From Longitalea arenae (GTDB lineage Bacteria; Bacteroidota; Bacteroidia; Chitinophagales; Chitinophagaceae): a DNA stretch of 64,000 bases. Below are positions 1 to 64,000 of the stretch, one piece after another (the stretch's first letter is position 1; the number at the start of each line of letters is the position of its first letter). The translations under genes and the position numbers were made by a program. The notes under the pieces were generated by a model. It saw only the letters and a list, made by a program, of their open reading frames with translations. It ran no database searches and was not told the origin of the DNA. The stretch lies in the NCBI RefSeq assembly GCF_016924755.1, contig NZ_JAFFJX010000019.1, positions 1-64,000 on the forward strand, in the 5' to 3' direction.

Positions 1-895
1 AATGGATGCTTTTTGAGAAGAATATGGGCACTCATTTAAGTATTGATGAGACTGCATTGTCCAATGATGAACTCTACACCGTGGTCACCAATAAAGAAGC
101 CAAAGGTCGTAAAGGCGCCATTGTTGCCATGATCAAAAGCACCCAGGCAGACAAGGTGATCGAAGTATTACAACGCATAAACAAGCGATTGAGACAACGG
201 GTGCAAGAGGTGACTTTGGATATGGCAGCTGGTATGCATCTGATTGTAAAACGTTGTTTCCCTTATACACACCGGGTCGTAGACCGTTTCCATGTACAAC
301 AACTGGCTACAGAGGCTGTTCAGGAAATCCGTATCAAACACCGCTGGCAGGCTATAGATGAAGAAAATGAGCAAATTGCCCGGGCCAAAAAACAAGGCAT
401 TCCTTACATACCTCACTTATTGCCCAATGGCGATTCTCCCAAACAATTACTGGCACGCAGCCGCTACCTGTTATTCAAGCATAAAGATTGTTGGACGCCT
501 TCTCAGAAGCAGCGGGCAACCCTGATGTTTGATCGTTATCCAGCAATAAAGAATGCCTATGATATGTATATGAAGCTCGCCGACATCTTCCGTTACTGCA
601 CCTGTAAAGAGCAGGCGTTTAAACGATTGGCCTTATGGTTCAATGAGGTTGAAGATGCAGGAATTGAATCTTTTAGAACCGTGTACCGCTCCATTGAAAC
701 TCACTACGAAAGTATATTGAATTACTTTAATAACAGAAGTACCAACGCTTCTGCCGAATCCTTCAATGCAAAAATTAAAGCCTTTAGATCTTCTGCACGG
801 GGAGTTCGGGACATTAATTTCTTCCTATTCAGACTCCAGAAAATCTATGCTTAACTACCTCATCCCCCAAAAATTTGACTTGATCCCCGTTTGAT
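1..895 (+). mobile_element. Right part of an ISAon1/ISL3-type insertion sequence
   Basis: The transposase gene runs in from the left window edge and ends at 854. About 10-35 bases after the stop lies a C-rich then AT-rich stretch (around 864-888, containing CCCCCAAAAATTTGACTT) that looks like the terminal inverted repeat of this kind of element. I cannot see the left end, so the repeat cannot be paired and the exact border is a guess. The element stops roughly 100 bases from the 3' end of a tRNA-Ser gene. Confidence 0.6.
6..854 (+). CDS. ISAon1/ISL3-family transposase, catalytic part (5' end outside window)
   Basis: This is the catalytic portion of a DDE transposase of the ISL3 superfamily (ISAon1 group, common in Bacteroidota). 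The first acidic residue sits in the SIDETALS motif near the start, the second in the VVDRFHVQQL motif around residue 93, and the last is the glutamate in the NASAESFNAKIKAFR motif near the C-terminus. The reading frame is still open at the left edge, so the ATG at 6 is probably internal. ISAon1 elements usually carry a separate upstream frame for the N-terminal DNA-binding part, which would lie outside the window. No internal stop or frameshift is seen, so the enzyme may be intact. Confidence 0.8.
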   Translation: MLFEKNMGTHLSIDETALSNDELYTVVTNKEAKGRKGAIVAMIKSTQADKVIEVLQRINKRLRQRVQEVTLDMAAGMHLIVKRCFPYTHRVVDRFHVQQLATEAVQEIRIKHRWQAIDEENEQIARAKKQGIPYIPHLLPNGDSPKQLLARSRYLLFKHKDCWTPSQKQRATLMFDRYPAIKNAYDMYMKLADIFRYCTCKEQAFKRLALWFNEVEDAGIESFRTVYRSIETHYESILNYFNNRSTNASAESFNAKIKAFRSSARGVRDINFFLFRLQKIYA

Positions 896-987
896 TCGAT
901 TTGAATCGATTTGTGGTGAAAAATTGAAAAGGGTCCACAAAACCAGCGTTTTATGAACCCTTTAATACGATTTGATATGGTATCCAG

Positions 988-1072
988 CGGAGAGAGAGGG
1001 ATTCGAACCCCCGGACCTGTTACAGTCAACGGTTTTCAAGACCGCCGCATTCGACCGCTCTGCCATCTCTCC
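988..1072 (-). tRNA. tRNA-Ser (anticodon UGA)
   Basis: The reverse complement folds as a class II tRNA with a long variable arm. The acceptor stem GGAGAGA (5') pairs with TCTCTCC (3') with discriminator G. The anticodon loop CTTGAAA lies between GCGGT and ACCGT, giving anticodon TGA for serine. The T-arm has the expected GGTTCGAATCC. CCA is not encoded at the 3' end, as is usual in this phylum. A strong promoter lies directly upstream. Confidence 0.95.
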
Positions 1073-1076
1073 GGGG

Positions 1077-1107
1077 CAAAAATAGGGGTAGCAATTAAAC
1101 TGACAAA
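1077..1107 (-). promoter_or_regulatory. Bacteroidota-type promoter of tRNA-Ser
   Basis: Read on the minus strand, a -33 box TTTG (1104-1107) is followed after exactly 19 bases by a -7 box TATTTTTG (1077-1084), matching the TAnnTTTG consensus of the Bacteroidota housekeeping sigma factor. The tRNA begins five bases downstream. This is the best promoter in the window. Confidence 0.8.
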
Positions 1108-1363
1108 AAAATCAGAAAAATTTAGTTCGAATATTTTTTCTACATAACCATTTTTAATTCAATATTTTGAAGTAATATCCGCGCGGGAGATCGTGCGTTC
1201 TTTCTGGTGTTTTTTCATACCTTTGATCCTACCCATCACTCCCCCTCCTGCCTGCACTTCTCCCATTCTTTCTACCTAAAAACAGCTCCTCCTTCGTTTA
1301 GCTTTTATCCAGAAACTATAGTCCAGAACCTGCCGGCTGCCAACAGCCGCCAAAAACTTTTAT

Positions 1364-1936
1364 ATGCCTGATAATCATAACTTGTATATCGTCTCCGGTG
1401 GCCCCGGCTCCGGTAAAACATCCCTTTTGGCTGCACTTGCCAAACAAGGCATCGCCTGCATGCCGGAAGCCGGCCGCTCCATCATCCAGGATCAACTGGC
1501 CATCGGCGGTTCTGCCCTGCCCTGGAGCAATCCTGCCGCCTTTGCGGACCTCATGTTATGCTGGGATCTGCGTTCTTACCGTGAAGCGCAGCTACTGCAG
1601 CATCCCGTTCTCTTCGACCGCGGCATTCCCGACGTCATGGGCTTCCTGCTCCTGAATAAATTACCGGTACCGCCCCATATCGAAAATGCGGCTCATACAT
1701 TCCGTTATAACCACCGGGTCTTCCTGGCGCCGCCTTGGCCCGACATCTATACCCAGGACGCGGAAAGAAAACAATCGCCTGAGGAAGCGATGGCTACTTT
1801 CAATACCATGCAGGCATTGTATACTAAACTTAATTATGAGACCATTCTGCTTCCCCTGGCGCCCGTTGCCGACCGGGTTCAATTTCTGCTGCATAGTATT
1901 CGAACAGGTGACGACAAATGCGCAAAAACAACCTGA
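1364..1936 (+). CDS. AAA_28-type P-loop ATPase/kinase-like protein
   Basis: A 190-residue cytoplasmic nucleotide-binding protein. The Walker A motif GGPGSGKTS lies at residues 12-20, and FDRGIPD around residue 85 is the Walker B-like acidic motif. The PPWPDIYTQDAERKQSPEEA stretch is typical of the AAA_28 (PF13521) family, whose members resemble small-molecule kinases. The substrate is unknown. The ATG at 1364 puts the P-loop at the usual distance from the N-terminus. It is followed after 12 bases by the convergent stop of the alpha/beta hydrolase gene. Confidence 0.8.
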   Translation: MPDNHNLYIVSGGPGSGKTSLLAALAKQGIACMPEAGRSIIQDQLAIGGSALPWSNPAAFADLMLCWDLRSYREAQLLQHPVLFDRGIPDVMGFLLLNKLPVPPHIENAAHTFRYNHRVFLAPPWPDIYTQDAERKQSPEEAMATFNTMQALYTKLNYETILLPLAPVADRVQFLLHSIRTGDDKCAKTT

Positions 1937-1948
1937 TCAACCCGCCGT

Positions 1949-3379
1949 TCATTCAATTGTTACACCTTTCGAGGCAACCATTTTCTTAAAGGGGTCGCGC
2001 ATAAACTGCTGCAGGTAATCTACTCCATTTACATAAAACGAAGGCAGATGCCCCTGATCATGCACGATCAGGATCTGGCTATTGGGCATGTAGCGTTTAA
2101 TTAACCGGTTATAGAAGGGCCTGCACCAGGGATCTACATCACCTGCTGCAATAATTGCGGGAATGTTTGAATAAACAGGTGTTTTCGCGATCGCAGGTTC
2201 GGGCTTCACCTTCCAGCAATCACAGATCGCATGATCTACATTGTTAAAGGCAGCCCCTGCAAGCCAGGGCAGGATCGCTTCCTGGCGTTTTACCAGCTCC
2301 TTACGCGCATAAGCGATCTGCTCCGTACAATAAATGGAATACCGCATCCCATGCGACAATGCCTGATCGCCTTTAAACACGCCATCCAGGATCTCTTTTA
2401 CATACACTTCATGCCGGCCATTGATCATTTCATTCATTACAAAAGGTACCGTGCTTAGCTGCCACCGGTTCAACCGGTTCCGAATAGCATCCAATAGCTC
2501 TTTCTTGGTATAATTGATTGTCAGGTCCTGTAAACTGTCCTTTTCTCTGTACCTGATCGTAAAGGTTTTGCCGGTAATTCCGCTAAAGTAGCGGAGAAAC
2601 CGCTCGCGCAGCTTACCGTATACATTTTTATCTGTTGAATCGGCTTCGCAATTTTCAAAGACCTTGTCAAGGGCTTCATTGGTATTGAACAATGCCTCTT
2701 CTTCATAATTGGTATAACCCGGTAAAGGAGAATTCAGAATAAGCGTTTTCACAGTCTCCGGATGGTTTCGGGCAACGGTAAGCATCAGCCCGCCACTGTA
2801 CGACATGCCGAATAAATGTAGTGCGGGTAGTTGTAAAGCCCGGCGCAGGTCATTGATATCTGCTGCACTCTCGATCGTATTATAGGCGGAAAGATCGATC
2901 CCCTTTGCTGCCAGCCTTTCCCTGCATTGCCGAACAGCCGCTAATTGCACACTGTCTTTCCGCAGGTTTTGTTTATAGGCCCTGATATTGGCAGCGATGA
3001 CTTCCGGACAGTCGAGGCAGGGAATTGATTTCTTTGAACCTCGCTGATCAAAGATGATGAAACCGCCAAATTGAAAGAAGTCTGATCTTGCCGTGATCTC
3101 CGTAAAATTAGCAATGGTGCTATACCCGGGTCCGCCCGTAGTATAGAGTATTATATTTGAGTCGGAAACATTCTTTCGCAAATAAACAAATGGCAGCTTT
3201 ACGGTTCTGCCCGCCGGTTGCTGCCGGTTCTCAGGAACTACTAAATAACCGCATTGGGAGATCAGTGCTGTATCCACTTTTATAAAACACTGGCAGGGTT
3301 CTATTTTCGGCAGATATCCCTGGGCCATTAACATCTCGAAGCGCAGGAGTAATAAAAAAAAAATTAAGCTATACTTCAT
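1949..3379 (-). CDS. Secreted alpha/beta hydrolase, S33 tripeptidyl aminopeptidase-like
   Basis: A 476-residue exported hydrolase with a signal peptide ending near Ala19-Gln20. The oxyanion-hole motif GGPG is at residues 82-85. The nucleophile elbow reads GMSYSGG at 191-197, so Ser193 is the likely nucleophile, but the second glycine of GxSxG is replaced by Ser195. The acid lies in AAGDVDPW and the histidine in HDQGHLP near the C-terminus, which matches the TAP-like C-terminal part of S33 exopeptidases. It probably removes amino acids or short peptides from peptide N-termini in the periplasm. It is transcribed away from the caspase-subtilisin gene, from which it is separated by 310 bases. Confidence 0.8.
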   Translation of the reverse strand: MKYSLIFFLLLLRFEMLMAQGYLPKIEPCQCFIKVDTALISQCGYLVVPENRQQPAGRTVKLPFVYLRKNVSDSNIILYTTGGPGYSTIANFTEITARSDFFQFGGFIIFDQRGSKKSIPCLDCPEVIAANIRAYKQNLRKDSVQLAAVRQCRERLAAKGIDLSAYNTIESAADINDLRRALQLPALHLFGMSYSGGLMLTVARNHPETVKTLILNSPLPGYTNYEEEALFNTNEALDKVFENCEADSTDKNVYGKLRERFLRYFSGITGKTFTIRYREKDSLQDLTINYTKKELLDAIRNRLNRWQLSTVPFVMNEMINGRHEVYVKEILDGVFKGDQALSHGMRYSIYCTEQIAYARKELVKRQEAILPWLAGAAFNNVDHAICDCWKVKPEPAIAKTPVYSNIPAIIAAGDVDPWCRPFYNRLIKRYMPNSQILIVHDQGHLPSFYVNGVDYLQQFMRDPFKKMVASKGVTIE

Positions 3380-3689
3380 ATGAGCAATTTGAGCAACTGA
3401 ATGCTACAATATCGCTTAATTCAGCATCTACGCCATACCGCTTATCATTGTTCCTGAAAACCCTGTACATTTTCGTGGATATTCTTTTTATCGTGAACCG
3501 TCGATTAAACATTCTCAATCCCGAACCAGCCCGTGGTATCCTGTTAGGTACAAACAACGAAAAATACGTGAAAAACACCTGTTTTTATCCCCTGAAATCT
3601 TTGTAATCTCGATAGTTAAAATCCCGCTGTTCGCAAGCAAGCCTACCCTGATTTTCAATCATTGATTTACCCATTTAATACAATACCAT
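3380..3689. other. Intergenic region between divergent genes
   Basis: This 310-base stretch holds no convincing gene; a short minus-strand reading frame across it has no family features. It must carry the divergent promoters of the hydrolase and of the caspase-subtilisin gene. A -7-like AATCTTTG occurs at about 3596-3603 on the plus strand, one base away from the TAnnTTTG consensus, without a clear -33 box. Confidence 0.4.
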
Positions 3690-6329
3690 ATGCCTAACGC
3701 CTGCTCCCTTCATATTGGCCTCAACAAAGTAGATCCCAATCACTATTCAGGCTGGAACGGCCAACTCTACTGCTGCGAAAATGATGCGCTTTTTTATAGT
3801 GAAATGGCAGAAAAAGCCGGCATCACCGATCGTAAACTATTATTATCCTCCGGTAGTCCCAATTCAGAAATGCCCAGCTCGGCCAACCTCAAAAAATACC
3901 TTGTACACTACCAGGAAACTTTAAAAAGCGGCGATTTCCTGCTGATCACCTATTCCGGGCATGGCGGACAGATCAGGGATCTGAACCTGGACGAACCGGA
4001 TGAGGTAGATGAAACCTGGTGCCTCTATGACCGGCAGTTCGTTGATGATGAATTATGGGAACATTTCAGCCAATTTGCAAAAGGGGTTCGCATCCTGGTA
4101 ATTGCGGATAGCTGCCATAGCGAATCTGCCGTGAAGGTCATCGACTCACAAAAAGACGCCGAAGTGGAAGGGTTAATGGCTGAGATCTATAATAAAATGA
4201 AACTGGTTCAGCGTTTCGCGCCTAAAGAGATCACTTTTCCCACTGCACAAAAACATAAAGAAGAATATTATGCAGCCACCCACCGGCCGCGGGTCGTAAA
4301 AGAAGATATACCTGCCAGTATCCTCTTAATGGCTGCCTGCCGCGACGAAGAAAAAGCCTGCGAATGGGATGGCTTTGGTTTGTTCACGAGCACCCTGAGA
4401 AAGGTACTTATGACGAATAAAGAGATCGCCAGTTATGAAGACTGGCATGAAAAGATCCTGCAACTCATCCCGAAAATACAACACCCCACCATCAAAGCCT
4501 ACGGTTCGGGCGCCAACCTCTTCCTCAAAGAAAGGATATTACAGACCGGCAAAACGAATAGCCAGTTCAGCTTTTTTGACCCCGCGCACCATACGGCTGA
4601 GCCCATCGCCGCAGAAAATATCATCGTTGACTTCGGCAATAGCCAGGCCACCGTTAAAGCAGGTTACGAACCTGCCTCGAACATCAAACGCGATGAAGCG
4701 GCGGCAGCTCCCATCTATCTGACAAAAGCCCGCGATGGATCATCGCCTGCCTGGGATAGTGCCTATAAAGAATATTTTGAACTGAAAGCAGCGCACCCGG
4801 CAGTCTTTGTAGAGCCGGATATAAAAAGCAAATACCTCAAAGAAACACCGCTGTCAAAATCTTTTGGGGAAAATAGTTATATGCCGGGCTGGCCCAAACC
4901 GCCTAATAACCTGGGCATCGATGAATTTATCTGGCACCTCGATGATCAGCACTCGCAACTTCGCCAGGCAGCAGAGCGGGTAAAGAAGGAACTCAAATTA
5001 TCACACGATCTCGACAATGTACCTGACAACATGATCCGGATAGCCCATATTGATACAGGTTATATTCCCTCCCACCCCGCTACGCCAAAATTCATTTTGG
5101 CCGATGCAGGAACGAGCTTTGTGAACGGAGAAGCGGGTAATAAAGGAACGGATCTTCTGCGCAACCGGATAAAACCATTGGAACAGGATGGACATGGTTC
5201 AGCCACACTGGCCATACTGGCAGGTAATTATATCCGGAAAACAGATTCCTATGCCGGGTATGAAGGATTTTTCGGCGGCATCCCTTTTGCCAAAATAGTT
5301 CCCATTCGCATATGCGATACAGTGTACAATGCCTTCAATGCAAATGATGTGGCACGAGGCATTGAATACGCCGTGGAAATGGGCTGTGAAGTGATCACCA
5401 TGTCCATGGCTGGTTACCCTACCCGGCGCGTAGCCCAGGCAGTGAACAAAGCCTATGAAGCAGGGGTAGTGATGGTTACCGCGGCTGGTAATAACTGGAC
5501 AAGAGGCATCAGCAAGCTAACGCCCAAAGCCGTCATGTATCCTGCGCGGTTCGACCGGGTCATTGCTGCCTGCGGTGTATGTTACAATGAAAAGCCCTAC
5601 GATTTTGCCGCCAATGAAGAAGAAATGAAACTGCGTTCTGAAGGCGGTGATACCATGCAGGGCAACTGGGGACCGGAACGGGCGATGCAAACAGCGCTGG
5701 CCGCTTATACGCCCAACCTGGCATGGGCTAATAACAATCCTGATCATAAATACCGTTTCTCGCGAACCGGCGGCGGCACTTCATCAGCAACCCCGCAAAT
5801 TGCAGCGGCAGCAGCCTTGTGGATCTTATATAACCGTCAGCAACTGATCGATAAAAAATACAGGGGCACCTGGAAGCAGGCTGAAGCGGTACGACAGGCA
5901 TTGTTCCGCAGCGGCGGCATCGAGTATCCGGGTTATAAAAAGTATTACGGCAATGGTTCCCTGAAAGCCAGTGCGGCCCTCGACATCTCCGACGAGATCT
6001 TTGCGCTTGCGCTGGAACCCGCCGAAGAAGCATCGGTAAGTTTCCTGGGCATCGGCAAATTTGTTTCGCAATGGTTCCGCACAATGCCTACCAAAGATGG
6101 TATGGCTTCGGAAGTGCAGGCTGATGACGAACGACTGCAGGAAATGATGTCGGTAGAGATCATGCAGGTGATGTATAAAGACCCGGCCTTGTTTGATTAT
6201 CTCGACACGCTCGACCTCGATGGCGCCGACCAGGATTATTTCGGCAGGCCGGCGGCCATGGCTAAATTCAAAAATGCGATCAAAGTTTCGCCCTATGCTT
6301 CCGCTACCCTCAAAGCATTACTTCAATAA
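3690..6329 (+). CDS. Metacaspase (C14) - subtilisin (S8) fusion protease
   Basis: An 879-residue protein with two complete protease domains and no signal peptide, so probably cytoplasmic. Residues 1 to about 285 form a caspase-fold domain: TYSGHGGQ supplies His91 and IADSCHS supplies Cys142. A linker of about 150 residues follows. From about 445 a subtilase domain begins: IAHIDTG gives Asp455, DGHGSATLAI gives His502, AAGNN around 598-602 supplies the oxyanion Asn, and GTSSATP gives the nucleophile Ser698. All catalytic residues of both enzymes are present. The tail after about 770 is not recognised. The downstream CHAT-domain gene starts 10 bases after this stop, so the two are almost certainly co-transcribed. 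The substrate is unknown; one domain activating the other by cleavage is an inference. Confidence 0.88.
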   Translation: MPNACSLHIGLNKVDPNHYSGWNGQLYCCENDALFYSEMAEKAGITDRKLLLSSGSPNSEMPSSANLKKYLVHYQETLKSGDFLLITYSGHGGQIRDLNLDEPDEVDETWCLYDRQFVDDELWEHFSQFAKGVRILVIADSCHSESAVKVIDSQKDAEVEGLMAEIYNKMKLVQRFAPKEITFPTAQKHKEEYYAATHRPRVVKEDIPASILLMAACRDEEKACEWDGFGLFTSTLRKVLMTNKEIASYEDWHEKILQLIPKIQHPTIKAYGSGANLFLKERILQTGKTNSQFSFFDPAHHTAEPIAAENIIVDFGNSQATVKAGYEPASNIKRDEAAAAPIYLTKARDGSSPAWDSAYKEYFELKAAHPAVFVEPDIKSKYLKETPLSKSFGENSYMPGWPKPPNNLGIDEFIWHLDDQHSQLRQAAERVKKELKLSHDLDNVPDNMIRIAHIDTGYIPSHPATPKFILADAGTSFVNGEAGNKGTDLLRNRIKPLEQDGHGSATLAILAGNYIRKTDSYAGYEGFFGGIPFAKIVPIRICDTVYNAFNANDVARGIEYAVEMGCEVITMSMAGYPTRRVAQAVNKAYEAGVVMVTAAGNNWTRGISKLTPKAVMYPARFDRVIAACGVCYNEKPYDFAANEEEMKLRSEGGDTMQGNWGPERAMQTALAAYTPNLAWANNNPDHKYRFSRTGGGTSSATPQIAAAAALWILYNRQQLIDKKYRGTWKQAEAVRQALFRSGGIEYPGYKKYYGNGSLKASAALDISDEIFALALEPAEEASVSFLGIGKFVSQWFRTMPTKDGMASEVQADDERLQEMMSVEIMQVMYKDPALFDYLDTLDLDGADQDYFGRPAAMAKFKNAIKVSPYASATLKALLQ

Positions 6330-6339
6330 ATTAACCACC

Positions 6340-7350
6340 ATGGCAAAGCCAACTTTTTATACCGCTTTTTGCAATAGCATGGAGAATACAATTCCAAATT
6401 TGTCTGAAGAAGCCATGAAGATCTCTGATCTTTTGCAGGAGCTGGTATTCAGCGACAAACTTTATTACATCAAGGATGAGATCTTCGATATACAGCGCCT
6501 TGTTCTGAATTTTCAAAAGTATGGCCGGCGCATCGACATCTTTTATTTTTCCGGACATGGGAAGAATGGATGCCTGCAGCTTACAGACAATCACAAGCTG
6601 GAGTCAAAGCAAATGGCTGACCTGGTAAATATTAATCTCAAAAACGCCAAACTGGTCTTCTTCAATGCCTGCGAAACCTTTACGCTCGCCCGCGAGATCA
6701 TTGCAGGAAGGCAAAACACAGCAGCGCCTATTGTCCTGATCTCCTGCAAAAAAGAGATAAACTGTTTTGTGGCCGAACGGTTTGCTACTTTGTTATTCAG
6801 CCAGATCGGTCAACCCGGCACCTACCGGGATGCTTATGACAATGCAAAAGTCTTAGTGCAGGCTATCAACCAAGAACTAATTTTTAAAGAGTTCGACACC
6901 CTTGAATCTATAAAGGAAGCAGATGATCAAAATTTCGACATTGCCTATATAGAAATAGAAGCGCCGGCCGACAAAAAGAAAAAATCGTCCATCATCGGCC
7001 AGCATCCGCTTACCCGCGATGCGTTAACCTCTAACTACGTGCATGAAGTGGTAGAATATATAGCCAGGAATGCCGATAAAATCGAGCACGATAAATTGCA
7101 ATTATTGAAGACGGCCCTGCTTACGGCGGAACAAATTGCCAATGGCGGGAAAAAGGATAAAGAGGCCGCCCAATTGTTTGACCAGGCGGCTGAAGCCCTG
7201 CCCGGATTTAGTTCAGGCAGTGTATTCGATGCGCTGATCAATACCGAAAAGAATTTAAACGACAATGCAGTAAAGAGCCTGATCAAAAGCAGGGAATCGG
7301 GCATTACCATCGGCGAGATGTTACAGCAGGTGAATAACATCACCGCCTGA
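6340..7350 (+). CDS. CHAT-domain (caspase-fold) protein
   Basis: A 336-residue cytoplasmic protein. FYFSGHGKNG places a catalytic His at residue 73 and VFFNACETF a Cys at residue 111, the signature of CHAT proteases of clan CD. The spacing between the two is short, as in CHAT proteins, because the region is compact. The C-terminal half (from about 215) is rich in predicted helix and contains a charged KKKKSS linker around 220; I do not recognise it. I chose the ATG at 6340, ten bases after the protease stop, because the frame upstream of it only encodes residues overlapping the previous gene. Its tight linkage to the metacaspase-subtilisin fusion suggests that the two proteins act together, perhaps as sensor and executioner. 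Confidence 0.8.
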   Translation: MAKPTFYTAFCNSMENTIPNLSEEAMKISDLLQELVFSDKLYYIKDEIFDIQRLVLNFQKYGRRIDIFYFSGHGKNGCLQLTDNHKLESKQMADLVNINLKNAKLVFFNACETFTLAREIIAGRQNTAAPIVLISCKKEINCFVAERFATLLFSQIGQPGTYRDAYDNAKVLVQAINQELIFKEFDTLESIKEADDQNFDIAYIEIEAPADKKKKSSIIGQHPLTRDALTSNYVHEVVEYIARNADKIEHDKLQLLKTALLTAEQIANGGKKDKEAAQLFDQAAEALPGFSSGSVFDALINTEKNLNDNAVKSLIKSRESGITIGEMLQQVNNITA

Positions 7351-7356
7351 AAAAGA

Positions 7357-8307
7357 TCACTGCTCCTTCAGCCAGGCTACTTTTTGAACAGAACTATGTG
7401 CTGCAGCGATAATATCGCCGTATAATTCCGGACGCCGCGCATTTTTATACCGGTATGCACCGGCCTGTTTCAATTTCTCCGGGGTGAGCGTAGCGATACC
7501 AAGATCGTTGCCCAAAGCCCGGCATTCAGCGATCACATCGCCAAAAGGATCCAGGATCATGGAACAGCCATTTTTCAATTGATCGTCATCCATCCCGATC
7601 GGATTTGAAAAAACGACATATACGCCATTGTCGTAAGCACGCGCGGGCAACCATTTCATCAACCAGCTCCGGCCTTTCAGTCCATCGAATTCAGCGCGCA
7701 GCGAAGTAGGATCTTCTTCCCTTTTAAACCACAGCGCCGGGTCAACAAAACCTGCGCCCGGCCGGGGCGAAGGCGTGCACATGGTAACATGGGGCATGAA
7801 TATGATATCGGCGCCCAATAAAGTGGTAGCCCTTACATTTTCAATAATATTATTATCGTAGCAGATCAGGATGCCGCACTTCCAGCCGAAGAGATCGAAC
7901 ACCACATAGGAATCACCAGGCGTAAGGTGGGGATTAATGAAAGGATGCAATTTCCGGTATTTAGCCACCAATCCGGATGCATCGACACATACATATGCCT
8001 TGTACAATTTGCCGTCAGCTGTTTTTTCAAACAGGCCGGCGAGGATCACCATATCGAGTTCGGCGGCTATCTGAGTAAGCGCCTGGATACTTTCTCCTTC
8101 AGGGATTAATTCCGCAACTGCCGTCAATTCCGCTTTGTTCAAATGCCGGGCAAAGGTATATCCCGTTATGGAACATTCATGAAAGGCGATCACCTTGGCG
8201 CCCTGTGATCTTGCCTGGGCGGCCAATTCACGGATTATACGAAGGTTATACGCTTTATCATTACTGTGGTGTTCGAACTGGGCGGTAGCGATCTTTATAG
8301 GTTGCAT
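7357..8307 (-). CDS. Nitrilase-superfamily carbon-nitrogen hydrolase
   Basis: A 316-residue cytoplasmic enzyme with the full Glu-Lys-Cys triad of the nitrilase superfamily: Glu44 in FHECSITGY, Lys119 in KYRKLHPF and Cys149 in GILICYDN. It should hydrolyse an amide or nitrile; the conserved motifs do not fix the substrate, though sequences of this type are often annotated as N-carbamoylputrescine amidase-like or general amidases. The stop is only six bases from the convergent CHAT gene stop, so the two transcripts must run into each other. No signal peptide is present. Confidence 0.85.
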   Translation of the reverse strand: MQPIKIATAQFEHHSNDKAYNLRIIRELAAQARSQGAKVIAFHECSITGYTFARHLNKAELTAVAELIPEGESIQALTQIAAELDMVILAGLFEKTADGKLYKAYVCVDASGLVAKYRKLHPFINPHLTPGDSYVVFDLFGWKCGILICYDNNIIENVRATTLLGADIIFMPHVTMCTPSPRPGAGFVDPALWFKREEDPTSLRAEFDGLKGRSWLMKWLPARAYDNGVYVVFSNPIGMDDDQLKNGCSMILDPFGDVIAECRALGNDLGIATLTPEKLKQAGAYRYKNARRPELYGDIIAAAHSSVQKVAWLKEQ

Positions 8308-8537
8308 ATCAGTTTATATTTAACGCACTAACTTGTCTTACGTCAAAGCAATATAATTAATTCTGTATTAACGGTTGTTGCAGCACTGCTGATTTGATAT
8401 AATGGAAACATAAAATCAGATACCAGCTGTGACATTGTATTTATTCACTATGCATTCACCATTCAATGATGGGGTCCTTTCATCTGATCCACTCTATTCT
8501 TCGCAGTCTGCTCCTGTTCCTGCTTCCCTGTTCATTA

Positions 8538-8545
8538 TATCTTTG
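8538..8545 (+). promoter_or_regulatory. Putative -7 promoter box before the GNAT gene
   Basis: TATCTTTG matches TAnnTTTG exactly and lies 18 bases before the ATG. A clear TTTG -33 box is missing at the expected distance (TGTT is found instead). Confidence 0.45.
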
Positions 8546-8563
8546 CATTAGAAAACATAAACG

Positions 8564-9043
8564 ATGACCAGGAGCCAGGAACTTATTCTGAAGAAAGCAG
8601 CTACCATCCGGGATTTTGAAAATGGAAAACAATTATTCCTGCAATATGTTCAGTCGCTCGATTTTGAACTCAACTTCCAGGACCTTGACCGGGAACTGGC
8701 AGAGATCGCCACAGAATACAATGACCCTAAGGGTGTGCTGTTGCTGGTGTATGATGGCGACAAAGCCATTGCCTGTGCCGGGGTGCGCAAAATTGATGCA
8801 ACCGTCGCTGAACTGAAAAGAATGTTTGTGGATCCGCGTTACCGGGGACGCCAGCTCGGTCAGCAATTATTACAGCAGGCAGTAAGCGCTGCCAAAGCAT
8901 TAGGCTATCGTTCCATTCGCCTCGATACGGTTCCTTCCATGCAGGCAGCTATTAAATTATATCGATCAGCCGGTTTTTATGAAATTGAAGCCTACCGGTT
9001 CAACCCCGTCCCCGGCGCTATTTTTATGGAGAAGACCTTGTAG
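8564..9043 (+). CDS. GNAT-family N-acetyltransferase
   Basis: A 159-residue GNAT enzyme that transfers an acetyl group from acetyl-CoA to an amine substrate that cannot be named from sequence. The acetyl-CoA-binding motif A is seen as FVDPRYRGRQLGQQLL around residues 91-106, followed by the usual helix and the SIRLDT strand. The C-terminal GFYEIEAYRFNPVPGAIFMEK segment is typical of small stand-alone GNATs in this phylum. A -7 promoter box lies 18 bases upstream of the ATG. Confidence 0.85.
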   Translation: MTRSQELILKKAATIRDFENGKQLFLQYVQSLDFELNFQDLDRELAEIATEYNDPKGVLLLVYDGDKAIACAGVRKIDATVAELKRMFVDPRYRGRQLGQQLLQQAVSAAKALGYRSIRLDTVPSMQAAIKLYRSAGFYEIEAYRFNPVPGAIFMEKTL

Positions 9044-9117
9044 GCCCTTACCGGTTACAGCTAAAAGAAATATAGCAGTACGGGCACGCGTGGCACTATA
9101 TTTATGGTACATTAGAT

Positions 9118-9333
9118 ATGGACAATCAAAATAAACCAGGCGGCGATGAAAACCGGGAAGTAACCCTTACAATTAATGTGGACGTGCCCGGCTATGTTCC
9201 TGAGTGGTTGATCGTTCGCCACCAGATAACGGAATCAACTTTTACGGCGGCTGTAAAAAAGGCAGATTTTGCCCGGCTGGAAGCCGACCAAATGGTGGTC
9301 TCCTTTTCCATCAACGAGGAACTGGACAGATAA
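9118..9333 (+). CDS. Small hypothetical protein (71 aa)
   Basis: A 71-residue acidic protein without a signal peptide or membrane segment. I do not recognise a family. It has an early hydrophilic stretch followed by alternating hydrophobic residues (LTINVDVPGYVP), consistent with a small beta-rich fold. Support for being real comes from its codon use, from its position on the same strand 74 bases after the GNAT gene, and from a strong hairpin 17 bases after its stop. Confidence 0.5.
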   Translation: MDNQNKPGGDENREVTLTINVDVPGYVPEWLIVRHQITESTFTAAVKKADFARLEADQMVVSFSINEELDR

Positions 9334-9350
9334 AGATCATTAAATACTAC

Positions 9351-9387
9351 AATGACCGGCTGCACGGAAAACAGGCAGCCGGTCATT
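9351..9387 (+). terminator. 13-bp perfect hairpin after the 71-aa gene
   Basis: AATGACCGGCTGC (9351-9363) pairs perfectly with its reverse complement at 9375-9387 around an 11-base loop. There is no long T-run after it, so it is either a weak terminator or an RNA-stabilising 3' stem. Confidence 0.6.
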
Positions 9388-9502
9388 TGCATTCTACAAA
9401 AGGCTGAAAGATAAGGGCCAGGAAAAAATTTAAAAAAAACTGCAGGTACTTGTCCAATCCCGTTCGTCCCGGTCATTATTAAAGTATAAACAAACATTAA
9501 TA

Positions 9503-9997
9503 ATGATAAAATCGAACGAAATGAAACAGCCGATCAATGTAATGGAGAAAGGACAACGGGCATTGAAAGCATTGAACAGCCTTGGTGCTTACCTGGGCAA
9601 ATCACCGGTAGAACAATCCTTATTACACCTGCTTTATTTCCGCGTATCACAGATCAATGGTTGCGCATTCTGTCTCGATATGCACTCGAAAGACCTGCTG
9701 GCCGAAGGAGAGAATCCCCAACGGCTTTTTGTACTCGATGCATGGCGGGAAGCGCCTTTTTACAGTGAACGGGAACGCGCCGCCCTGGCCTGGGCAGAAG
9801 CATTGACCCGTTTAAATGGCAGCCATATAGACGAAGCCATTTATGAGCAAACGCTTCAACAATTCTCGGAAGAAGAATTGATCGACCTCACCTTTGCGGT
9901 GATCGCCATCAACAGTTACAACCGGGTAAACATTGCCTTCCCCAACCCGGCCGCTGTAGGCATGTATACACCGGGCATGTTTGCGAATCACCAATGA
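9503..9997 (+). CDS. Carboxymuconolactone decarboxylase / AhpD-like protein
   Basis: A 164-residue AhpD-like protein. The redox motif CAFC at residues 54-57 followed by His61 (NGCAFCLDMHSKD) is diagnostic of the alkylhydroperoxidase AhpD core, so it probably reduces peroxides or acts as a thiol-disulfide enzyme. The ATG at 9503 and a second one six codons later (MKQPIN) are both possible starts. The last codons and the TGA lie inside the 7-bp tandem repeat that follows, so the C-terminus may be recent or variable. Genes of this family are often found close to DGPF/YCII proteins and ECF42 sigma factors, as here. Confidence 0.85.
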   Translation: MIKSNEMKQPINVMEKGQRALKALNSLGAYLGKSPVEQSLLHLLYFRVSQINGCAFCLDMHSKDLLAEGENPQRLFVLDAWREAPFYSERERAALAWAEALTRLNGSHIDEAIYEQTLQQFSEEELIDLTFAVIAINSYNRVNIAFPNPAAVGMYTPGMFANHQ

Positions 9998-10051
9998 CCA
10001 TTCACCATTGACCATTCACCATTCACCATTGACCATTCACCATTCACCATT
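9990..10051 (+). repeat. Heptamer tandem repeat (unit ACCATTC/ACCATTG)
   Basis: About nine copies of a 7-base unit alternate between ACCATTC and ACCATTG. The array begins inside the last codons of the AhpD-like gene and contains its TGA. The same unit in reverse complement occurs at 41031-41068. Confidence 0.9.
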
Positions 10052-10097
10052 TTACACTAACTTGTCGCGCTTACAGCGTGCTATAAAAACAAATGTT

Positions 10098-10436
10098 ATG
10101 AAAGAATTCATGTTCATCTTTCGTCAGCCCAGTTACGATTACAGCAATGTTTCGCCCAAAGAAATGCAGGCGCTTACCAAAAAATGGCAGGACTGGGTAG
10201 GCGGTATTGCCGCACAGGGAAAATTAGGCGCTACCGGCTTACGGCTTGCAACCGAAGGGAAAGTGTTGAAACCAGGCGGTGTAATAACCGATGGTCCCTT
10301 CGTAGAGATCAGGGAACGCCTGGGCAGCTTCATGACCGTTAAGGCAGAGAATATGGAAGAAGCACTCACGCTGGCGCATGGTTGTCCGGCCCTCGATGCC
10401 GATGGCAGTGTTGAAGTGCGCCCAATATATCAATAA
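10098..10436 (+). CDS. YCII-related (DGPF-type) protein
   Basis: A 112-residue YCII-related domain protein with the motif TDGPFVEIRE, the feature that gives DGPF proteins their name. Their biochemical role is unknown, but they are regular genomic partners of ECF42-group sigma factors, and such a sigma factor follows 61 bases downstream. I chose the ATG at 10098 (MKEFMFIFRQ); the frame is open upstream, but that part is encoded by the heptamer repeat and is not protein-like. A CCGTG hairpin lies between this gene and the sigma factor. Confidence 0.85.
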   Translation: MKEFMFIFRQPSYDYSNVSPKEMQALTKKWQDWVGGIAAQGKLGATGLRLATEGKVLKPGGVITDGPFVEIRERLGSFMTVKAENMEEALTLAHGCPALDADGSVEVRPIYQ

Positions 10437-10449
10437 GACATTAGGCCGT

Positions 10450-10481
10450 AACCGTGCCCGGTGTTGAACCGTGGCACGGTT
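10450..10481 (+). repeat. CCGTG hairpin element, copy 1
   Basis: AACCGTGCCCGGT (10450-10462) is followed after four bases by AACCGTGGCACGGTT (10467-10481), which is its near-perfect reverse complement. The second arm is itself almost palindromic. It starts 14 bases after the stop of the DGPF gene. The 15-base arm recurs identically at 62654-62668. Confidence 0.75.
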
Positions 10482-10497
10482 GAATTATTAATCTTCT

Positions 10498-11745
10498 ATG
10501 GAAAAAGAACAGGAATCATTAAAGCATTTGTTCCAGCAGGAGTTTGCCAAAATGGTGGCGGTAATCAGTAAACAGTTTGGTCTGGAACATATCGAGCTGG
10601 CAGAAGATATCGTGAGTGAAACCTTCCTGGTGGCCTCGGAAACCTGGGGCATGAATGGCCTGCCTCCCAATCCCGCTGCCTGGTTATATGCCGTTGCCAA
10701 ACAGAAAACTTTGTATCATTTCAGGCGGCATAAGATCTACGAACAAAAAGTAGTTCCTGAAATAAAAGCGCAGCAACCCATAAATGCAGAACCAGATCCG
10801 GTGAATTTTTCCCAACAGAATATTAAAGACAGTCAGCTGCAAATGCTCTTCGCCATTTGCAATCCCGCCATTGCCAGTGAAGCGCAGATCGGCCTGGCCT
10901 TACGCATCCTTTGCGGTTTTGGCATCGATGAGATCGCCGAAGCATTTTTAACCAATAAAGAAACCATCAATAAACGGCTTTTCAGGGCCAAGGAAAAACT
11001 GCGCCATGAAAAAGTACAGTTAATTCCGATCGACAATACACTCAGCGACCGGGAACTGGACAACCGGCTCGACAATGTACTGCACATCATTTACCTGCTT
11101 TTCAGCGAAGGCTATTATTCCCAAACCGAAAACACTATTCTGCGCAAAGACCTCTGCCTGGAAGCCATGCGCCTGGGCGGTATGCTGATAGAATATGAAC
11201 GCACCAACCGGCCCAGGACAAATGCCCTGCTGGCCCTCATGAGTTTTCATGCTTCACGCTTTAACGCCCGCGAAAGCAACGACGATACGCTGATCTTATA
11301 CGAACAGCAAGACACCGACCTGTGGGATACCGCCCTGATCAACCAGGGCATTCAGTTCCTCAATAGCTCCGCCCAGGGCGATGAAATAAGCTCTTACCAC
11401 CTGGAAGCTGGCATCGCTTACTGGCATTGTATAAAGGAAGACAGTGCCGAAAAATGGCAAAACATCCTGCACCTGTACGATCAGCTGCTGCTGATCAATT
11501 ACTCACCTGTAGTAGCCCTGAACCGCATCTTCGCATTGTATAAAGCCCGGGGCAAAGAACTGGCCCTGCAGGAAGCCCTGCAACTGCCCGCCAATAAGAA
11601 TCATTTTTATTATCTGCTCCTGGGTGAATTGTACCGCGACCTCGACAACAAGCAGGCTATATCGAACTATCAGGAGGCGTATGCCCTGGCCAAAACACAA
11701 AAGGAGAAACAGGGTATCCGGGCGAAGATCGATAGCCTTTTATAA
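10498..11745 (+). CDS. ECF42-type sigma factor with C-terminal DUF6596/TPR-like extension
   Basis: A 415-residue sigma factor. Residues up to about 185 carry ECF regions 2 (LAEDIVSETFLVASETW, PAAWLYAVAKQ) and 4 (GFGIDEIAEAFLTNKETINKRL). The remaining 230 residues form the long helical extension (LDNVLHIIYLLFSEGYY onward, DUF6596) that defines group ECF42, in which it replaces an anti-sigma factor and is needed for activity. The DGPF gene upstream is the expected partner and likely target. The ATG is 16 bases after a CCGTG hairpin. The signal sensed is unknown. Confidence 0.88.
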   Translation: MEKEQESLKHLFQQEFAKMVAVISKQFGLEHIELAEDIVSETFLVASETWGMNGLPPNPAAWLYAVAKQKTLYHFRRHKIYEQKVVPEIKAQQPINAEPDPVNFSQQNIKDSQLQMLFAICNPAIASEAQIGLALRILCGFGIDEIAEAFLTNKETINKRLFRAKEKLRHEKVQLIPIDNTLSDRELDNRLDNVLHIIYLLFSEGYYSQTENTILRKDLCLEAMRLGGMLIEYERTNRPRTNALLALMSFHASRFNARESNDDTLILYEQQDTDLWDTALINQGIQFLNSSAQGDEISSYHLEAGIAYWHCIKEDSAEKWQNILHLYDQLLLINYSPVVALNRIFALYKARGKELALQEALQLPANKNHFYYLLLGELYRDLDNKQAISNYQEAYALAKTQKEKQGIRAKIDSLL

Positions 11746-11940
11746 AAATACCTGCAGTAATGCGATTGCACAACGGTTGCAGGTTATTAATTTCGCGGGG
11801 CTGTTTCCAACTATAAATTGTAAATGGCCGGCCAGTGAATGGTTTCATGTAGCAGTTAAAAAAATTATAGCCGGAGCTGCATGAATCCTGCTGCCAGCAG
11901 CGTTATAGGATTGCTATACCTGCCAAACCCAAATAACCTT

Positions 11941-12855
11941 ATGAAATTACAAACACTGGTTTTGTTGCCTGTTATAGTAGCTGTTCTTTCCGGCGCCATC
12001 TGGTCGCCCGGAAACAGCCCTGGCAATATAAAGCCGGCCTCCCCCATAAAAGATCCAAACCGAAGAACGCCTTTATTTTCTGCAGAAGACGTTGAACGCA
12101 TCAAACAATTCTTTATCGCCAATGCTTCCTTAAAAGAGCAACCCAAAGATTCGAACTGGCGGCCCGGCTTTCGCCATAAATGTATCAATACCGTGCGGGC
12201 GGGGTTAGACTATCTCCTCTTTGGTGAATCGAGCATACCTGATAGTTTATACAGCCGCAGGGCCGTATTAAATGGTAATTTTCATAACAATGATATTACT
12301 GCGCTGGCCAAAAGGCTTCGGGATAGTTACTATATCCGCAGTTATGATACCGTACGCTTTTTGGCCATCCGCAAAGGTGAATGGGTTCCTATTACCAAGG
12401 CCGACCCTGTTTCGCGTGGACTGCAGCCTGTAGCCATGGAAAAAAGTTTATGGAATACCCTGCTTGCACGGGTAGGCAAAGAACGCGGCTTCAGCGTTTT
12501 CCTGGTCTCGGTATGCGATGGCTATCATGCAGCGCTTTTGACGCTCGATCACCGCAATACCGCTGAATTAAGGGCTTATTGGGCCGATCAAACGCACAAA
12601 CATCCCTGGCGCTTTTTTGTAAACAATAAGCTGGAGGAAGTCCCCGGCAAATATGGTTGGGAGGTCATGCAGGCGAATGGACCGGTGAAGATCGTTAAAG
12701 GAATGGCAAGGGGGCTCGACAATTACATGCTGATGGCCAACCAGCAATTCTGGTGCGATTGTGGCCGGGTGAACCAAAAACCAGGTGATTGCTGTGCCGG
12801 CAATTGCTTTCCGTATATTCAGATCTGGAGGTTACAAAAGTTATTGAGTTCTTAA
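11941..12855 (+). CDS. Hypothetical exported protein (304 aa)
   Basis: I do not recognise a family. The chosen ATG at 11941 gives a basic residue followed by a hydrophobic stretch (LQTLVLLPVIVAVLSGA), a probable signal peptide or N-terminal anchor; the frame is open for 20 codons further upstream, but that part is not signal-like. The C-terminal region is cysteine-rich (WCDCGRVN, PGDCCAGNC), suggesting disulfides or metal binding outside the cytoplasm. The last residues LLSS and the TAA are encoded by the octamer repeat that follows, so the C-terminus has probably been redefined by repeat invasion. Confidence 0.65.
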   Translation: MKLQTLVLLPVIVAVLSGAIWSPGNSPGNIKPASPIKDPNRRTPLFSAEDVERIKQFFIANASLKEQPKDSNWRPGFRHKCINTVRAGLDYLLFGESSIPDSLYSRRAVLNGNFHNNDITALAKRLRDSYYIRSYDTVRFLAIRKGEWVPITKADPVSRGLQPVAMEKSLWNTLLARVGKERGFSVFLVSVCDGYHAALLTLDHRNTAELRAYWADQTHKHPWRFFVNNKLEEVPGKYGWEVMQANGPVKIVKGMARGLDNYMLMANQQFWCDCGRVNQKPGDCCAGNCFPYIQIWRLQKLLSS

Positions 12856-12930
12856 GTTATTCAGTTCCTAAATTATTGAGTTCTTAAGTTCCTTAATTAT
12901 TGAGTTCATGAGTTTGTAAGTTATTAACTG
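12847..12930 (+). repeat. Octamer tandem repeat (unit AGTTNNNN)
   Basis: About ten degenerate 8-base units begin with AGTT or AATT. The array includes the stop codon of the preceding gene. The same family occurs at 49850-49881. Confidence 0.8.
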
Positions 12931-12950
12931 AACAACTGAATAATTAAATT

Positions 12951-13295
12951 TCAAGAACCTAATAATTCAGCCAGGATCTGCGCATGGTTCTGCTCTTCAT
13001 CTTTGGCCGCATAGAGCAAGGTCAGTTTTTTATGTTCTTTATACAATGATCTTAAGTCTTGCAGGGCGGGATTTTGCTTCAATTCAGCCAGGTATTTCTT
13101 TTTAAATTCAGCAAAGCTGCCTTCTCCGTTATGAAACCATTTCCGCAGTTCGGTAGACGGCGCCACCTCTTTTAACCAGGTATCTACATGGGCTTCCTCT
13201 TTGCTGATACCCCGTGGCCATAAACGATCCACAAGGACGCGGTAACCATCTTTAGCTCCTACCGGTTCGTATATTCTTTTTATAGTGATGGACAT
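12951..13295 (-). CDS. DUF488-family protein
   Basis: A 114-residue cytoplasmic DUF488 protein, recognised by KRIYEPVGAKDGYRVLVDRLWPRG at the start and by WLKEVAPSTELRKWF in the middle. The biochemical function of this family is not established. The ATG at 13295 gives the normal family length. It lies downstream of the AraC gene on the same strand, with a 38-48 bp octamer repeat between the two. Confidence 0.88.
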   Translation of the reverse strand: MSITIKRIYEPVGAKDGYRVLVDRLWPRGISKEEAHVDTWLKEVAPSTELRKWFHNGEGSFAEFKKKYLAELKQNPALQDLRSLYKEHKKLTLLYAAKDEEQNHAQILAELLGS

Positions 13296-13332
13296 GCTGG
13301 ACAGTTAAAATTTAACCAGTTGACGTGAATTT

Positions 13333-13377
13333 CATTATCACATTATCAAATTATCACATTATCACATTATCACATTG
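13333..13377 (+). repeat. Octamer tandem repeat (unit CACATTAT)
   Basis: Five to six copies of an 8-base unit lie directly against the stop codon (13379-13381) of the minus-strand AraC gene. Confidence 0.85.
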
Positions 13378-13378
13378 C

Positions 13379-14383
13379 TTATTTCTTCCTCACCTTTCCC
13401 GGCGGCATACCAAACTTTTTACGGAAGGCGCTGTTGAAATGTTGTACGGAAGAATAACCCAGCCTGTCAGCCACCTCTTTAATAGGAATATCACCCACGA
13501 TCAGTTCCCTGGCCTGGTTGAGTTTATAATCGGTAAGATACCCAAACACGGTATTATTGAACAAGGCTTTAAATCCCTGCTTCAGTTTGAATTCATTGAT
13601 CCCGGCAATTTTAGCCAGCTCGCTTAAGGAAGGAGGCTGCGCAGCATGCTGCATCAGGTATTCCCGGGCAAAATAGATACTATCGGTATCATGCCCCGGT
13701 TTTATGATACAGGAAGCGGCCGGTGCCGACCGGATGGCATCTTCATACATCTGCGATTGCAGGGTGAGCAGCTCAATACATTTCGATTGCAGGTACAGCA
13801 ACTTTAACCTTCCGGTAAAGTTGGCATTCATAATATCATTTATACATTGGTGCATGGCAAAGGAAATAGGCATGTTCTCCCGGCTGAGATCAATTTCCTC
13901 ACCACTGGCGATCATTTCGGCAAAATGCATCAGCGAGGGGCAGCTTTCTTTTGCCAGTTCAAAGAAAAAACGTTTGGTAAAATGCACCTCGAAGAATTTA
14001 TACTTATTGAGAACGCCGCCGTATTGGCCGATCCCGCTGAACAAAGGGGTATAATGAAGATTGTGTTGATTGGCTTTAAAGTGATGCTCTTTTCCGGATG
14101 CCAGGTTCATCATCTGGCCATTGCCCTGCAGGGTAAAATGCATTTCCACCATATCTATTTCGCCGGTTATTTCATACCGCAACCGCTGGGTCTTGTTCAG
14201 CAGCATATCTCCATACACGATGTATATACCAGAGAAAGCCAGCTGTACCATCTCCGCATTGCCGATAGGAAAGGTATACACCTCACGTCTTTCTGTGACC
14301 AGCGGCTGTTCTACCATTTCATTCGAAAACACATCGCCTACATAATATTCTCGCCCCAATTCGTCAAATACATGTACACCCAT
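13379..14383 (-). CDS. AraC-family transcriptional regulator
   Basis: A 334-residue regulator. The last 95 or so residues form the double helix-turn-helix AraC domain (SLSELAKIAGINEFKLKQGFKALF, then KEVADRLGYSSVQHFNSAFRKKFGMPPGKVRK). The N-terminal 230 residues are the ligand-sensing part, of the kind seen in PchR-like regulators of Bacteroidota, where siderophores are frequent ligands; no ligand can be read from this sequence. It is divergent from the 157-aa gene at 14493, which is a likely target. The stop codon touches an octamer repeat. Confidence 0.88.
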   Translation of the reverse strand: MGVHVFDELGREYYVGDVFSNEMVEQPLVTERREVYTFPIGNAEMVQLAFSGIYIVYGDMLLNKTQRLRYEITGEIDMVEMHFTLQGNGQMMNLASGKEHHFKANQHNLHYTPLFSGIGQYGGVLNKYKFFEVHFTKRFFFELAKESCPSLMHFAEMIASGEEIDLSRENMPISFAMHQCINDIMNANFTGRLKLLYLQSKCIELLTLQSQMYEDAIRSAPAASCIIKPGHDTDSIYFAREYLMQHAAQPPSLSELAKIAGINEFKLKQGFKALFNNTVFGYLTDYKLNQARELIVGDIPIKEVADRLGYSSVQHFNSAFRKKFGMPPGKVRKK

Positions 14384-14444
14384 AAAATCCGTTTGATGTA
14401 AATATTTATCCGTATCGTATAAAAAAGCGCAGGAATCCCCTTTC

Positions 14445-14452
14445 TACTTTTG
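14445..14452 (+). promoter_or_regulatory. Putative -7 promoter box before the 157-aa gene
   Basis: TACTTTTG fits TAnnTTTG exactly and lies 41 bases upstream of the ATG at 14493. No clear -33 box is visible, which would fit dependence on an activator such as the divergent AraC protein. Confidence 0.4.
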
Positions 14453-14492
14453 TAAAGGTAAATTATCTGTTCCGTAAACAAAATAGAATAGC

Positions 14493-14966
14493 ATGTTTGA
14501 TATTTCCAGGCCAATCAATAATGCCGAGCCGGAAGCAGCCATGAACAGCGATGTGCCGGTTACAGAAGAAAATGAGCTACTACATTACATAACGTCAAAA
14601 CAGTTGTATAACAAACAGGCAACACACCATTTCTTTGTAGGCGATGAAAGCAGTGTGGAACTTTTCAATGCATTAAAAACAATTGCCCTGCAGAACGATC
14701 ATGAATACTTCGGTATTTTGGAATTACATCCCGAGTATGAAGCTGTGCTGTCGATGTTAAAACTGCTGGTAGACAGTGTTCCGGAAATGCCGCAGGAACC
14801 TGCATTGAATGCGATCCAATGGATGGAAGATATGCATCCCAATTGCTGGCTGGCCTGGCAAAATGCCACTTTCTATTTATCAGGTGGCACAACATTGATC
14901 TCGCGTTTCCAGCAATACCTGGCAAAGAAAAACATTGCCGGCTGGCAGGTTCGTATTATAAAATAA
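14493..14966 (+). CDS. Hypothetical protein (157 aa), divergent from AraC regulator
   Basis: A cytoplasmic, acidic protein without a membrane segment. I do not recognise it with confidence. The C-terminal stretch (CWLAWQNATFYLSGGTTLISRFQQYLAKKNIAGWQVRII) resembles in outline the nucleotide-binding end of flavin reductases or siderophore-interacting proteins, where a short Gly pair precedes a helix, but it is too short to be such an enzyme. Its divergent position suggests control by the AraC protein. Confidence 0.6.
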   Translation: MFDISRPINNAEPEAAMNSDVPVTEENELLHYITSKQLYNKQATHHFFVGDESSVELFNALKTIALQNDHEYFGILELHPEYEAVLSMLKLLVDSVPEMPQEPALNAIQWMEDMHPNCWLAWQNATFYLSGGTTLISRFQQYLAKKNIAGWQVRIIK

Positions 14967-15201
14967 TTAATAGATCGGCCCTGACCAGTGAATTATGCAA
15001 TGGCTTCAGTAAATAAACCATATTGTATGGTAAATACCGGCGTTTCGCCGCCAACAACTAATAACATTCTAATTTTTATTTAATATAACAGGCAGGCAGG
15101 TTCGTTATTTGTGCAAAAACAGCGTATGTATACGCTTGTTACCAATCTGGATAAGTATTAACTTCATCGCGCACAACAAATAGCATTATCCTAAATCTCC
15201 T

Positions 15202-15501
15202 ATGAGCACCTTGCCTACAACCGATGACCGTTTGAAAAAACGCGTACCACGCATTACTGTCTACCCTAACCTGGTCACCCAGAAAAAATTCTGGCTACAA
15301 CTCTACAACATAGACGAATGCGTTTTCACCGTTCACCTGTATTCCCTCAATGGCGAGCAGGTTTATAAACACTTCCTCAACCATACCGATTTCCACTCCA
15401 CCCATACGGTGCAGCTTCCCTGGTATATTCCCAGAGGCATCTATAAAGTAGCCATCCGTTATGGCGACAATCACTATGTACAACCGATCGTCATTGATTG
15501 A
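15202..15501 (+). CDS. Free-standing T9SS type A sorting-domain-like protein
   Basis: A 99-residue protein whose residues 18-99 have the layout of a type IX secretion C-terminal sorting domain: ITVYPNLV at the start, a VHLYSLNGEQVYKH centre, then a GIYKVAIRYGDNHYVQPIVI end. In ordinary cargo this domain sits at the C-terminus of a large exported protein. Here there is no signal peptide and no cargo, so it should stay in the cytoplasm. It may have been adapted to a new role, or it is the remnant of a lost exported protein. A response regulator gene follows on the same strand. Confidence 0.6.
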   Translation: MSTLPTTDDRLKKRVPRITVYPNLVTQKKFWLQLYNIDECVFTVHLYSLNGEQVYKHFLNHTDFHSTHTVQLPWYIPRGIYKVAIRYGDNHYVQPIVID

Positions 15502-15560
15502 CCGGAAGTCCGGTTAGGGCCGGTAAGCACAAACCCCTATCAGCCGGCGGGTACAAGTAT

Positions 15561-15568
15561 TAGTTTTG
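15561..15568 (+). promoter_or_regulatory. Putative -7 promoter box before the response regulator
   Basis: TAGTTTTG fits TAnnTTTG, 70 bases upstream of the ATG at 15639. The -33 box is not clear. Confidence 0.35.
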
Positions 15569-15638
15569 TTTTTCCACTTGCATAAACGGCAATACGCCCG
15601 TCCCTACCGCGTTTTGTCATATATCAAATATTATAACC

Positions 15639-16082
15639 ATGGCCAATTATCCTGACATGAAGATCTATATAGTGGATGATGATATTTTTTGCCTGTCCCT
15701 GTATGAACAGTTCCTGCGTAACCTGGGGTATACCAACATTACTTCATATAACGCCGGCGACGAATGTCTGGGTGAGATCAAAGAACAGCCTGCGCTTATA
15801 TTTATGGATTATAATATGGAAGGCAAAAACGGCATTGAAGTGCTAAAACAGATCAAGGCATTCGACTCCCATATCATGGTGTACATTATTTCCGGACAGG
15901 AAAACAGCCAGGTGGCCCGGGAAGCCCTGCAATATGGCGCGCTGGACTATGTGGTTAAAACCTCTTTCAGCCCCGATAAAATGGCCAGCATCATGAAACG
16001 GGTTGAACAATACTATAACCCCCGCCAGAAACAAGGCAAAAAGTCGCTTTTCGAAAAAGTGAAGGCAGGTTTGGGAATATAA
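15639..16082 (+). CDS. Single-domain response regulator (CheY-like)
   Basis: A 147-residue protein that is almost entirely one receiver domain. The acidic pocket VDDD is at 12-15, the phosphorylated Asp57 is in IFMDYNM, the switch residue is Ser85 in IISG, and Lys107 is in VVKTSF. A short basic tail follows (RQKQGKKSLFEKVKAGL). There is no output domain, so it probably works by protein contact, or in a phosphorelay with an unlinked histidine kinase. A strong terminator lies 35 bases downstream. Confidence 0.9.
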   Translation: MANYPDMKIYIVDDDIFCLSLYEQFLRNLGYTNITSYNAGDECLGEIKEQPALIFMDYNMEGKNGIEVLKQIKAFDSHIMVYIISGQENSQVAREALQYGALDYVVKTSFSPDKMASIMKRVEQYYNPRQKQGKKSLFEKVKAGLGI

Positions 16083-16116
16083 ACGTTACTCACGAACCAA
16101 TACTATATGCTCATGT

Positions 16117-16144
16117 AAACGCCCCTCTAAGGGGCGTTTTTTTT
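16117..16144 (+). terminator. Rho-independent terminator of the response regulator gene
   Basis: AAACGCCCC and GGGGCGTTT pair around a four-base TCTA... loop and are followed by a run of eight T residues. Confidence 0.9.
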
Positions 16145-16180
16145 GTATATAGTTACGTCCTTCTCAATCACTGCATCCCA

Positions 16181-16211
16181 TAAAAATGCCACCCCGCAAA
16201 AGCGGGGTGGC
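16181..16211 (-). terminator. Rho-independent terminator of the 16.3-17.5 kb minus-strand genes
   Basis: GCCACCCCGC (16188-16197) pairs with GCGGGGTGGC (16202-16211) around a four-base loop. Read on the minus strand it is followed by ATTTTTA, so it ends transcripts arriving from 16284. Confidence 0.8.
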
Positions 16212-16283
16212 CCTCCTGTCCTATAGTTACCTGTCCTATAATATATTTAACATATCAGCTTTCGGTTAATTATACCACTATCA

Positions 16284-16970
16284 TTACCGCTTGTTCAAGC
16301 CAGTGCTGTTTAGCGCCGCTGCATCGCTTTTTACAACGGGATAAGCTTGTTTCTTTTTATGGTGCTTCCAGGTCATGGTTACACCAACAATAAAATTCCT
16401 GTTACTGGTAAACGGCTCGAAAGTATATACGGGAATGGTAAAACGTTTGAAGCTGAATCCCATCATCATGCCCGGCTGCCATACATTCCCTGCAGCACGG
16501 TCATGGGTATGTTGAACCGATACGCCGGCATATAACCATCGTAAACCCTGGTACCCCAGCTCAGACCAACTGTACAGGAAATATTGCTCGTATCCATCGG
16601 TTGGTACAGAGTACTGTGATTGGGAAGAAAAAAAGAACTTGTCGTATTCCATATCGATGTTCAAACCGGTTGACAGGCCTTTGAACCGTCCCAGCGACCC
16701 ACCGAACATGGGTATGAAAGAATAGTTCAGCGCATTGCCCCCGGTAAACGCTTTACCCAGGTAAAGCGAGAAGGTTTCTGCATCTTCATAGTTATACCGC
16801 GCTTCGGCATACCAGTTCCTCGCATGCTGATATTGCATTAGCGGCATATACAGGCCGGGTTGTCCCGGACTAACCACATGATATTGCTCAAGGTTTATTT
16901 CTGATTGACCAAAAGCCGAAACCTTCATCAGCAGCAATCCGAGGAATGATATAAAAGCCATTTTTATCAT
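16284..16970 (-). CDS. Hypothetical exported outer-membrane-like protein (228 aa)
   Basis: Starting at the ATG at 16970 the protein has a signal peptide (MAFISFLGLLLMKVSAFGQ) followed by alternating aromatic and polar residues, with many Tyr and Trp at strand ends (NWYAEARYNYEDAETFSLYLG, GVTMTWKHHKKK). This looks like an outer-membrane beta-barrel of about ten strands. The start codon overlaps the TGA of the upstream gene as ATGA, which indicates translational coupling and decides the start against an earlier in-frame ATG. I cannot assign a function. It may belong to the neighbouring surface block. Confidence 0.7.
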   Translation of the reverse strand: MIKMAFISFLGLLLMKVSAFGQSEINLEQYHVVSPGQPGLYMPLMQYQHARNWYAEARYNYEDAETFSLYLGKAFTGGNALNYSFIPMFGGSLGRFKGLSTGLNIDMEYDKFFFSSQSQYSVPTDGYEQYFLYSWSELGYQGLRWLYAGVSVQHTHDRAAGNVWQPGMMMGFSFKRFTIPVYTFEPFTSNRNFIVGVTMTWKHHKKKQAYPVVKSDAAALNSTGLNKR

Positions 16971-17539
16971 GCTACATTTCCAACCGGTTTCCACTCATCC
17001 TGCCCGCTTACGATTATAATTGGTGCAGTGATCAGTTTATCAAAAATGGAGATCTCTTTGAGAAAGGGATTCCAGTAAAAAATGAGTTTTTCAATAGGCT
17101 TCCAAAGTATTACCCAGCTGAACACATCGAGCGCATTGCTGAAGGCAGAATGGATGCGATGCTCCACATTAAAGATCAGCGGCATTAAGCCCTGGAACAA
17201 CATGACCACGATCAAACTGAGCACCAGCAGCATCCAGTTACGCCGCTTGAACTTTTTAAACTCGGCTTCGCGAATAGATTTCTTCAGCGAAAAATGGCGT
17301 CGAATGGCATGCACGAGGGGCTCGGTAAAAACTTTATCTGATTCGTTTACGCAGGTTAATTTATAAGTAACAGATGAATATCTCTTGATACTGGGCGCAT
17401 GGTTCATGAGGTATTCCTCGAACTCCAGGCTGAGCTGGCGTTTGTACACCGGCGCCGGATCATTGGCATTAAAGTAAGTATCAATGGTTTTTTCATTAAC
17501 CTTCAGGAAGATATTGATCCTTTTAAAAAGAGAGTTCAT
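16967..17539 (-). CDS. Hypothetical membrane protein (190 aa)
   Basis: An unrecognised protein with a soluble, basic N-terminal half and a hydrophobic segment around residues 101-124 (NWMLLVLSLIVVMLFQGLMPLIF). A second less hydrophobic segment follows around 137-157, giving one or two membrane spans. The stop overlaps the start of the beta-barrel-like gene by the ATGA arrangement, so the pair is coupled and probably works together in the envelope. Confidence 0.65.
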   Translation of the reverse strand: MNSLFKRINIFLKVNEKTIDTYFNANDPAPVYKRQLSLEFEEYLMNHAPSIKRYSSVTYKLTCVNESDKVFTEPLVHAIRRHFSLKKSIREAEFKKFKRRNWMLLVLSLIVVMLFQGLMPLIFNVEHRIHSAFSNALDVFSWVILWKPIEKLIFYWNPFLKEISIFDKLITAPIIIVSGQDEWKPVGNVA

Positions 17540-17770
17540 AAACAGGTATTTTCAGATAAACAGACCGCACACATCATATGCCCAGACCGGTATCCAAAAT
17601 GGATATTGTCACCGCAACAACCTGACTATATGCTACGGTTATTTTATTTGTAAGCAGCCAGGTTGTCCGGTTACATCAATAACGAGCAGGAGTAGCGGCT
17701 ACAGATAAAAGCCATAAAGGTTGTAGCAACTTTAAATATAAATACCTATACCCTGCCCGGATATCCCGTT

Positions 17771-17800
17771 AAAAGGAAAACCCCGGCGATATCGCCGGGG
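17771..17800 (-). terminator. Palindromic terminator downstream of the collagen-like lipoprotein
   Basis: A perfect 20-base palindrome (17781-17800, CCCCGGCGAT then ATCGCCGGGG) is followed on the minus strand by TTTTCCTTTT. It lies about 115 bases after the stop of the minus-strand gene at 17916. Confidence 0.7.
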
Positions 17801-17875
17801 CCCAAACGTAACGCACGAGAAAAAGCACTGCCCATACCAGCTTAAATGCCGTTACGTGTTACCTTAGTTTTTCAT

Positions 17876-17906
17876 ACCGTGCCAGGGTCCAGGACCCTGA
17901 CACCGT
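17876..17906 (-). repeat. CCGTG hairpin element, copy 2
   Basis: A long hairpin with an inner perfect stem CAGGGTCC/GGACCCTG and outer ACCGTG arms. Read on the minus strand it continues as CACGGTATGAAA, the same string found in copy 3 at 62644-62655. It lies nine bases past the stop of the collagen-like gene. Confidence 0.7.
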
Positions 17907-17915
17907 TCAATATCT

Positions 17916-18494
17916 TTAATCTTTCAGGCCTAAATGAGCTTTCACTTCTTCGTAATTATTCCAGTCGATCTGTTTGTTCATGCGAACATGTGTACCGCCG
18001 GGAACAAGGATATACCGGTATTGCAGGAACTTATTGCCATTTGCCGGATCAGTAAATGTAGACGCATTACCATTCGCATTCAGTTCAATAATACCTGTGG
18101 CGAAAAAAGGCGTGATCACGGCATTGCCTGAGCGGTATGGCAATGCGGTTATTACTTTATTAGCCGGCGTACCCAGGTTTACATATACTTTTATTTCACC
18201 GTTCGACAACAGCTCATCGGTGACTTTCGGTTCATTGATCTGCGTAAAATACACATTGCTGCCCTGGTCAAGGGTAAAAGCCAGGTCGAGCCAGGCAGAG
18301 TACTGTACATTGGCGGTTCCGGGATCCCCTTTACTACCTGGCTGGCCGGTTTGGCCGGTGTCACCTTTATCGCCTTTGTCGCCTTTTTCACCCTGCGGCC
18401 CCGTATCTCCTTTTTTACAGGCGCTAATCGTTAAGGCTACAGCCAGCATGTAATAAAAGAAATGGTGCAGGCTCCATTGGTTTGTGCGTTTCAT
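17916..18494 (-). CDS. Collagen-like repeat lipoprotein
   Basis: A 192-residue exported protein. The N-terminus is a lipoprotein signal ending in TISAC, directly followed by eleven Gly-X-Y triplets (GDTGPQGEKGDKGDKG and on), a short collagen-like rod. A C-terminal domain of about 130 residues of beta type follows (SAWLDLAFTLDQGS to HLGLKD). Proteins of this form are placed at the cell surface by the rod. I chose the ATG at 18494 (MKRTNQW); an open frame runs further upstream but over the next gene. It is the last gene of the T9SS block. Confidence 0.8.
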   Translation of the reverse strand: MKRTNQWSLHHFFYYMLAVALTISACKKGDTGPQGEKGDKGDKGDTGQTGQPGSKGDPGTANVQYSAWLDLAFTLDQGSNVYFTQINEPKVTDELLSNGEIKVYVNLGTPANKVITALPYRSGNAVITPFFATGIIELNANGNASTFTDPANGNKFLQYRYILVPGGTHVRMNKQIDWNNYEEVKAHLGLKD

Positions 18495-18552
18495 GTTCTT
18501 GTTTTTATTTTGATGTTTGTGATGAAAAAAACTGCGGATCAAAGTTTTGCGT

Positions 18553-19569
18553 TCACCATACGTTACGCGGACAGCCATCGTCGTATTTATTACCGAGCAG
18601 GAAACCCACCATGATCTCATGGGATCCTTTGCTTACGATATTCAACCCCGATGTGGTATAGTCATAAGAATAGCCGATGTTGAATCTGTGGCCAATGTTC
18701 ACCCCCAGCATCCCGGCAAAGCCGTCATCTTGCCGGTAACCTGCGCCAAACCAGGCCACATCTCTATATTGAAGCTTGGCGTTGATATCGAGCTGCGTGG
18801 GCAGGGGGTTTACATATTTCACCATTACTGAGGGGATCAGGTTAAATTCTTCGCCCAGCAGAAACCGGTAGCCTGCTGTAGCAAACAAATGAGGGATCGT
18901 TTTTCCATTACTGGTTGTAACCGCATTATCGGCAAAGCTTAGTTTCTGTGGAATGATCTGCTGGGCAGAGAAGCCGATAAAATAATCAGCCGAATAGAGG
19001 TACAAACCTGCCATAAAATCGGGCTTCAGGGTATTGATCATGCCATTATTGTAAACCGCCGGATCTACCTGCACCGTTCCAAAATCGAGTTTATTGGTAT
19101 TTAAGCCGACACTGGTAATTCCCGCGCCAAAACCTGCGGCCAGGCTCGTTCGGGCGCTTATGCCTAAATGATACGCATAAGTGCCATAAGCAGAAAAATA
19201 ATTCAGGGGGCCGGTGCGGTCATTGATCACCTGCAACCCCACGCCATGATGCGGCGCTGCAGCAGTATATTCTTCCCAGTACCGTTGTCCGCGCGGGTTT
19301 TCGCCCGGCATATCAAAAGAGGTAGGCGTAGTGCGGTAATCCGTTTTATTGATAGGCGTATGTAATGTTACATACGAGGTTACAGGCGCATCCTGCAGCC
19401 CCGCCCATTGATGCCGGTGACTGACCTTTATATCGGTATAGTTCTCAATGCCCGTCAGCGCCGGGTTAACGATATATTGGTTGAGAATATATTGCGTGTA
19501 ATGCGGTTTCTGTTGTGACTGGGCGTGCAGGCAGGCAATCACCCAACAGCATGTTATAAGCTTTTTCAT
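18553..19569 (-). CDS. PorP/SprF-family type IX secretion membrane protein
   Basis: A 338-residue outer-membrane beta-barrel of the PorP/SprF family. The signal peptide is followed by HYTQYILNQYIVNPALTGIENYTDIKVSHRHQWAG, the usual PorP/SprF opening. In Flavobacterium johnsoniae SprF is needed for secretion of the adhesin SprB; here the giant adhesins at 22831 and 27142 are the natural partners. It starts 28 bases after the OmpA-family gene and is probably co-transcribed with it. Confidence 0.92.
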   Translation of the reverse strand: MKKLITCCWVIACLHAQSQQKPHYTQYILNQYIVNPALTGIENYTDIKVSHRHQWAGLQDAPVTSYVTLHTPINKTDYRTTPTSFDMPGENPRGQRYWEEYTAAAPHHGVGLQVINDRTGPLNYFSAYGTYAYHLGISARTSLAAGFGAGITSVGLNTNKLDFGTVQVDPAVYNNGMINTLKPDFMAGLYLYSADYFIGFSAQQIIPQKLSFADNAVTTSNGKTIPHLFATAGYRFLLGEEFNLIPSVMVKYVNPLPTQLDINAKLQYRDVAWFGAGYRQDDGFAGMLGVNIGHRFNIGYSYDYTTSGLNIVSKGSHEIMVGFLLGNKYDDGCPRNVW

Positions 19570-19597
19570 GTGTTACGTTTTTTTGATCAGCTACTTA

Positions 19598-21613
19598 CTA
19601 CTCGCCACCAGCCCTTTCCACGACCTTAAACTCCGTCCTTCTATTCAACTGCCTTCCTTCCGGATTATCGCTGCCATCTTCATTCGCATTCGGCGCAATG
19701 GGCCGGGCAGAACCATATCCTTTTGCCCGCAGACGGTTCTTATCAATGCCTTTGCTGATGAGGTAAGCCACACAGGCGCGGGCCCGGGCCTCTGACAGGC
19801 GTTGGTTATACGCTTCACTACCTTTATTATCGGTATGCGCGCTGAGCTCGATGGTAATTTCAGGGTGGGCATGTAACAGGGCGGCCAGTTTATCCAGCGA
19901 TGTTTGCGCACCTGCTTTGAGGCTTGCTTTGTCAAAATCATAATACACATTGTCAAGGACCACCGCTTTTTCCATCGGCGGCACATCTTTGACCAGGCAA
20001 ATGGCAGGGTTGATCAGTAATTGCGCTTCTTCATCGCCTGGTGTATAAAAGGGCAAAGAACCATTGCTGTACCCGCTCACAGAAGCCTCTGCTTTTAAAG
20101 GTTGAAACTCGTCGAGCGTAAAGGAATAGCTACCATCGCCGGCGGTTGTTTGCGTATGCACTGTTTTGTGCTGGATAGTATCTATAATCCTGACTGTGAC
20201 CCCGGCCAGCGGCATTTTATCTTCACAGGATACCACCGTGCCGCTCACCAGTTTTTTCGGCTGGATCTTTTTTAAATAAAAGAGTTCCAGGCAGCAGGCA
20301 GCTTCGCGGTCAGAGCTTAACCATACATCTTCCAGTATATTCCGCGCACCGCCCCTGCTTACCAGATAGATATCGTCCCTGACTGAATTGACCGGGTAGC
20401 CGAAGTTGACAGGTGTTTGCCATTTATCTATTGCCCCTTTGCTGTAAAAGAAATCGAATCCTCCCATGCCAATGCGGCCGTTGCCCGAGAAGACAAGCGT
20501 AGCTGAAGGCAGATGATAATAAGGCGCCTGTTCATCGGCTGCAGAGTTGATCTGCTCACCCAGATTGACGGTTTTAACGGGTTTACCGTTTTCATCCAGT
20601 TCCGCCAACCAGAGATCAAAGCCACCGGCGCCGCCGGGTTTATCGCTGGCATACAACAAGTGTTTGCCATCGGGCATTACAAATGGTTGTTGCGCACTAT
20701 AACCAGGGGTATTGATGATGCTGTCGAGCAATACCGGTTCGCTCCAGCCATTGCCGGTTTTGCGGCTGCTGTAGATGCCCGAAACTTTTTTTCCGCCCGT
20801 GATCATCCACCGGGTCAGGAAGAGGGTATTACCATCGGGTGTTACACTCACCACCCCCTGGTGCATGCTGCCAGCCTGGGGCAAAGGCAGGGCTTTTATG
20901 TCGCCGGCAATTCCTTCCGTCACAGCTGCTGTGTATACCCGGTTTACATGTGATTGGTGCTTACCCGCCAAACTATCTGCCCGGGTAGAAGTGAACAATA
21001 AAGTATTTTTGTTCAACCATACCGGTGCATAATTAGCGCCTTCCGTATTGAGGGGCGTACCGGCTTTCTGCACCTGGTAGAGTTTCAGGTCTTTCTTTTT
21101 TAACTGGGTTTGAATGAAGCGCAGGCTCATCAGTTCTTTCTTCGCTGATTCCGTGTATTGATCTTCGGCTGTATGTTCATCAAGAAAAAGGTTCAATTCC
21201 TTTTCCGCCTGCTCATAACTCGCCAGCGCCCGCAGCTCCACGGCATAGTAATACCGGGCCAGCGGAAATTCGCCGCCGCCGGCTTCCAGTGTTTTTCCAT
21301 AATAGGTGGCTGCTTTCGCATGATCGTGCAACAGGCGGTAACTTTCTGCTATGCGATACAGCGCCTGCTGGCGGCTGCTCAGCGGCGTTTTGTTCTTTTT
21401 AACGGCGGAGGAGGGCACGGTATACGGACTATATTCTTCCTTTTTTAATTTATGGTCGGCTACACCCAGGTATTTCTCATAATAGCGGGCTGCGGAAAAA
21501 TAATCGGCTTTTTTATAATAATTATCTGCAGCCCGCAAGTAATCATATGTAAACTGGGCTTTGGCTGCCAACATACAGCAACCGATAATGCCGGTGGCAA
21601 AGATCTTCTTCAT
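19598..21613 (-). CDS. OmpA-family protein with TPR, PD40 and carboxypeptidase-like domains (PorE-type)
   Basis: A 671-residue periplasmic or outer-membrane protein. After a signal peptide come TPR-like helices (residues 22-170), then PD40/WD40-like beta-propeller repeats (about 190-430, with FTSTRADS, SVTPDGNT, VMPDGKHLLYASDKPGG). A carboxypeptidase regulatory-like fold follows (about 455-530) and finally an OmpA domain (about 553-665) with the peptidoglycan-binding signature ELSAHTDNKGSEAYNQRLSEARA. This order is that of PorE-type T9SS proteins, which tie the apparatus to peptidoglycan. A (GT)11 tract lies 50 bases upstream of the ATG. Confidence 0.92.
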   Translation of the reverse strand: MKKIFATGIIGCCMLAAKAQFTYDYLRAADNYYKKADYFSAARYYEKYLGVADHKLKKEEYSPYTVPSSAVKKNKTPLSSRQQALYRIAESYRLLHDHAKAATYYGKTLEAGGGEFPLARYYYAVELRALASYEQAEKELNLFLDEHTAEDQYTESAKKELMSLRFIQTQLKKKDLKLYQVQKAGTPLNTEGANYAPVWLNKNTLLFTSTRADSLAGKHQSHVNRVYTAAVTEGIAGDIKALPLPQAGSMHQGVVSVTPDGNTLFLTRWMITGGKKVSGIYSSRKTGNGWSEPVLLDSIINTPGYSAQQPFVMPDGKHLLYASDKPGGAGGFDLWLAELDENGKPVKTVNLGEQINSAADEQAPYYHLPSATLVFSGNGRIGMGGFDFFYSKGAIDKWQTPVNFGYPVNSVRDDIYLVSRGGARNILEDVWLSSDREAACCLELFYLKKIQPKKLVSGTVVSCEDKMPLAGVTVRIIDTIQHKTVHTQTTAGDGSYSFTLDEFQPLKAEASVSGYSNGSLPFYTPGDEEAQLLINPAICLVKDVPPMEKAVVLDNVYYDFDKASLKAGAQTSLDKLAALLHAHPEITIELSAHTDNKGSEAYNQRLSEARARACVAYLISKGIDKNRLRAKGYGSARPIAPNANEDGSDNPEGRQLNRRTEFKVVERAGGE

Positions 21614-21662
21614 GTGTTAAGTTTAATGTTCACAAAACCATGGTTTTTCATAGGCAGCAATC

Positions 21663-21684
21663 GTGTGTGTGTGTGTGTGTGTGT
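21663..21684. repeat. (GT)11 dinucleotide microsatellite
   Basis: Eleven uninterrupted GT units (AC on the minus strand) lie 50-71 bases upstream of the OmpA-family start at 21613. On the minus strand the tract is directly followed by a weak promoter, TTG (21658-21660) then 17 bases then TGGTTTTG (21633-21640). Change in copy number could alter promoter use; this is an inference. Confidence 0.9.
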
Positions 21685-21768
21685 ATTTATTATCAGGGCA
21701 TTGTTTTTTTAAGGAAGCGGTTGGTAGACACCAACCGCCAGGTTTCCAGGACATTGGTGTACCTATGA

Positions 21769-22767
21769 CTATAAGCGCGGACAGACGAACTCTACTTCTG
21801 GTGTTTTAACTGATCTTCTTCCAATAAAGGATAATGAGATCTCAAAGCTGTTCGACCCATTGGCCATTTTCCCCAGGTCGGAGGTATTCACATCATAACT
21901 CACTCCCAGCACTATATTTTTATGGGCAAACCCTACATAAGGTGATAAAGCATCTTTAAAGCGGTAGTTCGCACCCAGCATCAGATCCGTTCCGGGCGCT
22001 GCAATCAAGCGGGCATATGCCCCCGCCATTTTTTCGGTAGCCGTGCCCTGCTTCAGGTATAAAATATTCGGGGTTAAACTAAGTACATCAGATAAGGTTA
22101 TACGTACGCCAGCATGTGCGGTAAACCGCATCGGCAGGCGGGCATTACCCCCAGCACTGAAATGATCATCCGGACGCGTGAGGTGCGCTGCGGAAAAACC
22201 GCCAAACAGATTCAGTTTCTTTCCCGGCTCTGCGTCGTAATAAAGGATGCCGGCAGCTGCATCAAAAGAGGTGGATGATGTTCTGCTGAACGATTCGGCT
22301 GAAGTAGCGCCCGGGTTGTAACCGGTGATCGGGTTCCACTGGTCGCCAAAGGAAAGTTTAGACCGGTTGAACCGCCGCTGTATAACGCCGATCTGCAAAC
22401 CCATTACCACGCGATGATATTCCTGTGGGCCGAAACGTACGCCATTATAGGCGTAGCTGCCATAAGCGGTGAGATAATTGTACCCTCCGTCACCGGCAGT
22501 TTGGTTCAATACATTGGCGCCGAAATTGGAATTTTTATTAGTCGTGAAATCAACTGCAATACCGGGCGTTGTGAACGGACTGCTGATATTTCCCCATTGC
22601 GACCGGTAGATACCGGAAATGCGGTAATCGCCGTCAAAAGCGCCGGTAAGCGCCGGATTGAGCCAGGCGGGATAAACGTAATATTGCGAAAAATGCGGAT
22701 CCACCTGTGCTTTCACGAAGTGCGCGCCTAAACAAACCGCGATTAACAGAATAATACTTTTTCTCAT
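21769..22767 (-). CDS. PorP/SprF-family type IX secretion membrane protein
   Basis: A 332-residue paralogue of the protein at 18553. The signal peptide is followed by VDPHFSQYYVYPAWLNPALTGAFDGDYRISGIYRSQWG, the family's typical N-terminus, and the rest alternates as a beta-barrel. It lies 63 bases after the 1416-aa adhesin on the same strand, the usual cargo-SprF arrangement in T9SS type B systems, so it probably helps export or hold that adhesin. Confidence 0.92.
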   Translation of the reverse strand: MRKSIILLIAVCLGAHFVKAQVDPHFSQYYVYPAWLNPALTGAFDGDYRISGIYRSQWGNISSPFTTPGIAVDFTTNKNSNFGANVLNQTAGDGGYNYLTAYGSYAYNGVRFGPQEYHRVVMGLQIGVIQRRFNRSKLSFGDQWNPITGYNPGATSAESFSRTSSTSFDAAAGILYYDAEPGKKLNLFGGFSAAHLTRPDDHFSAGGNARLPMRFTAHAGVRITLSDVLSLTPNILYLKQGTATEKMAGAYARLIAAPGTDLMLGANYRFKDALSPYVGFAHKNIVLGVSYDVNTSDLGKMANGSNSFEISLSFIGRRSVKTPEVEFVCPRL

Positions 22768-22830
22768 TGCATACAGTTTTGTTTATGATCAATATTATCT
22801 TTTACGAATGGAGCACCGGCCAACGCCCCC

Positions 22831-25800
22831 TTACTTCACGATCGTCACAGAACCGGTACGGGGAACAAACCCGCTCTTCAAATGGATCACATAGTAGTAA
22901 GTAGCCATGGGCAACAACTTGCCACCCACCGTACCATCCCATGGCTTTCCATATCCGGCCGAATAAAATACGCGTTGTCCATAACGATTGAAAACCTCCA
23001 CAGTGGCGCCCGGATAATCGCTCAGGTTCGTGATATTCCAGGTATCATGAATGCCGTCACCATTTGGCGAAAACACGTTCGGGATCTTTACCGGCTTCAA
23101 TATTTTAACTGTCAGCTGATCGGATGCGGTGCACTGCCCTTCACCCAGCGCAGTGAGCGTATAGGTGGCATCGGCCATCGCCTGTAGCAGGGGGCGTAAT
23201 ACATTGGCATTATTCAGTCCCGTCCCGGGCGACCAGTTAAATGTGAGCACCGTTGAATCATTGGCGGTGGGATTGAACTGCACCACCGTTCCCTGCGGCA
23301 CCGTGAAGGATGGACCGGCATCGATCACCGGCTGCAGATACACCACCACGTTTTTAGTAACAGGTTGCGACATGCAACCAACGCTGGTGGTCACCTGCAG
23401 CTGCACCGTATAGGTACCCGGTAGCTTATATCGTTTCACCGGGTCCTGTACAGTGGAAGAACTGCCGTCACCAAAATCCCAACGCCATTGCTGAATGGGA
23501 CTGTTACTGGTAATACTTTCATCGTTGAAGACATTATCGGCGCCCTGGCACAGGGTATCAGGCGCTACGGTAAAGGCTGCGACTGGTTTATCGAAGAATG
23601 CGTTTAATATTTTCGATGCCTGGCTGCTACAGCCCCAGGCGGAAGTAGCTGTAAGCTGAACCGTATATGATCCGCCAGTGGCATATACATGACTGGCATT
23701 CACAGCATGCGATACCGCACTGTTATCGCCAAAATCCCAGGTATAGGCAAGTGCCGACTGATCGGCTACTGTAGAAGCGTTTGTAAGATCAGCCGCACCA
23801 CCCGGCATACATACCGCTGCTGGTAAACTGAATGCAGCTACCGGCAGCGGATGTACCGTCACCATGCGGGTGGCTGTATCACTGGTGCACCCCTGATCAC
23901 TTACTGCTACCAGCTTTACAGAATACGTGTTGTATGCTGACCAAGTATGGGTAAAAGCATTGCCATTGGTGCGGGTAACCCAGTTGCCGTCACCGAAATT
24001 CCAACGCCATGCACTAATGGCGCCTGATGCTATGGTCGACTGGTCGGTGATCGTGGCTGCCTGGTTCAAACAGATATCGCCATCGGCCGTAAATGCCGCT
24101 ACCGGCTTTGGATAAACGGTAATGACACTGCTTATCGATTCCGTACATCCGCCAGTGGTGGTAAATGTGTATGTGATCGTATGTGTACCCGGGCCTGCTA
24201 CGGATGGCTGAAAGCTGCCGTTTGCTGCGGTACCAGGACCGCTGTATACGCCTGTTCCCGGAACGCCATTGGTAACCGTAGCGGTGGCCACCGAGATCGA
24301 AGAAGCGATACTGCCGCAAACGGCGCGCAGTGATGAATAGCTTAATTTGGGCCGTAAGCTGAAGGTCGCCGGCACCGTAATATCTTTTGTACAGCCATTC
24401 GCAGTGGTTACGCTGAGCTGTATATTATAATTACCAAAACCATAGGTGTGCGACGGATCCTTCAGCGTGGAAATATTTGGGTTCGCCGCTGTTGCATTGG
24501 GATCGCCGAAATGCCAGTTCCAACTGCTCAGTGTTTGTCCATCCGGAACTTTAGTAGTATCGGTAAATTGAACAAGGCCATTATCGGGTAAACAACCAGC
24601 CGGGTAACTGAACCCCGGCCGCGGTTTGGCATATACCGTGACCGGCAGCATTGCCGTATCACTCACACAGGCATTGCTCACTTTCACTACATGTTTAACC
24701 GTGTAAGTTCCATAAACAGGATACACGGCGGTTTGCGGATCACCTGTAGTGGCAGTGACCGTTGTATTATTGCCAAGATCCCAATACCAGGTATTCACCG
24801 GCGCAGGCCCGCCATAGGATGAAGTTTCAGTAAAGGTGATACTGCCATCCTCACAAATGGCCGGCGGTATCGCGCTCAGGGTGGTTACCGGAGGCGCATA
24901 AACGGTGATCGGTTTGCTTACATCGGCCACACAACCATCACCGGTAACTACTTCCAGGTGTACGTTCTGTGTTCCGGCAGCAGCTAATAATCTGGAAGGG
25001 TTCTGGGCGCCGTCCTTACTGCCATCGGCAAAGGTCCAGCGCCATTGTGCGATCGTATAAGCGCCGGTAGCAGCCGGCCCGCTGAATGCAACCGCATCTT
25101 TTATACAGCCGGTAGGATGCGAGAAGCTAAAATCGGCCGTAGGCCTTGGCTTCACTTCAACAGAGATCTTTAACTCTTCGGTGTTATTACAATTATCGAG
25201 CGAAAGGCTGGTTGACCGGATAGGTATGGTATAGGTGCCAGGTGTATTGAAGTTATACTCGCCTGGCAGCGTGTATTTATAGTAAGTGATGCCATTGATG
25301 GTTTCGGTGCCATTATAGGCAGTTGAAGCCGGATCCAGGGTCACATCGGCATTGGGGCTAACAATAGCGCCCAAGCTGCTGAGATTCCATACCAGCTTCA
25401 ATGGCTGATAACGGATGAGGGCCGACAATTTTACCGGCGTATTTACACAGGTAAATGGATGGCTGTTCTTTCCACCATTGGCGGTATCGGGCTGGTTATG
25501 CACACTGCCCACCGCATTCAGGTTATTCAGGTAAGTACCCACGTTATAGGCATAGCTTTCCACACTTCCCAGTCCATACGTAATACCCGTAAATGCCGAA
25601 TCGCAGGTGACCATACATTGCCCTAATGGCGCTGCCGGCGGTAATGGGCAATCCCATCGCCTGATGGCGACTGAATAGCCAGGCATATTGGGATGCGCAT
25701 AGGAAGTGAAGGCAGCGCTGTTATCGATGCGCAAGGAAGTTAATCCCGCCGTAGGCACTACCACGGTCACATAATTCACCTGGATAGATTCTTTATTATT

Positions 25801-27081
25801 CCGGAAGAAACCCACGCGTTTGATGGCCTGCTCCACCGGGCTCAGCACGACCATTTCCGGGTCGCCCAGGCCGCCGTTGCCCAGGCAGCCGCCACCGGTC
25901 ATGAACTGCATTACTTCAATAGGTTTATCGGCTTCAATAAGATCGGCTGTTGCACTTTCATATACATAGTAATTCCCGTTCACCAGGGTGGCATTGAGTG
26001 GCGGCGCCGTGATCAGTTGGTTATTCACGCGTACTATGGTAGCAGGGTCACTCACGGCCACTTTATACAAACTTCTGGCAAAGGACAAAGGCGTACCGGA
26101 TCCTGAGAAAGGCGCCGTGAGATAGCGCTTGCCCCAGGCATGCCGCGGAAAGAGCTGCTGGTTATCATTATCGCCCCCACCGGTGCCACAGGAAGCCGGA
26201 TTAGCGGTGCGGCTGCTGCCTGCAAAGACAGCGATGGGATTGCAATCGTTCGCGCCATTGGCCATGGATCGAACGATGGTGCCCGTTAGCTCTTTGCCGG
26301 TTCCGGCATTTCCGCCATTTCCATTTGCATCAGCCCCGTCATTGGCGCCTACCACCTGGTAGATCTGTCCCTTCATTAAGGTAATGGTAGTGGTAACACC
26401 AGGCTGCAGCCCAGTTTTATCCTGCGCCCGGGTTTGCACCGAAGGGGTAACCTGTATCACCGTATTATCTTTACTGGCTATCACATACATCCAGTTGTAA
26501 CAATTGCTGGCATAACTCTGGCGGCTGTTCAATGACACGTAGGAATATCCCCAGGCAGTGACCGGCAGCAGCATGGTAGCGCCGGAAGAAGTGGAACCAT
26601 AAATATGGGCGTAGGCAACGATCGGTACATTGCTTTCAATATGTATCCCTTTTTTCCGGAACACGCCTGCCCCACCGCTTCCCGCTGGCGGCGGATCGGA
26701 AAACAGCCGTGCATCATAGTTAGGATCGCTCAATGGATCACCGCTTGCCGCCGGCACATTCACCGGACCTTTCGGGATAATGTCGGAAGCAATGACGCTA
26801 AAAGCGGGTATGGTATATGTTTTCCGCCACCAGGTATTGAAAAAAGGCCCGCTGCTGTCGAGCGTTACCGTAACGGTAGCAGGTTGATCTTCGGCACTCA
26901 GGTACAATACCATATTCATATCGTTCGATCCCTGTTCCATGAACTGGTGATGCCCATAACCTACCCAGAACTCGGTGCCCCGGTTCGATACTGCCTGCGC
27001 TGATCCCCATACGCTGCTCAACAGTAACACCAGTCCCAATAGCAGTCGCCTTCCCAGTATATGTTCAAAATTGCTCACCAT
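22831..27081 (-). CDS. T9SS type B adhesin with IgGFc-binding and PKD domains
   Basis: A 1416-residue exported surface protein. After the signal peptide comes an IgGFc-binding-type N-terminal domain (about 34-540, RGTEFWVGYGHHQFMEQGSN start). Then follow about six PKD domains, recognised by repeated WRWxFGDG and GTYTV motifs. The last 85 or so residues are a CHU_C gliding-associated domain, VFSPNGDGIHDTWNI to TGSVTIVK, the type B T9SS export signal. It shares the IgGFc and CHU_C parts with the larger neighbour. Role: surface adhesion or gliding, inferred from the domains. The PorP/SprF gene follows directly. Confidence 0.9.
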   Translation of the reverse strand: MVSNFEHILGRRLLLGLVLLLSSVWGSAQAVSNRGTEFWVGYGHHQFMEQGSNDMNMVLYLSAEDQPATVTVTLDSSGPFFNTWWRKTYTIPAFSVIASDIIPKGPVNVPAASGDPLSDPNYDARLFSDPPPAGSGGAGVFRKKGIHIESNVPIVAYAHIYGSTSSGATMLLPVTAWGYSYVSLNSRQSYASNCYNWMYVIASKDNTVIQVTPSVQTRAQDKTGLQPGVTTTITLMKGQIYQVVGANDGADANGNGGNAGTGKELTGTIVRSMANGANDCNPIAVFAGSSRTANPASCGTGGGDNDNQQLFPRHAWGKRYLTAPFSGSGTPLSFARSLYKVAVSDPATIVRVNNQLITAPPLNATLVNGNYYVYESATADLIEADKPIEVMQFMTGGGCLGNGGLGDPEMVVLSPVEQAIKRVGFFRNNKESIQVNYVTVVVPTAGLTSLRIDNSAAFTSYAHPNMPGYSVAIRRWDCPLPPAAPLGQCMVTCDSAFTGITYGLGSVESYAYNVGTYLNNLNAVGSVHNQPDTANGGKNSHPFTCVNTPVKLSALIRYQPLKLVWNLSSLGAIVSPNADVTLDPASTAYNGTETINGITYYKYTLPGEYNFNTPGTYTIPIRSTSLSLDNCNNTEELKISVEVKPRPTADFSFSHPTGCIKDAVAFSGPAATGAYTIAQWRWTFADGSKDGAQNPSRLLAAAGTQNVHLEVVTGDGCVADVSKPITVYAPPVTTLSAIPPAICEDGSITFTETSSYGGPAPVNTWYWDLGNNTTVTATTGDPQTAVYPVYGTYTVKHVVKVSNACVSDTAMLPVTVYAKPRPGFSYPAGCLPDNGLVQFTDTTKVPDGQTLSSWNWHFGDPNATAANPNISTLKDPSHTYGFGNYNIQLSVTTANGCTKDITVPATFSLRPKLSYSSLRAVCGSIASSISVATATVTNGVPGTGVYSGPGTAANGSFQPSVAGPGTHTITYTFTTTGGCTESISSVITVYPKPVAAFTADGDICLNQAATITDQSTIASGAISAWRWNFGDGNWVTRTNGNAFTHTWSAYNTYSVKLVAVSDQGCTSDTATRMVTVHPLPVAAFSLPAAVCMPGGAADLTNASTVADQSALAYTWDFGDNSAVSHAVNASHVYATGGSYTVQLTATSAWGCSSQASKILNAFFDKPVAAFTVAPDTLCQGADNVFNDESITSNSPIQQWRWDFGDGSSSTVQDPVKRYKLPGTYTVQLQVTTSVGCMSQPVTKNVVVYLQPVIDAGPSFTVPQGTVVQFNPTANDSTVLTFNWSPGTGLNNANVLRPLLQAMADATYTLTALGEGQCTASDQLTVKILKPVKIPNVFSPNGDGIHDTWNITNLSDYPGATVEVFNRYGQRVFYSAGYGKPWDGTVGGKLLPMATYYYVIHLKSGFVPRTGSVTIVK

Positions 27082-27112
27082 ATGCTAATGCATTTTAATT
27101 AACAGAATTCCC

Positions 27113-27141
27113 CTTGCCTCTTTGCCTCTATGCCTTTCTGC
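27113..27141. repeat. Octamer tandem repeat (unit TTGCCTCT)
   Basis: About four degenerate 8-base units abut the stop codon (27142-27144) of the giant adhesin gene. Similar units occur at 39591-39622, just beyond the other end of the same gene. Confidence 0.7.
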
Positions 27142-30100
27142 CTATCTTATAAGATTGATCGAACCCTTCTTATCCATCACCGTTCCATCTGTGAGTATCA
27201 TGCGGCACACGTACATATATACGCCACTTGGCTGCAGCTTGCCTTTATAGGTTCCATCCCAGCCCCTGCTTTGATCAGCCGATTCAAATAATTTCTCGCC
27301 CCACTGGTTAAATACCATCAGCTTCAGTTCCCTGATCTTGTACCCGTACACCTTCAACACATCGTTCAATCCATCGCCATTCGGGGTAAAGCTGTTCGGG
27401 ATGAACACACCATCCGGTAACACCTGTTGCGAAACGGGGGCAGATATACTTTCCACACAAGCGCTCAACGCTTTCACCATGATGGTCACCGTTTGCAGGG
27501 CTTGTAGTCCGCCTACCGTATGCGTTAATCCGGTAGCGCCTGAACTTGGTGCTGACCAGTTATTGCCGTTGTCGAGCGAGACCTGGTAAGCGGTAGCGCC
27601 TGGCACGGCATTCCATTTGAAACGCACCAGGTTCGATGCCACAGAATCAACCGTCGCTACCGGCCGCAGAATGGCGCTTTGCACGCTGACAGATACTTTT
27701 GTCATTTCCGAACTGCAGCCGCTGGCAGCCGTTTGCTGCACATAGTAATCGGCGCCGCTTGTTATATTGGTCAATGATAAGGAGGGTCCGGTTCCTATAG
27801 CGGTTCCGCCGTTGGGCGAAGCATACCAGGTGTAGGTAGCGCCTGCTGCGGGATTTTCTACTGTCAGCGTGGTATCGGCACCGCTGCATACGGTCACCGA
27901 ATGAACGGTAAGGAGCGGGATCGGATTCACGACGATCTCTTTGGTTGTATCGCCTACGCAGCCATCGGCCGTAATGGATTGTAATTTTTCGGTGTAAGTA
28001 CCTGCTGTGTTATAGCGGAAGGTCACCTGCTGGCCATTGGCCTTGCTGCCATCATGGAATTCCCATTTCCACTGGTTTACGGCAATGCCGTTCTGCGCTA
28101 TTGATTCACCGGTGAATTCAGCCAGTTCTTTTACGCAACCAGGGAAGTTTACCGCAAAATCCGCCTTAGGCGCCGGCACCACCTGTACATAGATCAGATC
28201 GCGGCCGGTATGGTCACAGCTTTCGATATCCGGATGATCATACACGATCTCGATGGTATATACACCCGGATTGGCAAACCTGTAATCCTGGTTCAGCGGG
28301 AACACATAGTTCTTCACTCCGTTGATCATGATGCTATCGCTGGGCACCGGTGTATTCACTGTTACATCTGCATTCGGCGAGAGACCCGGTACACGGCTGA
28401 ATCTCCAGGTGAGTGTGTTGGGTATGAACGGCAGGTAACCGGTAAAGCGGAATGGGGTTCCGGCGCAGGTGTAATCTGCTTTGTTGCCATTGTTCAATGT
28501 ATTGGCAATGGTGCCCAAACCCTGCAGGGTCTTCACCATGGTACCCACGTTGTAACCATAACTTTCAACACTGCCCAATCCATACACCAGTCCCAGGTAG
28601 GCAGAATCAGATTCCACGGAGCTTTGTCCGGCCCCGGCCGGCCATCGCTTAATAGCCACCGTATAACCAGGCTGCGAGTGCGCATAACTGTATTTGTCAG
28701 CAGCAGGTATCGCAGACCAGGGAATACCGTCGATCTTCAGGGAGTTCATACCGCCATCCGGAAGGATCAGTGTTAAATAATTCAGGGTGATGGCATCGCG
28801 GTTGTTTCGATAGAATCCTGAGAAGCCATTGATGGCCTGTTCCAATGGACTTAATATATTGCTTTCCGGATCACCGTTGCCGCTGGTATTGGGACAACTG
28901 CCCGAGGAGGCCATATACTGTACCACGGTAACCGGCTTATCAGCGGTAATAATGTCTGCTGTATTACTTTCATATTGATAGTATCTGTTATTGATCAATT
29001 GGGTTGGCAGGAAAGGAATATTATTCCGTTTAACTACCGTGGCCGGATCTTTTACAAGGATCCTGTAGATATTCGTCATCAGCGTACTGATATTACCACT
29101 GGTAGAAGCAGGCGCTGTGAGGTAGGTCTTACCCCAGGCCGAATAAGGGAAAGTTTGTTGCAGGAAGAGGTCACCCGAAGAGCCGGTGTTATTGCCGCAA
29201 GCCATCCCTGTACGCGAGCTGCCTGTGAACACGCCTATGGCATGGCATTCGTTATTGGCATTGGGCACTGATTTTATAATGGAACCGGTGAGATCGTAGC
29301 CTTCACTGCCGCTTTGCATGGCGCCCAGCACCTGGTACACTTCCCCGGCATTTAATGTGATGCGGAAGGGTACATTGGCAGGTCTGCCGCCCAGGGTGGG
29401 CACCGAAGGCGTGATCTCTACCACTGTATTATTCTTGTCGGCCAGCACCATAATGGTCGTGTAAGCGCCGGTGGTGCTGTAGTTCTGCCGGTTGTTCAGC
29501 GAATAATATTCATAACCCCAAACACCAACCGGGAATAACATGGTAGCGCCGGAATTGGCACTGGCGAAAATATGTGCATAGGCCGTGATCGGCACATCGC
29601 TCACAATGCTGATACCACGGTTGTACAATCCTTCATCAATCAGGCGCGCATCATCCAAACCGGTCTTCGGCATAAAGTCTGACGCTCTTGTCGTAAACGG
29701 CGCAATGGTATAATTGCGCACCCAATTGGTTCCATTGATGCGGATCTGCACATTGGCCGGCTGATCGGTCGTGCTCATATAGATCACCATTTCCTGTGAA
29801 TTGGTGCCCGGGTTGAAATCATAACTGCGCTGATAACCTACCCAGAAGCGTTTGCCGCGGTTTGAACTGTCTTTTTCCGGCAATACCGGCGGTGCATATG
29901 GATTTATCAATCCGGTGAAGCGGTCGAGGTAGTTCACGGAGTTTTGGGTGATCTTCCGTTTCAATACATCCACGCGGCTGCTGAAACCGACTACCCAGGC
30001 GTTCGACACCGTTGTTTTTCCCAATCCCAGCTGGTACTGGTCTGGTATGGAGCCCTGCCATGGATCCAGGTAGAACAGTTCCATATTGTAGTCGTAATTA

Positions 30101-33100
30101 CCACCGCCGGGAATATCTAATTTGGTATAGAAGAACATGGAATCCGGGCGGGGTTGCAAGCCTGCAGGCACTACGCCCGAGAAGCGGCGTGCTTCCAGGG
30201 AAACCGGTGCAGTGGGTCCCCAGGTGATCTTCATCACCGTATCGGTTCCATACATAAATGTTTGTTGTTGATTGGCTGCAGGTGTAGCCGGTATAGCGGT
30301 CAACACCGTTGGCAAAGCCGTTGGGAAGAATTCCCAGGCGCCTAAGTCGGGCACACCTGCTGTAAGTGTTACAGGCCGGGGATTATTATCAATATCCCGG
30401 TCATTACCGGTAATCTGCACCCCACGGCCATGCATGGCCCAAACATCAGGATTGGTAAGATCGGGCCGCAGATCAGCATCGCTTATAAAGGCAGGGGCAT
30501 GACTGATAGACCAGGTATCCCAATAGGAACCGGTTTTCCAGTCGGGCAGTGTAGCAAATGTTCCCGCTGGATTGGCCCTTTGCACCAGGGTGGTCCCGGT
30601 AGTATACAACATATTGTATTCACTGGTGAGTGACTGACTGCTATTGTTAACAAAGAGCGCCACGCCACCACCTTTTGCCGAGAAGATATTATTACGCAAC
30701 TGAATGCGGGTAGCCGTGGTATTCAACAGGTACATTGCATGGTTATTGGTTGTTGTGGCTGATGTACTGTGAACGCTGTTATTGAAATAATCGGCCAGGC
30801 TGAAATTGTTATGGTAGATCCCATAAGAGCCCGGACTTGTTGTATTGATAGCTACCACATTGTTCTTTACAGATACGCCGGGTGATGCCGACAGATACAA
30901 ACCATACAAGGTTCCGGCGTTATTGGTTACAGCGGTCACTATATTATTTGCCAGCTTACCATAAGCGCTGGTGGAGGTATCGCAATTGATAAGCGCCAAA
31001 CCATATACAATGGTAGTTGCATCTTTGATATTGATATGGTTACCGGTTACCGTATAAGCAGAATCGCAATCTGTTGCATAGATGCCATAGGCAGAAGCAT
31101 TCACCGGTCCGTTTACATTGACGGTATTTTTATTGAGCTGCACACGTTTGATATTGGCAGCGTAGATCCCGTACTGCCAGGCGCCGCTGACAGTATTACT
31201 ATCGATTACATGATCGGGTGTAAGACCAGCGCCGGTACCCGTTCCTGTAAAGTGAATCCCGGTGGAGCCATTGCTGATCGTATTGCCCCTGATCACATTA
31301 TTTGTTCCCTTCAATTGATGGGCATAAATACCTGATAAATTATTGGAAGCTACGGTAGCCACCGGCGCTGTTATGATACAGTTCACAATGCTATTGTAGG
31401 AAGCTGTGTTGGCGAGTTCCACTACCCTGCCGTTTGTTACATTGGTACCTGAGAAACTCAGGTTTTTGAAAATGAAATGCCGGGCGCTGTCAAGCTTCAG
31501 GGTGTAATTAGCTGTAGCCGTTGCATCAAAACTCAGGTTCACTGAGCTGGCTACGCCATTCGCGCTCTGGAAGGTCACCGTATTCACGGCCGAGGTATTG
31601 GGGATATAAGGGATGCGGATCTGTTCATTGTAGGTTCCAGCCGCTACATTGAACACAACCGGTCCGGTAATACCACATAATAACGCATCTACCGCTGCCT
31701 GGAAGGAAGTGAAATTATTCGGTACAGGCCCTGCCGCCGGATCGATGGTATAGGTGCCGGTGAGCAGAATATTGTTCAGGGTAACCTGTACCGGTGCTGT
31801 ATACACGGTATTGTTAATACAGGTAACTGCTGCGCGATACCAGGTGCTTAAACCGGCTTTTGTCTTAAATTCCGGGAAGTATTGTACCGGGCTGATGTCC
31901 GTCCAGCTGGTACCATCGGGTGATGACTGCCATTGGAAAGTGATCGCACCCAGGGGTGAATGGCCGGTCACGGTTAATTCGATCGGCATTTCGAGGCACA
32001 AGCCGGTGGATGGTGTTACCAGGGCGGTGCCTGCCACCGGTGGGGTTTGACAAGGCAGCGGTGCAAATTCATAGGCGCCGATATCAGGCGTAGTGCCTGA
32101 ACGCACCACATCCACTATATCTGTGGTTATGTTTACTGCTGTTCCCTTATTATCCAAAGCCGCTAACATTGGTTTATAATCCCCGGCATTCATATCGGTA
32201 TACAGCGGGTTAGCGCTTAATGAATTTGCGTCCTGACCGGAGGCAGTGACCCAGTCGGCCAGACTCGTACGGTTGGCTGTATAAAAGCCCACATGGGCAT
32301 TGGCGCCGCTCACATACAGGTTATTGTTGTTGGATAATACTTCACTGTTGGCCGCATTCAGATAAATGGCGTGTTTGGCACCATTACCGCCGCGGCTGAT
32401 GGTAACGATATTATCAACAAACTGGATACCGGTGGCCGTAGTGGTTTGATAGAATCCCACACTGACGCCGCTGGCGGTACTGGCGGTATTGTCAATAGAA
32501 ATGGTATTATGGTAATACCAGACATTATTCGACCCGGTATTGTACAGCGCATAAATGGGGCCGTTGCCTTCCAGCGCATAAAAGAGGTTATTGCTGACCG
32601 TATCTGCATTGGCAGCATCTTCGCCATTATGATAAATACCATAGAAAGCAGCGGTATTGGCAGCAATGCCCCCAAAGAATTTCGTAAACCGGTTCTTTGA
32701 AATATGTAAGCGGTTGCTGGGGGCTGCCGTTACATAAATACCATACACGCTGGTAGCGGTATTGGTTCTGGCCGCCCGGGTAAAGGTATTCTTTGCAATG
32801 GTCGTAAAGTTGGTGCCCGTTATATACAATCCATAATTATAGAAATCCTGTATAGTATTATTGGTAAAGCTATTGTTGTTCAGGAACCCGGCCGTAGCGG
32901 TATTGCCCACGAGGGTAATTCCATAGTAACCACCGGTAATGGTGTTGCGGTCAAACAGGTTGCCATCGCAGAGCGTAGCACCGGTTGAAACGGCGCCGGT
33001 ATGGGATGCATTTATTACAATACCTGCATAGCTGCTACTGGTTGCTGTTAGAGCCGTATTGATGGAACACTTGCGGAAAGTATTTGAATCGGCATTATTG

Positions 33101-36100
33101 ATCAGCTGTACACCATACCCGTAGGTACCGCCACCGGCTTCAATCACCAGGCTGTCGAAAATGATATGGTCGGCGCCGTTGAGTTTGATCACGGCCCGCT
33201 GACCGTTGGCCGTAGCATTGAAAGTGAGTGTATTGCCATTGCCATTAAACGTAATCGTATTGATGGCCGAAGTACCTGGTATACTGTCGAGGATCAATTG
33301 CTCGGTATAGGGTCCTGATGCTGGTTCTACATTGAAGACGATCGCACCGCCGATACCACAGCCCATGGCCGCCTTTGCATCAGCAAATGAGAGGAAATTA
33401 CCACCTGGTTTACCAGGCACGTAGCTGCTTTGTCCGTTTTTATTGATCGTGTAGGTTCCGCTGGGCAGCACGGGATTCACAACCAGCTGCACCGTGTCAG
33501 TATATACGGTATTGGCGCCACAGGATATTTGTACACGGAAGTAACTGGTCGTATCGGCCATGATCGTGGTATCCGGTGTGAGCATCGGCGTACCTAGGTT
33601 GAGATAAGGCCCGGTCAACAATTTTGCCTGCTGCCACTGGAATGTTTGTCCGGCCCCAAATGCCCCGATATTCACATGCAGGTATACGGGATTGTACTGG
33701 CAAATGGTATCCGGCGTAATAGTCACCGTACCATTTACCAGCGGAACAGAACAGGGGGATGGCGTAAATTCATAAGCGCCGATATCCGGCGTAGTGGTGC
33801 TGCGCGGCTGATCGTTGATATCATCGTTTATGCCAATACCGGTTCCTTTATTATCGATGCCGGCATTGCCCGGTGTAAAGTTGCCGGCAGCCGGATCAAC
33901 GAAAGCGGGCGTGATGGCCAGTGAATGGGCGTCTAAACCAGTGGCTGTTCTCCAGTTATTGATCTGCGCCTGCGCTGCATTATAAAAGCCCAATGCGTTG
34001 GTACCTGCCGCAGCATTGATGTAATAGTTATTGTTATCGGCGCCCGCAGGCAGGTTCGCTCCCAGGTAAATACAATACTTAGTACCGGTACCGCCGCGTG
34101 TAATGGAAATATTGTTATTGTAGAAGAAGATGCCACCGGCTGTAGTGGTTTGATAGAATCCCCTGGTGGCAGCCGTAGCAGTAGCCGTTATATTATCCAG
34201 GGAAATGGTGTTATGGAAATACCAGGCATAACCCGATCCGGTATTCATGATACCATAGGCCAGTCCATTCCCATTCACATCGTAGACCAGGTTATTGCTG
34301 ACAATATTTTCATTGTTCGTACCACCGGTTGAACCGCTGGAATTATTGAAGTTGATACCATAAAAAGCAGCCGTACTGTTAGGCGCGCCGCCAAAGGGAT
34401 TAAAAATGCGGTTCTTGGAAACGGTACAACCGGCATTTTTTTCTGTTGTAAAATAGATACCATAGAAATCTGTGACACTGGTACGCGCAGGCCGGCTGAT
34501 AACATTCTTCTCAATGATGGTTGCATAACTGCCGGCAACATAAATGCCAATGGAATAGAAATCTTTGATGGTATTCTTAATGATCTTATTATTCCCATTG
34601 GCGCCATTATTAAAAGTGGCCGCCAGCGTAATGCCATAATAACCGCCGGTGATGGTGTTGCCATTGAACTCATTGTAATCGCTCAAAACAGCGCCAGTAG
34701 CCACGGGACCTGCATCGGACCCATTGACTACGATACCGGCAAAATTTTGCGTGGTGGAAGTAGCAGACAACACGATATTACAGTTCTTCACCACGTTGGA
34801 GTCGGTGTTGGACATCAGTTGCACTCCGTACCCATAGGTACCCAGACTGGCATTTATATTCAGGCTATCGATAATGATATAGCGGGTGCCTTTCAGTTTA
34901 ATGACCGCGCGTTCGTTGGTATTGGTGGAAGCAAAGCCAAGCACGGCGCTGCCCATCCCTTTAAAGGTAACGGTATTAACGGCCGATGCTCCAGGCACTG
35001 CTGTCATGATCAACTGCTCATTGTAGGTACCCGTACCTGTTTTTACATTAAACAAGACAGGTCCATTGATCCCGCATTTAATATGATTATAGGCCTCGTT
35101 GAAGGAATTGAAGTTGATGCCGCCTGTTGGTAAAGTATTATCAATAGTAAACACGCCTGATACGGGTGTGGGTGAAATCACTTTAACCGGTTGTGCATTC
35201 GACGACGTGCTGCTCAATGCACAGGTAGAAACCAGGCGGTACCAATGGGTGCCTACCTGCGATGTTGTATGTGAAAGGTTGGTTGCACCAGGTATGGGCG
35301 TCCAGTTCAAACTATCGGTTGATCGTTCCCATTGGTAACTGATGCCATTACCGGTGCTGATACCTGTTGCATTCAGGGTAAATGGTTCTATACAAACCGT
35401 AGTGGCAGATGCAGTAGCAGTACCGGCATTGGGTGCGCCTGCGCAATCGGGCCATTCCGCCACCAGAATATCATCCACGCCAATATCGGTAGCGCCAAAG
35501 TCGGATGTAGCCTGGAAGCGGATAATGGTATTCGCCGAACTGCTATTAAAGAACAGCACTTTTTGCGTCCATGCAGAACGGCGGGTGATGGAATCGAGCC
35601 GGGTAAAGCTGGTACCGCCGTTCAGCGACACCAATACAGTTAAACTGTCATCACCGCTTGTATTGATATAACTAAAGGTCAGTCGTTTGTTGGGCGCGCC
35701 GGTGCTGGCATTGATATGCAGGTCGAACTTGCCCTGATCACCATCATCGGCATTAAAACTGTGGAAGCGGGCAGAAAAAGTGCCCTGTGCAGCTACGGGC
35801 GTATACCCCCCATTGGTAGAGGTCCAGTTAGCGGAGGCGCCATCGTCCTGCCGCCGCCACGAAGCGTCGCCCGTGGCCGGGTTGTTCACCCAGAAATCAT
35901 TGGGTATATCGCGGGTATCGCAACCATTGCCCCAGGTATTTTCAAAACTTTCTGCATATGGCAATGGCGCATATACCGGCGCACGCATGGGCACCAGCAC
36001 AGGTACTGAAGGGGCTGACTGGTTGCCATTGACACAGCTCACCATCATCCGGTACCAGGTATTGGCTGTTTGCGAAGTATTCAGGGTTTCACCGGTGGCA

Positions 36101-39100
36101 TTGGATACGTTTGTCCAGCTAACGTTATCCGGTGATGATTGCCACTGGTAGCTTAGCCCATTCTGTAATGGCAGCCCGTTCACGCTCAGGCTGAACGGCG
36201 TACCCGCACATACCATCGTATGGCTCGACACGGTAGTGCCCGGCACCGGTGTGCCTGAACAATCTTCCAGGTTGTACATCGAGAGGTTATCGATACCGAT
36301 ATCCGAACCGCCAAAATCGGCTGTTGAGCGAAAGCGGATGACCGTTGTAGCCGAAGAAGCGGTAAAGGTGAGCACTTTCCTGTCCCAGCTGCCATTGATC
36401 TTATAGCCGCCCAGGTAAGTAAAGGTCAGGCCGCCGTCGGTCGATAGCAATACTTCCATACTGTCGCTGCCGGATGTATTGATATAATCGAAGCGCAAAC
36501 GTTTGGTAGGAACTCCGGTATTACAGTTCACATAGAAATCGAGGGAGCCTTGTGCACCCTGCGGGGCGTTGAAGCTATGGAAGCGGGCTGAGTAAAGCCC
36601 ATGGGTAGCCGCCGGGTTGTAAGCACCCGCATTCGGACCGGCCCATGCAGCAGATGCCCCATCATCGTACCGGCGCCAGGAATTATTGCCCGTGCCGGGT
36701 TTGCTTCGCCAGAAATTATTTGGAATATCCCGCGTATCGCAACCATTTATCCAGGGCCCTTCAAAGCTTTCCGTAAACGGCAGGGTTGCATAGGAAACTG
36801 CAGTTGTATTTACCTGCAGGGGCGCCGATAATACCGTGTTGCCACCGCAGCTAACGGCTACGCGGTACCAGGTACTGCTGGTTTGCGAAGTGGCGTAAAC
36901 GGCGTTTATGGCGCCGGTAATATTTGTATAGGTCACATTGTCGGTAGAAAATTGCCATTGGTAGCTTTGGCCTGCACCTGCCGTACCGCCGGTAAGGCTT
37001 AAAGAAAATCCGGTGCCCGCACAAACCGGGTTGGCAGTGCTGGTGATCGTACCGGGCACTGGTGGCGTGGTACAGGCAGTCGAACTGAATTCAATGGCGC
37101 CAATATCCGGTGAAGTGGCACTGCGGGCAGCATTGAAGATATCGCTCATGATGCCGGCTGCAGCCCCCATATTGTCGAGGAATACATTGGTAGGCCGGTA
37201 ATTGCCGACGCCCGCATTTACAAACAGAGGATCAACCGACACACTGTTGATATCAAAGCCGGTGCCCTGCCAGCCCGCCATGGTTGACCAGGCAGTCGTG
37301 TAATAACCGAAATTATTGGTACCACCGGGTGCATTTATATACAGATCATTGTTGGCAGAACTTGTTACCCCTGCGTCACCGAAGTACATACCATATTTTG
37401 TTCCCGTTCCTGCCCGCGTAATATACACCAGGTTATTCTTCACATACACTTCGGTACCATAGGCATAACAGCCATAGGTGCTGCCAGCGGTTGCTGCCGC
37501 ATCATCCAGCACAATGGTATTGTGATAAAAATTCCAATTATTATAACCGGGTGAATAAATGCCATAGATAGTTCCCGACCCGTTGTTGATATTATAGATG
37601 AGGTTATTTGCAGCCAGGTTAGGTTCTGCGGCGGATGAACCTGAACCGGCTATATAAATACAATAGGCCGTTGATCCGCTGCCGGTAGCCCCATCGAACA
37701 GATTATGGATCCTGTTCTTTTCGATTTTAGTTCTTATTGTAGAACTTGCATAGATCCCATAAGCGGTGGTAACTGATGAACGCGAAGGCCGCGACACATC
37801 ATTACCTGATATCAGTAAATTGGTATTGCCAAAACTGTAAATGAAATAGCTGTACTGATCACGCAGGATATTCTTTTCTATAATATTCCCTGTATTAAAG
37901 GCACTGGTGCTGCCATAAGCCACTATTCCGTAATAACCGCCTGTAACCGTATTGCCAATGATCAGGTTGCCATTACCATTATTACCCGAAACGGAGCTGG
38001 CTGTTGCCGACCCGTTAATCAGGATGCCGGCATAATTCGTCGTGGATGCCGAGCTGTTGGTATTCACCACGCATCTTCGAATGATATTGCTGTCGGCTTT
38101 ATTGGTGAGTAAAATACCCCAGCCATAAGTACCACCGGATACGTCTACCTGCACACTGTCTAAAATAATATGTTTGGCGCCGTTGAGAATTATACCGGTG
38201 CGGTTGTTGGCATCCGATGTATTGTATAAAAGTGTAGTTCCATTTCCGTTGAAGGTAATGGTATTCACCGCCGAGGAACCGCCAATAAACGGAATGGTCA
38301 GCTGTTCGGCGTAAGGACCGCTATTCGAAACTACATTGAACACCACCGGTCCACTGATACCACACTTGATGAAATTCACTGCATCATTGAAGCTTTGAAA
38401 ATTGGTGCCACCGGTCACCTGGGCGCTATTGATGGTAAAGACGCCCTGCACCAGAGCCGGCGATATCACCTGCACAGCTGTTGAGGTGTCTGACTGGCCG
38501 CCACTGGCGCAGGTCACAATGGCCCGGTACCAATGGGTTGTACTTTGACCGGTTGTATGTGTTGATAGCGTGGCGCCCGGAATATCGGTCCAGTTTGCAT
38601 TATTGGTTGATGACTGCCATTTGTAAGAGATGCCTGAAGCGATGGTTTGGCCGCTTAGATGTAAAGTGAAATTTTGCCCCAGGCATACATTGGTTAAGGA
38701 ACTGCCGGCTGTGCCTGCATTGGGTTTACCCGTACAGGCATTCGCTGGCGTCCAGGAAAAAATAATATCCGGTCGCGATGTCTGATTTCCTTCATCATCA
38801 GTTTCGGTAGTGCCACACATGGAGCCGAGGTTATCGGCGATGACGCTATGGGAACCGTTAAAAGAAAGACCGGTGGTCCAGGCAATGGCAGGATTTGCTG
38901 TATACCAGATGCCTGTAGCATTACCGGGATCACCATTACATATTTCGATTAGGATATTATCGGTACCATTCCAGAAAAACGGCGTTGGGAAACTGAACAC
39001 ATTGGAACCTGCTACCGCCTGGTAATCTACCGGTGATGTTTCAACGGGCGTAGTCGTGAAATTGTCCCAGCTATCCGTTGACAAGGTAGCTACCGTAGTT

Positions 39101-39411
39101 CCGCCGATCTTTATGACCAGGTTTTCGGTTACACCGGCGGCGTTCAGGCTGAGCACATTGAATTTAATGGATTGGATGGTTCCGGGTCCCATACCTGCTG
39201 CCGATAGTTCAGAAGCCAGGTAGAGATATTGGGAGCGTGCGCCTTCAAACCAGTCTTGGATCGGACAGGGATATTCATCGTCTGCATTACCGGTGGTTCC
39301 GGTGCCAATGGAAATATCCATTTGTGCTTTTGGTTCCTGTAAAGCTGTAAACAGGATCAGCAACAAACAGCCTATGTGTCGTATAACCCGGTATGAGTAG
39401 CCATTTCTCAT
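27142..39411 (-). CDS. Giant (4089-aa) multi-domain T9SS type B adhesin
   Basis: At 12.3 kb this is the largest gene in the window. A signal peptide and a jelly-roll-like opening domain lead into six Ig-like units (each with YQWQSS..WYR motifs). These alternate with four long parallel beta-helix modules at about residues 330-777, 1420-1877, 1977-2450 and 2550-3027. Two MAM-like domains (ESFEGPW, SWRRYDDGAS) lie at about 877-1053 and 1150-1324. An IgGFc-binding-type domain follows at about 3180-3650, then PKD-type and fibronectin-like units, and a CHU_C domain (SFTPNGDGLNDVLKV) at the C-terminus as type IX export signal. No stop or frameshift breaks it. The repeated modules suggest binding of polysaccharides or other cells. 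It leads the T9SS block. Confidence 0.92.
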   Translation of the reverse strand: MRNGYSYRVIRHIGCLLLILFTALQEPKAQMDISIGTGTTGNADDEYPCPIQDWFEGARSQYLYLASELSAAGMGPGTIQSIKFNVLSLNAAGVTENLVIKIGGTTVATLSTDSWDNFTTTPVETSPVDYQAVAGSNVFSFPTPFFWNGTDNILIEICNGDPGNATGIWYTANPAIAWTTGLSFNGSHSVIADNLGSMCGTTETDDEGNQTSRPDIIFSWTPANACTGKPNAGTAGSSLTNVCLGQNFTLHLSGQTIASGISYKWQSSTNNANWTDIPGATLSTHTTGQSTTHWYRAIVTCASGGQSDTSTAVQVISPALVQGVFTINSAQVTGGTNFQSFNDAVNFIKCGISGPVVFNVVSNSGPYAEQLTIPFIGGSSAVNTITFNGNGTTLLYNTSDANNRTGIILNGAKHIILDSVQVDVSGGTYGWGILLTNKADSNIIRRCVVNTNSSASTTNYAGILINGSATASSVSGNNGNGNLIIGNTVTGGYYGIVAYGSTSAFNTGNIIEKNILRDQYSYFIYSFGNTNLLISGNDVSRPSRSSVTTAYGIYASSTIRTKIEKNRIHNLFDGATGSGSTAYCIYIAGSGSSAAEPNLAANNLIYNINNGSGTIYGIYSPGYNNWNFYHNTIVLDDAAATAGSTYGCYAYGTEVYVKNNLVYITRAGTGTKYGMYFGDAGVTSSANNDLYINAPGGTNNFGYYTTAWSTMAGWQGTGFDINSVSVDPLFVNAGVGNYRPTNVFLDNMGAAAGIMSDIFNAARSATSPDIGAIEFSSTACTTPPVPGTITSTANPVCAGTGFSLSLTGGTAGAGQSYQWQFSTDNVTYTNITGAINAVYATSQTSSTWYRVAVSCGGNTVLSAPLQVNTTAVSYATLPFTESFEGPWINGCDTRDIPNNFWRSKPGTGNNSWRRYDDGASAAWAGPNAGAYNPAATHGLYSARFHSFNAPQGAQGSLDFYVNCNTGVPTKRLRFDYINTSGSDSMEVLLSTDGGLTFTYLGGYKINGSWDRKVLTFTASSATTVIRFRSTADFGGSDIGIDNLSMYNLEDCSGTPVPGTTVSSHTMVCAGTPFSLSVNGLPLQNGLSYQWQSSPDNVSWTNVSNATGETLNTSQTANTWYRMMVSCVNGNQSAPSVPVLVPMRAPVYAPLPYAESFENTWGNGCDTRDIPNDFWVNNPATGDASWRRQDDGASANWTSTNGGYTPVAAQGTFSARFHSFNADDGDQGKFDLHINASTGAPNKRLTFSYINTSGDDSLTVLVSLNGGTSFTRLDSITRRSAWTQKVLFFNSSSANTIIRFQATSDFGATDIGVDDILVAEWPDCAGAPNAGTATASATTVCIEPFTLNATGISTGNGISYQWERSTDSLNWTPIPGATNLSHTTSQVGTHWYRLVSTCALSSTSSNAQPVKVISPTPVSGVFTIDNTLPTGGINFNSFNEAYNHIKCGINGPVLFNVKTGTGTYNEQLIMTAVPGASAVNTVTFKGMGSAVLGFASTNTNERAVIKLKGTRYIIIDSLNINASLGTYGYGVQLMSNTDSNVVKNCNIVLSATSTTQNFAGIVVNGSDAGPVATGAVLSDYNEFNGNTITGGYYGITLAATFNNGANGNNKIIKNTIKDFYSIGIYVAGSYATIIEKNVISRPARTSVTDFYGIYFTTEKNAGCTVSKNRIFNPFGGAPNSTAAFYGINFNNSSGSTGGTNNENIVSNNLVYDVNGNGLAYGIMNTGSGYAWYFHNTISLDNITATATAATRGFYQTTTAGGIFFYNNNISITRGGTGTKYCIYLGANLPAGADNNNYYINAAAGTNALGFYNAAQAQINNWRTATGLDAHSLAITPAFVDPAAGNFTPGNAGIDNKGTGIGINDDINDQPRSTTTPDIGAYEFTPSPCSVPLVNGTVTITPDTICQYNPVYLHVNIGAFGAGQTFQWQQAKLLTGPYLNLGTPMLTPDTTIMADTTSYFRVQISCGANTVYTDTVQLVVNPVLPSGTYTINKNGQSSYVPGKPGGNFLSFADAKAAMGCGIGGAIVFNVEPASGPYTEQLILDSIPGTSAINTITFNGNGNTLTFNATANGQRAVIKLNGADHIIFDSLVIEAGGGTYGYGVQLINNADSNTFRKCSINTALTATSSSYAGIVINASHTGAVSTGATLCDGNLFDRNTITGGYYGITLVGNTATAGFLNNNSFTNNTIQDFYNYGLYITGTNFTTIAKNTFTRAARTNTATSVYGIYVTAAPSNRLHISKNRFTKFFGGIAANTAAFYGIYHNGEDAANADTVSNNLFYALEGNGPIYALYNTGSNNVWYYHNTISIDNTASTASGVSVGFYQTTTATGIQFVDNIVTISRGGNGAKHAIYLNAANSEVLSNNNNLYVSGANAHVGFYTANRTSLADWVTASGQDANSLSANPLYTDMNAGDYKPMLAALDNKGTAVNITTDIVDVVRSGTTPDIGAYEFAPLPCQTPPVAGTALVTPSTGLCLEMPIELTVTGHSPLGAITFQWQSSPDGTSWTDISPVQYFPEFKTKAGLSTWYRAAVTCINNTVYTAPVQVTLNNILLTGTYTIDPAAGPVPNNFTSFQAAVDALLCGITGPVVFNVAAGTYNEQIRIPYIPNTSAVNTVTFQSANGVASSVNLSFDATATANYTLKLDSARHFIFKNLSFSGTNVTNGRVVELANTASYNSIVNCIITAPVATVASNNLSGIYAHQLKGTNNVIRGNTISNGSTGIHFTGTGTGAGLTPDHVIDSNTVSGAWQYGIYAANIKRVQLNKNTVNVNGPVNASAYGIYATDCDSAYTVTGNHINIKDATTIVYGLALINCDTSTSAYGKLANNIVTAVTNNAGTLYGLYLSASPGVSVKNNVVAINTTSPGSYGIYHNNFSLADYFNNSVHSTSATTTNNHAMYLLNTTATRIQLRNNIFSAKGGGVALFVNNSSQSLTSEYNMLYTTGTTLVQRANPAGTFATLPDWKTGSYWDTWSISHAPAFISDADLRPDLTNPDVWAMHGRGVQITGNDRDIDNNPRPVTLTAGVPDLGAWEFFPTALPTVLTAIPATPAANQQQTFMYGTDTVMKITWGPTAPVSLEARRFSGVVPAGLQPRPDSMFFYTKLDIPGGGNYDYNMELFYLDPWQGSIPDQYQLGLGKTTVSNAWVVGFSSRVDVLKRKITQNSVNYLDRFTGLINPYAPPVLPEKDSSNRGKRFWVGYQRSYDFNPGTNSQEMVIYMSTTDQPANVQIRINGTNWVRNYTIAPFTTRASDFMPKTGLDDARLIDEGLYNRGISIVSDVPITAYAHIFASANSGATMLFPVGVWGYEYYSLNNRQNYSTTGAYTTIMVLADKNNTVVEITPSVPTLGGRPANVPFRITLNAGEVYQVLGAMQSGSEGYDLTGSIIKSVPNANNECHAIGVFTGSSRTGMACGNNTGSSGDLFLQQTFPYSAWGKTYLTAPASTSGNISTLMTNIYRILVKDPATVVKRNNIPFLPTQLINNRYYQYESNTADIITADKPVTVVQYMASSGSCPNTSGNGDPESNILSPLEQAINGFSGFYRNNRDAITLNYLTLILPDGGMNSLKIDGIPWSAIPAADKYSYAHSQPGYTVAIKRWPAGAGQSSVESDSAYLGLVYGLGSVESYGYNVGTMVKTLQGLGTIANTLNNGNKADYTCAGTPFRFTGYLPFIPNTLTWRFSRVPGLSPNADVTVNTPVPSDSIMINGVKNYVFPLNQDYRFANPGVYTIEIVYDHPDIESCDHTGRDLIYVQVVPAPKADFAVNFPGCVKELAEFTGESIAQNGIAVNQWKWEFHDGSKANGQQVTFRYNTAGTYTEKLQSITADGCVGDTTKEIVVNPIPLLTVHSVTVCSGADTTLTVENPAAGATYTWYASPNGGTAIGTGPSLSLTNITSGADYYVQQTAASGCSSEMTKVSVSVQSAILRPVATVDSVASNLVRFKWNAVPGATAYQVSLDNGNNWSAPSSGATGLTHTVGGLQALQTVTIMVKALSACVESISAPVSQQVLPDGVFIPNSFTPNGDGLNDVLKVYGYKIRELKLMVFNQWGEKLFESADQSRGWDGTYKGKLQPSGVYMYVCRMILTDGTVMDKKGSINLIR
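30330..38420 (-). repeat. Four-fold repeated beta-helix module within the giant adhesin gene
   Basis: The coding sequence repeats a module of 1.3-1.45 kb four times (38420-37080, 35150-33780, 33480-32060, 31760-30330, approximate). Each starts with a conserved block, FNV..G.Y.EQL.I and AVNTITFNGNG or variants, and ends with a PDIGAYEF-type motif. Confidence 0.8.
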
Positions 39412-39696
39412 GGAGCAGTTATTTTGTATTTACAGAGATCATTTTATTTATACCGTTCAGTCGAAGCAATAGATGGCCAGTAACAGTTTACCAGTCACCT
39501 TTTACCGGTCACCAGTCAGCTGTTTCCAGTTTCATACTGAGTAGTTAGCTCAGCATGGCCATTCTTGAATGATTGAATTCCTGTTGCCTTTGTACCTCGT
39601 TGCCTTTATGCCTTCTCTATATTCGTTTTCACAGGGCCGAATCACCGGCAGGTTTTAAATAGGAAACACAATGTTTTAAGTTTTGTGCCTCGGGCC

Positions 39697-41019
39697 TTAG
39701 CGTTGCCAGCTGATCCAGGCTTTGGCATCTTTCGCACTCACCATGTCATAACTGTTCTCACCGGTTTGAACGAACCAGTATCCACTCGTGCTATAAAATT
39801 GTTCTTTCGTTTTAAAAGCGGGTCCGGTAACCGGATAGGGCCCAACAGTGAGATCTCCATTGTAAGTGAACATGACCCGGCCGTCTGACTGAAAACTGAC
39901 CCTGGGCGAAGTGCCGTAGATATAATCCAGGTCATCGATTGCCGGAACATAATAAAATGGGATCAGCGCATCAAATGCTGCTCCTGTGGGAGGTTGAACG
40001 CCCGGCCAATAGGTAAAGTAGTAATACTCCGAGCTGTCTGTCTGCAGCGACTTCACATTAAAGGCATCATCTACTCCATCTGCATGAAAGCCATCTCTCG
40101 AATACCAGTAACTCTGGGCATTGGCGCCCCAGAGCCACCAACGCCTTCCGGCCTGTACATCTGGTTTTACCGGCCTGGTGGCTCCGGTTATATGGGCATC
40201 TGTATTATTAATTTTTATTTGTAAGCTGTTTGTGGCAGCATTAAATCCGGTAATGGAAAAACCATTGATCGTTTTATCGGCGTTGACCAGGGAGTTATTG
40301 AATTGAATGCCGCCGGCTGAAAAATAATAGGGCGTGGTAACGGTATGTATTGTTCCGGAGGCATCTTTCCAGGTGATGACCGCCGTTTTGAATACTGTAT
40401 TTATTTGTATCTCATATTCAATCCCATTATAATTAAAGCGTTTGAAATAATGCAGGATCTTCTTCAGGTTTGCCAGTGCGGTCATGCTTTTGCGCACCTC
40501 TTTGTTTTCCCAGGCGGCACGGTCCTGCGGTGATGCTTTGCGAAAGACCGCCTTACTGCCATTAAAGCGGCCGGTGAGCCGGATGCTGTCTGCCGTGCAG
40601 GTATCGAGCGAAAATTCAAAATCAGATAACAAGCCACCGCCGAAATATCCACCATTCACGCGGGCATCGGGATCAGCCAGCATGTGGATATAGGAATAGG
40701 TATCAAACAGTAGGCAGGGCTGTTGCAATGACTTCAGGCGGTAGCTGCTTTCTTTTAATACAGCTGCCGTAGTGGTGTCAAGATCACAATACATAAATAC
40801 CCGGTTGTTTTCATTGAACCTTATATAAAAACTATAGGTATTGCCCAGCCTGGTGATCAGCGTGGCCGTCCACCCATCTGCAGCACTGGTAATGATAGAT
40901 TGGTATTGCGACAACTGCTCATTGATGCGGTCGTCTACATCTTTGTCAAAGGCGGCCCTTTCTTTGCTACAGGAAGCAATGATGGATAGTACAGTTATTA
41001 TGTATAGTATCTTTTTCAT
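39697..41019 (-). CDS. DUF4302 surface lipoprotein of a SusCD locus
   Basis: A 440-residue lipoprotein (signal ending IIASC) of the DUF4302 family. Recognisable features are SAADGWTATLITRLGNTYSFYIRF, the SSYRLKSL motif and LLFDTYSYIHMLADPD. This family is almost always encoded last in SusCD loci with a zinc metallopeptidase, as here, and its function is unknown. I chose the ATG at 41019; the frame continues 14 codons upstream but those are encoded by the 7-bp repeat and do not give a signal peptide. Confidence 0.85.
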   Translation of the reverse strand: MKKILYIITVLSIIASCSKERAAFDKDVDDRINEQLSQYQSIITSAADGWTATLITRLGNTYSFYIRFNENNRVFMYCDLDTTTAAVLKESSYRLKSLQQPCLLFDTYSYIHMLADPDARVNGGYFGGGLLSDFEFSLDTCTADSIRLTGRFNGSKAVFRKASPQDRAAWENKEVRKSMTALANLKKILHYFKRFNYNGIEYEIQINTVFKTAVITWKDASGTIHTVTTPYYFSAGGIQFNNSLVNADKTINGFSITGFNAATNSLQIKINNTDAHITGATRPVKPDVQAGRRWWLWGANAQSYWYSRDGFHADGVDDAFNVKSLQTDSSEYYYFTYWPGVQPPTGAAFDALIPFYYVPAIDDLDYIYGTSPRVSFQSDGRVMFTYNGDLTVGPYPVTGPAFKTKEQFYSTSGYWFVQTGENSYDMVSAKDAKAWISWQR

Positions 41020-41030
41020 AATCATGCTGT

Positions 41031-41068
41031 GAATGGTCAATGGTGAATGGTGAATGGTCAATGGTGAA
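41031..41068 (-). repeat. Heptamer tandem repeat, reverse copy of the 9990 family
   Basis: About five units of GAATGGT/CAATGGT, the reverse complement of the 9990-10051 unit, lie between the zinc peptidase gene and the DUF4302 start. Confidence 0.85.
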
Positions 41069-41127
41069 GAGTTCGCGAATGTTATACCTCATCTAGCCGA
41101 AAGGCTAATATTCTTTTAACTCTATTA

Positions 41128-42027
41128 CTACTTGATCAAACTATCCACCGCTCCGCGCACCCGCTTCTGCAATGAATAAAAGTCGATGCCCCACACATCC
41201 TTGAAATACGCCACCACCATTGCTTCCTTCTTGCGAAGTTTGGCCCTGGCATCTGCCTGGGTAATGCCGTTCTGGCTGGTACCGGCCGGAATGGAGTGTA
41301 CGATCTTATCGAATCCAGCGCGCCCTTCTATAAGCATCATCGAGATCATTTCTACAAAGTCTTCGTCAGGCGCACTCATTGCATAAGCTGTAACAAATCC
41401 ATCCCGCCGGGCAGCGTTGTCAGACACATTGTTCCAGTTGGCTGTGTAAAAACCGGGTGTGATCCGTTTGAAATCGTCGGCGTACAACACATTCTGATGA
41501 AGGATATGACCAAACTCGTGTTCTATTGTATGAAACATTTGCTTTACGTTGGCTGAATCGGAAGGCACATAACCCGGCATGCCTTTGGTCCTGAAATCGT
41601 TCAATACATACAGCACGATCTTGCGGCCGCCCTCTGCGGTGCCCAGGGTGATGGTACCATCGGTATTCCAGCTGGCGCTGCCGCACAACACAAAGAATTT
41701 TGGACAATAGGTTTTCACAAACACTTCCCCCGCTTCGGCGATATAGGTATCGATCCAGACCTTCTTTACCGCTTCCATGACCGGGATTATCTTTTCTTCC
41801 CGCGGTGGGATCAGGTTCTTATTTAACTCCAGTTCAAACTGATCCCACTTATACTTCACTGATATGTTAAAGGGTTTTGTCAGATAGTCGTAGATCCAGT
41901 GGTCGATGGGACCTTTTACCCAGGTATCGCCCCCTAAACCAGGAATATCATCCACCGTACCTAGGTCCTCTGATTTCTTGCATCCGAGCACCAGGAGGAT
42001 CAAAAAAAATATAATGAGTTTTTTCAT
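41128..42027 (-). CDS. Zinc metallopeptidase lipoprotein of a SusCD locus
   Basis: A 299-residue lipoprotein with lipobox LVLGC (Cys16). The zinc motif HEFGH is at residues 170-174 inside HTIEHEFGHILHQN, and a third ligand is expected downstream. This is the substrate import-associated zinc metallohydrolase family, which is regularly encoded next to SusD. It probably trims a protein or peptide substrate at the cell surface before uptake by SusC/SusD. Confidence 0.88.
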   Translation of the reverse strand: MKKLIIFFLILLVLGCKKSEDLGTVDDIPGLGGDTWVKGPIDHWIYDYLTKPFNISVKYKWDQFELELNKNLIPPREEKIIPVMEAVKKVWIDTYIAEAGEVFVKTYCPKFFVLCGSASWNTDGTITLGTAEGGRKIVLYVLNDFRTKGMPGYVPSDSANVKQMFHTIEHEFGHILHQNVLYADDFKRITPGFYTANWNNVSDNAARRDGFVTAYAMSAPDEDFVEMISMMLIEGRAGFDKIVHSIPAGTSQNGITQADARAKLRKKEAMVVAYFKDVWGIDFYSLQKRVRGAVDSLIK

Positions 42028-42066
42028 ATCATGCGTAAGTTTTAAACGTATAGTTGTCGATCATCG

Positions 42067-42162
42067 ATTGCCCATTGCTTATTGCCTATTGCCCATTGCC
42101 TATTGCCTGTTGCTCCTTGCCCATTGCCTATTGCCTGTTGCACCTTGCCTATTGCCCATTGG
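42067..42162. repeat. Heptamer tandem repeat (unit ATTGCCT/ATTGCCC)
   Basis: Fourteen or so 7-base units, mostly ATTGCCT or ATTGCCC with GTTGCWC and CTTGCCY variants. They lie directly against the stop codon (42164-42166) of the SusD gene, in the gap to the zinc peptidase gene. Confidence 0.9.
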
Positions 42163-42163
42163 T

Positions 42164-43618
42164 TCATCTGGGATTTTGCGCAATACCCGCCCGCTTTGCC
42201 ACGTCGGGGATCTGAAATACCCGCATCGGATCATCCGCTTTCAGCATAAGCGTTTCGCCTTCCGCCGTTGGATGTACCACCGGCACTTTGTAGCGAAGCA
42301 GATCGAACCATCGCATGCCTTCCTGCACAAACTCAGCCCGTTTAAATTCCATCACGGCAGTGAGCGCAGCCTGCTGCAGATCATTGGTTCTGTAAAAGGA
42401 CCGGAGCCTGTTCGCCGTGATCGTATGGGTGGCTGCATTGTAATTGTAAATACGCGTGCTGGCATAGTCGTTCATATCCTTTATTACATCATTGATATTA
42501 TTCAGCAGCACATTGGCCTCGGCCCGATTGAACAGCACTTCCTCGGCGGTTAACAAAGGCACCATCACATAGGGGTAGCCGATCTCGGCATTGACTGACT
42601 CACGAACAAAGTATTCGTTCACCTTGGGTAAGAAATAATTGTTGGTGCCTATTGTATACAACTGGTACCGGAAGACCCGCGTGCCACCGGTTACATTGGC
42701 GGCCAGCAGGATCTCGTTTGACTTCTGCGCATCCAGTCCATAGCGAATGCCAATGTAATTGCGGCCCCAGAGCGACCGGGTTTCTGCGATCAACAGGTTG
42801 GCGGCTTCTGTGGCTTTGGCGTAACGCGCCCACAATTCATTATAGGTAAGGATGCGGTATTCGGTGTTCCAGGGCCGCAGCATGGCTATTACATTGTTGT
42901 TGGGAAAAACCTTTGCTGCATGCTCCAGCACTTTATTGTATTGGCGTTTGAATAAATAAAAACGGGTGGCAAATGCATGCGCCGCCGCCTTGTTAAAATG
43001 GTACCGGGGCACACTGTAAAACTTATCATCGATCAATGGCAATCCTTCTGTGAGGTCTTTTTCGATCATCTCATACACATACTGCACCGTTTTTCTTTCA
43101 TATTGTTCAAAAACCACTTTCTCCGGCTTAAGTACATAGGGAATACCCGGATCAGCGCCCGCAGTTGCCGGATCATATACTTTGGAGAAAAAGGTCACCA
43201 GCATAAAATGCGCGTATGCGCGGCAAAGCAGGGCTTCTCCTTTCTGGGCAGAATAATTCTGCGCATCTTTTGCATTTACACATACTTCCAGCGCCTGATT
43301 CGCTGCAGCGATCGCTTTATAACAGGCATTCCAGTAAAACTCGGGCGAGTCTTCTTCGTTATTGGCTACATCTTTAAAATTATAGGGATCGATATTGGTA
43401 CGATCGAGCGTGCCAATTCCTTTATCGGCCACATTATCTGAAATGGATTCACTGAATGCCATGTAATTGGCCTGCGGGTAAGCCGTTCCCAGTAATTGCG
43501 CTACTTTCTCCGGTGAGTTCAATACCGCCCGGTTATCCGGTGGCTGTTCCAGGAATTTTTTACAACTGGCAACTCCCATTAGTAGTATGACTGATGCGTA
43601 TAGTAATGTCTTTTCCAT
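42164..43618 (-). CDS. susD-like: RagB/SusD-family nutrient-binding lipoprotein
   Basis: A 484-residue lipoprotein (signal ending GVASC) followed by KKFLEQPPDNRAVLNSPEKVAQLLG, the typical SusD N-terminus. The TPR-like helical SusD fold continues with WNACYKAIAAANQALE and LLCRAYAHFMLVTFF. It forms the lid of the SusC transporter at the cell surface and captures the substrate. The accompanying zinc peptidase points to a peptide or protein substrate (an inference from context). Confidence 0.92.
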   Translation of the reverse strand: MEKTLLYASVILLMGVASCKKFLEQPPDNRAVLNSPEKVAQLLGTAYPQANYMAFSESISDNVADKGIGTLDRTNIDPYNFKDVANNEEDSPEFYWNACYKAIAAANQALEVCVNAKDAQNYSAQKGEALLCRAYAHFMLVTFFSKVYDPATAGADPGIPYVLKPEKVVFEQYERKTVQYVYEMIEKDLTEGLPLIDDKFYSVPRYHFNKAAAHAFATRFYLFKRQYNKVLEHAAKVFPNNNVIAMLRPWNTEYRILTYNELWARYAKATEAANLLIAETRSLWGRNYIGIRYGLDAQKSNEILLAANVTGGTRVFRYQLYTIGTNNYFLPKVNEYFVRESVNAEIGYPYVMVPLLTAEEVLFNRAEANVLLNNINDVIKDMNDYASTRIYNYNAATHTITANRLRSFYRTNDLQQAALTAVMEFKRAEFVQEGMRWFDLLRYKVPVVHPTAEGETLMLKADDPMRVFQIPDVAKRAGIAQNPR

Positions 43619-43713
43619 GATTCAATCTGTTACAAGTTTCAGGTTTCAGGTTACAGGGTTATAGTGATTGCATTTCCTTGCAATTTGTAACCTGTAATCT
43701 GCACCTCCGTCAA

Positions 43714-46700
43714 TTAAATACCAACCTTCAACGATAGCGTTACCTGTTTTTGAATGGGCTGCGCCACACCACCCGCATTAAAGAACTCAGGGTCCTGCCC
43801 CTTCAGTTTATCGTCAGCATAGATCAGCCAGGGATTGGTAGCGGCTGCTGTCAGTAACAGGTTGTTCACCCCTGTTTTCTTTACCCAGTTCGATTGCACC
43901 TGCCAGCTCAGCGATACAGTCTTCAGGCGAATGAAATCCCCCTTGGCCACCCGCTGCGTTGAATAGTTATAATTGTTGTATGGATAGGCGCCTCCCAGTT
44001 GCGATAAGGAAAATGCATCCAGGATGGAAGGCACATCGGTGTATAGTTCATCCCCCGGCGCGATCCAGCGATCGGTAAATTCCTTTGGCATGGCATCCAT
44101 ATCGGAGTAACGCGTTTGAAAAGCCGGGTATAAGCGGATCCTGTTGCCCGCCTGGTAGGTAACAAATACGTTCAGCGAAAAACCCTTGTAATGAAAGGTA
44201 TTTGATACGCCACCGGTAATGGTAGGATCTACCGGACCTTCATGAACGAGGTAATCGATCTTATCATCCTGCAGGTAAACATCAGAACTGATCTTCCCCG
44301 TTTGATCGGTAAAAGTGGGTTTACCGGTCCTGTGATCAAGTCCTTTATAGTTCAGGGAAAATAGACTTCTTACGGGGTAACCTTCCCGGTTGCCCCCTTC
44401 TGCCAGCACCAGGTCGAAGATGAGCGGGTTGTTTTGCGCATTCGTGATCTTTGTCGTGTTATAACCAAAGGTGCAGTTCAACCGCCAGCCCCAGTGCTTC
44501 TGTTTGATCAGCTCACCGCCCAGCAGCAGTTCCAGTCCTTTCGACTCCATATCGGCATAATTCGCGGCCTTGGGTGTTTCTCCTCCTATACCAGATGTTT
44601 TTATGCGGCTGATAAGGTCGAAGCTTCGGCGCCGGTAAACATCCAGGCTCATGGTCAGCCGGCGTTTGAATAAACCGGCATCCAGTCCCAGGTTCGTTGT
44701 ATATAATTTCTCCCAGGTAAGATCAGCATTCTCCAGGTTGGCCAGTTGAATGACCGACTCAACTTCTGTAAGAAAAGGGCGGCGGGTATTGATATTCTTG
44801 AGTACAATACTGGAATTGGTAGCAGGTCCCATACTGGCCGTTAAGCCATAACTGGCGCGCAGCGTCAGGTAATCGGTCCAGGGAAACGCCTCCATAAATG
44901 CTTCCTGATCCACATTCCACGACCCGGCCACGCTCCAGGTAGGCAGCCAGCGGGCCCGCTTCGATTGTCCCAACCTGTTGGAACCATCATAGCGAATAGT
45001 GCTGGTAAGGTTGTACTTCAGATCATACGAGTAATTACCCGATGCATAAAATGCCACGAAGCGATCGTAATCCCGGCTCATACCGTAATACGGAAAATTA
45101 TTTTCTATGTTCTGTTTCAGAATGCGGAAATCTGTAAATGGGGTTCCGCCATTTTCATATTGATATCCGTAGCCGGTATTAGAGAAATTCTGGCGGTCGG
45201 CATATTTCACCTGTTGACCGGCCAGGATATTGATGGTATGTTTTTCTTTAAAGATCTTTGAATAGGTTAAACTATTGCGGAAATCATAGTTCTGCAGCAT
45301 ATCTTCTGTACGGTTATAAAAACCACCATAAGGCAAGACCACCTCTGGTTGCGCTTCGGGATCATCTGGGTTGCGATACAGGAATTTATTATTACGCCTG
45401 ATGGTTGATGTACTGGCCGACCGGTATGCTTCGGCCATATTCGCGTGTTCCGTGATCATATGTTCGCGGGTAGATCTAACATAGCGAACAGCGCCTACAA
45501 ATTCATATTTCAGGTCTTTGAGTATCCTGTACGACAGATCGCCCTGCAGGCGCAGATCGATCAGGTTCAGGTCGAGGTAATTGTTCTCCAGCTCACTGAT
45601 AATATTAAAGGGTGCAAAATTCATTCTGAAATATTCCCGGTTACCCGCTTCGTCATAGGGGGTAATGGTACGGCTGGTATTCAATGCATAACTGAAGGGA
45701 TTGATATCAAAATCACGGTCAAATTTTCCTTCTACCGGGTTGCTGTTCCTGGCCAGTGCACCGGGCGCGCGCTGCTGACGCACAGATCCCACAGTGGCAA
45801 ATCCGGCCGACAGGCGATCGTTGAATTTATAGTTGTTCCGATAATTCAGCGTATAGCGGTTCACGCGATCGGCGATCGTCCAGCCATCATCGCCGTAAAA
45901 ACTGGTTGAAAAATAGGATTGCGATTTCTCGGTACCGGAAGAGATACTGAGCGAATGTTCCTGCACAAAATTGTTGCGGAAGAGCACATCGAACCAGTCG
46001 GTATTCGCCATCGCATACCGGGTCAAAAATGCCTTGCGCGCTTCAACAGTGTTCTCCAAGGGAAACTGGCCGTTTTCCCCATTCATCAGGTCATACATTT
46101 TTCCATATACACCATAGTCAGCACCATCCAGGATATTAGGACTTAAGATCCCTTTCCGTTCCAGCTCAGCCAGCACCGACATTTGCTGTGCCGAGTTCAT
46201 AATATTGAAGTTGTTATATACCGGCTTAAGCTGGGTGCTGTAATTGCCGGTATAATTCACCGCCACCTTGCCTGCCCTGCCTCGTTTGGTCGTGATCACT
46301 ACAACCCCGTTCATAGCGCGGGCGCCATACAATGCAGTAGCTGAAGCATCTTTCAGGATATCAAAGCTTTCAATATCGTTGGCATTTAAACCGGCTACTG
46401 CCGATCCCAGCAAGGTGGTGGGATCACCGCTCGATAATTGATCATTGGAGATGTTCACGATATCTTCCAGCACTACCCCATCAACGACCCACAGCGGTTT
46501 GTTATCACCGTTAATAGAGGTAGCGCCGCGTACCCTTATTTTGGGCGCGGTGCCAAAGGTGCCCGAAACGTTTTGAATGGAAACGCCGGCGGCACGACCT
46601 TCCAGCATCCTGCTCACATCAGCAACGCCCTGCAATTTGATCTCATCGGCTTTCAAGCGTGCAGCAGCGCCTGCAAATTTGTTTTTGTCGATATTCTGAA

Positions 46701-47391
46701 ATCCCGTAACGATCACTTCAGAAAGCACGCGCTCTTCTTCGTTGGTAAGTTCTATACTTAAAAAGGATTGTCCTTTGAACAAGACCACCCGGGGCGCTTT
46801 ACCCACGTACGAAAACCGGATGCTGTCACCCGGTTGCGCATGGAGCGTAAATTCACCTTTGCCATTGGTGAATACGCCTTTGTGATCGCCCAGGTTCTCT
46901 ACTGATACCTGGCCCAGGGGTGCATCCTCCTCTTTGCCGCTTACTTTTCCTTTTAATATGCGGGATGGCAATGAATCGCTTTCAGCGCGTAAAGCAGGAT
47001 TCACCACCGTAGCTTTACTTTCTTTCTTCTTGTCAATGGACCTGATGATGATAATGAAATTATCGGTGATCCTGTATCCCAGGGACCGGCCGCGCAAGAG
47101 GCTCCGCATCACTTCATCGAGCCCGGCTTCAACAAAATTCACACTGATCTTTTCTTTATCATTAAAGAGGTCGTTGCTATAAAAAACCACAAAGCCGGTT
47201 TGCCGGCGGATCTCACTGAAGACTTCACCCAATGCAGTACGTTTAGACCGGAACGTTATTTTAAATTCCTGCGCAGGATCGGCCAGTACGGAAAGGGGTA
47301 ATGTTGAAAGAATAACCACAACAGTGATGGATATCCAAAACAATCTCATTACCCGGATATTGCGGGGACAATGTCCGGAGGGAAATCTCAT
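43714..47391 (-). CDS. susC-like: SusC/RagA TonB-linked outer-membrane transporter with STN domain
   Basis: A 1225-residue TonB-dependent transporter. After a signal peptide an STN (secretin/TonB short) domain spans about residues 45-125, the part that contacts FecR-type anti-sigma factors. A carboxypeptidase-like domain (about 145-225) follows, then the plug with SEVIVTGFQN, GRAAGVSIQNVSG and IRVRGATSINGDNKPLWVVDG. The barrel fills the rest. The STN domain and the FecR and sigma genes upstream identify it as a signal-transducing importer that induces its own locus. An ATG 14 codons inside (MRLFWIS) is an alternative start. Confidence 0.93.
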   Translation of the reverse strand: MRFPSGHCPRNIRVMRLFWISITVVVILSTLPLSVLADPAQEFKITFRSKRTALGEVFSEIRRQTGFVVFYSNDLFNDKEKISVNFVEAGLDEVMRSLLRGRSLGYRITDNFIIIIRSIDKKKESKATVVNPALRAESDSLPSRILKGKVSGKEEDAPLGQVSVENLGDHKGVFTNGKGEFTLHAQPGDSIRFSYVGKAPRVVLFKGQSFLSIELTNEEERVLSEVIVTGFQNIDKNKFAGAAARLKADEIKLQGVADVSRMLEGRAAGVSIQNVSGTFGTAPKIRVRGATSINGDNKPLWVVDGVVLEDIVNISNDQLSSGDPTTLLGSAVAGLNANDIESFDILKDASATALYGARAMNGVVVITTKRGRAGKVAVNYTGNYSTQLKPVYNNFNIMNSAQQMSVLAELERKGILSPNILDGADYGVYGKMYDLMNGENGQFPLENTVEARKAFLTRYAMANTDWFDVLFRNNFVQEHSLSISSGTEKSQSYFSTSFYGDDGWTIADRVNRYTLNYRNNYKFNDRLSAGFATVGSVRQQRAPGALARNSNPVEGKFDRDFDINPFSYALNTSRTITPYDEAGNREYFRMNFAPFNIISELENNYLDLNLIDLRLQGDLSYRILKDLKYEFVGAVRYVRSTREHMITEHANMAEAYRSASTSTIRRNNKFLYRNPDDPEAQPEVVLPYGGFYNRTEDMLQNYDFRNSLTYSKIFKEKHTINILAGQQVKYADRQNFSNTGYGYQYENGGTPFTDFRILKQNIENNFPYYGMSRDYDRFVAFYASGNYSYDLKYNLTSTIRYDGSNRLGQSKRARWLPTWSVAGSWNVDQEAFMEAFPWTDYLTLRASYGLTASMGPATNSSIVLKNINTRRPFLTEVESVIQLANLENADLTWEKLYTTNLGLDAGLFKRRLTMSLDVYRRRSFDLISRIKTSGIGGETPKAANYADMESKGLELLLGGELIKQKHWGWRLNCTFGYNTTKITNAQNNPLIFDLVLAEGGNREGYPVRSLFSLNYKGLDHRTGKPTFTDQTGKISSDVYLQDDKIDYLVHEGPVDPTITGGVSNTFHYKGFSLNVFVTYQAGNRIRLYPAFQTRYSDMDAMPKEFTDRWIAPGDELYTDVPSILDAFSLSQLGGAYPYNNYNYSTQRVAKGDFIRLKTVSLSWQVQSNWVKKTGVNNLLLTAAATNPWLIYADDKLKGQDPEFFNAGGVAQPIQKQVTLSLKVGI

Positions 47392-47686
47392 ACTACAATT
47401 AGTTTTTTGATAACGGTTATACTATTTAGACAAGCATTCGTTTGAAACGGGTGACAACTATTATCTTATTTTTATTTTTTTCATTCATCACCACTCATAC
47501 AAACAATCGAAAAGTAACCGCTTACCAGTCGCCGCTTGCCGGCGCTGCAGGCTACTGATGTGAGTTATGGTTTATTGCTCACAGGCATGTGTTACAGGTT
47601 ACAGGTTGCAGGAATGATTGCAAAGCATACAGGATTGCATCTGTTACCTGAAAGCAGTAACAGCATTGTTAAAAAAAACCAGGAGA
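47392..47686. other. Region between FecR and SusC genes
   Basis: This 295-base AT-rich gap holds no gene. It contains a short heptamer array (unit GTTACAG, about 47589-47612). I see no consensus TAnnTTTG box before the SusC gene, which would fit use of the neighbouring ECF sigma factor instead. Confidence 0.5.
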
Positions 47687-48829
47687 TTATTTACGGGAAA
47701 TTATAACCCTGCCATCCGCTAATTCATAACGGATATCGCCGGAAGAGGCCAGCATACTGAAGAAAGCGTTCACTGGTTTATTGCGGTCCATAGCACCGGA
47801 GAAGTGCAAACCGGCCAGGGAAGGATCATCTAACTGAACATCTATATCGAACCATCTTTCTGCTACAGCGGCAATCTGCTGCAGTTTTTCATTATTGAAA
47901 TAATACAGGCCCTGCATCCAGCCCAGGACCGTGGCTTCATCGAATGATATTTTCTGCAATTGGCCATTACGGTCTTCCACTACCACCCCTTCACCGGGTG
48001 ATAAAATGATACGTTCGCCGGAAGCATTCTCAACAGCAACCGATCCGGTCACCAGCGAAATAGCGGTATACTCTTTATTATATGACCTGATATTAAAGGC
48101 TGTTCCCAGGGCTTTTACCGTTAAGCCATTTACCTGCACGGTAAAAGGCTGACTGGCATTGTGCGCCACCTTAAAATATGCTTCCCCTTTTAATTCAACC
48201 AGGCGTTCTGCGCGGGTGAACAACAGGGGGAACCGGAGTTCAGATACCGCATTCAGCCAAACTTTGCTGCCATCGGCCAATTGAAAAGCATAGCTCTTAC
48301 CGGCAGGCACCGTAAGTAGATTCCAGGCACCGGGATCAATGTTCGCATTCCGGGCCTGCTGCATCCATCGACTGAGTGAATCCTGTGCATGGGTATGTAC
48401 AATATTACCGTTGGCCAGTTTGATCTGAATATTTTTACCGGCCATTCCCTGCGATCGATCAAGGCTTGCTATAAAGTAGAGCGATACGATGATAATGCCT
48501 GCGATAACAGCGGCAACACTGTAACGCAACCATAAAGGTTGTGGGCGGCGTACTGGAATTGCAACGGTATCAGTAACCGGTTCTGCTGCCACTTCAGGAA
48601 GATTCACCCTTTGTTGTATAGCCTGCCAGGCATTGTCGACATTAAATTTGTCAAAGCTTACTGCCTTGCGCATAGCATACACCTGTTGCATTTGCTGCCA
48701 TAATTGCTCAACCTCCTGGTGCCGGGCGATCAGCGCCGAAAGACGTTGATCATCCTCCTCACCGATCTGGCCCGTCAGTTTATCTATTATGAGTTGCTCG
48801 ACATCATTCATATCAATATAATTGTTCAT
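47687..48829 (-). CDS. FecR-family anti-sigma factor
   Basis: A 380-residue inner-membrane anti-sigma factor. The cytoplasmic N-terminal part (about 1-100) binds the sigma factor. A membrane span covers residues 102-122 (YSVAAVIAGIIIVSLYFIAS). The FecR domain lies in the periplasm (about 165-280, VPAGKSYAFQLADGSKVWLNAVSEL), and a DUF4974 C-terminal domain (YYFNNEKLQQIAAVAERWFDIDV) follows. It senses the STN domain of the transporter encoded downstream and then releases the sigma factor encoded 36 bases upstream. Confidence 0.93.
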   Translation of the reverse strand: MNNYIDMNDVEQLIIDKLTGQIGEEDDQRLSALIARHQEVEQLWQQMQQVYAMRKAVSFDKFNVDNAWQAIQQRVNLPEVAAEPVTDTVAIPVRRPQPLWLRYSVAAVIAGIIIVSLYFIASLDRSQGMAGKNIQIKLANGNIVHTHAQDSLSRWMQQARNANIDPGAWNLLTVPAGKSYAFQLADGSKVWLNAVSELRFPLLFTRAERLVELKGEAYFKVAHNASQPFTVQVNGLTVKALGTAFNIRSYNKEYTAISLVTGSVAVENASGERIILSPGEGVVVEDRNGQLQKISFDEATVLGWMQGLYYFNNEKLQQIAAVAERWFDIDVQLDDPSLAGLHFSGAMDRNKPVNAFFSMLASSGDIRYELADGRVIISRK

Positions 48830-48865
48830 GGCAAGTATAAATCAAACATCAGGGGGTGTAATACA

Positions 48866-49447
48866 TTAAGACAATAAAATATATAAAACGGGTGACAAAC
48901 CGGTAAAATAATAATAGTCGCGCAGACTTTCACGGAGTTTTGCAAATGCCCGCCGCAGCTGGGTTTTAACCGTATTAACGGTTACACCGGTAATAAAAGC
49001 TGCTTCCTGGTACTTTTTGCCTTCCACGCAAACCAGCTCAAAGATACGTTTGCATTGCTCCGGTAACTGGGCAATAACATTCTGCACCATTTGGGCCGTT
49101 TCCTGGATCTCCATGACATGGGTATTTTCAATGATGTCTATACGCTCCTGGTAAGTTCTCTCTTTGCGGTTGATCCTGCTCTTATGCTTTAATACATTTA
49201 AAGCAGCGTGTTTCACCATGGTAGTGAGGTAAGATCCCAACGACTGTTGTATAATTTCAAATTTTCGTTCCTGCCAAAATTTTACAAAAACATCCTGCAC
49301 CAGGTCTTCCGCTTCTCCTTCATCCTGTAATAACAGGTACGCCTGTATACAAAGCGTTTTGTAATACCTTTGAAATAACGCTTTAAACCCTTGTGGGTCA
49401 GAGGTTCTTAGCAATTGTAGCAGGACATGGTCTGTTTCAGCACCCAT
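48866..49447 (-). CDS. ECF RNA polymerase sigma factor (SusC/FecR-linked, FecI-like)
   Basis: A 193-residue ECF sigma factor. Region 2 shows DEGEAEDLVQDVFVKFWQER and region 4 shows GKKYQEAAFITGVTVNTVKTQLRRA. The C-terminal tail is hydrophobic (YYYFTGLSPVLYILLS), as in many FecR-controlled sigma factors of this phylum. It sits first in the transcription order and should drive the SusCD locus when FecR lets go. Confidence 0.92.
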   Translation of the reverse strand: MGAETDHVLLQLLRTSDPQGFKALFQRYYKTLCIQAYLLLQDEGEAEDLVQDVFVKFWQERKFEIIQQSLGSYLTTMVKHAALNVLKHKSRINRKERTYQERIDIIENTHVMEIQETAQMVQNVIAQLPEQCKRIFELVCVEGKKYQEAAFITGVTVNTVKTQLRRAFAKLRESLRDYYYFTGLSPVLYILLS

Positions 49448-49904
49448 TTTAGTTTAAGGTTTATGCCGTTAAAATATAAGTTTTACGTACCAGTCTCTCA
49501 ACCAGGTACATAAACGTAAGCCGCGTTCGCCAAAAGCGGACACACTGTACGATGACGGGCGCGGAAATGAGTTGCTATGATTCGTGCATTCCGTTTGTAA
49601 TGTTCACAAGCAATGGTAGAAGACTTTTTAACAGGTACGTTCTTACTATTATAGCGTTCGCTCCCTACTGCCTTTCAACGGCATTCATTCAGGTCTTTCT
49701 TCATGTACAGGATTATTTAACAGCAGATTGAATTCCTAATGTACTGAAAAAGTTTTGAAACTTACAAACGTTTATGCTAAAAAGTAAGTAAAGACATGTA
49801 TTGTAAGGGAAACATTTATTAAAGAGGAGTTTTATATTTATTGAATCCCAGTTTATTAGTTCCTAAGTTATTAAGTTCATTCCTTCGTATACGTCCTGAA
49901 TAAC
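49448..49904. other. Gene-free region between two sigma-factor genes
   Basis: I see no protein-coding frame or structured RNA in this 457-base stretch. It is AT-rich and ends with an octamer array. The promoter of the SusCD sigma factor must lie near 49450-49520. The only visible structure there is an imperfect inverted repeat built on TTTACGTACC and GGTACATAAACGTAA (about 49483-49519). Confidence 0.5.
49850..49881. repeat. Octamer tandem repeat (unit AGTTNNNN)
   Basis: Four degenerate units, the same family as the array at 12847-12930, lie 24 bases past the stop of the minus-strand sigma factor gene. Confidence 0.75.
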
Positions 49905-50537
49905 TCACCAACTTGTATGCCTGCAATAAACGGCAACAAAATAAATAAAGAGAGGGATGGCAAATAGTTCGGCCGCTGCCAGTCTTTCACGCAATAACCG
50001 GATGGCGTTAATGCGATGCTGCGACACCATCATCGGTGAAAGCCCCAGCTGTTCGGCTGCAGCAGGCATTGTAAGGCGATCGCAAAAGATAGCCCTGAAT
50101 ACAGTTTGCTCCGGTCCAGGCAGCTCCATTACCTGTTGTTGCAACTGGCAAAGCGCAGCCAGACGAACGGCTTCATCATCGAACCGCGCATTTGTATGTA
50201 GCGCTTGTTCTAACCAGCTGGCTTCCGCCGCCGTTGCTTCCATTTGTTCCGCCCTGGTATAAGCGAAACAGGTGTTGCGTACCGTTATATACAGAAAAGC
50301 CTTGATGTCAGCCATTGTATTGAAGCGGTCGCGCATAAGGAATAATTTTATCAACGTTTCCTGAACAATAAAATGCGCTTCCGTTTCCTGAACGATCAAC
50401 TGCCGGGCAAAATCGGTTAACAGGAAATAGTGTTCGTCATACAATGCGCTAACGGCGAAGTAGCTGCCTTGCTTAAACTCGGTAAGGACATCCTGGTTAC
50501 GGGGCGACAGGGTCATGGGCATAATTAAAATTGACAT
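49905..50537 (-). CDS. ECF-like sigma factor with hydrophobic C-terminal tail
   Basis: A 210-residue ECF-type sigma factor. Region 2 is seen as AHFIVQETLIKLFLMRDRF with ADIKAFLYITVRNTCFAY, and region 4 as DRLTMPAAAEQLGLSPMMVSQHRINAIRLLRE. The motifs are more divergent than in the sigma factor at 48866. After region 4 comes LFAIPLFIYFVAVYCRHTSW, a short hydrophobic segment that could bind the membrane or a partner. No FecR or anti-sigma gene lies next to it, so its control is unknown. Confidence 0.75.
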   Translation of the reverse strand: MSILIMPMTLSPRNQDVLTEFKQGSYFAVSALYDEHYFLLTDFARQLIVQETEAHFIVQETLIKLFLMRDRFNTMADIKAFLYITVRNTCFAYTRAEQMEATAAEASWLEQALHTNARFDDEAVRLAALCQLQQQVMELPGPEQTVFRAIFCDRLTMPAAAEQLGLSPMMVSQHRINAIRLLRERLAAAELFAIPLFIYFVAVYCRHTSW

Positions 50538-50876
50538 GAAATGTTAAAGGGGGATAAAGCTTTGCGGAGATGAGCTCGCAGGATTACATGTTGGGCGATA
50601 AGGTTTGGGGGAAAAGCTATAGCAAAATGAACCTGGTCTTGCAGTGCATCGTATCAGATCTGAACGCTATACCTGGTGTACCGCCAGGAAGTAAATATAA
50701 TAAATTGATGCATTCGCAACGGCATTTGCTGCTAAAATCGTAAATTTCTTTATCAACAGCTGCGTTAGCGGTTGCAGCCGGAAACCGGTTAAACATTTTG
50801 ATTCACGTTCATCGTTTTTCATTGTACGGTAAAAATTGCGCGTCTTAAATGAATGAGTACTGGCATTATAGTTGAA
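50538..50876. other. Gene-free region between divergent genes
   Basis: I see no gene or obvious RNA structure here. A promoter for the TerB-like gene lies at the right end (see 50877). Confidence 0.5.
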
Positions 50877-50884
50877 TAATTTTG
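50877..50884 (+). promoter_or_regulatory. Putative -7 promoter box before the TerB-like gene
   Basis: TAATTTTG matches TAnnTTTG and lies 22 bases before the ATG at 50906. It overlaps an upstream TTG that would otherwise be a possible start, which favours the ATG. No clear -33 box is seen. Confidence 0.5.
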
Positions 50885-50905
50885 CTCACACAAAAACAAG
50901 AAGCT

Positions 50906-51331
50906 ATGTACACTGGTTTGCTGAAAGCCCCCGAAGAGGGCATTTGTCATTTGTTCTATTATTGTTGTATGAAAGATGGTGCATTCAAGGAATCTGAGCT
51001 GGATATTATCTCTGATAAAATGGTAAGCCTGGATATCCACAAAAAACTCAATTTCCGGGATGAAATGCAAAAGTATAAATCGTATAAAGACCAGATCACC
51101 GATGAAGAAGGTTATCTGAAATATCTGATCAGCATTATCAAGCCAACCCACACGCTTGCTTTGTTTTCCTGGTGTCTTGAATTGTGTACCGGTGATAACA
51201 ATATCAGTTTTGAAGAAGAACAACTGCTATCACGCATCGCCCGCTTGTTGAATATAGGGGATACCGAAAAAGAATTGCTGCAACGAGCCATGATCCAACG
51301 CAGTGCAGTGTTAAAAGAAAAAGAGTTTTAA
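50906..51331 (+). CDS. TerB-like (tellurite-resistance fold) protein
   Basis: A 141-residue helical, acidic cytoplasmic protein. The arrangement of ICHLFYYCCMKDGAFKESELDIISDKM and a later CTGDNNISFEEEQLLSRIARLLNI resembles the two acidic DG/DN-plus-glutamate motifs of the TerB fold, which bind metal in family members. The function is unknown; TerB-like proteins are linked to stress and membrane-associated complexes. The ATG at 50906 is preferred to a TTG eight codons earlier because a promoter box overlaps that TTG. Confidence 0.6.
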   Translation: MYTGLLKAPEEGICHLFYYCCMKDGAFKESELDIISDKMVSLDIHKKLNFRDEMQKYKSYKDQITDEEGYLKYLISIIKPTHTLALFSWCLELCTGDNNISFEEEQLLSRIARLLNIGDTEKELLQRAMIQRSAVLKEKEF

Positions 51332-51383
51332 CCTGCGGCCCGTATAGGGGGTATTTTAAGTCCCCTTCTGGGGGTGGGGGCAT

Positions 51384-51415
51384 AAAAAAAGCCGGATGCC
51401 TACCCGGCACCCGGC
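51384..51415 (-). terminator. Rho-independent terminator of the gamma-glutamyltransferase gene
   Basis: Read on the minus strand, GCCGGGTGCC pairs with GGCATCCGGC (one mismatch) and is followed by seven T residues (51384-51390). It lies about 190 bases past the stop at 51607. A second small stem (CCCCTTCTGGGG, 51362-51373) lies beside it. Confidence 0.75.
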
Positions 51416-51606
51416 GTGCTACCACATCTCTATTCTTCCATGCGTTATTTTTGATTGAATTCCTTCAGCATCCAGATTTCTTACTCACTTTTCAATACCT
51501 CAATAATTACTTTGTATATATATCAACAACAAAATTGTGCCACTGCCGCGCCTGCCTGAGCAACATATTAAAACTTATGATATGTAGTTTATTTTCTACG
51601 ATTTAC

Positions 51607-53445
51607 CTACCACCCTACCCCATAATCTTCACCATGATTACTTGATCCGCCCCATAAACTGCCATGTTTGCGATCGAAGTAAATGGCATTCACTGGACCG
51701 GATGTACGATCTTCAAAACTCAGTTTATAACCCATCTTTATCAATTCACGGCGGATCCAATCGGGTGTGTTGCTGTTCAACAGGATAGAGCCGGGTTTAG
51801 GTTTACGGTCTTCCCCACCCAGCGACAGGTACAATTGATAGGTATTCACATTGGCTGCTTCCACCGCTTCCTGAACAGTCATGCCAAATTCAGTTACATT
51901 CAGAAAGAACTGCAGCAGGTTCTGATCCTGGGTATCGCCACCCTGCACGGCGAATGACAGGTAGGGTTTCCCATCTTTCAGCGCCAGTGTAGGGGTAAGC
52001 GTTACCCGCGGCCTTTTGCCCGGCTCAAGCACATTAAAAGGGTTCAACACCGAATCCAGTACAAAACTTTGCATCCGCTGACTCATACCAATACCGGTAC
52101 GGCCGGCAATACAGGCGGGCAGCCAGCCGCCACTGGGGGTAACCGAAACCACCCAGCCAGCCGAGTCGGCCGCTTCCACTGAAGTGGTGCCCCGCCATAC
52201 CTGCTCAAGGTATTTTTCATCAATGGGCGCTGCCGCCAGCGGTTTATCGCTTTTCCACCGTTGCAAATAATGGCTGAAAGGGTTTGAACCGCCTTCAAAT
52301 GGGTATGGGTCGCCCGGCATTGCGGGTGTGAGATTTTTGGCAGGATCGATCAGCTTCGCCCGCTCCTTTGCATATTCCTTCGAAAGCAATCCTTTCATCG
52401 GTTCCCTGGGACCAACATATGGATCGCCATAATAAAAATCGCGGTCGGCAAAAGCCAGTTGCATGGCCTGGGTTACCGTATGAATATAACGGGCCGAATT
52501 ATAGCCCATGCTTTTCAGATCAAAATTCTCCAGGATGTTCAGGGCCTGCAACATGGCCGGCCCTTGCGTCCATTGCTGTAATTTATACACCTCAATGCCT
52601 TTATAATTGATGCTCACCGGTTCTTCAATCTGCACTTTCCAGCGGGCCAGATCTTCTTCCGTTATTAAACCGCCCTGCTCTTTACAGCCCCGCACAAATT
52701 CTTTGGCAATATCACCGGTATAGAAGCGCGCATTGGCGGCGTAGATCGCTTCTTTCCGGCTCTTTCCTTTTTTCAGCGCCTGCTGTTCTGCTTCTACCAT
52801 TTTGCGCAGCGTTTCATACAGATCGCTTTGTTTAAAGATCTCGCCGGCTTCGGGCGCTTCCCGCTCCTGGCCGGCATGGGGCAGAAAGACTGCTTTTGAA
52901 TAGGGCCATTGTTTGATGCGGTCCTTGCCGCGTTCGATGCTGTTCGCGGTTTGCGCTTCAATAGGATAACCAGCCGCCAATTGCATCGCTGGCGCCAGTA
53001 CTTCTTTTAAACTCATGGTTCCGTATTCGGCCAGCATGGTGCAGATGCCGCCGGGTGTGCCAGGTGTTACCGCCGAAAGCGGTCCATATTCCGGCGGATA
53101 ATGCAAACCTTTCTCTTTAAAGAATGCAGTGGTGGCTCCCGTGGGCGCAACCCCCAACGCATTTATGCCGATCACTTTGCCGGTCTTAGGATTATAGATC
53201 AGGGCCTGGGTTTCCCCACCCCAGCTGAGTACATCCCACATGGTGCAGGTGGCTGCAATCATGGCGCATGCTGCATCCACTGCATTGCCGCCTTTTTGAA
53301 AGATGGCAGCGCCGGCTGTGGCAGCCAGTGGTTTACCGGTGATGGCCATCCAGTTTTTAGCATGCAGGGGCGGTTTTTGTGTTTGTTGTGCCTCGAGGGA
53401 AAGGAGCTGGCAGAGGGAAATACCAAGGACCAGAAGTTTTCTCAT
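51607..53445 (-). CDS. Gamma-glutamyltransferase-family protein (exported)
   Basis: A 612-residue Ntn-hydrolase with a signal peptide (LLVLGISLCQLLSLEAQQ). The N-terminal half carries GNAVDAACAMIAATC and GVAPTG; the autocatalytic threonine lies in GTTSVEAADSAGW, around residue 420, where the enzyme is cut into two subunits. The later region (TLTPTLALKDGKP, VQGGDTQDQNLL) departs from the classical GSPGG motif. Such proteins act on gamma-glutamyl bonds of glutathione or related compounds in the periplasm, but the divergent motifs leave the substrate open. Its length fits the family. Confidence 0.88.
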   Translation of the reverse strand: MRKLLVLGISLCQLLSLEAQQTQKPPLHAKNWMAITGKPLAATAGAAIFQKGGNAVDAACAMIAATCTMWDVLSWGGETQALIYNPKTGKVIGINALGVAPTGATTAFFKEKGLHYPPEYGPLSAVTPGTPGGICTMLAEYGTMSLKEVLAPAMQLAAGYPIEAQTANSIERGKDRIKQWPYSKAVFLPHAGQEREAPEAGEIFKQSDLYETLRKMVEAEQQALKKGKSRKEAIYAANARFYTGDIAKEFVRGCKEQGGLITEEDLARWKVQIEEPVSINYKGIEVYKLQQWTQGPAMLQALNILENFDLKSMGYNSARYIHTVTQAMQLAFADRDFYYGDPYVGPREPMKGLLSKEYAKERAKLIDPAKNLTPAMPGDPYPFEGGSNPFSHYLQRWKSDKPLAAAPIDEKYLEQVWRGTTSVEAADSAGWVVSVTPSGGWLPACIAGRTGIGMSQRMQSFVLDSVLNPFNVLEPGKRPRVTLTPTLALKDGKPYLSFAVQGGDTQDQNLLQFFLNVTEFGMTVQEAVEAANVNTYQLYLSLGGEDRKPKPGSILLNSNTPDWIRRELIKMGYKLSFEDRTSGPVNAIYFDRKHGSLWGGSSNHGEDYGVGW

Positions 53446-53648
53446 ATGATGTGTTTTGTATCCTAAAGATACGCTTCCAAAGCAGCCATTTCGGTAGCTG
53501 TAGAACTTTTTCTACAGCACATGCCATTTAAGTCAGGTGGTAAAAAATTGAAAGTGATCTTCTTAGTTGTTAACCGCTTGTGGGGGAAGGGTTAAACGAA
53601 GAACAATTGAACAACCATTGATGGTACAAAATTTCATTAGCATGACAC

Positions 53649-55289
53649 ATGAAATACATCTTTTATATACCGCTGGTGGCCATACTTTTGGCTGCCTGCG
53701 GCAATACTGCCGAGAACGAGAATGAAGCTGATGGCAACGGCGGCGCAAAAGGCGGATCAAAGAACATTTCCTCCCGCGATTATAGCATCACCAAGGAGAA
53801 TTCTTATAGCGACCTGTTTTTAGACAGCACCGCCCTGGTTGACTATATTGTTCGCGACTCGGTGCCCGACTCGGTTTCCCGGCGCATGATCAGTTTTTAC
53901 AACGCCCGCAATTACCAGTTCGCCTGGTTCACCAGCGAAGGGTTTACTGAAGAAGCGCAGGCTTTCTGGAACCTTTTCGATCATTATGTCACTTATTCCG
54001 GTGATACCACTATGCACAACAGGCCGCTGGAAAAACAGATGAACCGCTTGCTGGGCGACACGCTTGTGGTAAGCGCCAGTAACAAGACCTTCCTGCGAAC
54101 CGAATTGCAACTGACAGAAAGTTTAATGAAATACGCCCTGAAGAATTTTGAAAAAGGTTATGTAAAGCGCAAAGAGCTGGAAAGGTTCGTGCCCTTTAAA
54201 AAGGCAGATCCTATTCAACTGGCTGACTCCCTGTTGTCTAAAAAGCATAAAGACAATAAATATTTCGAAGACATTAATGCCAATTATAAGGCATTGAAAG
54301 ACCAGTTACAGAAATATGTCGATATTCATAAAAAAGGCGGCTGGCCGGCCATTGCGCCCGCTGATAAACCCCTGAAAAGAGGCGATTCCAGTCCCAATGT
54401 CATCCTTATCAAAAAATACCTGGCCATCACCGGCGATCTGCCTACTCACGATACCTCGGCCATATTCAATGACACGCTTGCCCAGGGCATTACCAATTAC
54501 CAGGAACGGTTCGGCCTGAAGCCCACTGGTACCTTAACTAAAGATCTCATTAAGGAAATGAATGTGTCTGTGCGTGACCGCATTGAGCAGTTACTGATCA
54601 ACCTGGGCCGTATGCGCTGGATGCCGAATCAATCGAATGGTACCCTTATCCTGGTCAATATCCCCGAATTCAATTTACATGTCATGGAAAATGGCCGCAA
54701 GGTCTTTGATATGAATGTGGTGGTAGGTAAAGAAGGGCACAGCACCATGCAATTTACCGGCACCATGAACCAGATCGTATTTGCGCCCTACTGGAATATT
54801 CCGCCGCGTATTGTAGTTAATGAAATATTACCCGAGATCGAAAAAGACCCGGAATACCTCGCAAAAAATGAAATGGAAGACCAGGGCGATAAAGACGGCG
54901 ACGGCATCCCCGATATCAGGCAGTTGCCGGGCGAGAAAAATTCATTGGGTAAGGTGAAATTCCTGTTCCCAAACAGCTTCGATATTTACCTGCACGACAC
55001 CCCGGCCAAAAGTTTATTCAGCAGGAACAAAAGGGCGTTCAGCCATGGCTGTATCCGGCTGGCCGATGCCCAAAAAATGGCAGAGTATCTCTTACGCAAT
55101 GATCCCGACTGGGACAGTGGCAAAATAGCAGCAGCTATGAGCGGTACAGAACAAAAGGTCGTAAAGCTGAAAAATAAGGCGGAAGTGTTCATTACGTATT
55201 ATACCGCCTGGGTAGACGAAACCGGCCGTTTGAACTTCAGAGACGACGTGTACGGGCACGACAAAAAGATAAAAGCAAAGATGTTTTAA
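53649..55289 (+). CDS. L,D-transpeptidase lipoprotein (YcbB-like)
   Basis: A 546-residue lipoprotein (lipobox LLAAC, Cys17) that makes 3-3 crosslinks in peptidoglycan or attaches proteins to it. A scaffold domain covers the first 220 residues. A peptidoglycan-binding domain follows (KPLKRGDSSPNVILIKKYL to TGTLTKDLIKEMN, about 240-310). The YkuD catalytic domain ends in FSHGCIRLAD, with His466 and Cys468. The order and length are those of large YcbB-type enzymes. The gene stands alone on the plus strand, 203 bases from the divergent gamma-glutamyltransferase. Confidence 0.92.
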   Translation: MKYIFYIPLVAILLAACGNTAENENEADGNGGAKGGSKNISSRDYSITKENSYSDLFLDSTALVDYIVRDSVPDSVSRRMISFYNARNYQFAWFTSEGFTEEAQAFWNLFDHYVTYSGDTTMHNRPLEKQMNRLLGDTLVVSASNKTFLRTELQLTESLMKYALKNFEKGYVKRKELERFVPFKKADPIQLADSLLSKKHKDNKYFEDINANYKALKDQLQKYVDIHKKGGWPAIAPADKPLKRGDSSPNVILIKKYLAITGDLPTHDTSAIFNDTLAQGITNYQERFGLKPTGTLTKDLIKEMNVSVRDRIEQLLINLGRMRWMPNQSNGTLILVNIPEFNLHVMENGRKVFDMNVVVGKEGHSTMQFTGTMNQIVFAPYWNIPPRIVVNEILPEIEKDPEYLAKNEMEDQGDKDGDGIPDIRQLPGEKNSLGKVKFLFPNSFDIYLHDTPAKSLFSRNKRAFSHGCIRLADAQKMAEYLLRNDPDWDSGKIAAAMSGTEQKVVKLKNKAEVFITYYTAWVDETGRLNFRDDVYGHDKKIKAKMF

Positions 55290-55506
55290 ACAGCTGTGCG
55301 CAGCATGGCCACGCAGTTTCTAACTGGGTGGTACACGCTCTAATGCTATTTGGGTAAAAATTTTTACAACTATGGTAATACCGTTTTCAGCTTGTCCGCG
55401 ATCAAAAAACAGGGACTGCTATTTAAAACGCAGCTGTGGAGCGATCTTGGGCGGATAAATTTCATTAATTAGGATTTTTTTCTAATTATAGCATGAGAAT
55501 TGCTTT

Positions 55507-55514
55507 TACCTTTG
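55507..55514 (+). promoter_or_regulatory. Putative -7 promoter box before the 89-aa gene
   Basis: TACCTTTG fits TAnnTTTG and lies 28 bases before the ATG at 55542. No TTTG box is found 19 bases further upstream, only a T-run. Confidence 0.5.
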
Positions 55515-55541
55515 TGTTTCACTTGTTACATTTTTTGGACT

Positions 55542-55811
55542 ATGCGAATTGAAGTAAAGAAAAATATACACTTCACCAAGTTGGTGAAAGTGAATGGAAG
55601 GTTGAAGGAATTTAACTTCAGGAAATTAGGTGGCCACAACGAAGGGCAATTTACGGTGGATGTAAGCGACGACAGGGGCAACCGCATCCTGTTCCGCATG
55701 CAAAAAGAACAAGAAGCCTGGAAAATACTGCCGCAACAGCTACCAAATTGGGTAATCGAGAAAGAGACCACTTTTCATGACCTGATAGAGGAAGAGCTGC
55801 GCAGCATGTAA
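55542..55811 (+). CDS. Small hypothetical protein (89 aa)
   Basis: A basic and charged cytoplasmic protein, unrecognised. It begins MRIEVKKNIHFTKLVKVNG and alternates charged and hydrophobic residues through a predicted beta-rich middle (FTVDVSDDRGNRILFRMQKE), followed by a helical end. I start at 55542 because the promoter box falls inside the longer open frame. A hairpin follows about 50 bases after the stop. Confidence 0.65.
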   Translation: MRIEVKKNIHFTKLVKVNGRLKEFNFRKLGGHNEGQFTVDVSDDRGNRILFRMQKEQEAWKILPQQLPNWVIEKETTFHDLIEEELRSM

Positions 55812-55860
55812 CGTATCACCGCTACCTCCTGATAGCTATGGGATCCTTTCCCCCCTCGAA

Positions 55861-55890
55861 ACCTGGTCCCGTTTGGCGGGAGCACCAGGT
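55861..55890 (+). terminator. Hairpin after the 89-aa gene
   Basis: ACCTGGT (55861-55867) pairs with ACCAGGT (55884-55890), with an inner CCC/GGG stem. There is no T-run, so termination strength is uncertain. Confidence 0.45.
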
Positions 55891-56239
55891 CTATATTGCC
55901 AGTTAACAGTCGGTTCGATGGTTTAGGTGTAAACCTCGGCTTTAAACAGGATTTTTTCCGGTGTTTAATGAAGGGTAAGGTATGCACCTGCTTCTCCCCT
56001 TATAACAATACTTTCAGGCTACCTGCATGCAGGCGTATCGCCGGCTTTATCAGTATTGCCTGGCTAAATAGCCTTTTGTTTTGCGCTCACTTTACCCGGG
56101 ACCATAATATCATCACATTGGCGTTAAATTTCTACGGAACCAGTACTCCTTTTCCCCACTTCTTTAGGCTAAGTTATTGAAGATCAATATTACCCTGACG
56201 AGGCATCCTTTTTAATTATAATAGTCTAAACTTAGGACT
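55891..56239. other. Gene-free region
   Basis: I see only short frames without family features in this stretch before the 48-aa gene. Confidence 0.45.
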
Positions 56240-56386
56240 ATGAAACCGGCAAACAGATACAGTGGAAATAAGGATGTATATAAACATTATGAAGAAATAG
56301 CATTGATCACGTTTGTACTGTTCTTAATTACCACTTTTGTGGCTTCCTGCATCTATATCGGTATTGATGGATTTTTAAGCAAATAA
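56240..56386 (+). CDS. Small single-span membrane protein (48 aa)
   Basis: Forty-eight codons starting ATG AAA CCG and ending TAA. The protein has a hydrophilic head (MKPANRYSGNKDVYKHYEE) and one hydrophobic segment, residues 20-43 (IALITFVLFLITTFVASC, then IYIGIDG). The short tail ends FLSK. It is an inner-membrane miniprotein of unknown role. Support: codon use is natural, and a strong terminator-like hairpin lies 52 bases after the stop. Confidence 0.6.
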   Translation: MKPANRYSGNKDVYKHYEEIALITFVLFLITTFVASCIYIGIDGFLSK

Positions 56387-56437
56387 ACACTGAGCATATA
56401 TTTTTACTCTAATCGCAGCAGCGCACAGCTCAACAAA

Positions 56438-56468
56438 AAAACGCAGAGAGTTTATCTCCCTGCGTTTT
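56438..56468 (+). terminator. Rho-independent terminator after the 48-aa gene
   Basis: AAAACGCAG (56438-56446) pairs with CTGCGTTTT (56460-56468) with an added AGAG/CTC stem inside. Confidence 0.8.
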
Positions 56469-57001
56469 GCATGTTAGTAGCTAAAGGGTATTATGAGTAC
56501 AAATGCGCCGCTTACGTGTAAATGATACAGTTAACTAAATGGGCGTAGCAAGCCAGTATGCCGACAATCAAGGCCGCTACGCCCGAGGAAAGGAGTATGG
56601 ATTAAACAAAAGACTTGAACAGATACGCTGTAATACGACTATGCCATATCAATGGAATACCTGTTGAACATTTTAAAGGGGGAAAAGCGAAAAAGGCATG
56701 ACTAAAGAAGACCCTATTCCCGGAATAGCGCTTCCTTAAAGAAGATTGTTCTTCATGTACGATAGATGATCTGCTACAGAAAAAAAATAAAGAACGGATG
56801 GAAAAATGAACATAACGAAAAACATCCGCTACTATCAGATAGGTTGCCTCACCAATCTTCTTCATAGGTTACAATTAGTCGACCACTCTATAACAAAAAT
56901 GCTGCCACTTGTAATAATCTGTTAAAGTTAAATTGTAGATAGTAAATCTACGATGCCCTTAGTCCGCTAATTAAGCGAGTTTCGGCTAGCGGTTTTAACC
57001 A
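56469..57001. other. Gene-poor region
   Basis: This 533-base stretch holds no gene I can support. A minus-strand frame at 56602-56865 has a Lys-rich start and hydrophobic patches but no family features. A nine-base perfect inverted repeat GGGCGTAGC (56541-56549) and GCTACGCCC (56576-56584) flanks a 26-base loop. Confidence 0.45.
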
Positions 57002-58270
57002 TCAGCTGATTAACTTACCCACCTCGTCTGCCGAACGCAATGCCGCTTCAACGGTACCTCCATTGATACCATCATAAATAGCTTCACCGGCAAAGAACAA
57101 GGTATTTTGTATGGGTTCGTTCAGTAATTTCCGGGCTTCGGTCGTAAATAACTTATTGTAGCTATAGGCGCCCAGGCTGTACTCATTCGTTTGCCATCGG
57201 GCAACATGGGAAGCGGTTAACAAAGACTTCAATTGATCGAAAGAAATAGAAAAGATCCTGGCCAGGGATTGCAATGCCTGTTCAATGATCGTTGCATTAT
57301 CCAGATCTTTGAACCCGGTGGCTGGCGGTCCGCCCACCCAGCCCGTGAGGACCGGCTCGGCATCCGGCAGCTGGGTCCACCAGGTGGGGATCAATTCTTC
57401 GCTGAATAAAAAGCCGATCTCCTTGTCATATTCCAGCCAGAACGGATGGGCGAACTGCAGCATTACCTTTACCACTGTTCCAAACCCTATTTGCTGCAAG
57501 GCCTGCTTATATGCATCGATCTCAGGTTCAAAGGCAATAGCCGTTGCATGCGAAACGTCGGCCAGTAATACACCCAGGGGTACGGTGATGATCGCTTTTT
57601 GGGCAGAAAAGATCTTTCCATCGGCAGTAATGGCTTCCACCTGACCGGCCTGCCAGCGGATGGTTTTTACGGTACAGGCAGTATGTATTACACAACCATT
57701 CGCTGTACTGCCATGTTGCAGGTAATCTACCACCTGCAGATAACCGCCGGGAATCCGGAACTGTTCCTCGTCTTCATGTTTCCATTCATCCCTTAAACCC
57801 AGCACGCTTACCTGGTGCATATCGGCCACATCAAAGCCTTCGGCAAATCGCTGTGCCGATTGGCGAAGCAACCCGTATTTTTCTTCGTGAAAATATTGCT
57901 GCAGGAAATCGGCCAGCGTCATATCTGATTGCAGGGCAGCCATGCGGTGGATCAGTTCATCCCAACCTTCTATAAATTCTTCCTGTACCTGCCATTTTCC
58001 ATCCTTTACCCGGATCATTTTCCCCGTAACCGGCTGATAGCTTCCCCCGGCCTCTTTCAATAATTGCAGGGTCAGCGAAAGCCGGCCATGAATGAATTCG
58101 GCGCCCGCTTCAATGGGCTTCAGAAAACCCGGCGGTTGTATGGAATGGATCCTGCCGCCGAGGCGGTCGCTGGCTTCGAGCACCGTCACCGGATGTTGGG
58201 CCGCTGATAATTTGCGGGCAGCCATTAATCCGGCAACACCCGCGCCTATAATGAGGATAGATTCTCGCAT
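57002..58270 (-). CDS. Flavin-dependent amine oxidase
   Basis: A 422-residue FAD enzyme. The dinucleotide-binding motif ILIIGAGVAGL begins at residue 5, with the following VLEASDRLGGRIH that is typical of the flavin-monoamine-oxidase and phytoene-desaturase group. The C-terminal FFAGEAIYDGINGGTVEAAL closes the FAD site. It would oxidise an amine to an imine with release of hydrogen peroxide; the substrate is unknown. I start at the ATG at 58270, since the 45 codons upstream are not part of a Rossmann fold. Confidence 0.88.
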   Translation of the reverse strand: MRESILIIGAGVAGLMAARKLSAAQHPVTVLEASDRLGGRIHSIQPPGFLKPIEAGAEFIHGRLSLTLQLLKEAGGSYQPVTGKMIRVKDGKWQVQEEFIEGWDELIHRMAALQSDMTLADFLQQYFHEEKYGLLRQSAQRFAEGFDVADMHQVSVLGLRDEWKHEDEEQFRIPGGYLQVVDYLQHGSTANGCVIHTACTVKTIRWQAGQVEAITADGKIFSAQKAIITVPLGVLLADVSHATAIAFEPEIDAYKQALQQIGFGTVVKVMLQFAHPFWLEYDKEIGFLFSEELIPTWWTQLPDAEPVLTGWVGGPPATGFKDLDNATIIEQALQSLARIFSISFDQLKSLLTASHVARWQTNEYSLGAYSYNKLFTTEARKLLNEPIQNTLFFAGEAIYDGINGGTVEAALRSADEVGKLIS

Positions 58271-58354
58271 AGTTCTGACATGTAAGACGGGTGATGCAAA
58301 AAGAGTGCGAAGGGAAAAATAGCCCTTACAAGTTACAGGGTACAGGGAGAACAA

Positions 58355-58413
58355 CACCGGTTGCCAATGAGAAACCACCTGAATACTTCCGGTGCTTTCC
58401 CGCAACTGTAAAC
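58355..58413 (+). promoter_or_regulatory. Cobalamin-riboswitch-like core, isolated
   Basis: The end of this stretch, CCCGCAACTGTAAAC at 58399-58413, reproduces the most conserved block of the cobalamin riboswitch. It is preceded by the pairing blocks CACCGG (58355-58360) and CCGGTG (58389-58394) and by ACCTGAATACTTCC. The later conserved parts (GCCACTG box and the CCAGGAGACC block) are not seen. On the plus strand it points into the 3' end of the minus-strand phosphodiesterase gene, so it cannot control a normal reading frame. It may be a truncated remnant; chance resemblance is possible. Confidence 0.35.
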
Positions 58414-58426
58414 ATAAACAGCCTTT

Positions 58427-59683
58427 TTACTTCAAGATCGGCTTCAATACCTTCAACGAACCATCGATCTTTTCAGTAATGTTCAAACCCAGAATTTTTG
58501 CGATGAGTGGATACACATGCACGTTTTCAAAGGCAGCTATCTGTTGTTGTTTCCTGAATGCAGGTCCCCATGCATAGAATGTAGCCTGCATTTCAGGAAG
58601 GGCGTTATCGAATCCATGTTTACCCGCGAGTTGATAGCGGCGCTTGCGGAAACTGAACGACTTTGGCGCCCGCGGCACCAGGATAATGTCGCCGATCCTT
58701 TGATACCAATCGTCTGAAGCACCGTAATGCCAGCGGGCGGGAACTTCTTTCGCCCGGTACACATCGTAATCAACTGCCTGCTGTTTCAAAGCCTGGTAAG
58801 CATCCGCTACATCATTGGTATCATATGCATAGAGGTGCACCAACACATCACCATCCGGCACCTTGAATTTACTGGTATCGATGGCTGCCGGCATGGGCAG
58901 CAGGTTTACCGTATCGGCGTTGATCATGCCATGGTCGCTCAGGAAAATATAATTCACCGGCAGCTTTAAGGAATCTGTCATACGTACCAGTTTCCCGATG
59001 CTTTCATCTACAAAATGTACGGCTTCTTCTGTCTGCGGGGCGTCAGTACCATACATATGCGCTTCATGATCTACCTGGGGCAGATAAAAGGTGATCAGGT
59101 GCGGCCGCTTATCTTCGGGCAGCAGCAACCATTCTTTGACTGCCTGAATACGGGTATCAATATCAATAGAATCATTATAGCGATAATAATAGGTTGGCCG
59201 AATGCCTTTAACGGCAGCTTCAGAACCTACCCAGTAAAAACTGGCTGTTATCATCTGCTGCTGTTCAGCCAATACCCAAAGTGGTGTACCGCCATACCAA
59301 CTGCTATCCTCCACCGCTTTGCGGTTTCCGAGACGATAGAGCTCCTTTCTTTTTTTATCGTAAAAAGTGTTATCAACCAAACCGTGATGAGCCGGATATA
59401 AACCGGTCACGAGCGTATAGTGATTGGGAAAGGTCAATGAAGGATAAGAAGGGATCAACCCTTTGGCCGCTACCCCGCTGCTGCGCAATTGCTGCAGGTG
59501 TTTTGCCTGGAACTTGTCGGCAAAATCGTTGCGAAATCCATCAGCCGAGATCAGGATCACATAAGGCTTTTGCTGTTGCCGGGTACTATTGCTTCGGCCG
59601 GGCACTATATGCTGGCTTATATCAACCTGGGCCATCAAAAGCGCCGGAAAAAACAGGATCAACAGGGCAGTATATACTCTCAT
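58427..59683 (-). CDS. Exported nucleotide pyrophosphatase/phosphodiesterase (alkaline phosphatase superfamily)
   Basis: A 418-residue enzyme with signal peptide (TALLILFFPALLMAQ). Zinc ligand Asp48 is in ISADGFRND and the nucleophile Thr84 in PSLTFPNHYTLVTGLYPAHHG. Further metal ligands are in LPQVDHEAH, LSDHGM and GKHGFDN. It should cleave nucleotide phosphodiesters or phosphonates in the periplasm. The ATG at 59683 begins the signal peptide; seven upstream codons have no such feature. A -7 promoter box lies 19 bases upstream. Confidence 0.92.
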   Translation of the reverse strand: MRVYTALLILFFPALLMAQVDISQHIVPGRSNSTRQQQKPYVILISADGFRNDFADKFQAKHLQQLRSSGVAAKGLIPSYPSLTFPNHYTLVTGLYPAHHGLVDNTFYDKKRKELYRLGNRKAVEDSSWYGGTPLWVLAEQQQMITASFYWVGSEAAVKGIRPTYYYRYNDSIDIDTRIQAVKEWLLLPEDKRPHLITFYLPQVDHEAHMYGTDAPQTEEAVHFVDESIGKLVRMTDSLKLPVNYIFLSDHGMINADTVNLLPMPAAIDTSKFKVPDGDVLVHLYAYDTNDVADAYQALKQQAVDYDVYRAKEVPARWHYGASDDWYQRIGDIILVPRAPKSFSFRKRRYQLAGKHGFDNALPEMQATFYAWGPAFRKQQQIAAFENVHVYPLIAKILGLNITEKIDGSLKVLKPILK

Positions 59684-60015
59684 GTGTTTTTGTTTGTAGT
59701 GCAAAAGTAAGCCGGTTCAACCAAGCATGTATTATGCTATTTTAAATAATTACCACCGTGAAAGTTCACAAGGCACAGGTTCAAGGTTACAAGTTCAGGA
59801 AAGAAAGTCAGACCACTCTTATGGCCTCAGCCAGCAACCTGAACCGGCAACCCGGTTCCTGCTAACCGGCAACCGGTAAGTTCAGGATGGTTTTGCCGCT
59901 TCCTGAAACTAACTTCCTTATCTATCCGTACTTCCCGGTGTATACAACGATTGCCAGCAACCCAACCAGTTGGAAAAAGATCATCCCGATGATTTTCTAA
60001 CTAAAAAACAGCCAT
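59684..60015. other. Intergenic region between divergent genes
   Basis: This 332-base region has no gene. It contains a promoter for the phosphodiesterase (59702-59709) and degenerate heptamer repeats of the AGGTTCA/AGGTTAC kind (about 59772-59800). No clear promoter for the plus-strand PL11 gene can be seen. Confidence 0.5.
59702..59709 (-). promoter_or_regulatory. Putative -7 promoter box of the phosphodiesterase gene
   Basis: On the minus strand TACTTTTG matches TAnnTTTG, 19 bases before the ATG at 59683. The -33 box is weak. Confidence 0.5.
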
Positions 60016-62604
60016 ATGAAGTCCGCATTTACTCCCTTAGCGAACAGGGGCATTGTATGCCCTTTTCGCACCAGCGTGGTTAAAAGAACCAACGCCACTT
60101 TATTTTTCCTGCTCTTGTGTTTTTCTCTTTCGCCGGGCCGGGCCACTGCCCAAAAGCAAATGGAAAGGTTGAACCGCGGCGTGGTAGCCGTTCGCACCAG
60201 CAGCAGCCAGGTATATATAGGCTGGCGCTTGTTTGGAAATGATCCGGCCGGTATAGGGTTCAACGTGTACCGCAATACTACCCTGCTGAATGCCAGCCCT
60301 ATTACCAACTCAACCAATTACACCGACAACATTTCCACCAACAGCACTTATACAGTTCGCCCGGTGATCAATGGTGTAGAGCAGGCAGCGTCAGAGCCGG
60401 CCAGTGTATGGTCGCAAAATTACCTGAACATTCCCCTGCAGATCCCGGCTGGCGGCACTACGCCTTCCGGTGAATCGTACACCTACCATGTAAATGACTG
60501 CAGCGTGGGCGACCTGGATGGTGACGGCGATTATGAATTTGTTGTCAAATGGGATCCTTCCAATGCCAAGGACAATTCCCAATCGGGATATACCGGTAAC
60601 GTATATCTCGATGCTTATCAAATGAACGGCACGCGCCTCTGGCGCATCAACCTGGGCCGGAACATACGCGCCGGCGCGCATTATACGCAATTCCTGGTCT
60701 ATGATTTCGACGGCGATGGCAGGGCAGAGCTGGCCTGCAAAACAGCCGATGGCACGGTTGATGGCGTGGGCACGGTGATCGGCAGCGCCAGCGCCGACCA
60801 CCGCAATAGCAGCGGTTATATTCTCACCGGTCCCGAATACCTCACTGTCTTTAACGGACAAACAGGCGCCGCCATGGCAACCACCAACTATTTACCGGCC
60901 CGCGGCACAGTATCCGGTTGGGGTGATAATTATGGAAACCGGATCGACCGTTTTATTGCGGCTGTAGCCTACGTGGATGGTCAGCGCCCCAGTATGGTCT
61001 TTGGCCGCGGTTATTACACGCGTTTGGTGCGGGTAGCCTGGGACTGGCGCAATGGTTCGCTCACCCATCGCTGGACCTTTGACAGCAATACATCAGGCAA
61101 CAGCGCGTATGCGGGTCAGGGTAACCACCAGATGACCGTGGGCGATGCCGATGGCGATGGCCGTGACGAAGTGTTCAATGGCTCCAGTGCTGTTAATGAT
61201 AATGGCAGTGGCATGTGGGTAAACGGATTGGGCCATGGCGATGCCCTGCACATGAGCGATATGAACCCCGACCGGCCGGGCCAGGAGATCTGGCAGCCTT
61301 ATGAATCACCGGGCAGCAATGGCCAGATAGGTGCGGCCCTGATCGATGCCAGAACGGGCGCCCGCATTTTTACTGTTGCTGAAGCATCTACCGATGTAGG
61401 CCGTGGTTTGGCAGCAGACATTGATCCCCGTTACAAAGGTTATGAAATGTGGGCATCGCGCGGTAACCTGTATACCTGTACGGGCACCAGCATCACCACT
61501 TCCAAACCGTCTATAAACTTTGCTGTTTGGTGGGATGCCGACCTGCAACGGGAACTGCTTGATAATATCACCATCAGCAAATGGAATTACAGCAGCAGCA
61601 GCGCCAGCACCCTCTTAACAGCCAGTGGCTGCGCATCGAACAATGGCACCAAGGCCACACCTGCCCTCTCGGGTGATCTGCTGGGCGATTGGCGGGAAGA
61701 AGTGGTGCTGAGAACAAGCGACAATAGCGCCCTGCGTATCTTCACAACGACCTCGGTGGCCACGAACAGGATCTATACCCTCATGCACGATCCGCAATAC
61801 CGCGTTGCCATTGCCTGGCAGAATGCGGCCTATAACCAGCCACCGCACCCTGGTTTTTACCTGGGCGGCGATATGGCTGCGCCTCCGGTACCCAATATCT
61901 ATTTCCCGGGCGGCAGCAGTGGCACAACAGTTACCATCCAGGAAAACACGAACGGCTTTTGCAGTGTAGATGGCACCATCGATAACAACAATGCCGGATT
62001 TACCGGCACCGGCTTTTGCAACAGCAACAATGCTGCAGGAAGCGGTATTAACTGGCGGATAATAGCGCCTGCGGCTGGTAGTTATACCATCAGCTGGCGT
62101 TATGCGAATGGCAGCGGCAGCGATCGGCCTGCGAGTCTCCTGCTCAATGGCAGCACCGTAACTTCGTCGATCAGTTTCCCGGCTACTACCGACTGGACGA
62201 ACTGGTCTACCGCCTCATCCGTTGTAAACCTCAATAGCGGCAATACCGATATCCGGCTGCAAGCCAACGGCAGTGGCGGTTTGGCCAATATCGATAACAT
62301 CAGCATTACAGGGCCTGCGGCTGTTAGCGGTGTTAGTTGTGCAGCAGTGGTTACTGCTACTAGTGAACTTAGCACTACCGCGGCAGGCAACATCAGCATT
62401 GCGCCCAATCCCAGCAGCAATGTATTTGTGATAAAAGCCCCCGGCGATTTCAAATACCTGGTGTATGATCAGTTGGGAAGGCTGGTAGAAAAAGGGAATG
62501 GACAATTCAAGACCCAGATCGGGCAGCGGTTGCAACTGGGAACTTATACTGTACAAATTGAACAGCGCAATAAACGTCAGACGTTAAAGATCATTAAACG
62601 ATAG
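60016..62604 (+). CDS. Rhamnogalacturonan lyase (PL11) with CBM and T9SS type A sorting domain
   Basis: An 862-residue exported pectin lyase. The long n-region and signal peptide (ATLFFLLLCFSLSPGRATAQ) precede the PL11 domain (about 45-640). Its signature is GDLDGDGDYEFVVKWDPSNAKDNS, followed by YDFDGDGRAELACKTADGTVDG, calcium-binding beta-propeller loops. A CBM6/35-like module follows (about 640-775, GINWRIIAPAAGSYTISWRYANG). The last 75 residues are a type A T9SS sorting domain (ISIAPNPSSNVFVIKAPG to QTLKIIKR). It should cut the rhamnogalacturonan-I backbone by beta-elimination at the cell surface. Confidence 0.93.
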   Translation: MKSAFTPLANRGIVCPFRTSVVKRTNATLFFLLLCFSLSPGRATAQKQMERLNRGVVAVRTSSSQVYIGWRLFGNDPAGIGFNVYRNTTLLNASPITNSTNYTDNISTNSTYTVRPVINGVEQAASEPASVWSQNYLNIPLQIPAGGTTPSGESYTYHVNDCSVGDLDGDGDYEFVVKWDPSNAKDNSQSGYTGNVYLDAYQMNGTRLWRINLGRNIRAGAHYTQFLVYDFDGDGRAELACKTADGTVDGVGTVIGSASADHRNSSGYILTGPEYLTVFNGQTGAAMATTNYLPARGTVSGWGDNYGNRIDRFIAAVAYVDGQRPSMVFGRGYYTRLVRVAWDWRNGSLTHRWTFDSNTSGNSAYAGQGNHQMTVGDADGDGRDEVFNGSSAVNDNGSGMWVNGLGHGDALHMSDMNPDRPGQEIWQPYESPGSNGQIGAALIDARTGARIFTVAEASTDVGRGLAADIDPRYKGYEMWASRGNLYTCTGTSITTSKPSINFAVWWDADLQRELLDNITISKWNYSSSSASTLLTASGCASNNGTKATPALSGDLLGDWREEVVLRTSDNSALRIFTTTSVATNRIYTLMHDPQYRVAIAWQNAAYNQPPHPGFYLGGDMAAPPVPNIYFPGGSSGTTVTIQENTNGFCSVDGTIDNNNAGFTGTGFCNSNNAAGSGINWRIIAPAAGSYTISWRYANGSGSDRPASLLLNGSTVTSSISFPATTDWTNWSTASSVVNLNSGNTDIRLQANGSGGLANIDNISITGPAAVSGVSCAAVVTATSELSTTAAGNISIAPNPSSNVFVIKAPGDFKYLVYDQLGRLVEKGNGQFKTQIGQRLQLGTYTVQIEQRNKRQTLKIIKR

Positions 62605-62635
62605 GATCAAGACGCATCTTCAATTAGCAATTCAA

Positions 62636-62668
62636 AACCGTGTCACGGTATGAAACCGTGGCACGGTT
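62636..62668 (+). repeat. CCGTG hairpin element, copy 3
   Basis: AACCGTGTCACGGTA (62636-62650) is followed after three bases by AACCGTGGCACGGTT (62654-62668), with one mismatch in the pairing. It begins 32 bases after the PL11 stop. The right arm is identical to that of copy 1. Confidence 0.8.
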
Positions 62669-62737
62669 AACCCGTTACTGGAGCCTGGATCATGCGCCCC
62701 TTTTTAGGGGCAAGGGGAAAAATTATATATTAGCATC

Positions 62738-63253
62738 ATGGTTTCGTTTACCACCAAACTTCTCCAATTTGAACAGCAGGGTGAAAAGACCGGCTGGACC
62801 TACCTTGAAATTCCGGCTGATCTGGCACAGAAGATAAAGCCCGGAAATAAGAAGATCTTCCGCGTAAAAGGTAAACTGGACAATTTTCCCATTCAAGCAG
62901 TGGCACTAATGCCGATGGGCGCCGGCAATTTTATTCTGCCTGTGAATGCCGTTATGCGAAAAGGCATTGGAAAACGTAAAGGCGCGATGGTAAAAGTACA
63001 GTTACAGGAAGATAAAGCCGAAGTGCCGATAAACGCAGAATTACTAGAATGTTTGCAGGAAGATCCCGATGCCCAGGCACATTTCAATAAGTTACCGAAA
63101 AGCCATCAGCTTTATTTCAGCAAATGGATCGATAGCGCCAAAACCGAAGCTACCAGGACCAACCGGCTTAGCCGCACGCTGATCGCCCTGGGTAAAGGAT
63201 GGGATTACGGGCAAATGATCAGGGCGGGTAAGCAGAACAAAGAGAACTGGTAG
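62738..63253 (+). CDS. DUF1905 and YdeI/OmpD-associated domain protein
   Basis: A 171-residue cytoplasmic protein in two parts. Residues 1-95 match DUF1905 (GWTYLEIPADLAQKIKPGNKKIFRVKGKLD and VMRKGIGKRKGAMVKVQL). Residues 96-171 match the YdeI/bacteriocin-protection family (LQEDPDAQAHFNKLPKSHQLYFSKWIDSAKTEATRTNR). The function is unknown. The ATG at 62738 gives the full DUF1905 start. Confidence 0.88.
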   Translation: MVSFTTKLLQFEQQGEKTGWTYLEIPADLAQKIKPGNKKIFRVKGKLDNFPIQAVALMPMGAGNFILPVNAVMRKGIGKRKGAMVKVQLQEDKAEVPINAELLECLQEDPDAQAHFNKLPKSHQLYFSKWIDSAKTEATRTNRLSRTLIALGKGWDYGQMIRAGKQNKENW

Positions 63254-63954
63254 GCGCTTTTTAATAGAAAGCCCCTTCCGTTTTGGGTATTAAAAATGAA
63301 CGGAATAGCCGTCTATACAGTGCAAAATGTTGTAACATATTTCAATTTTGATATACTGCCGTTTTAAATTCTGCGTTATATCTTTACTGTGGAATAAGTA
63401 TTATTCCGCGAGCTTTGTATGTAATCTATTAATAATAACAGTATCTTTTAATAATAAAAAACCATTTTACCTGTTTTTAAATTAGTTAATTTACTAATTT
63501 GCCGCAGCTTACTAATACCCTATGATGAATAAAAATCTACTTTCTGTACAATGTACAATAGCCAGGCCCTGTGTAGCGGTTCTACTGCAACAAGGTGTTA
63601 ATTACAGGCACCATTCATCATTCAATTTTAGTGGCTCATTCAGCGTAACAGGCGCCGCATAAATATCGGCTAGGCCGGTTATTGCGGTAACTTATATAAA
63701 CCAAACTGTTAACAGAAGCTCTTTATAACCGACATTAATCATTAACTAAAAAGATAATATTCATTCGATAGCCCTAAAAAAACTGTAACAACTTTACAAG
63801 TGAAAAATGGTCCATGATAAGTGCAACCAAGGGTTTCCGGAATATCCGGGATGCCCCGCCGGATAAAACCAGCGCCCCTAAACGAATTGAAATGTGAACT
63901 TTTAAAACAATATGGTTTCAATTATTTTTATCAATCAATTTTAAAAACCGTTCT
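63254..63954. other. Long AT-rich gene-poor region
   Basis: This 701-base stretch contains only one short frame that could be read (see 63522). It has A- and T-rich blocks and small inverted repeats such as GGAATAAGTATTATTCC (about 63391-63407). It may hold the promoter and leader of the exported-protein gene starting at 63955. Confidence 0.5.
63522..63662 (+). CDS. Possible small protein (46 aa)
   Basis: An open frame of 46 codons begins with two consecutive ATG codons and ends TAA. It encodes a neutral polypeptide with two cysteines and no clear membrane segment. Nothing supports it except length in an otherwise empty region. Confidence 0.2.
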   Translation: MMNKNLLSVQCTIARPCVAVLLQQGVNYRHHSSFNFSGSFSVTGAA

Positions 63955-64000
63955 ATGATAAGTAAGTGTTCCCTAACCACACTTCTGCTCATCATCTCCG
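63955..64000 (+). CDS. 5' end of an exported protein gene (cut by window edge)
   Basis: The last 46 bases give ATG followed by MISKCSLTTLLLIIS, a short basic start and then a leucine/isoleucine-rich stretch, as in a signal peptide. The frame is open to the window edge, so the product cannot be named. Confidence 0.4.
   Translation, partial: MISKCSLTTLLLIIS

Follow-up and report, generated by a model that had tools for sequence, protein, structure and literature searches.

A metacaspase-subtilisin fusion protease paired with a CHAT-like protein in Longitalea arenae and its possible relation to bacterial conflict systems

Metacaspases and orthocaspases of peptidase family C14 cleave after Arg or Lys at P1 and are frequently Ca2+ dependent. 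To our knowledge, predicted MoxR-vWA conflict systems are numerous and largely untested, and Steens in 2024 reportedly described a SAVED-CHAT protease cascade in type III-B CRISPR. That cascade, cited in passages of PMC11417357 and PMC11229360, provides the precedent for successive proteolysis. For the MoxR-vWA systems, passages of Kaur et al. 2020 (PMC7159879) state that the caspase domains of VMAP proteins always neighbour an alpha/beta-hydrolase and place Bacteroidetes among the hosts of the iSTAND class. Here we analyse two adjoining protease genes in a 64,000-nucleotide stretch of the Longitalea arenae genome (hereafter the window), the first of which joins a C14 peptidase to a subtilase of family S8. 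No description of a C14-S8 fusion was found in the searched literature, which covered the main text of openly available papers.

A C14-S8 fusion gene and its CHAT-like neighbour

The first gene, P0001, is a single open reading frame that unites both protease types in 879 residues, and the features of the locus, in window coordinates, are as follows.

3559 to 3689, + strand: upstream region common with Longitalea luteola, likely a promoter or leader (blastn match 3559-7355, 79.7%)
3690 to 6329, + strand: C14-S8 fusion protease gene P0001 (open reading frame, Pfam, full-length homologues)
3690 to 4544, + strand: metacaspase-type C14 domain, residues 1-285, with H91, C142 and D140 (Pfam, 3bij; residues invariant in 10/10 aligned fusions)
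4545 to 4733, + strand: linker of variable sequence, residues 286-348 (three close pairs share 37-67% identity)
4734 to 5009, + strand: N-terminal part of the subtilase module, residues 349-440 (homology to unfused subtilases upstream of Asp455)
5034 to 5957, + strand: subtilase catalytic domain, residues 449-756, with D455, H502, S698 and N601 (Pfam S8; residues invariant in 10/10)
6000 to 6326, + strand: helical tail that ends the subtilase module, residues 771-879 (homologue matches; helices in a low-confidence model)
6340 to 7350, + strand: CHAT-like protease gene P0002, 336 residues, CHAT part residues 1-206 with H73 and C111 (Pfam below cut-off, model, orthologues)
6988 to 7347, + strand: helical C-terminal domain of P0002, residues 217-336 (AlphaFold2 model; dN/dS)
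7356 to 7363, no strand: indel junction relative to L. luteola (blastn; about 11.8 kb extra in L. luteola)

The original prediction of a complete caspase-fold protease and a complete subtilase in one polypeptide was borne out, with both Pfam profiles scoring above their cut-offs. Residues 17-268 belong to Peptidase_C14 (E 7.3e-13; 49.2 bits against a cut-off of 21.4) and contain the dyad H91/C142, and residues 449-756 belong to Peptidase_S8 (E 5.1e-23; 82.2 bits against 21.8) and contain D455, H502 and S698, all five residues lying precisely where they had been placed. D140, two positions ahead of C142, is unvaried in all ten aligned fusions, and we take it to be the S1 acid of the C14 domain. 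By sequence, the nearest solved structure is 3bij (GSU0716), matched over residues 1-283 with an E value of 1.9e-45. An assembly artefact as the source of the fusion was excluded because nine full-length fused homologues, 43-86% identical, exist in other genomes. Inspection by eye revealed no signal peptide.

Homology to unfused subtilases starts, in the longest match, at residue 349, ahead of Asp455, and residues 349-440 carry WD...(V)EP(D)...W motifs common to these relatives; this segment is perhaps half of a propeptide. At the other end of the chain, residues 791-879 have matches of 34-81% in nine other fusions and in one giant protein. The AlphaFold2 model of P0001 (mean pLDDT 48.9) was too poor for domain packing or a fold search, and at this low confidence it did no more than faintly suggest strands and a helix within residues 310-376. 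Scans for promoters and terminators returned nothing in excess of shuffled sequences.

The ATG of P0002 lies at 6340, ten bases past the stop codon of P0001, as had been predicted. The accompanying claim that P0002 is a second caspase-fold (CHAT) protein draws support, though not strong support, from its His and Cys residues and its fold matches, and its profile scores fall short: Pfam matches to C14 (E 0.002) and CHAT (E 0.023) each fell under their cut-offs, PF12770 scoring 14.6 bits against 24. H73 (in SGHG) and C111 (in NACET) are kept in all four close orthologues compared, and a fifth, in G1062, retains both as SGHS and NACET. With a model of modest quality (mean pLDDT 67.1), the top five Foldseek matches were all to the SAVED-CHAT filament 8tl0, at a probability of 1.00 and a best E value of 2.6e-3, none reaching 1e-3. 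We therefore call P0002 CHAT-like, an assignment that the predicted fold supports, if not strongly. Profile comparison detected no homology between its CHAT part and the C14 domain of P0001 (probability 0.9), and hhalign found none between its C-terminal domain and the P0001 tail (probability 0.1).

Conservation, linkage and wider gene context

Both proteins retain their catalytic residues under purifying selection. All five P0001 residues are intact at 14 of 15 fusion loci examined (ten by alignment, four by motif), the fifteenth, in G876, being cut by a contig end. Close pairs gave dN/dS values of 0.06-0.20 for every domain, with dS saturated in several; for the C-terminal domain of P0002 two pairs yielded 0.10 and 0.20 and a third no value. 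The distribution is very patchy: of 294 family genomes, 9 carry full fusions and 5 a close CHAT orthologue of P0002, and within the genus 4 of 10 genomes have a full fusion. All fusion-locus counts are lower bounds: the contig scan, run with two short peptide patterns, missed the types in G1062, G1065 and G876, which were found later.

A search for the two-gene order in other genomes had been proposed as a check, and its outcome supports the link between the two genes, with one correction. Every one of the five close CHAT orthologues lies directly downstream of a C14 gene (gaps of 10, 13, 13, 13 and 70 bases), and this C14 gene is fused to a subtilase in four cases and unfused in one. The linkage is of CHAT with C14, not of CHAT with subtilase: one orthologous pair is subtilase-free, and at 11 of the 15 fusion loci no close CHAT orthologue stands alongside. 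Within the genus, the pair occupies site A in G000 and G007 and site B in G002 and G006; it is absent from site A of the latter two and from site B of G000, G003, G004, G007 and G009. Since it occurs at two separate chromosomal sites, the pair behaves as one unit. At no fewer than four loci (L040, L041, L042 and L044) the fusion looks like a single gene. No copies were found in phage records, nor in viral contigs, where the scan used two short patterns for each query; 23 plasmid records matched P0001, none spanning 80% of it, and none matched P0002.

In L. luteola, about 11.8 kb more DNA is present at the junction that corresponds to 7356-7363 of the window, right behind the CHAT stop codon. 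Genes 3-7 there encode a C14-alpha/beta hydrolase, a 580-residue CHAT-like protein, a MoxR ATPase, a vWA-like protein (weak matches to SAV_2336, 4.8e-9 and under cut-off, and to VWA_CoxE, 0.08) and a 1499-residue LRR/pYEATS protein. The C14-hydrolase is also gene 3 in N. populi, which makes two of four clade members, and adjoins a fusion in G1062. G192 and G329 each encode a giant protein in which subtilase, C14, subtilase and hydrolase follow one another in a single chain, and the two proteins can be aligned over their full length at 36% identity. L. luteola, N. populi, G1062, G192 and G329 all have a caspase domain beside an alpha/beta hydrolase. C14-hydrolase genes occur in 11 of 148 relatives, and only three of those 11 also carry the fusion, so the hydrolase link is partly a background association. 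A MoxR ATPase stands within the cluster's gene string in both L. luteola and G876, the two being 40% identical (E 7e-61). An iSTAND identity, sought through the C-terminal halves of the 580-residue L. luteola and 607-residue G876 proteins, was dropped when no homology between them was found. The gene string of L. luteola and G876 resembles predicted MoxR-vWA conflict systems, and the context in relatives (C14-hydrolase, MoxR string) points to such systems and not towards a gasdermin or CRISPR connection.

Functional readings of the pair

The window itself is plainer. Its 43 listed open reading frames gave no match at E 1e-3 to the 580-residue, MoxR, vWA-like or 1499-residue proteins of L. luteola, and gene 3 matched the C14 domain of P0001 only; a search of G000 likewise found no match to gene 3 at 1e-20 or to the 580-residue protein at 1e-5. 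An operon joining MoxR, vWA and VMAP/iSTAND genes was not found among the 43, and L. luteola has the MoxR gene, with the vWA and third components weakly supported. A defence-island setting, suggested earlier as a check, did not emerge: the scanned neighbours belong to ordinary families (CN_hydrolase, GNAT, TAP-like hydrolase), and PADLOC on ten neighbours gave generic matches for two (a TAP-like protein and OmpA/MotB-type matches). The TAP-like alpha/beta hydrolase (1949-3379), the only hydrolase nearby, was rejected as the missing hydrolase partner, being of a different family, with close homologues at the corresponding position in G004 and G005, where the protease cluster is missing. In line with the original prediction, no gasdermin or CRISPR component came to light in the scans. 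Pfam and PADLOC gave no Cas, SAVED, TPR or gasdermin match in P0001 and P0002; neither Cas, SAVED nor gasdermin matches appeared among the neighbours scanned, where a divergent gasdermin could escape; and direct repeats in 1-16000 fall into seven families, short tandem or two-copy, none array-like.

We give roughly even chances to the reading that the two genes supply the core proteases of an accessory executioner module that acts inside the cell in conflict, for self-killing or defence, and is related to the MoxR-vWA ternary systems; the window form would probably be reduced to this core, with the hydrolase and MoxR genes not alongside. An alternative that we consider fairly unlikely is a stand-alone stress or housekeeping protease for regulated intracellular protein turnover, with CHAT only modulating and no part in killing or defence. 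The ordinary neighbours, the four solitary-looking fusion genes and the phage records without a match would suit it; the patchy distribution, the two chromosomal sites within one genus and the recurrent linkage to C14-hydrolase and MoxR genes argue against it. It is improbable that the pair is a degraded remnant, no longer working, of a larger conflict operon that lost some 12 kb. The sharp indel immediately behind the CHAT stop codon and the presence of gene 3 in half of the clade point that way, but both genes are intact and constrained (the comparison of window and L. luteola being compatible with recent loss), the pair in Niastella OAS944 likewise has no gene 3 alongside, a CHAT-C14 pair exists alone in G1062, and L. 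luteola may as well have gained the segment as the window lost it.

Two further explanations fare worse. That the C14 and S8 domains process a peptide or toxin precursor, as PatA/PatG or QhpE subtilases do, is very improbable: the S8 domain does match PatA/PatG (29.4 bits, cut-off 421) and QhpE (29.1, cut-off 165), yet these scores are far under cut-off and reflect generic subtilase similarity, mycosin scores higher (92.3 bits) and is likewise under its cut-off of 278.75, and the scanned neighbours include no modification gene. A CRISPR- or gasdermin-linked caspase system, favoured by the fold match of P0002 to type III-B SAVED-CHAT and by the analogy first drawn for this locus, is scarcely credible given the searches for repeats, Cas, SAVED and gasdermin described above.

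If the pair is a conflict module, it is plausible, by analogy, that CHAT activates C14 and C14 activates the subtilase. The CHAT protein would sense or relay a trigger and then act on C14. The C14 domain, with its acid two residues before Cys and predicted Arg/Lys specificity, might cut its own chain at the linker or the propeptide-like stretch, thereby freeing the subtilase; and the freed subtilase, joined in some relatives by a lipase-like hydrolase, could kill or arrest the cell. As a complete scheme, a three-tier cascade in two adjoining genes, from CHAT to metacaspase to a self-cut that frees an executing subtilisin, with the lipase-like hydrolase swapped or combined in relatives, is tentative, and we would not yet bet on it. 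Were it true, bacterial caspase-type enzymes would activate a protease of another catalytic class, in parallel with apoptotic and pyroptotic cascades. More generally, the relatives suggest that these protease genes are passed on as a group and have a kinship with systems predicted to serve self-destruction or defence in bacteria. A compact two-gene unit with several proteases offers a tractable entry to the MoxR-vWA systems, and relatives add variety, with a split form in G1040 (C14, 283 residues, and S8, 573 residues, as separate adjoining genes), the CHAT-C14-only pair and the giant four-domain fusions.

Comparison with known systems

Plasmids of rhizobia and Burkholderiales carry unfused S8 subtilases (34-38% identity) that share the subtilase module of P0001 including the WD...EPD N-terminal part; unlike P0001 they lack a C14 domain and have a long C-terminal extension, and their partner is a downstream MBL-fold gene, in Phyllobacterium (under the Pfam cut-off) and Methylorubrum. 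GSU0716 and prokaryotic metacaspases or orthocaspases are of the same C14 type as P0001, although the matched chain of 3bij has 285 residues and C14 only.

In the SAVED-CHAT cascade a CHAT protease reportedly acts ahead of later proteolytic steps, a place that P0002, with its predicted CHAT-like fold, would share. P0002 differs in that no SAVED domain or CRISPR genes were found here and in having a C14-subtilase fusion as partner. The window has neither the ternary core of the MoxR-vWA systems nor the hydrolase, and in the relevant passages of Kaur et al. (PMC7159879) a C14-S8 fusion is absent and subtilisin appears once, in a NucA-trypsin system. In contrast, relatives of the pair join a caspase-type peptidase to an alpha/beta hydrolase, as those passages describe for the VMAP class, and in L. 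luteola and G876 a MoxR ATPase stands beside a CHAT- or caspase-bearing protein, as in the predicted conflict systems.

The fusion gene and its conservation

The fusion gene and the gene behind it occupy the following positions in the window.

3690-6329, forward strand: fusion of a C14 caspase-type protease with an S8 subtilase (C14-S8), 879 aa
6340-7350, forward strand: CHAT-like protease, 336 aa

The original prediction had assigned five catalytic residues to the fusion, His91 and Cys142 in C14 and Asp455, His502 and Ser698 in the subtilase, and all five proved right in a product with two full catalytic domains. The predicted spacing also held, with the ATG of the second gene (6340) ten bases past the fusion stop codon; a longer listed ORF starting at TTG 6193 overlaps the fusion, and alignment with orthologues begins at ATG 6340. 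The window lies on contig C9 of a 7.28-Mb genome (G000), and the nearest named relatives with the locus are Longitalea luteola, whose fusion protein is 86% identical, and two Niastella strains.

The C14-S8 fusion is real and conserved. Fifteen distinct fusion loci were recovered (the window, nine from a contig scan, and those of G192, G329, G1062, G1065 and G876 from whole-genome searches), and the five catalytic residues are kept in 14 of the 15, ten by alignment and four by motif; the one outside this count is G876, where the contig ends near the gene start. Counted as match rows spanning both domains, the fusion is present in 9 of 294 family genomes, and in the remaining five of the 14 matching genomes C14 alone or S8 alone was matched. 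At class level, 7/395 genomes match at 1e-40, three with fusions including that of the window, and at phylum level two of 395 match, the sole fusion being that of the window. In close pairs dN/dS was 0.06-0.20 in each domain, with dS saturated in several comparisons and two giving no value.

CHAT linkage and chromosomal sites

The partner of the CHAT gene is C14. A profile search with the window's CHAT protein placed its close family in five of 294 family genomes, and in all five the CHAT gene lies directly behind a C14 gene, which is the fusion in four. In G1062 it follows a stand-alone C14 gene, 50% identical to the window C14 domain, across a 70-base gap with no subtilase between; a second locus in that genome has a C14-S8 fusion 39 bases from a gene joining C14 to an alpha/beta hydrolase (C14-hydrolase). 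Because four of the five pairs come from one genus, the linkage represents few independent events, and a close CHAT orthologue is absent at 11 of the 15 fusion loci. Distant CHAT relatives (22-32% identity) were found in eight more genomes, seven of them inside longer ORFs of 378-1494 aa; in G104 the relative is divergent from a C14-hydrolase gene.

Within the genus, the CHAT-C14 pair is carried by four of ten genomes and occupies two sites. At site A, in G000 and G007, the cluster has an AAA_28 gene on one side and a CN_hydrolase gene on the other. The same slot measures 1.3 kb in G002 and 0.6 kb in G006 and holds one other ORF and no cluster; in these two genomes the cluster adjoins a 242-aa gene (site B), located in G002 on the same contig about 237 kb from site A. 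No cluster surrounds the 242-aa gene in G000, G003, G004, G007 or G009. G001 and G003 match AAA_28 too weakly (39%) for the slot to be defined in them, and the G008 assembly is 61% complete. Since slot contents also vary in G004, G005 and G009, with genes that give no reason for a defence label, we call site A plastic, not a defence island. Other features of the window, the first two just upstream of the slot, are listed here.

6-854, forward strand: ISL3-type transposase
987-1072, reverse strand: tRNA-Ser
12838-12933 and 13333-13376: 8-nt tandem repeats, mostly intergenic
22831-27081, reverse strand (1416 aa), and 27142-39411, reverse strand (4089 aa): giant proteins with IgGFc_binding, PKD and CHU_C type IX secretion signal domains

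Subtilase forms and extra genes in relatives

In the longest match, similarity to unfused subtilases starts about 100 residues upstream of Asp455, and a WD...(V)EP(D)...W motif common to them lies in this region; by analogy with subtilase propeptides, it may be the second half of a propeptide. Separate C14 (283 aa) and S8 (573 aa) genes in G1040, ten bases apart, are the split form of the fusion, and in G058 a subtilase without C14 is followed by a gene for a C25 peptidase, C25 being another caspase-fold family. On plasmids of Phyllobacterium (L024) and Methylorubrum (L026), unfused relatives of the window subtilase have long C-terminal extensions and an MBL-fold gene directly after them, its Pfam match being above cut-off in L026 and below it in L024; L025 perhaps shares this arrangement, and on pCMU01 the subtilase-MBL pair lies near SIR2 genes. 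Such pairs possibly constitute a separate protease-MBL conflict pair. A Rhizobium plasmid (L029) carries, with SIR2 and AAA genes nearby, a GDSL-lipase-like C14 fusion gene (13044-14627) and, at a distance of about 4 kb, a C25 peptidase gene (6912-8843).

The window aligns with L. luteola up to 7355 and again from 7364, and between these two points L. luteola has about 11.8 kb.

Genes following the CHAT gene in L. luteola, in order
C14-hydrolase, 1101 aa
Protein with a CHAT-like stretch, 580 aa
MoxR-type AAA ATPase
vWA-like protein, 400 aa
Behind the MoxR/vWA-like pair (L057 2560-7059): leucine-rich repeats and two pYEATS stretches, 1499 aa

Of these genes N. populi has only the C14-hydrolase, and none adjoins the pair in Niastella OAS944, where C14-hydrolase relatives lie elsewhere in the genome. 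G876 reads C14-S8, a 607-aa C14 protein and a MoxR ATPase (40% identity with the L. luteola protein), up to the contig end. The 1905-1908-aa proteins of G192 and G329 align end to end at 36% (four segments at 36-48% each), with the order S8, C14, S8, alpha/beta hydrolase by Pfam in G192 and by alignment to it in G329; the fusion's helical tail has a match only in G192 among these giants. In Parapedobacter soli, a gene 13 bases behind the fusion encodes a GHSAG motif and gives weak hydrolase matches (DUF900 0.011, DUF7379 0.055). Among 148 relatives, 11 have a C14-hydrolase gene but only three of these 11 have the fusion, and two of the five fusion genomes in the set lack such a gene, which counts against a specific fusion-hydrolase link. 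A family of about 500 aa recurs beside, or at most about 4 kb from, C14 or C14-S8 genes (L035 9187-10713, L043 8496-9974, L045 15116-16639, L054 149-1780); Pfam scans gave no match in L035 and L043 and a weak HTH in L054.

Comparison with known systems

No C14-S8 fusion is described in the literature searched; the words subtilase and subtilisin are absent from the main text, figures apart, of PMC3501461 and PMC4933709, and PADLOC gave one weak generic caspase match to the fusion protein (E 0.00045). C14-S8 is a new architecture on a known theme. Action would run from CHAT to C14 to the subtilase, with a presumed trigger, presumed substrates and cell death as the putative outcome. Relatives of the window locus fit the pattern of the MoxR-vWA ternary conflict systems, as described by Kaur et al. 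(PMC7159879), except that the caspase is joined by a subtilase, but the window locus itself falls outside the ternary definition. Because of this, and because the L. luteola vWA assignment is weakly supported and the iSTAND putative, we file the window locus as related to the MoxR-vWA ternary systems and not as a member of them.
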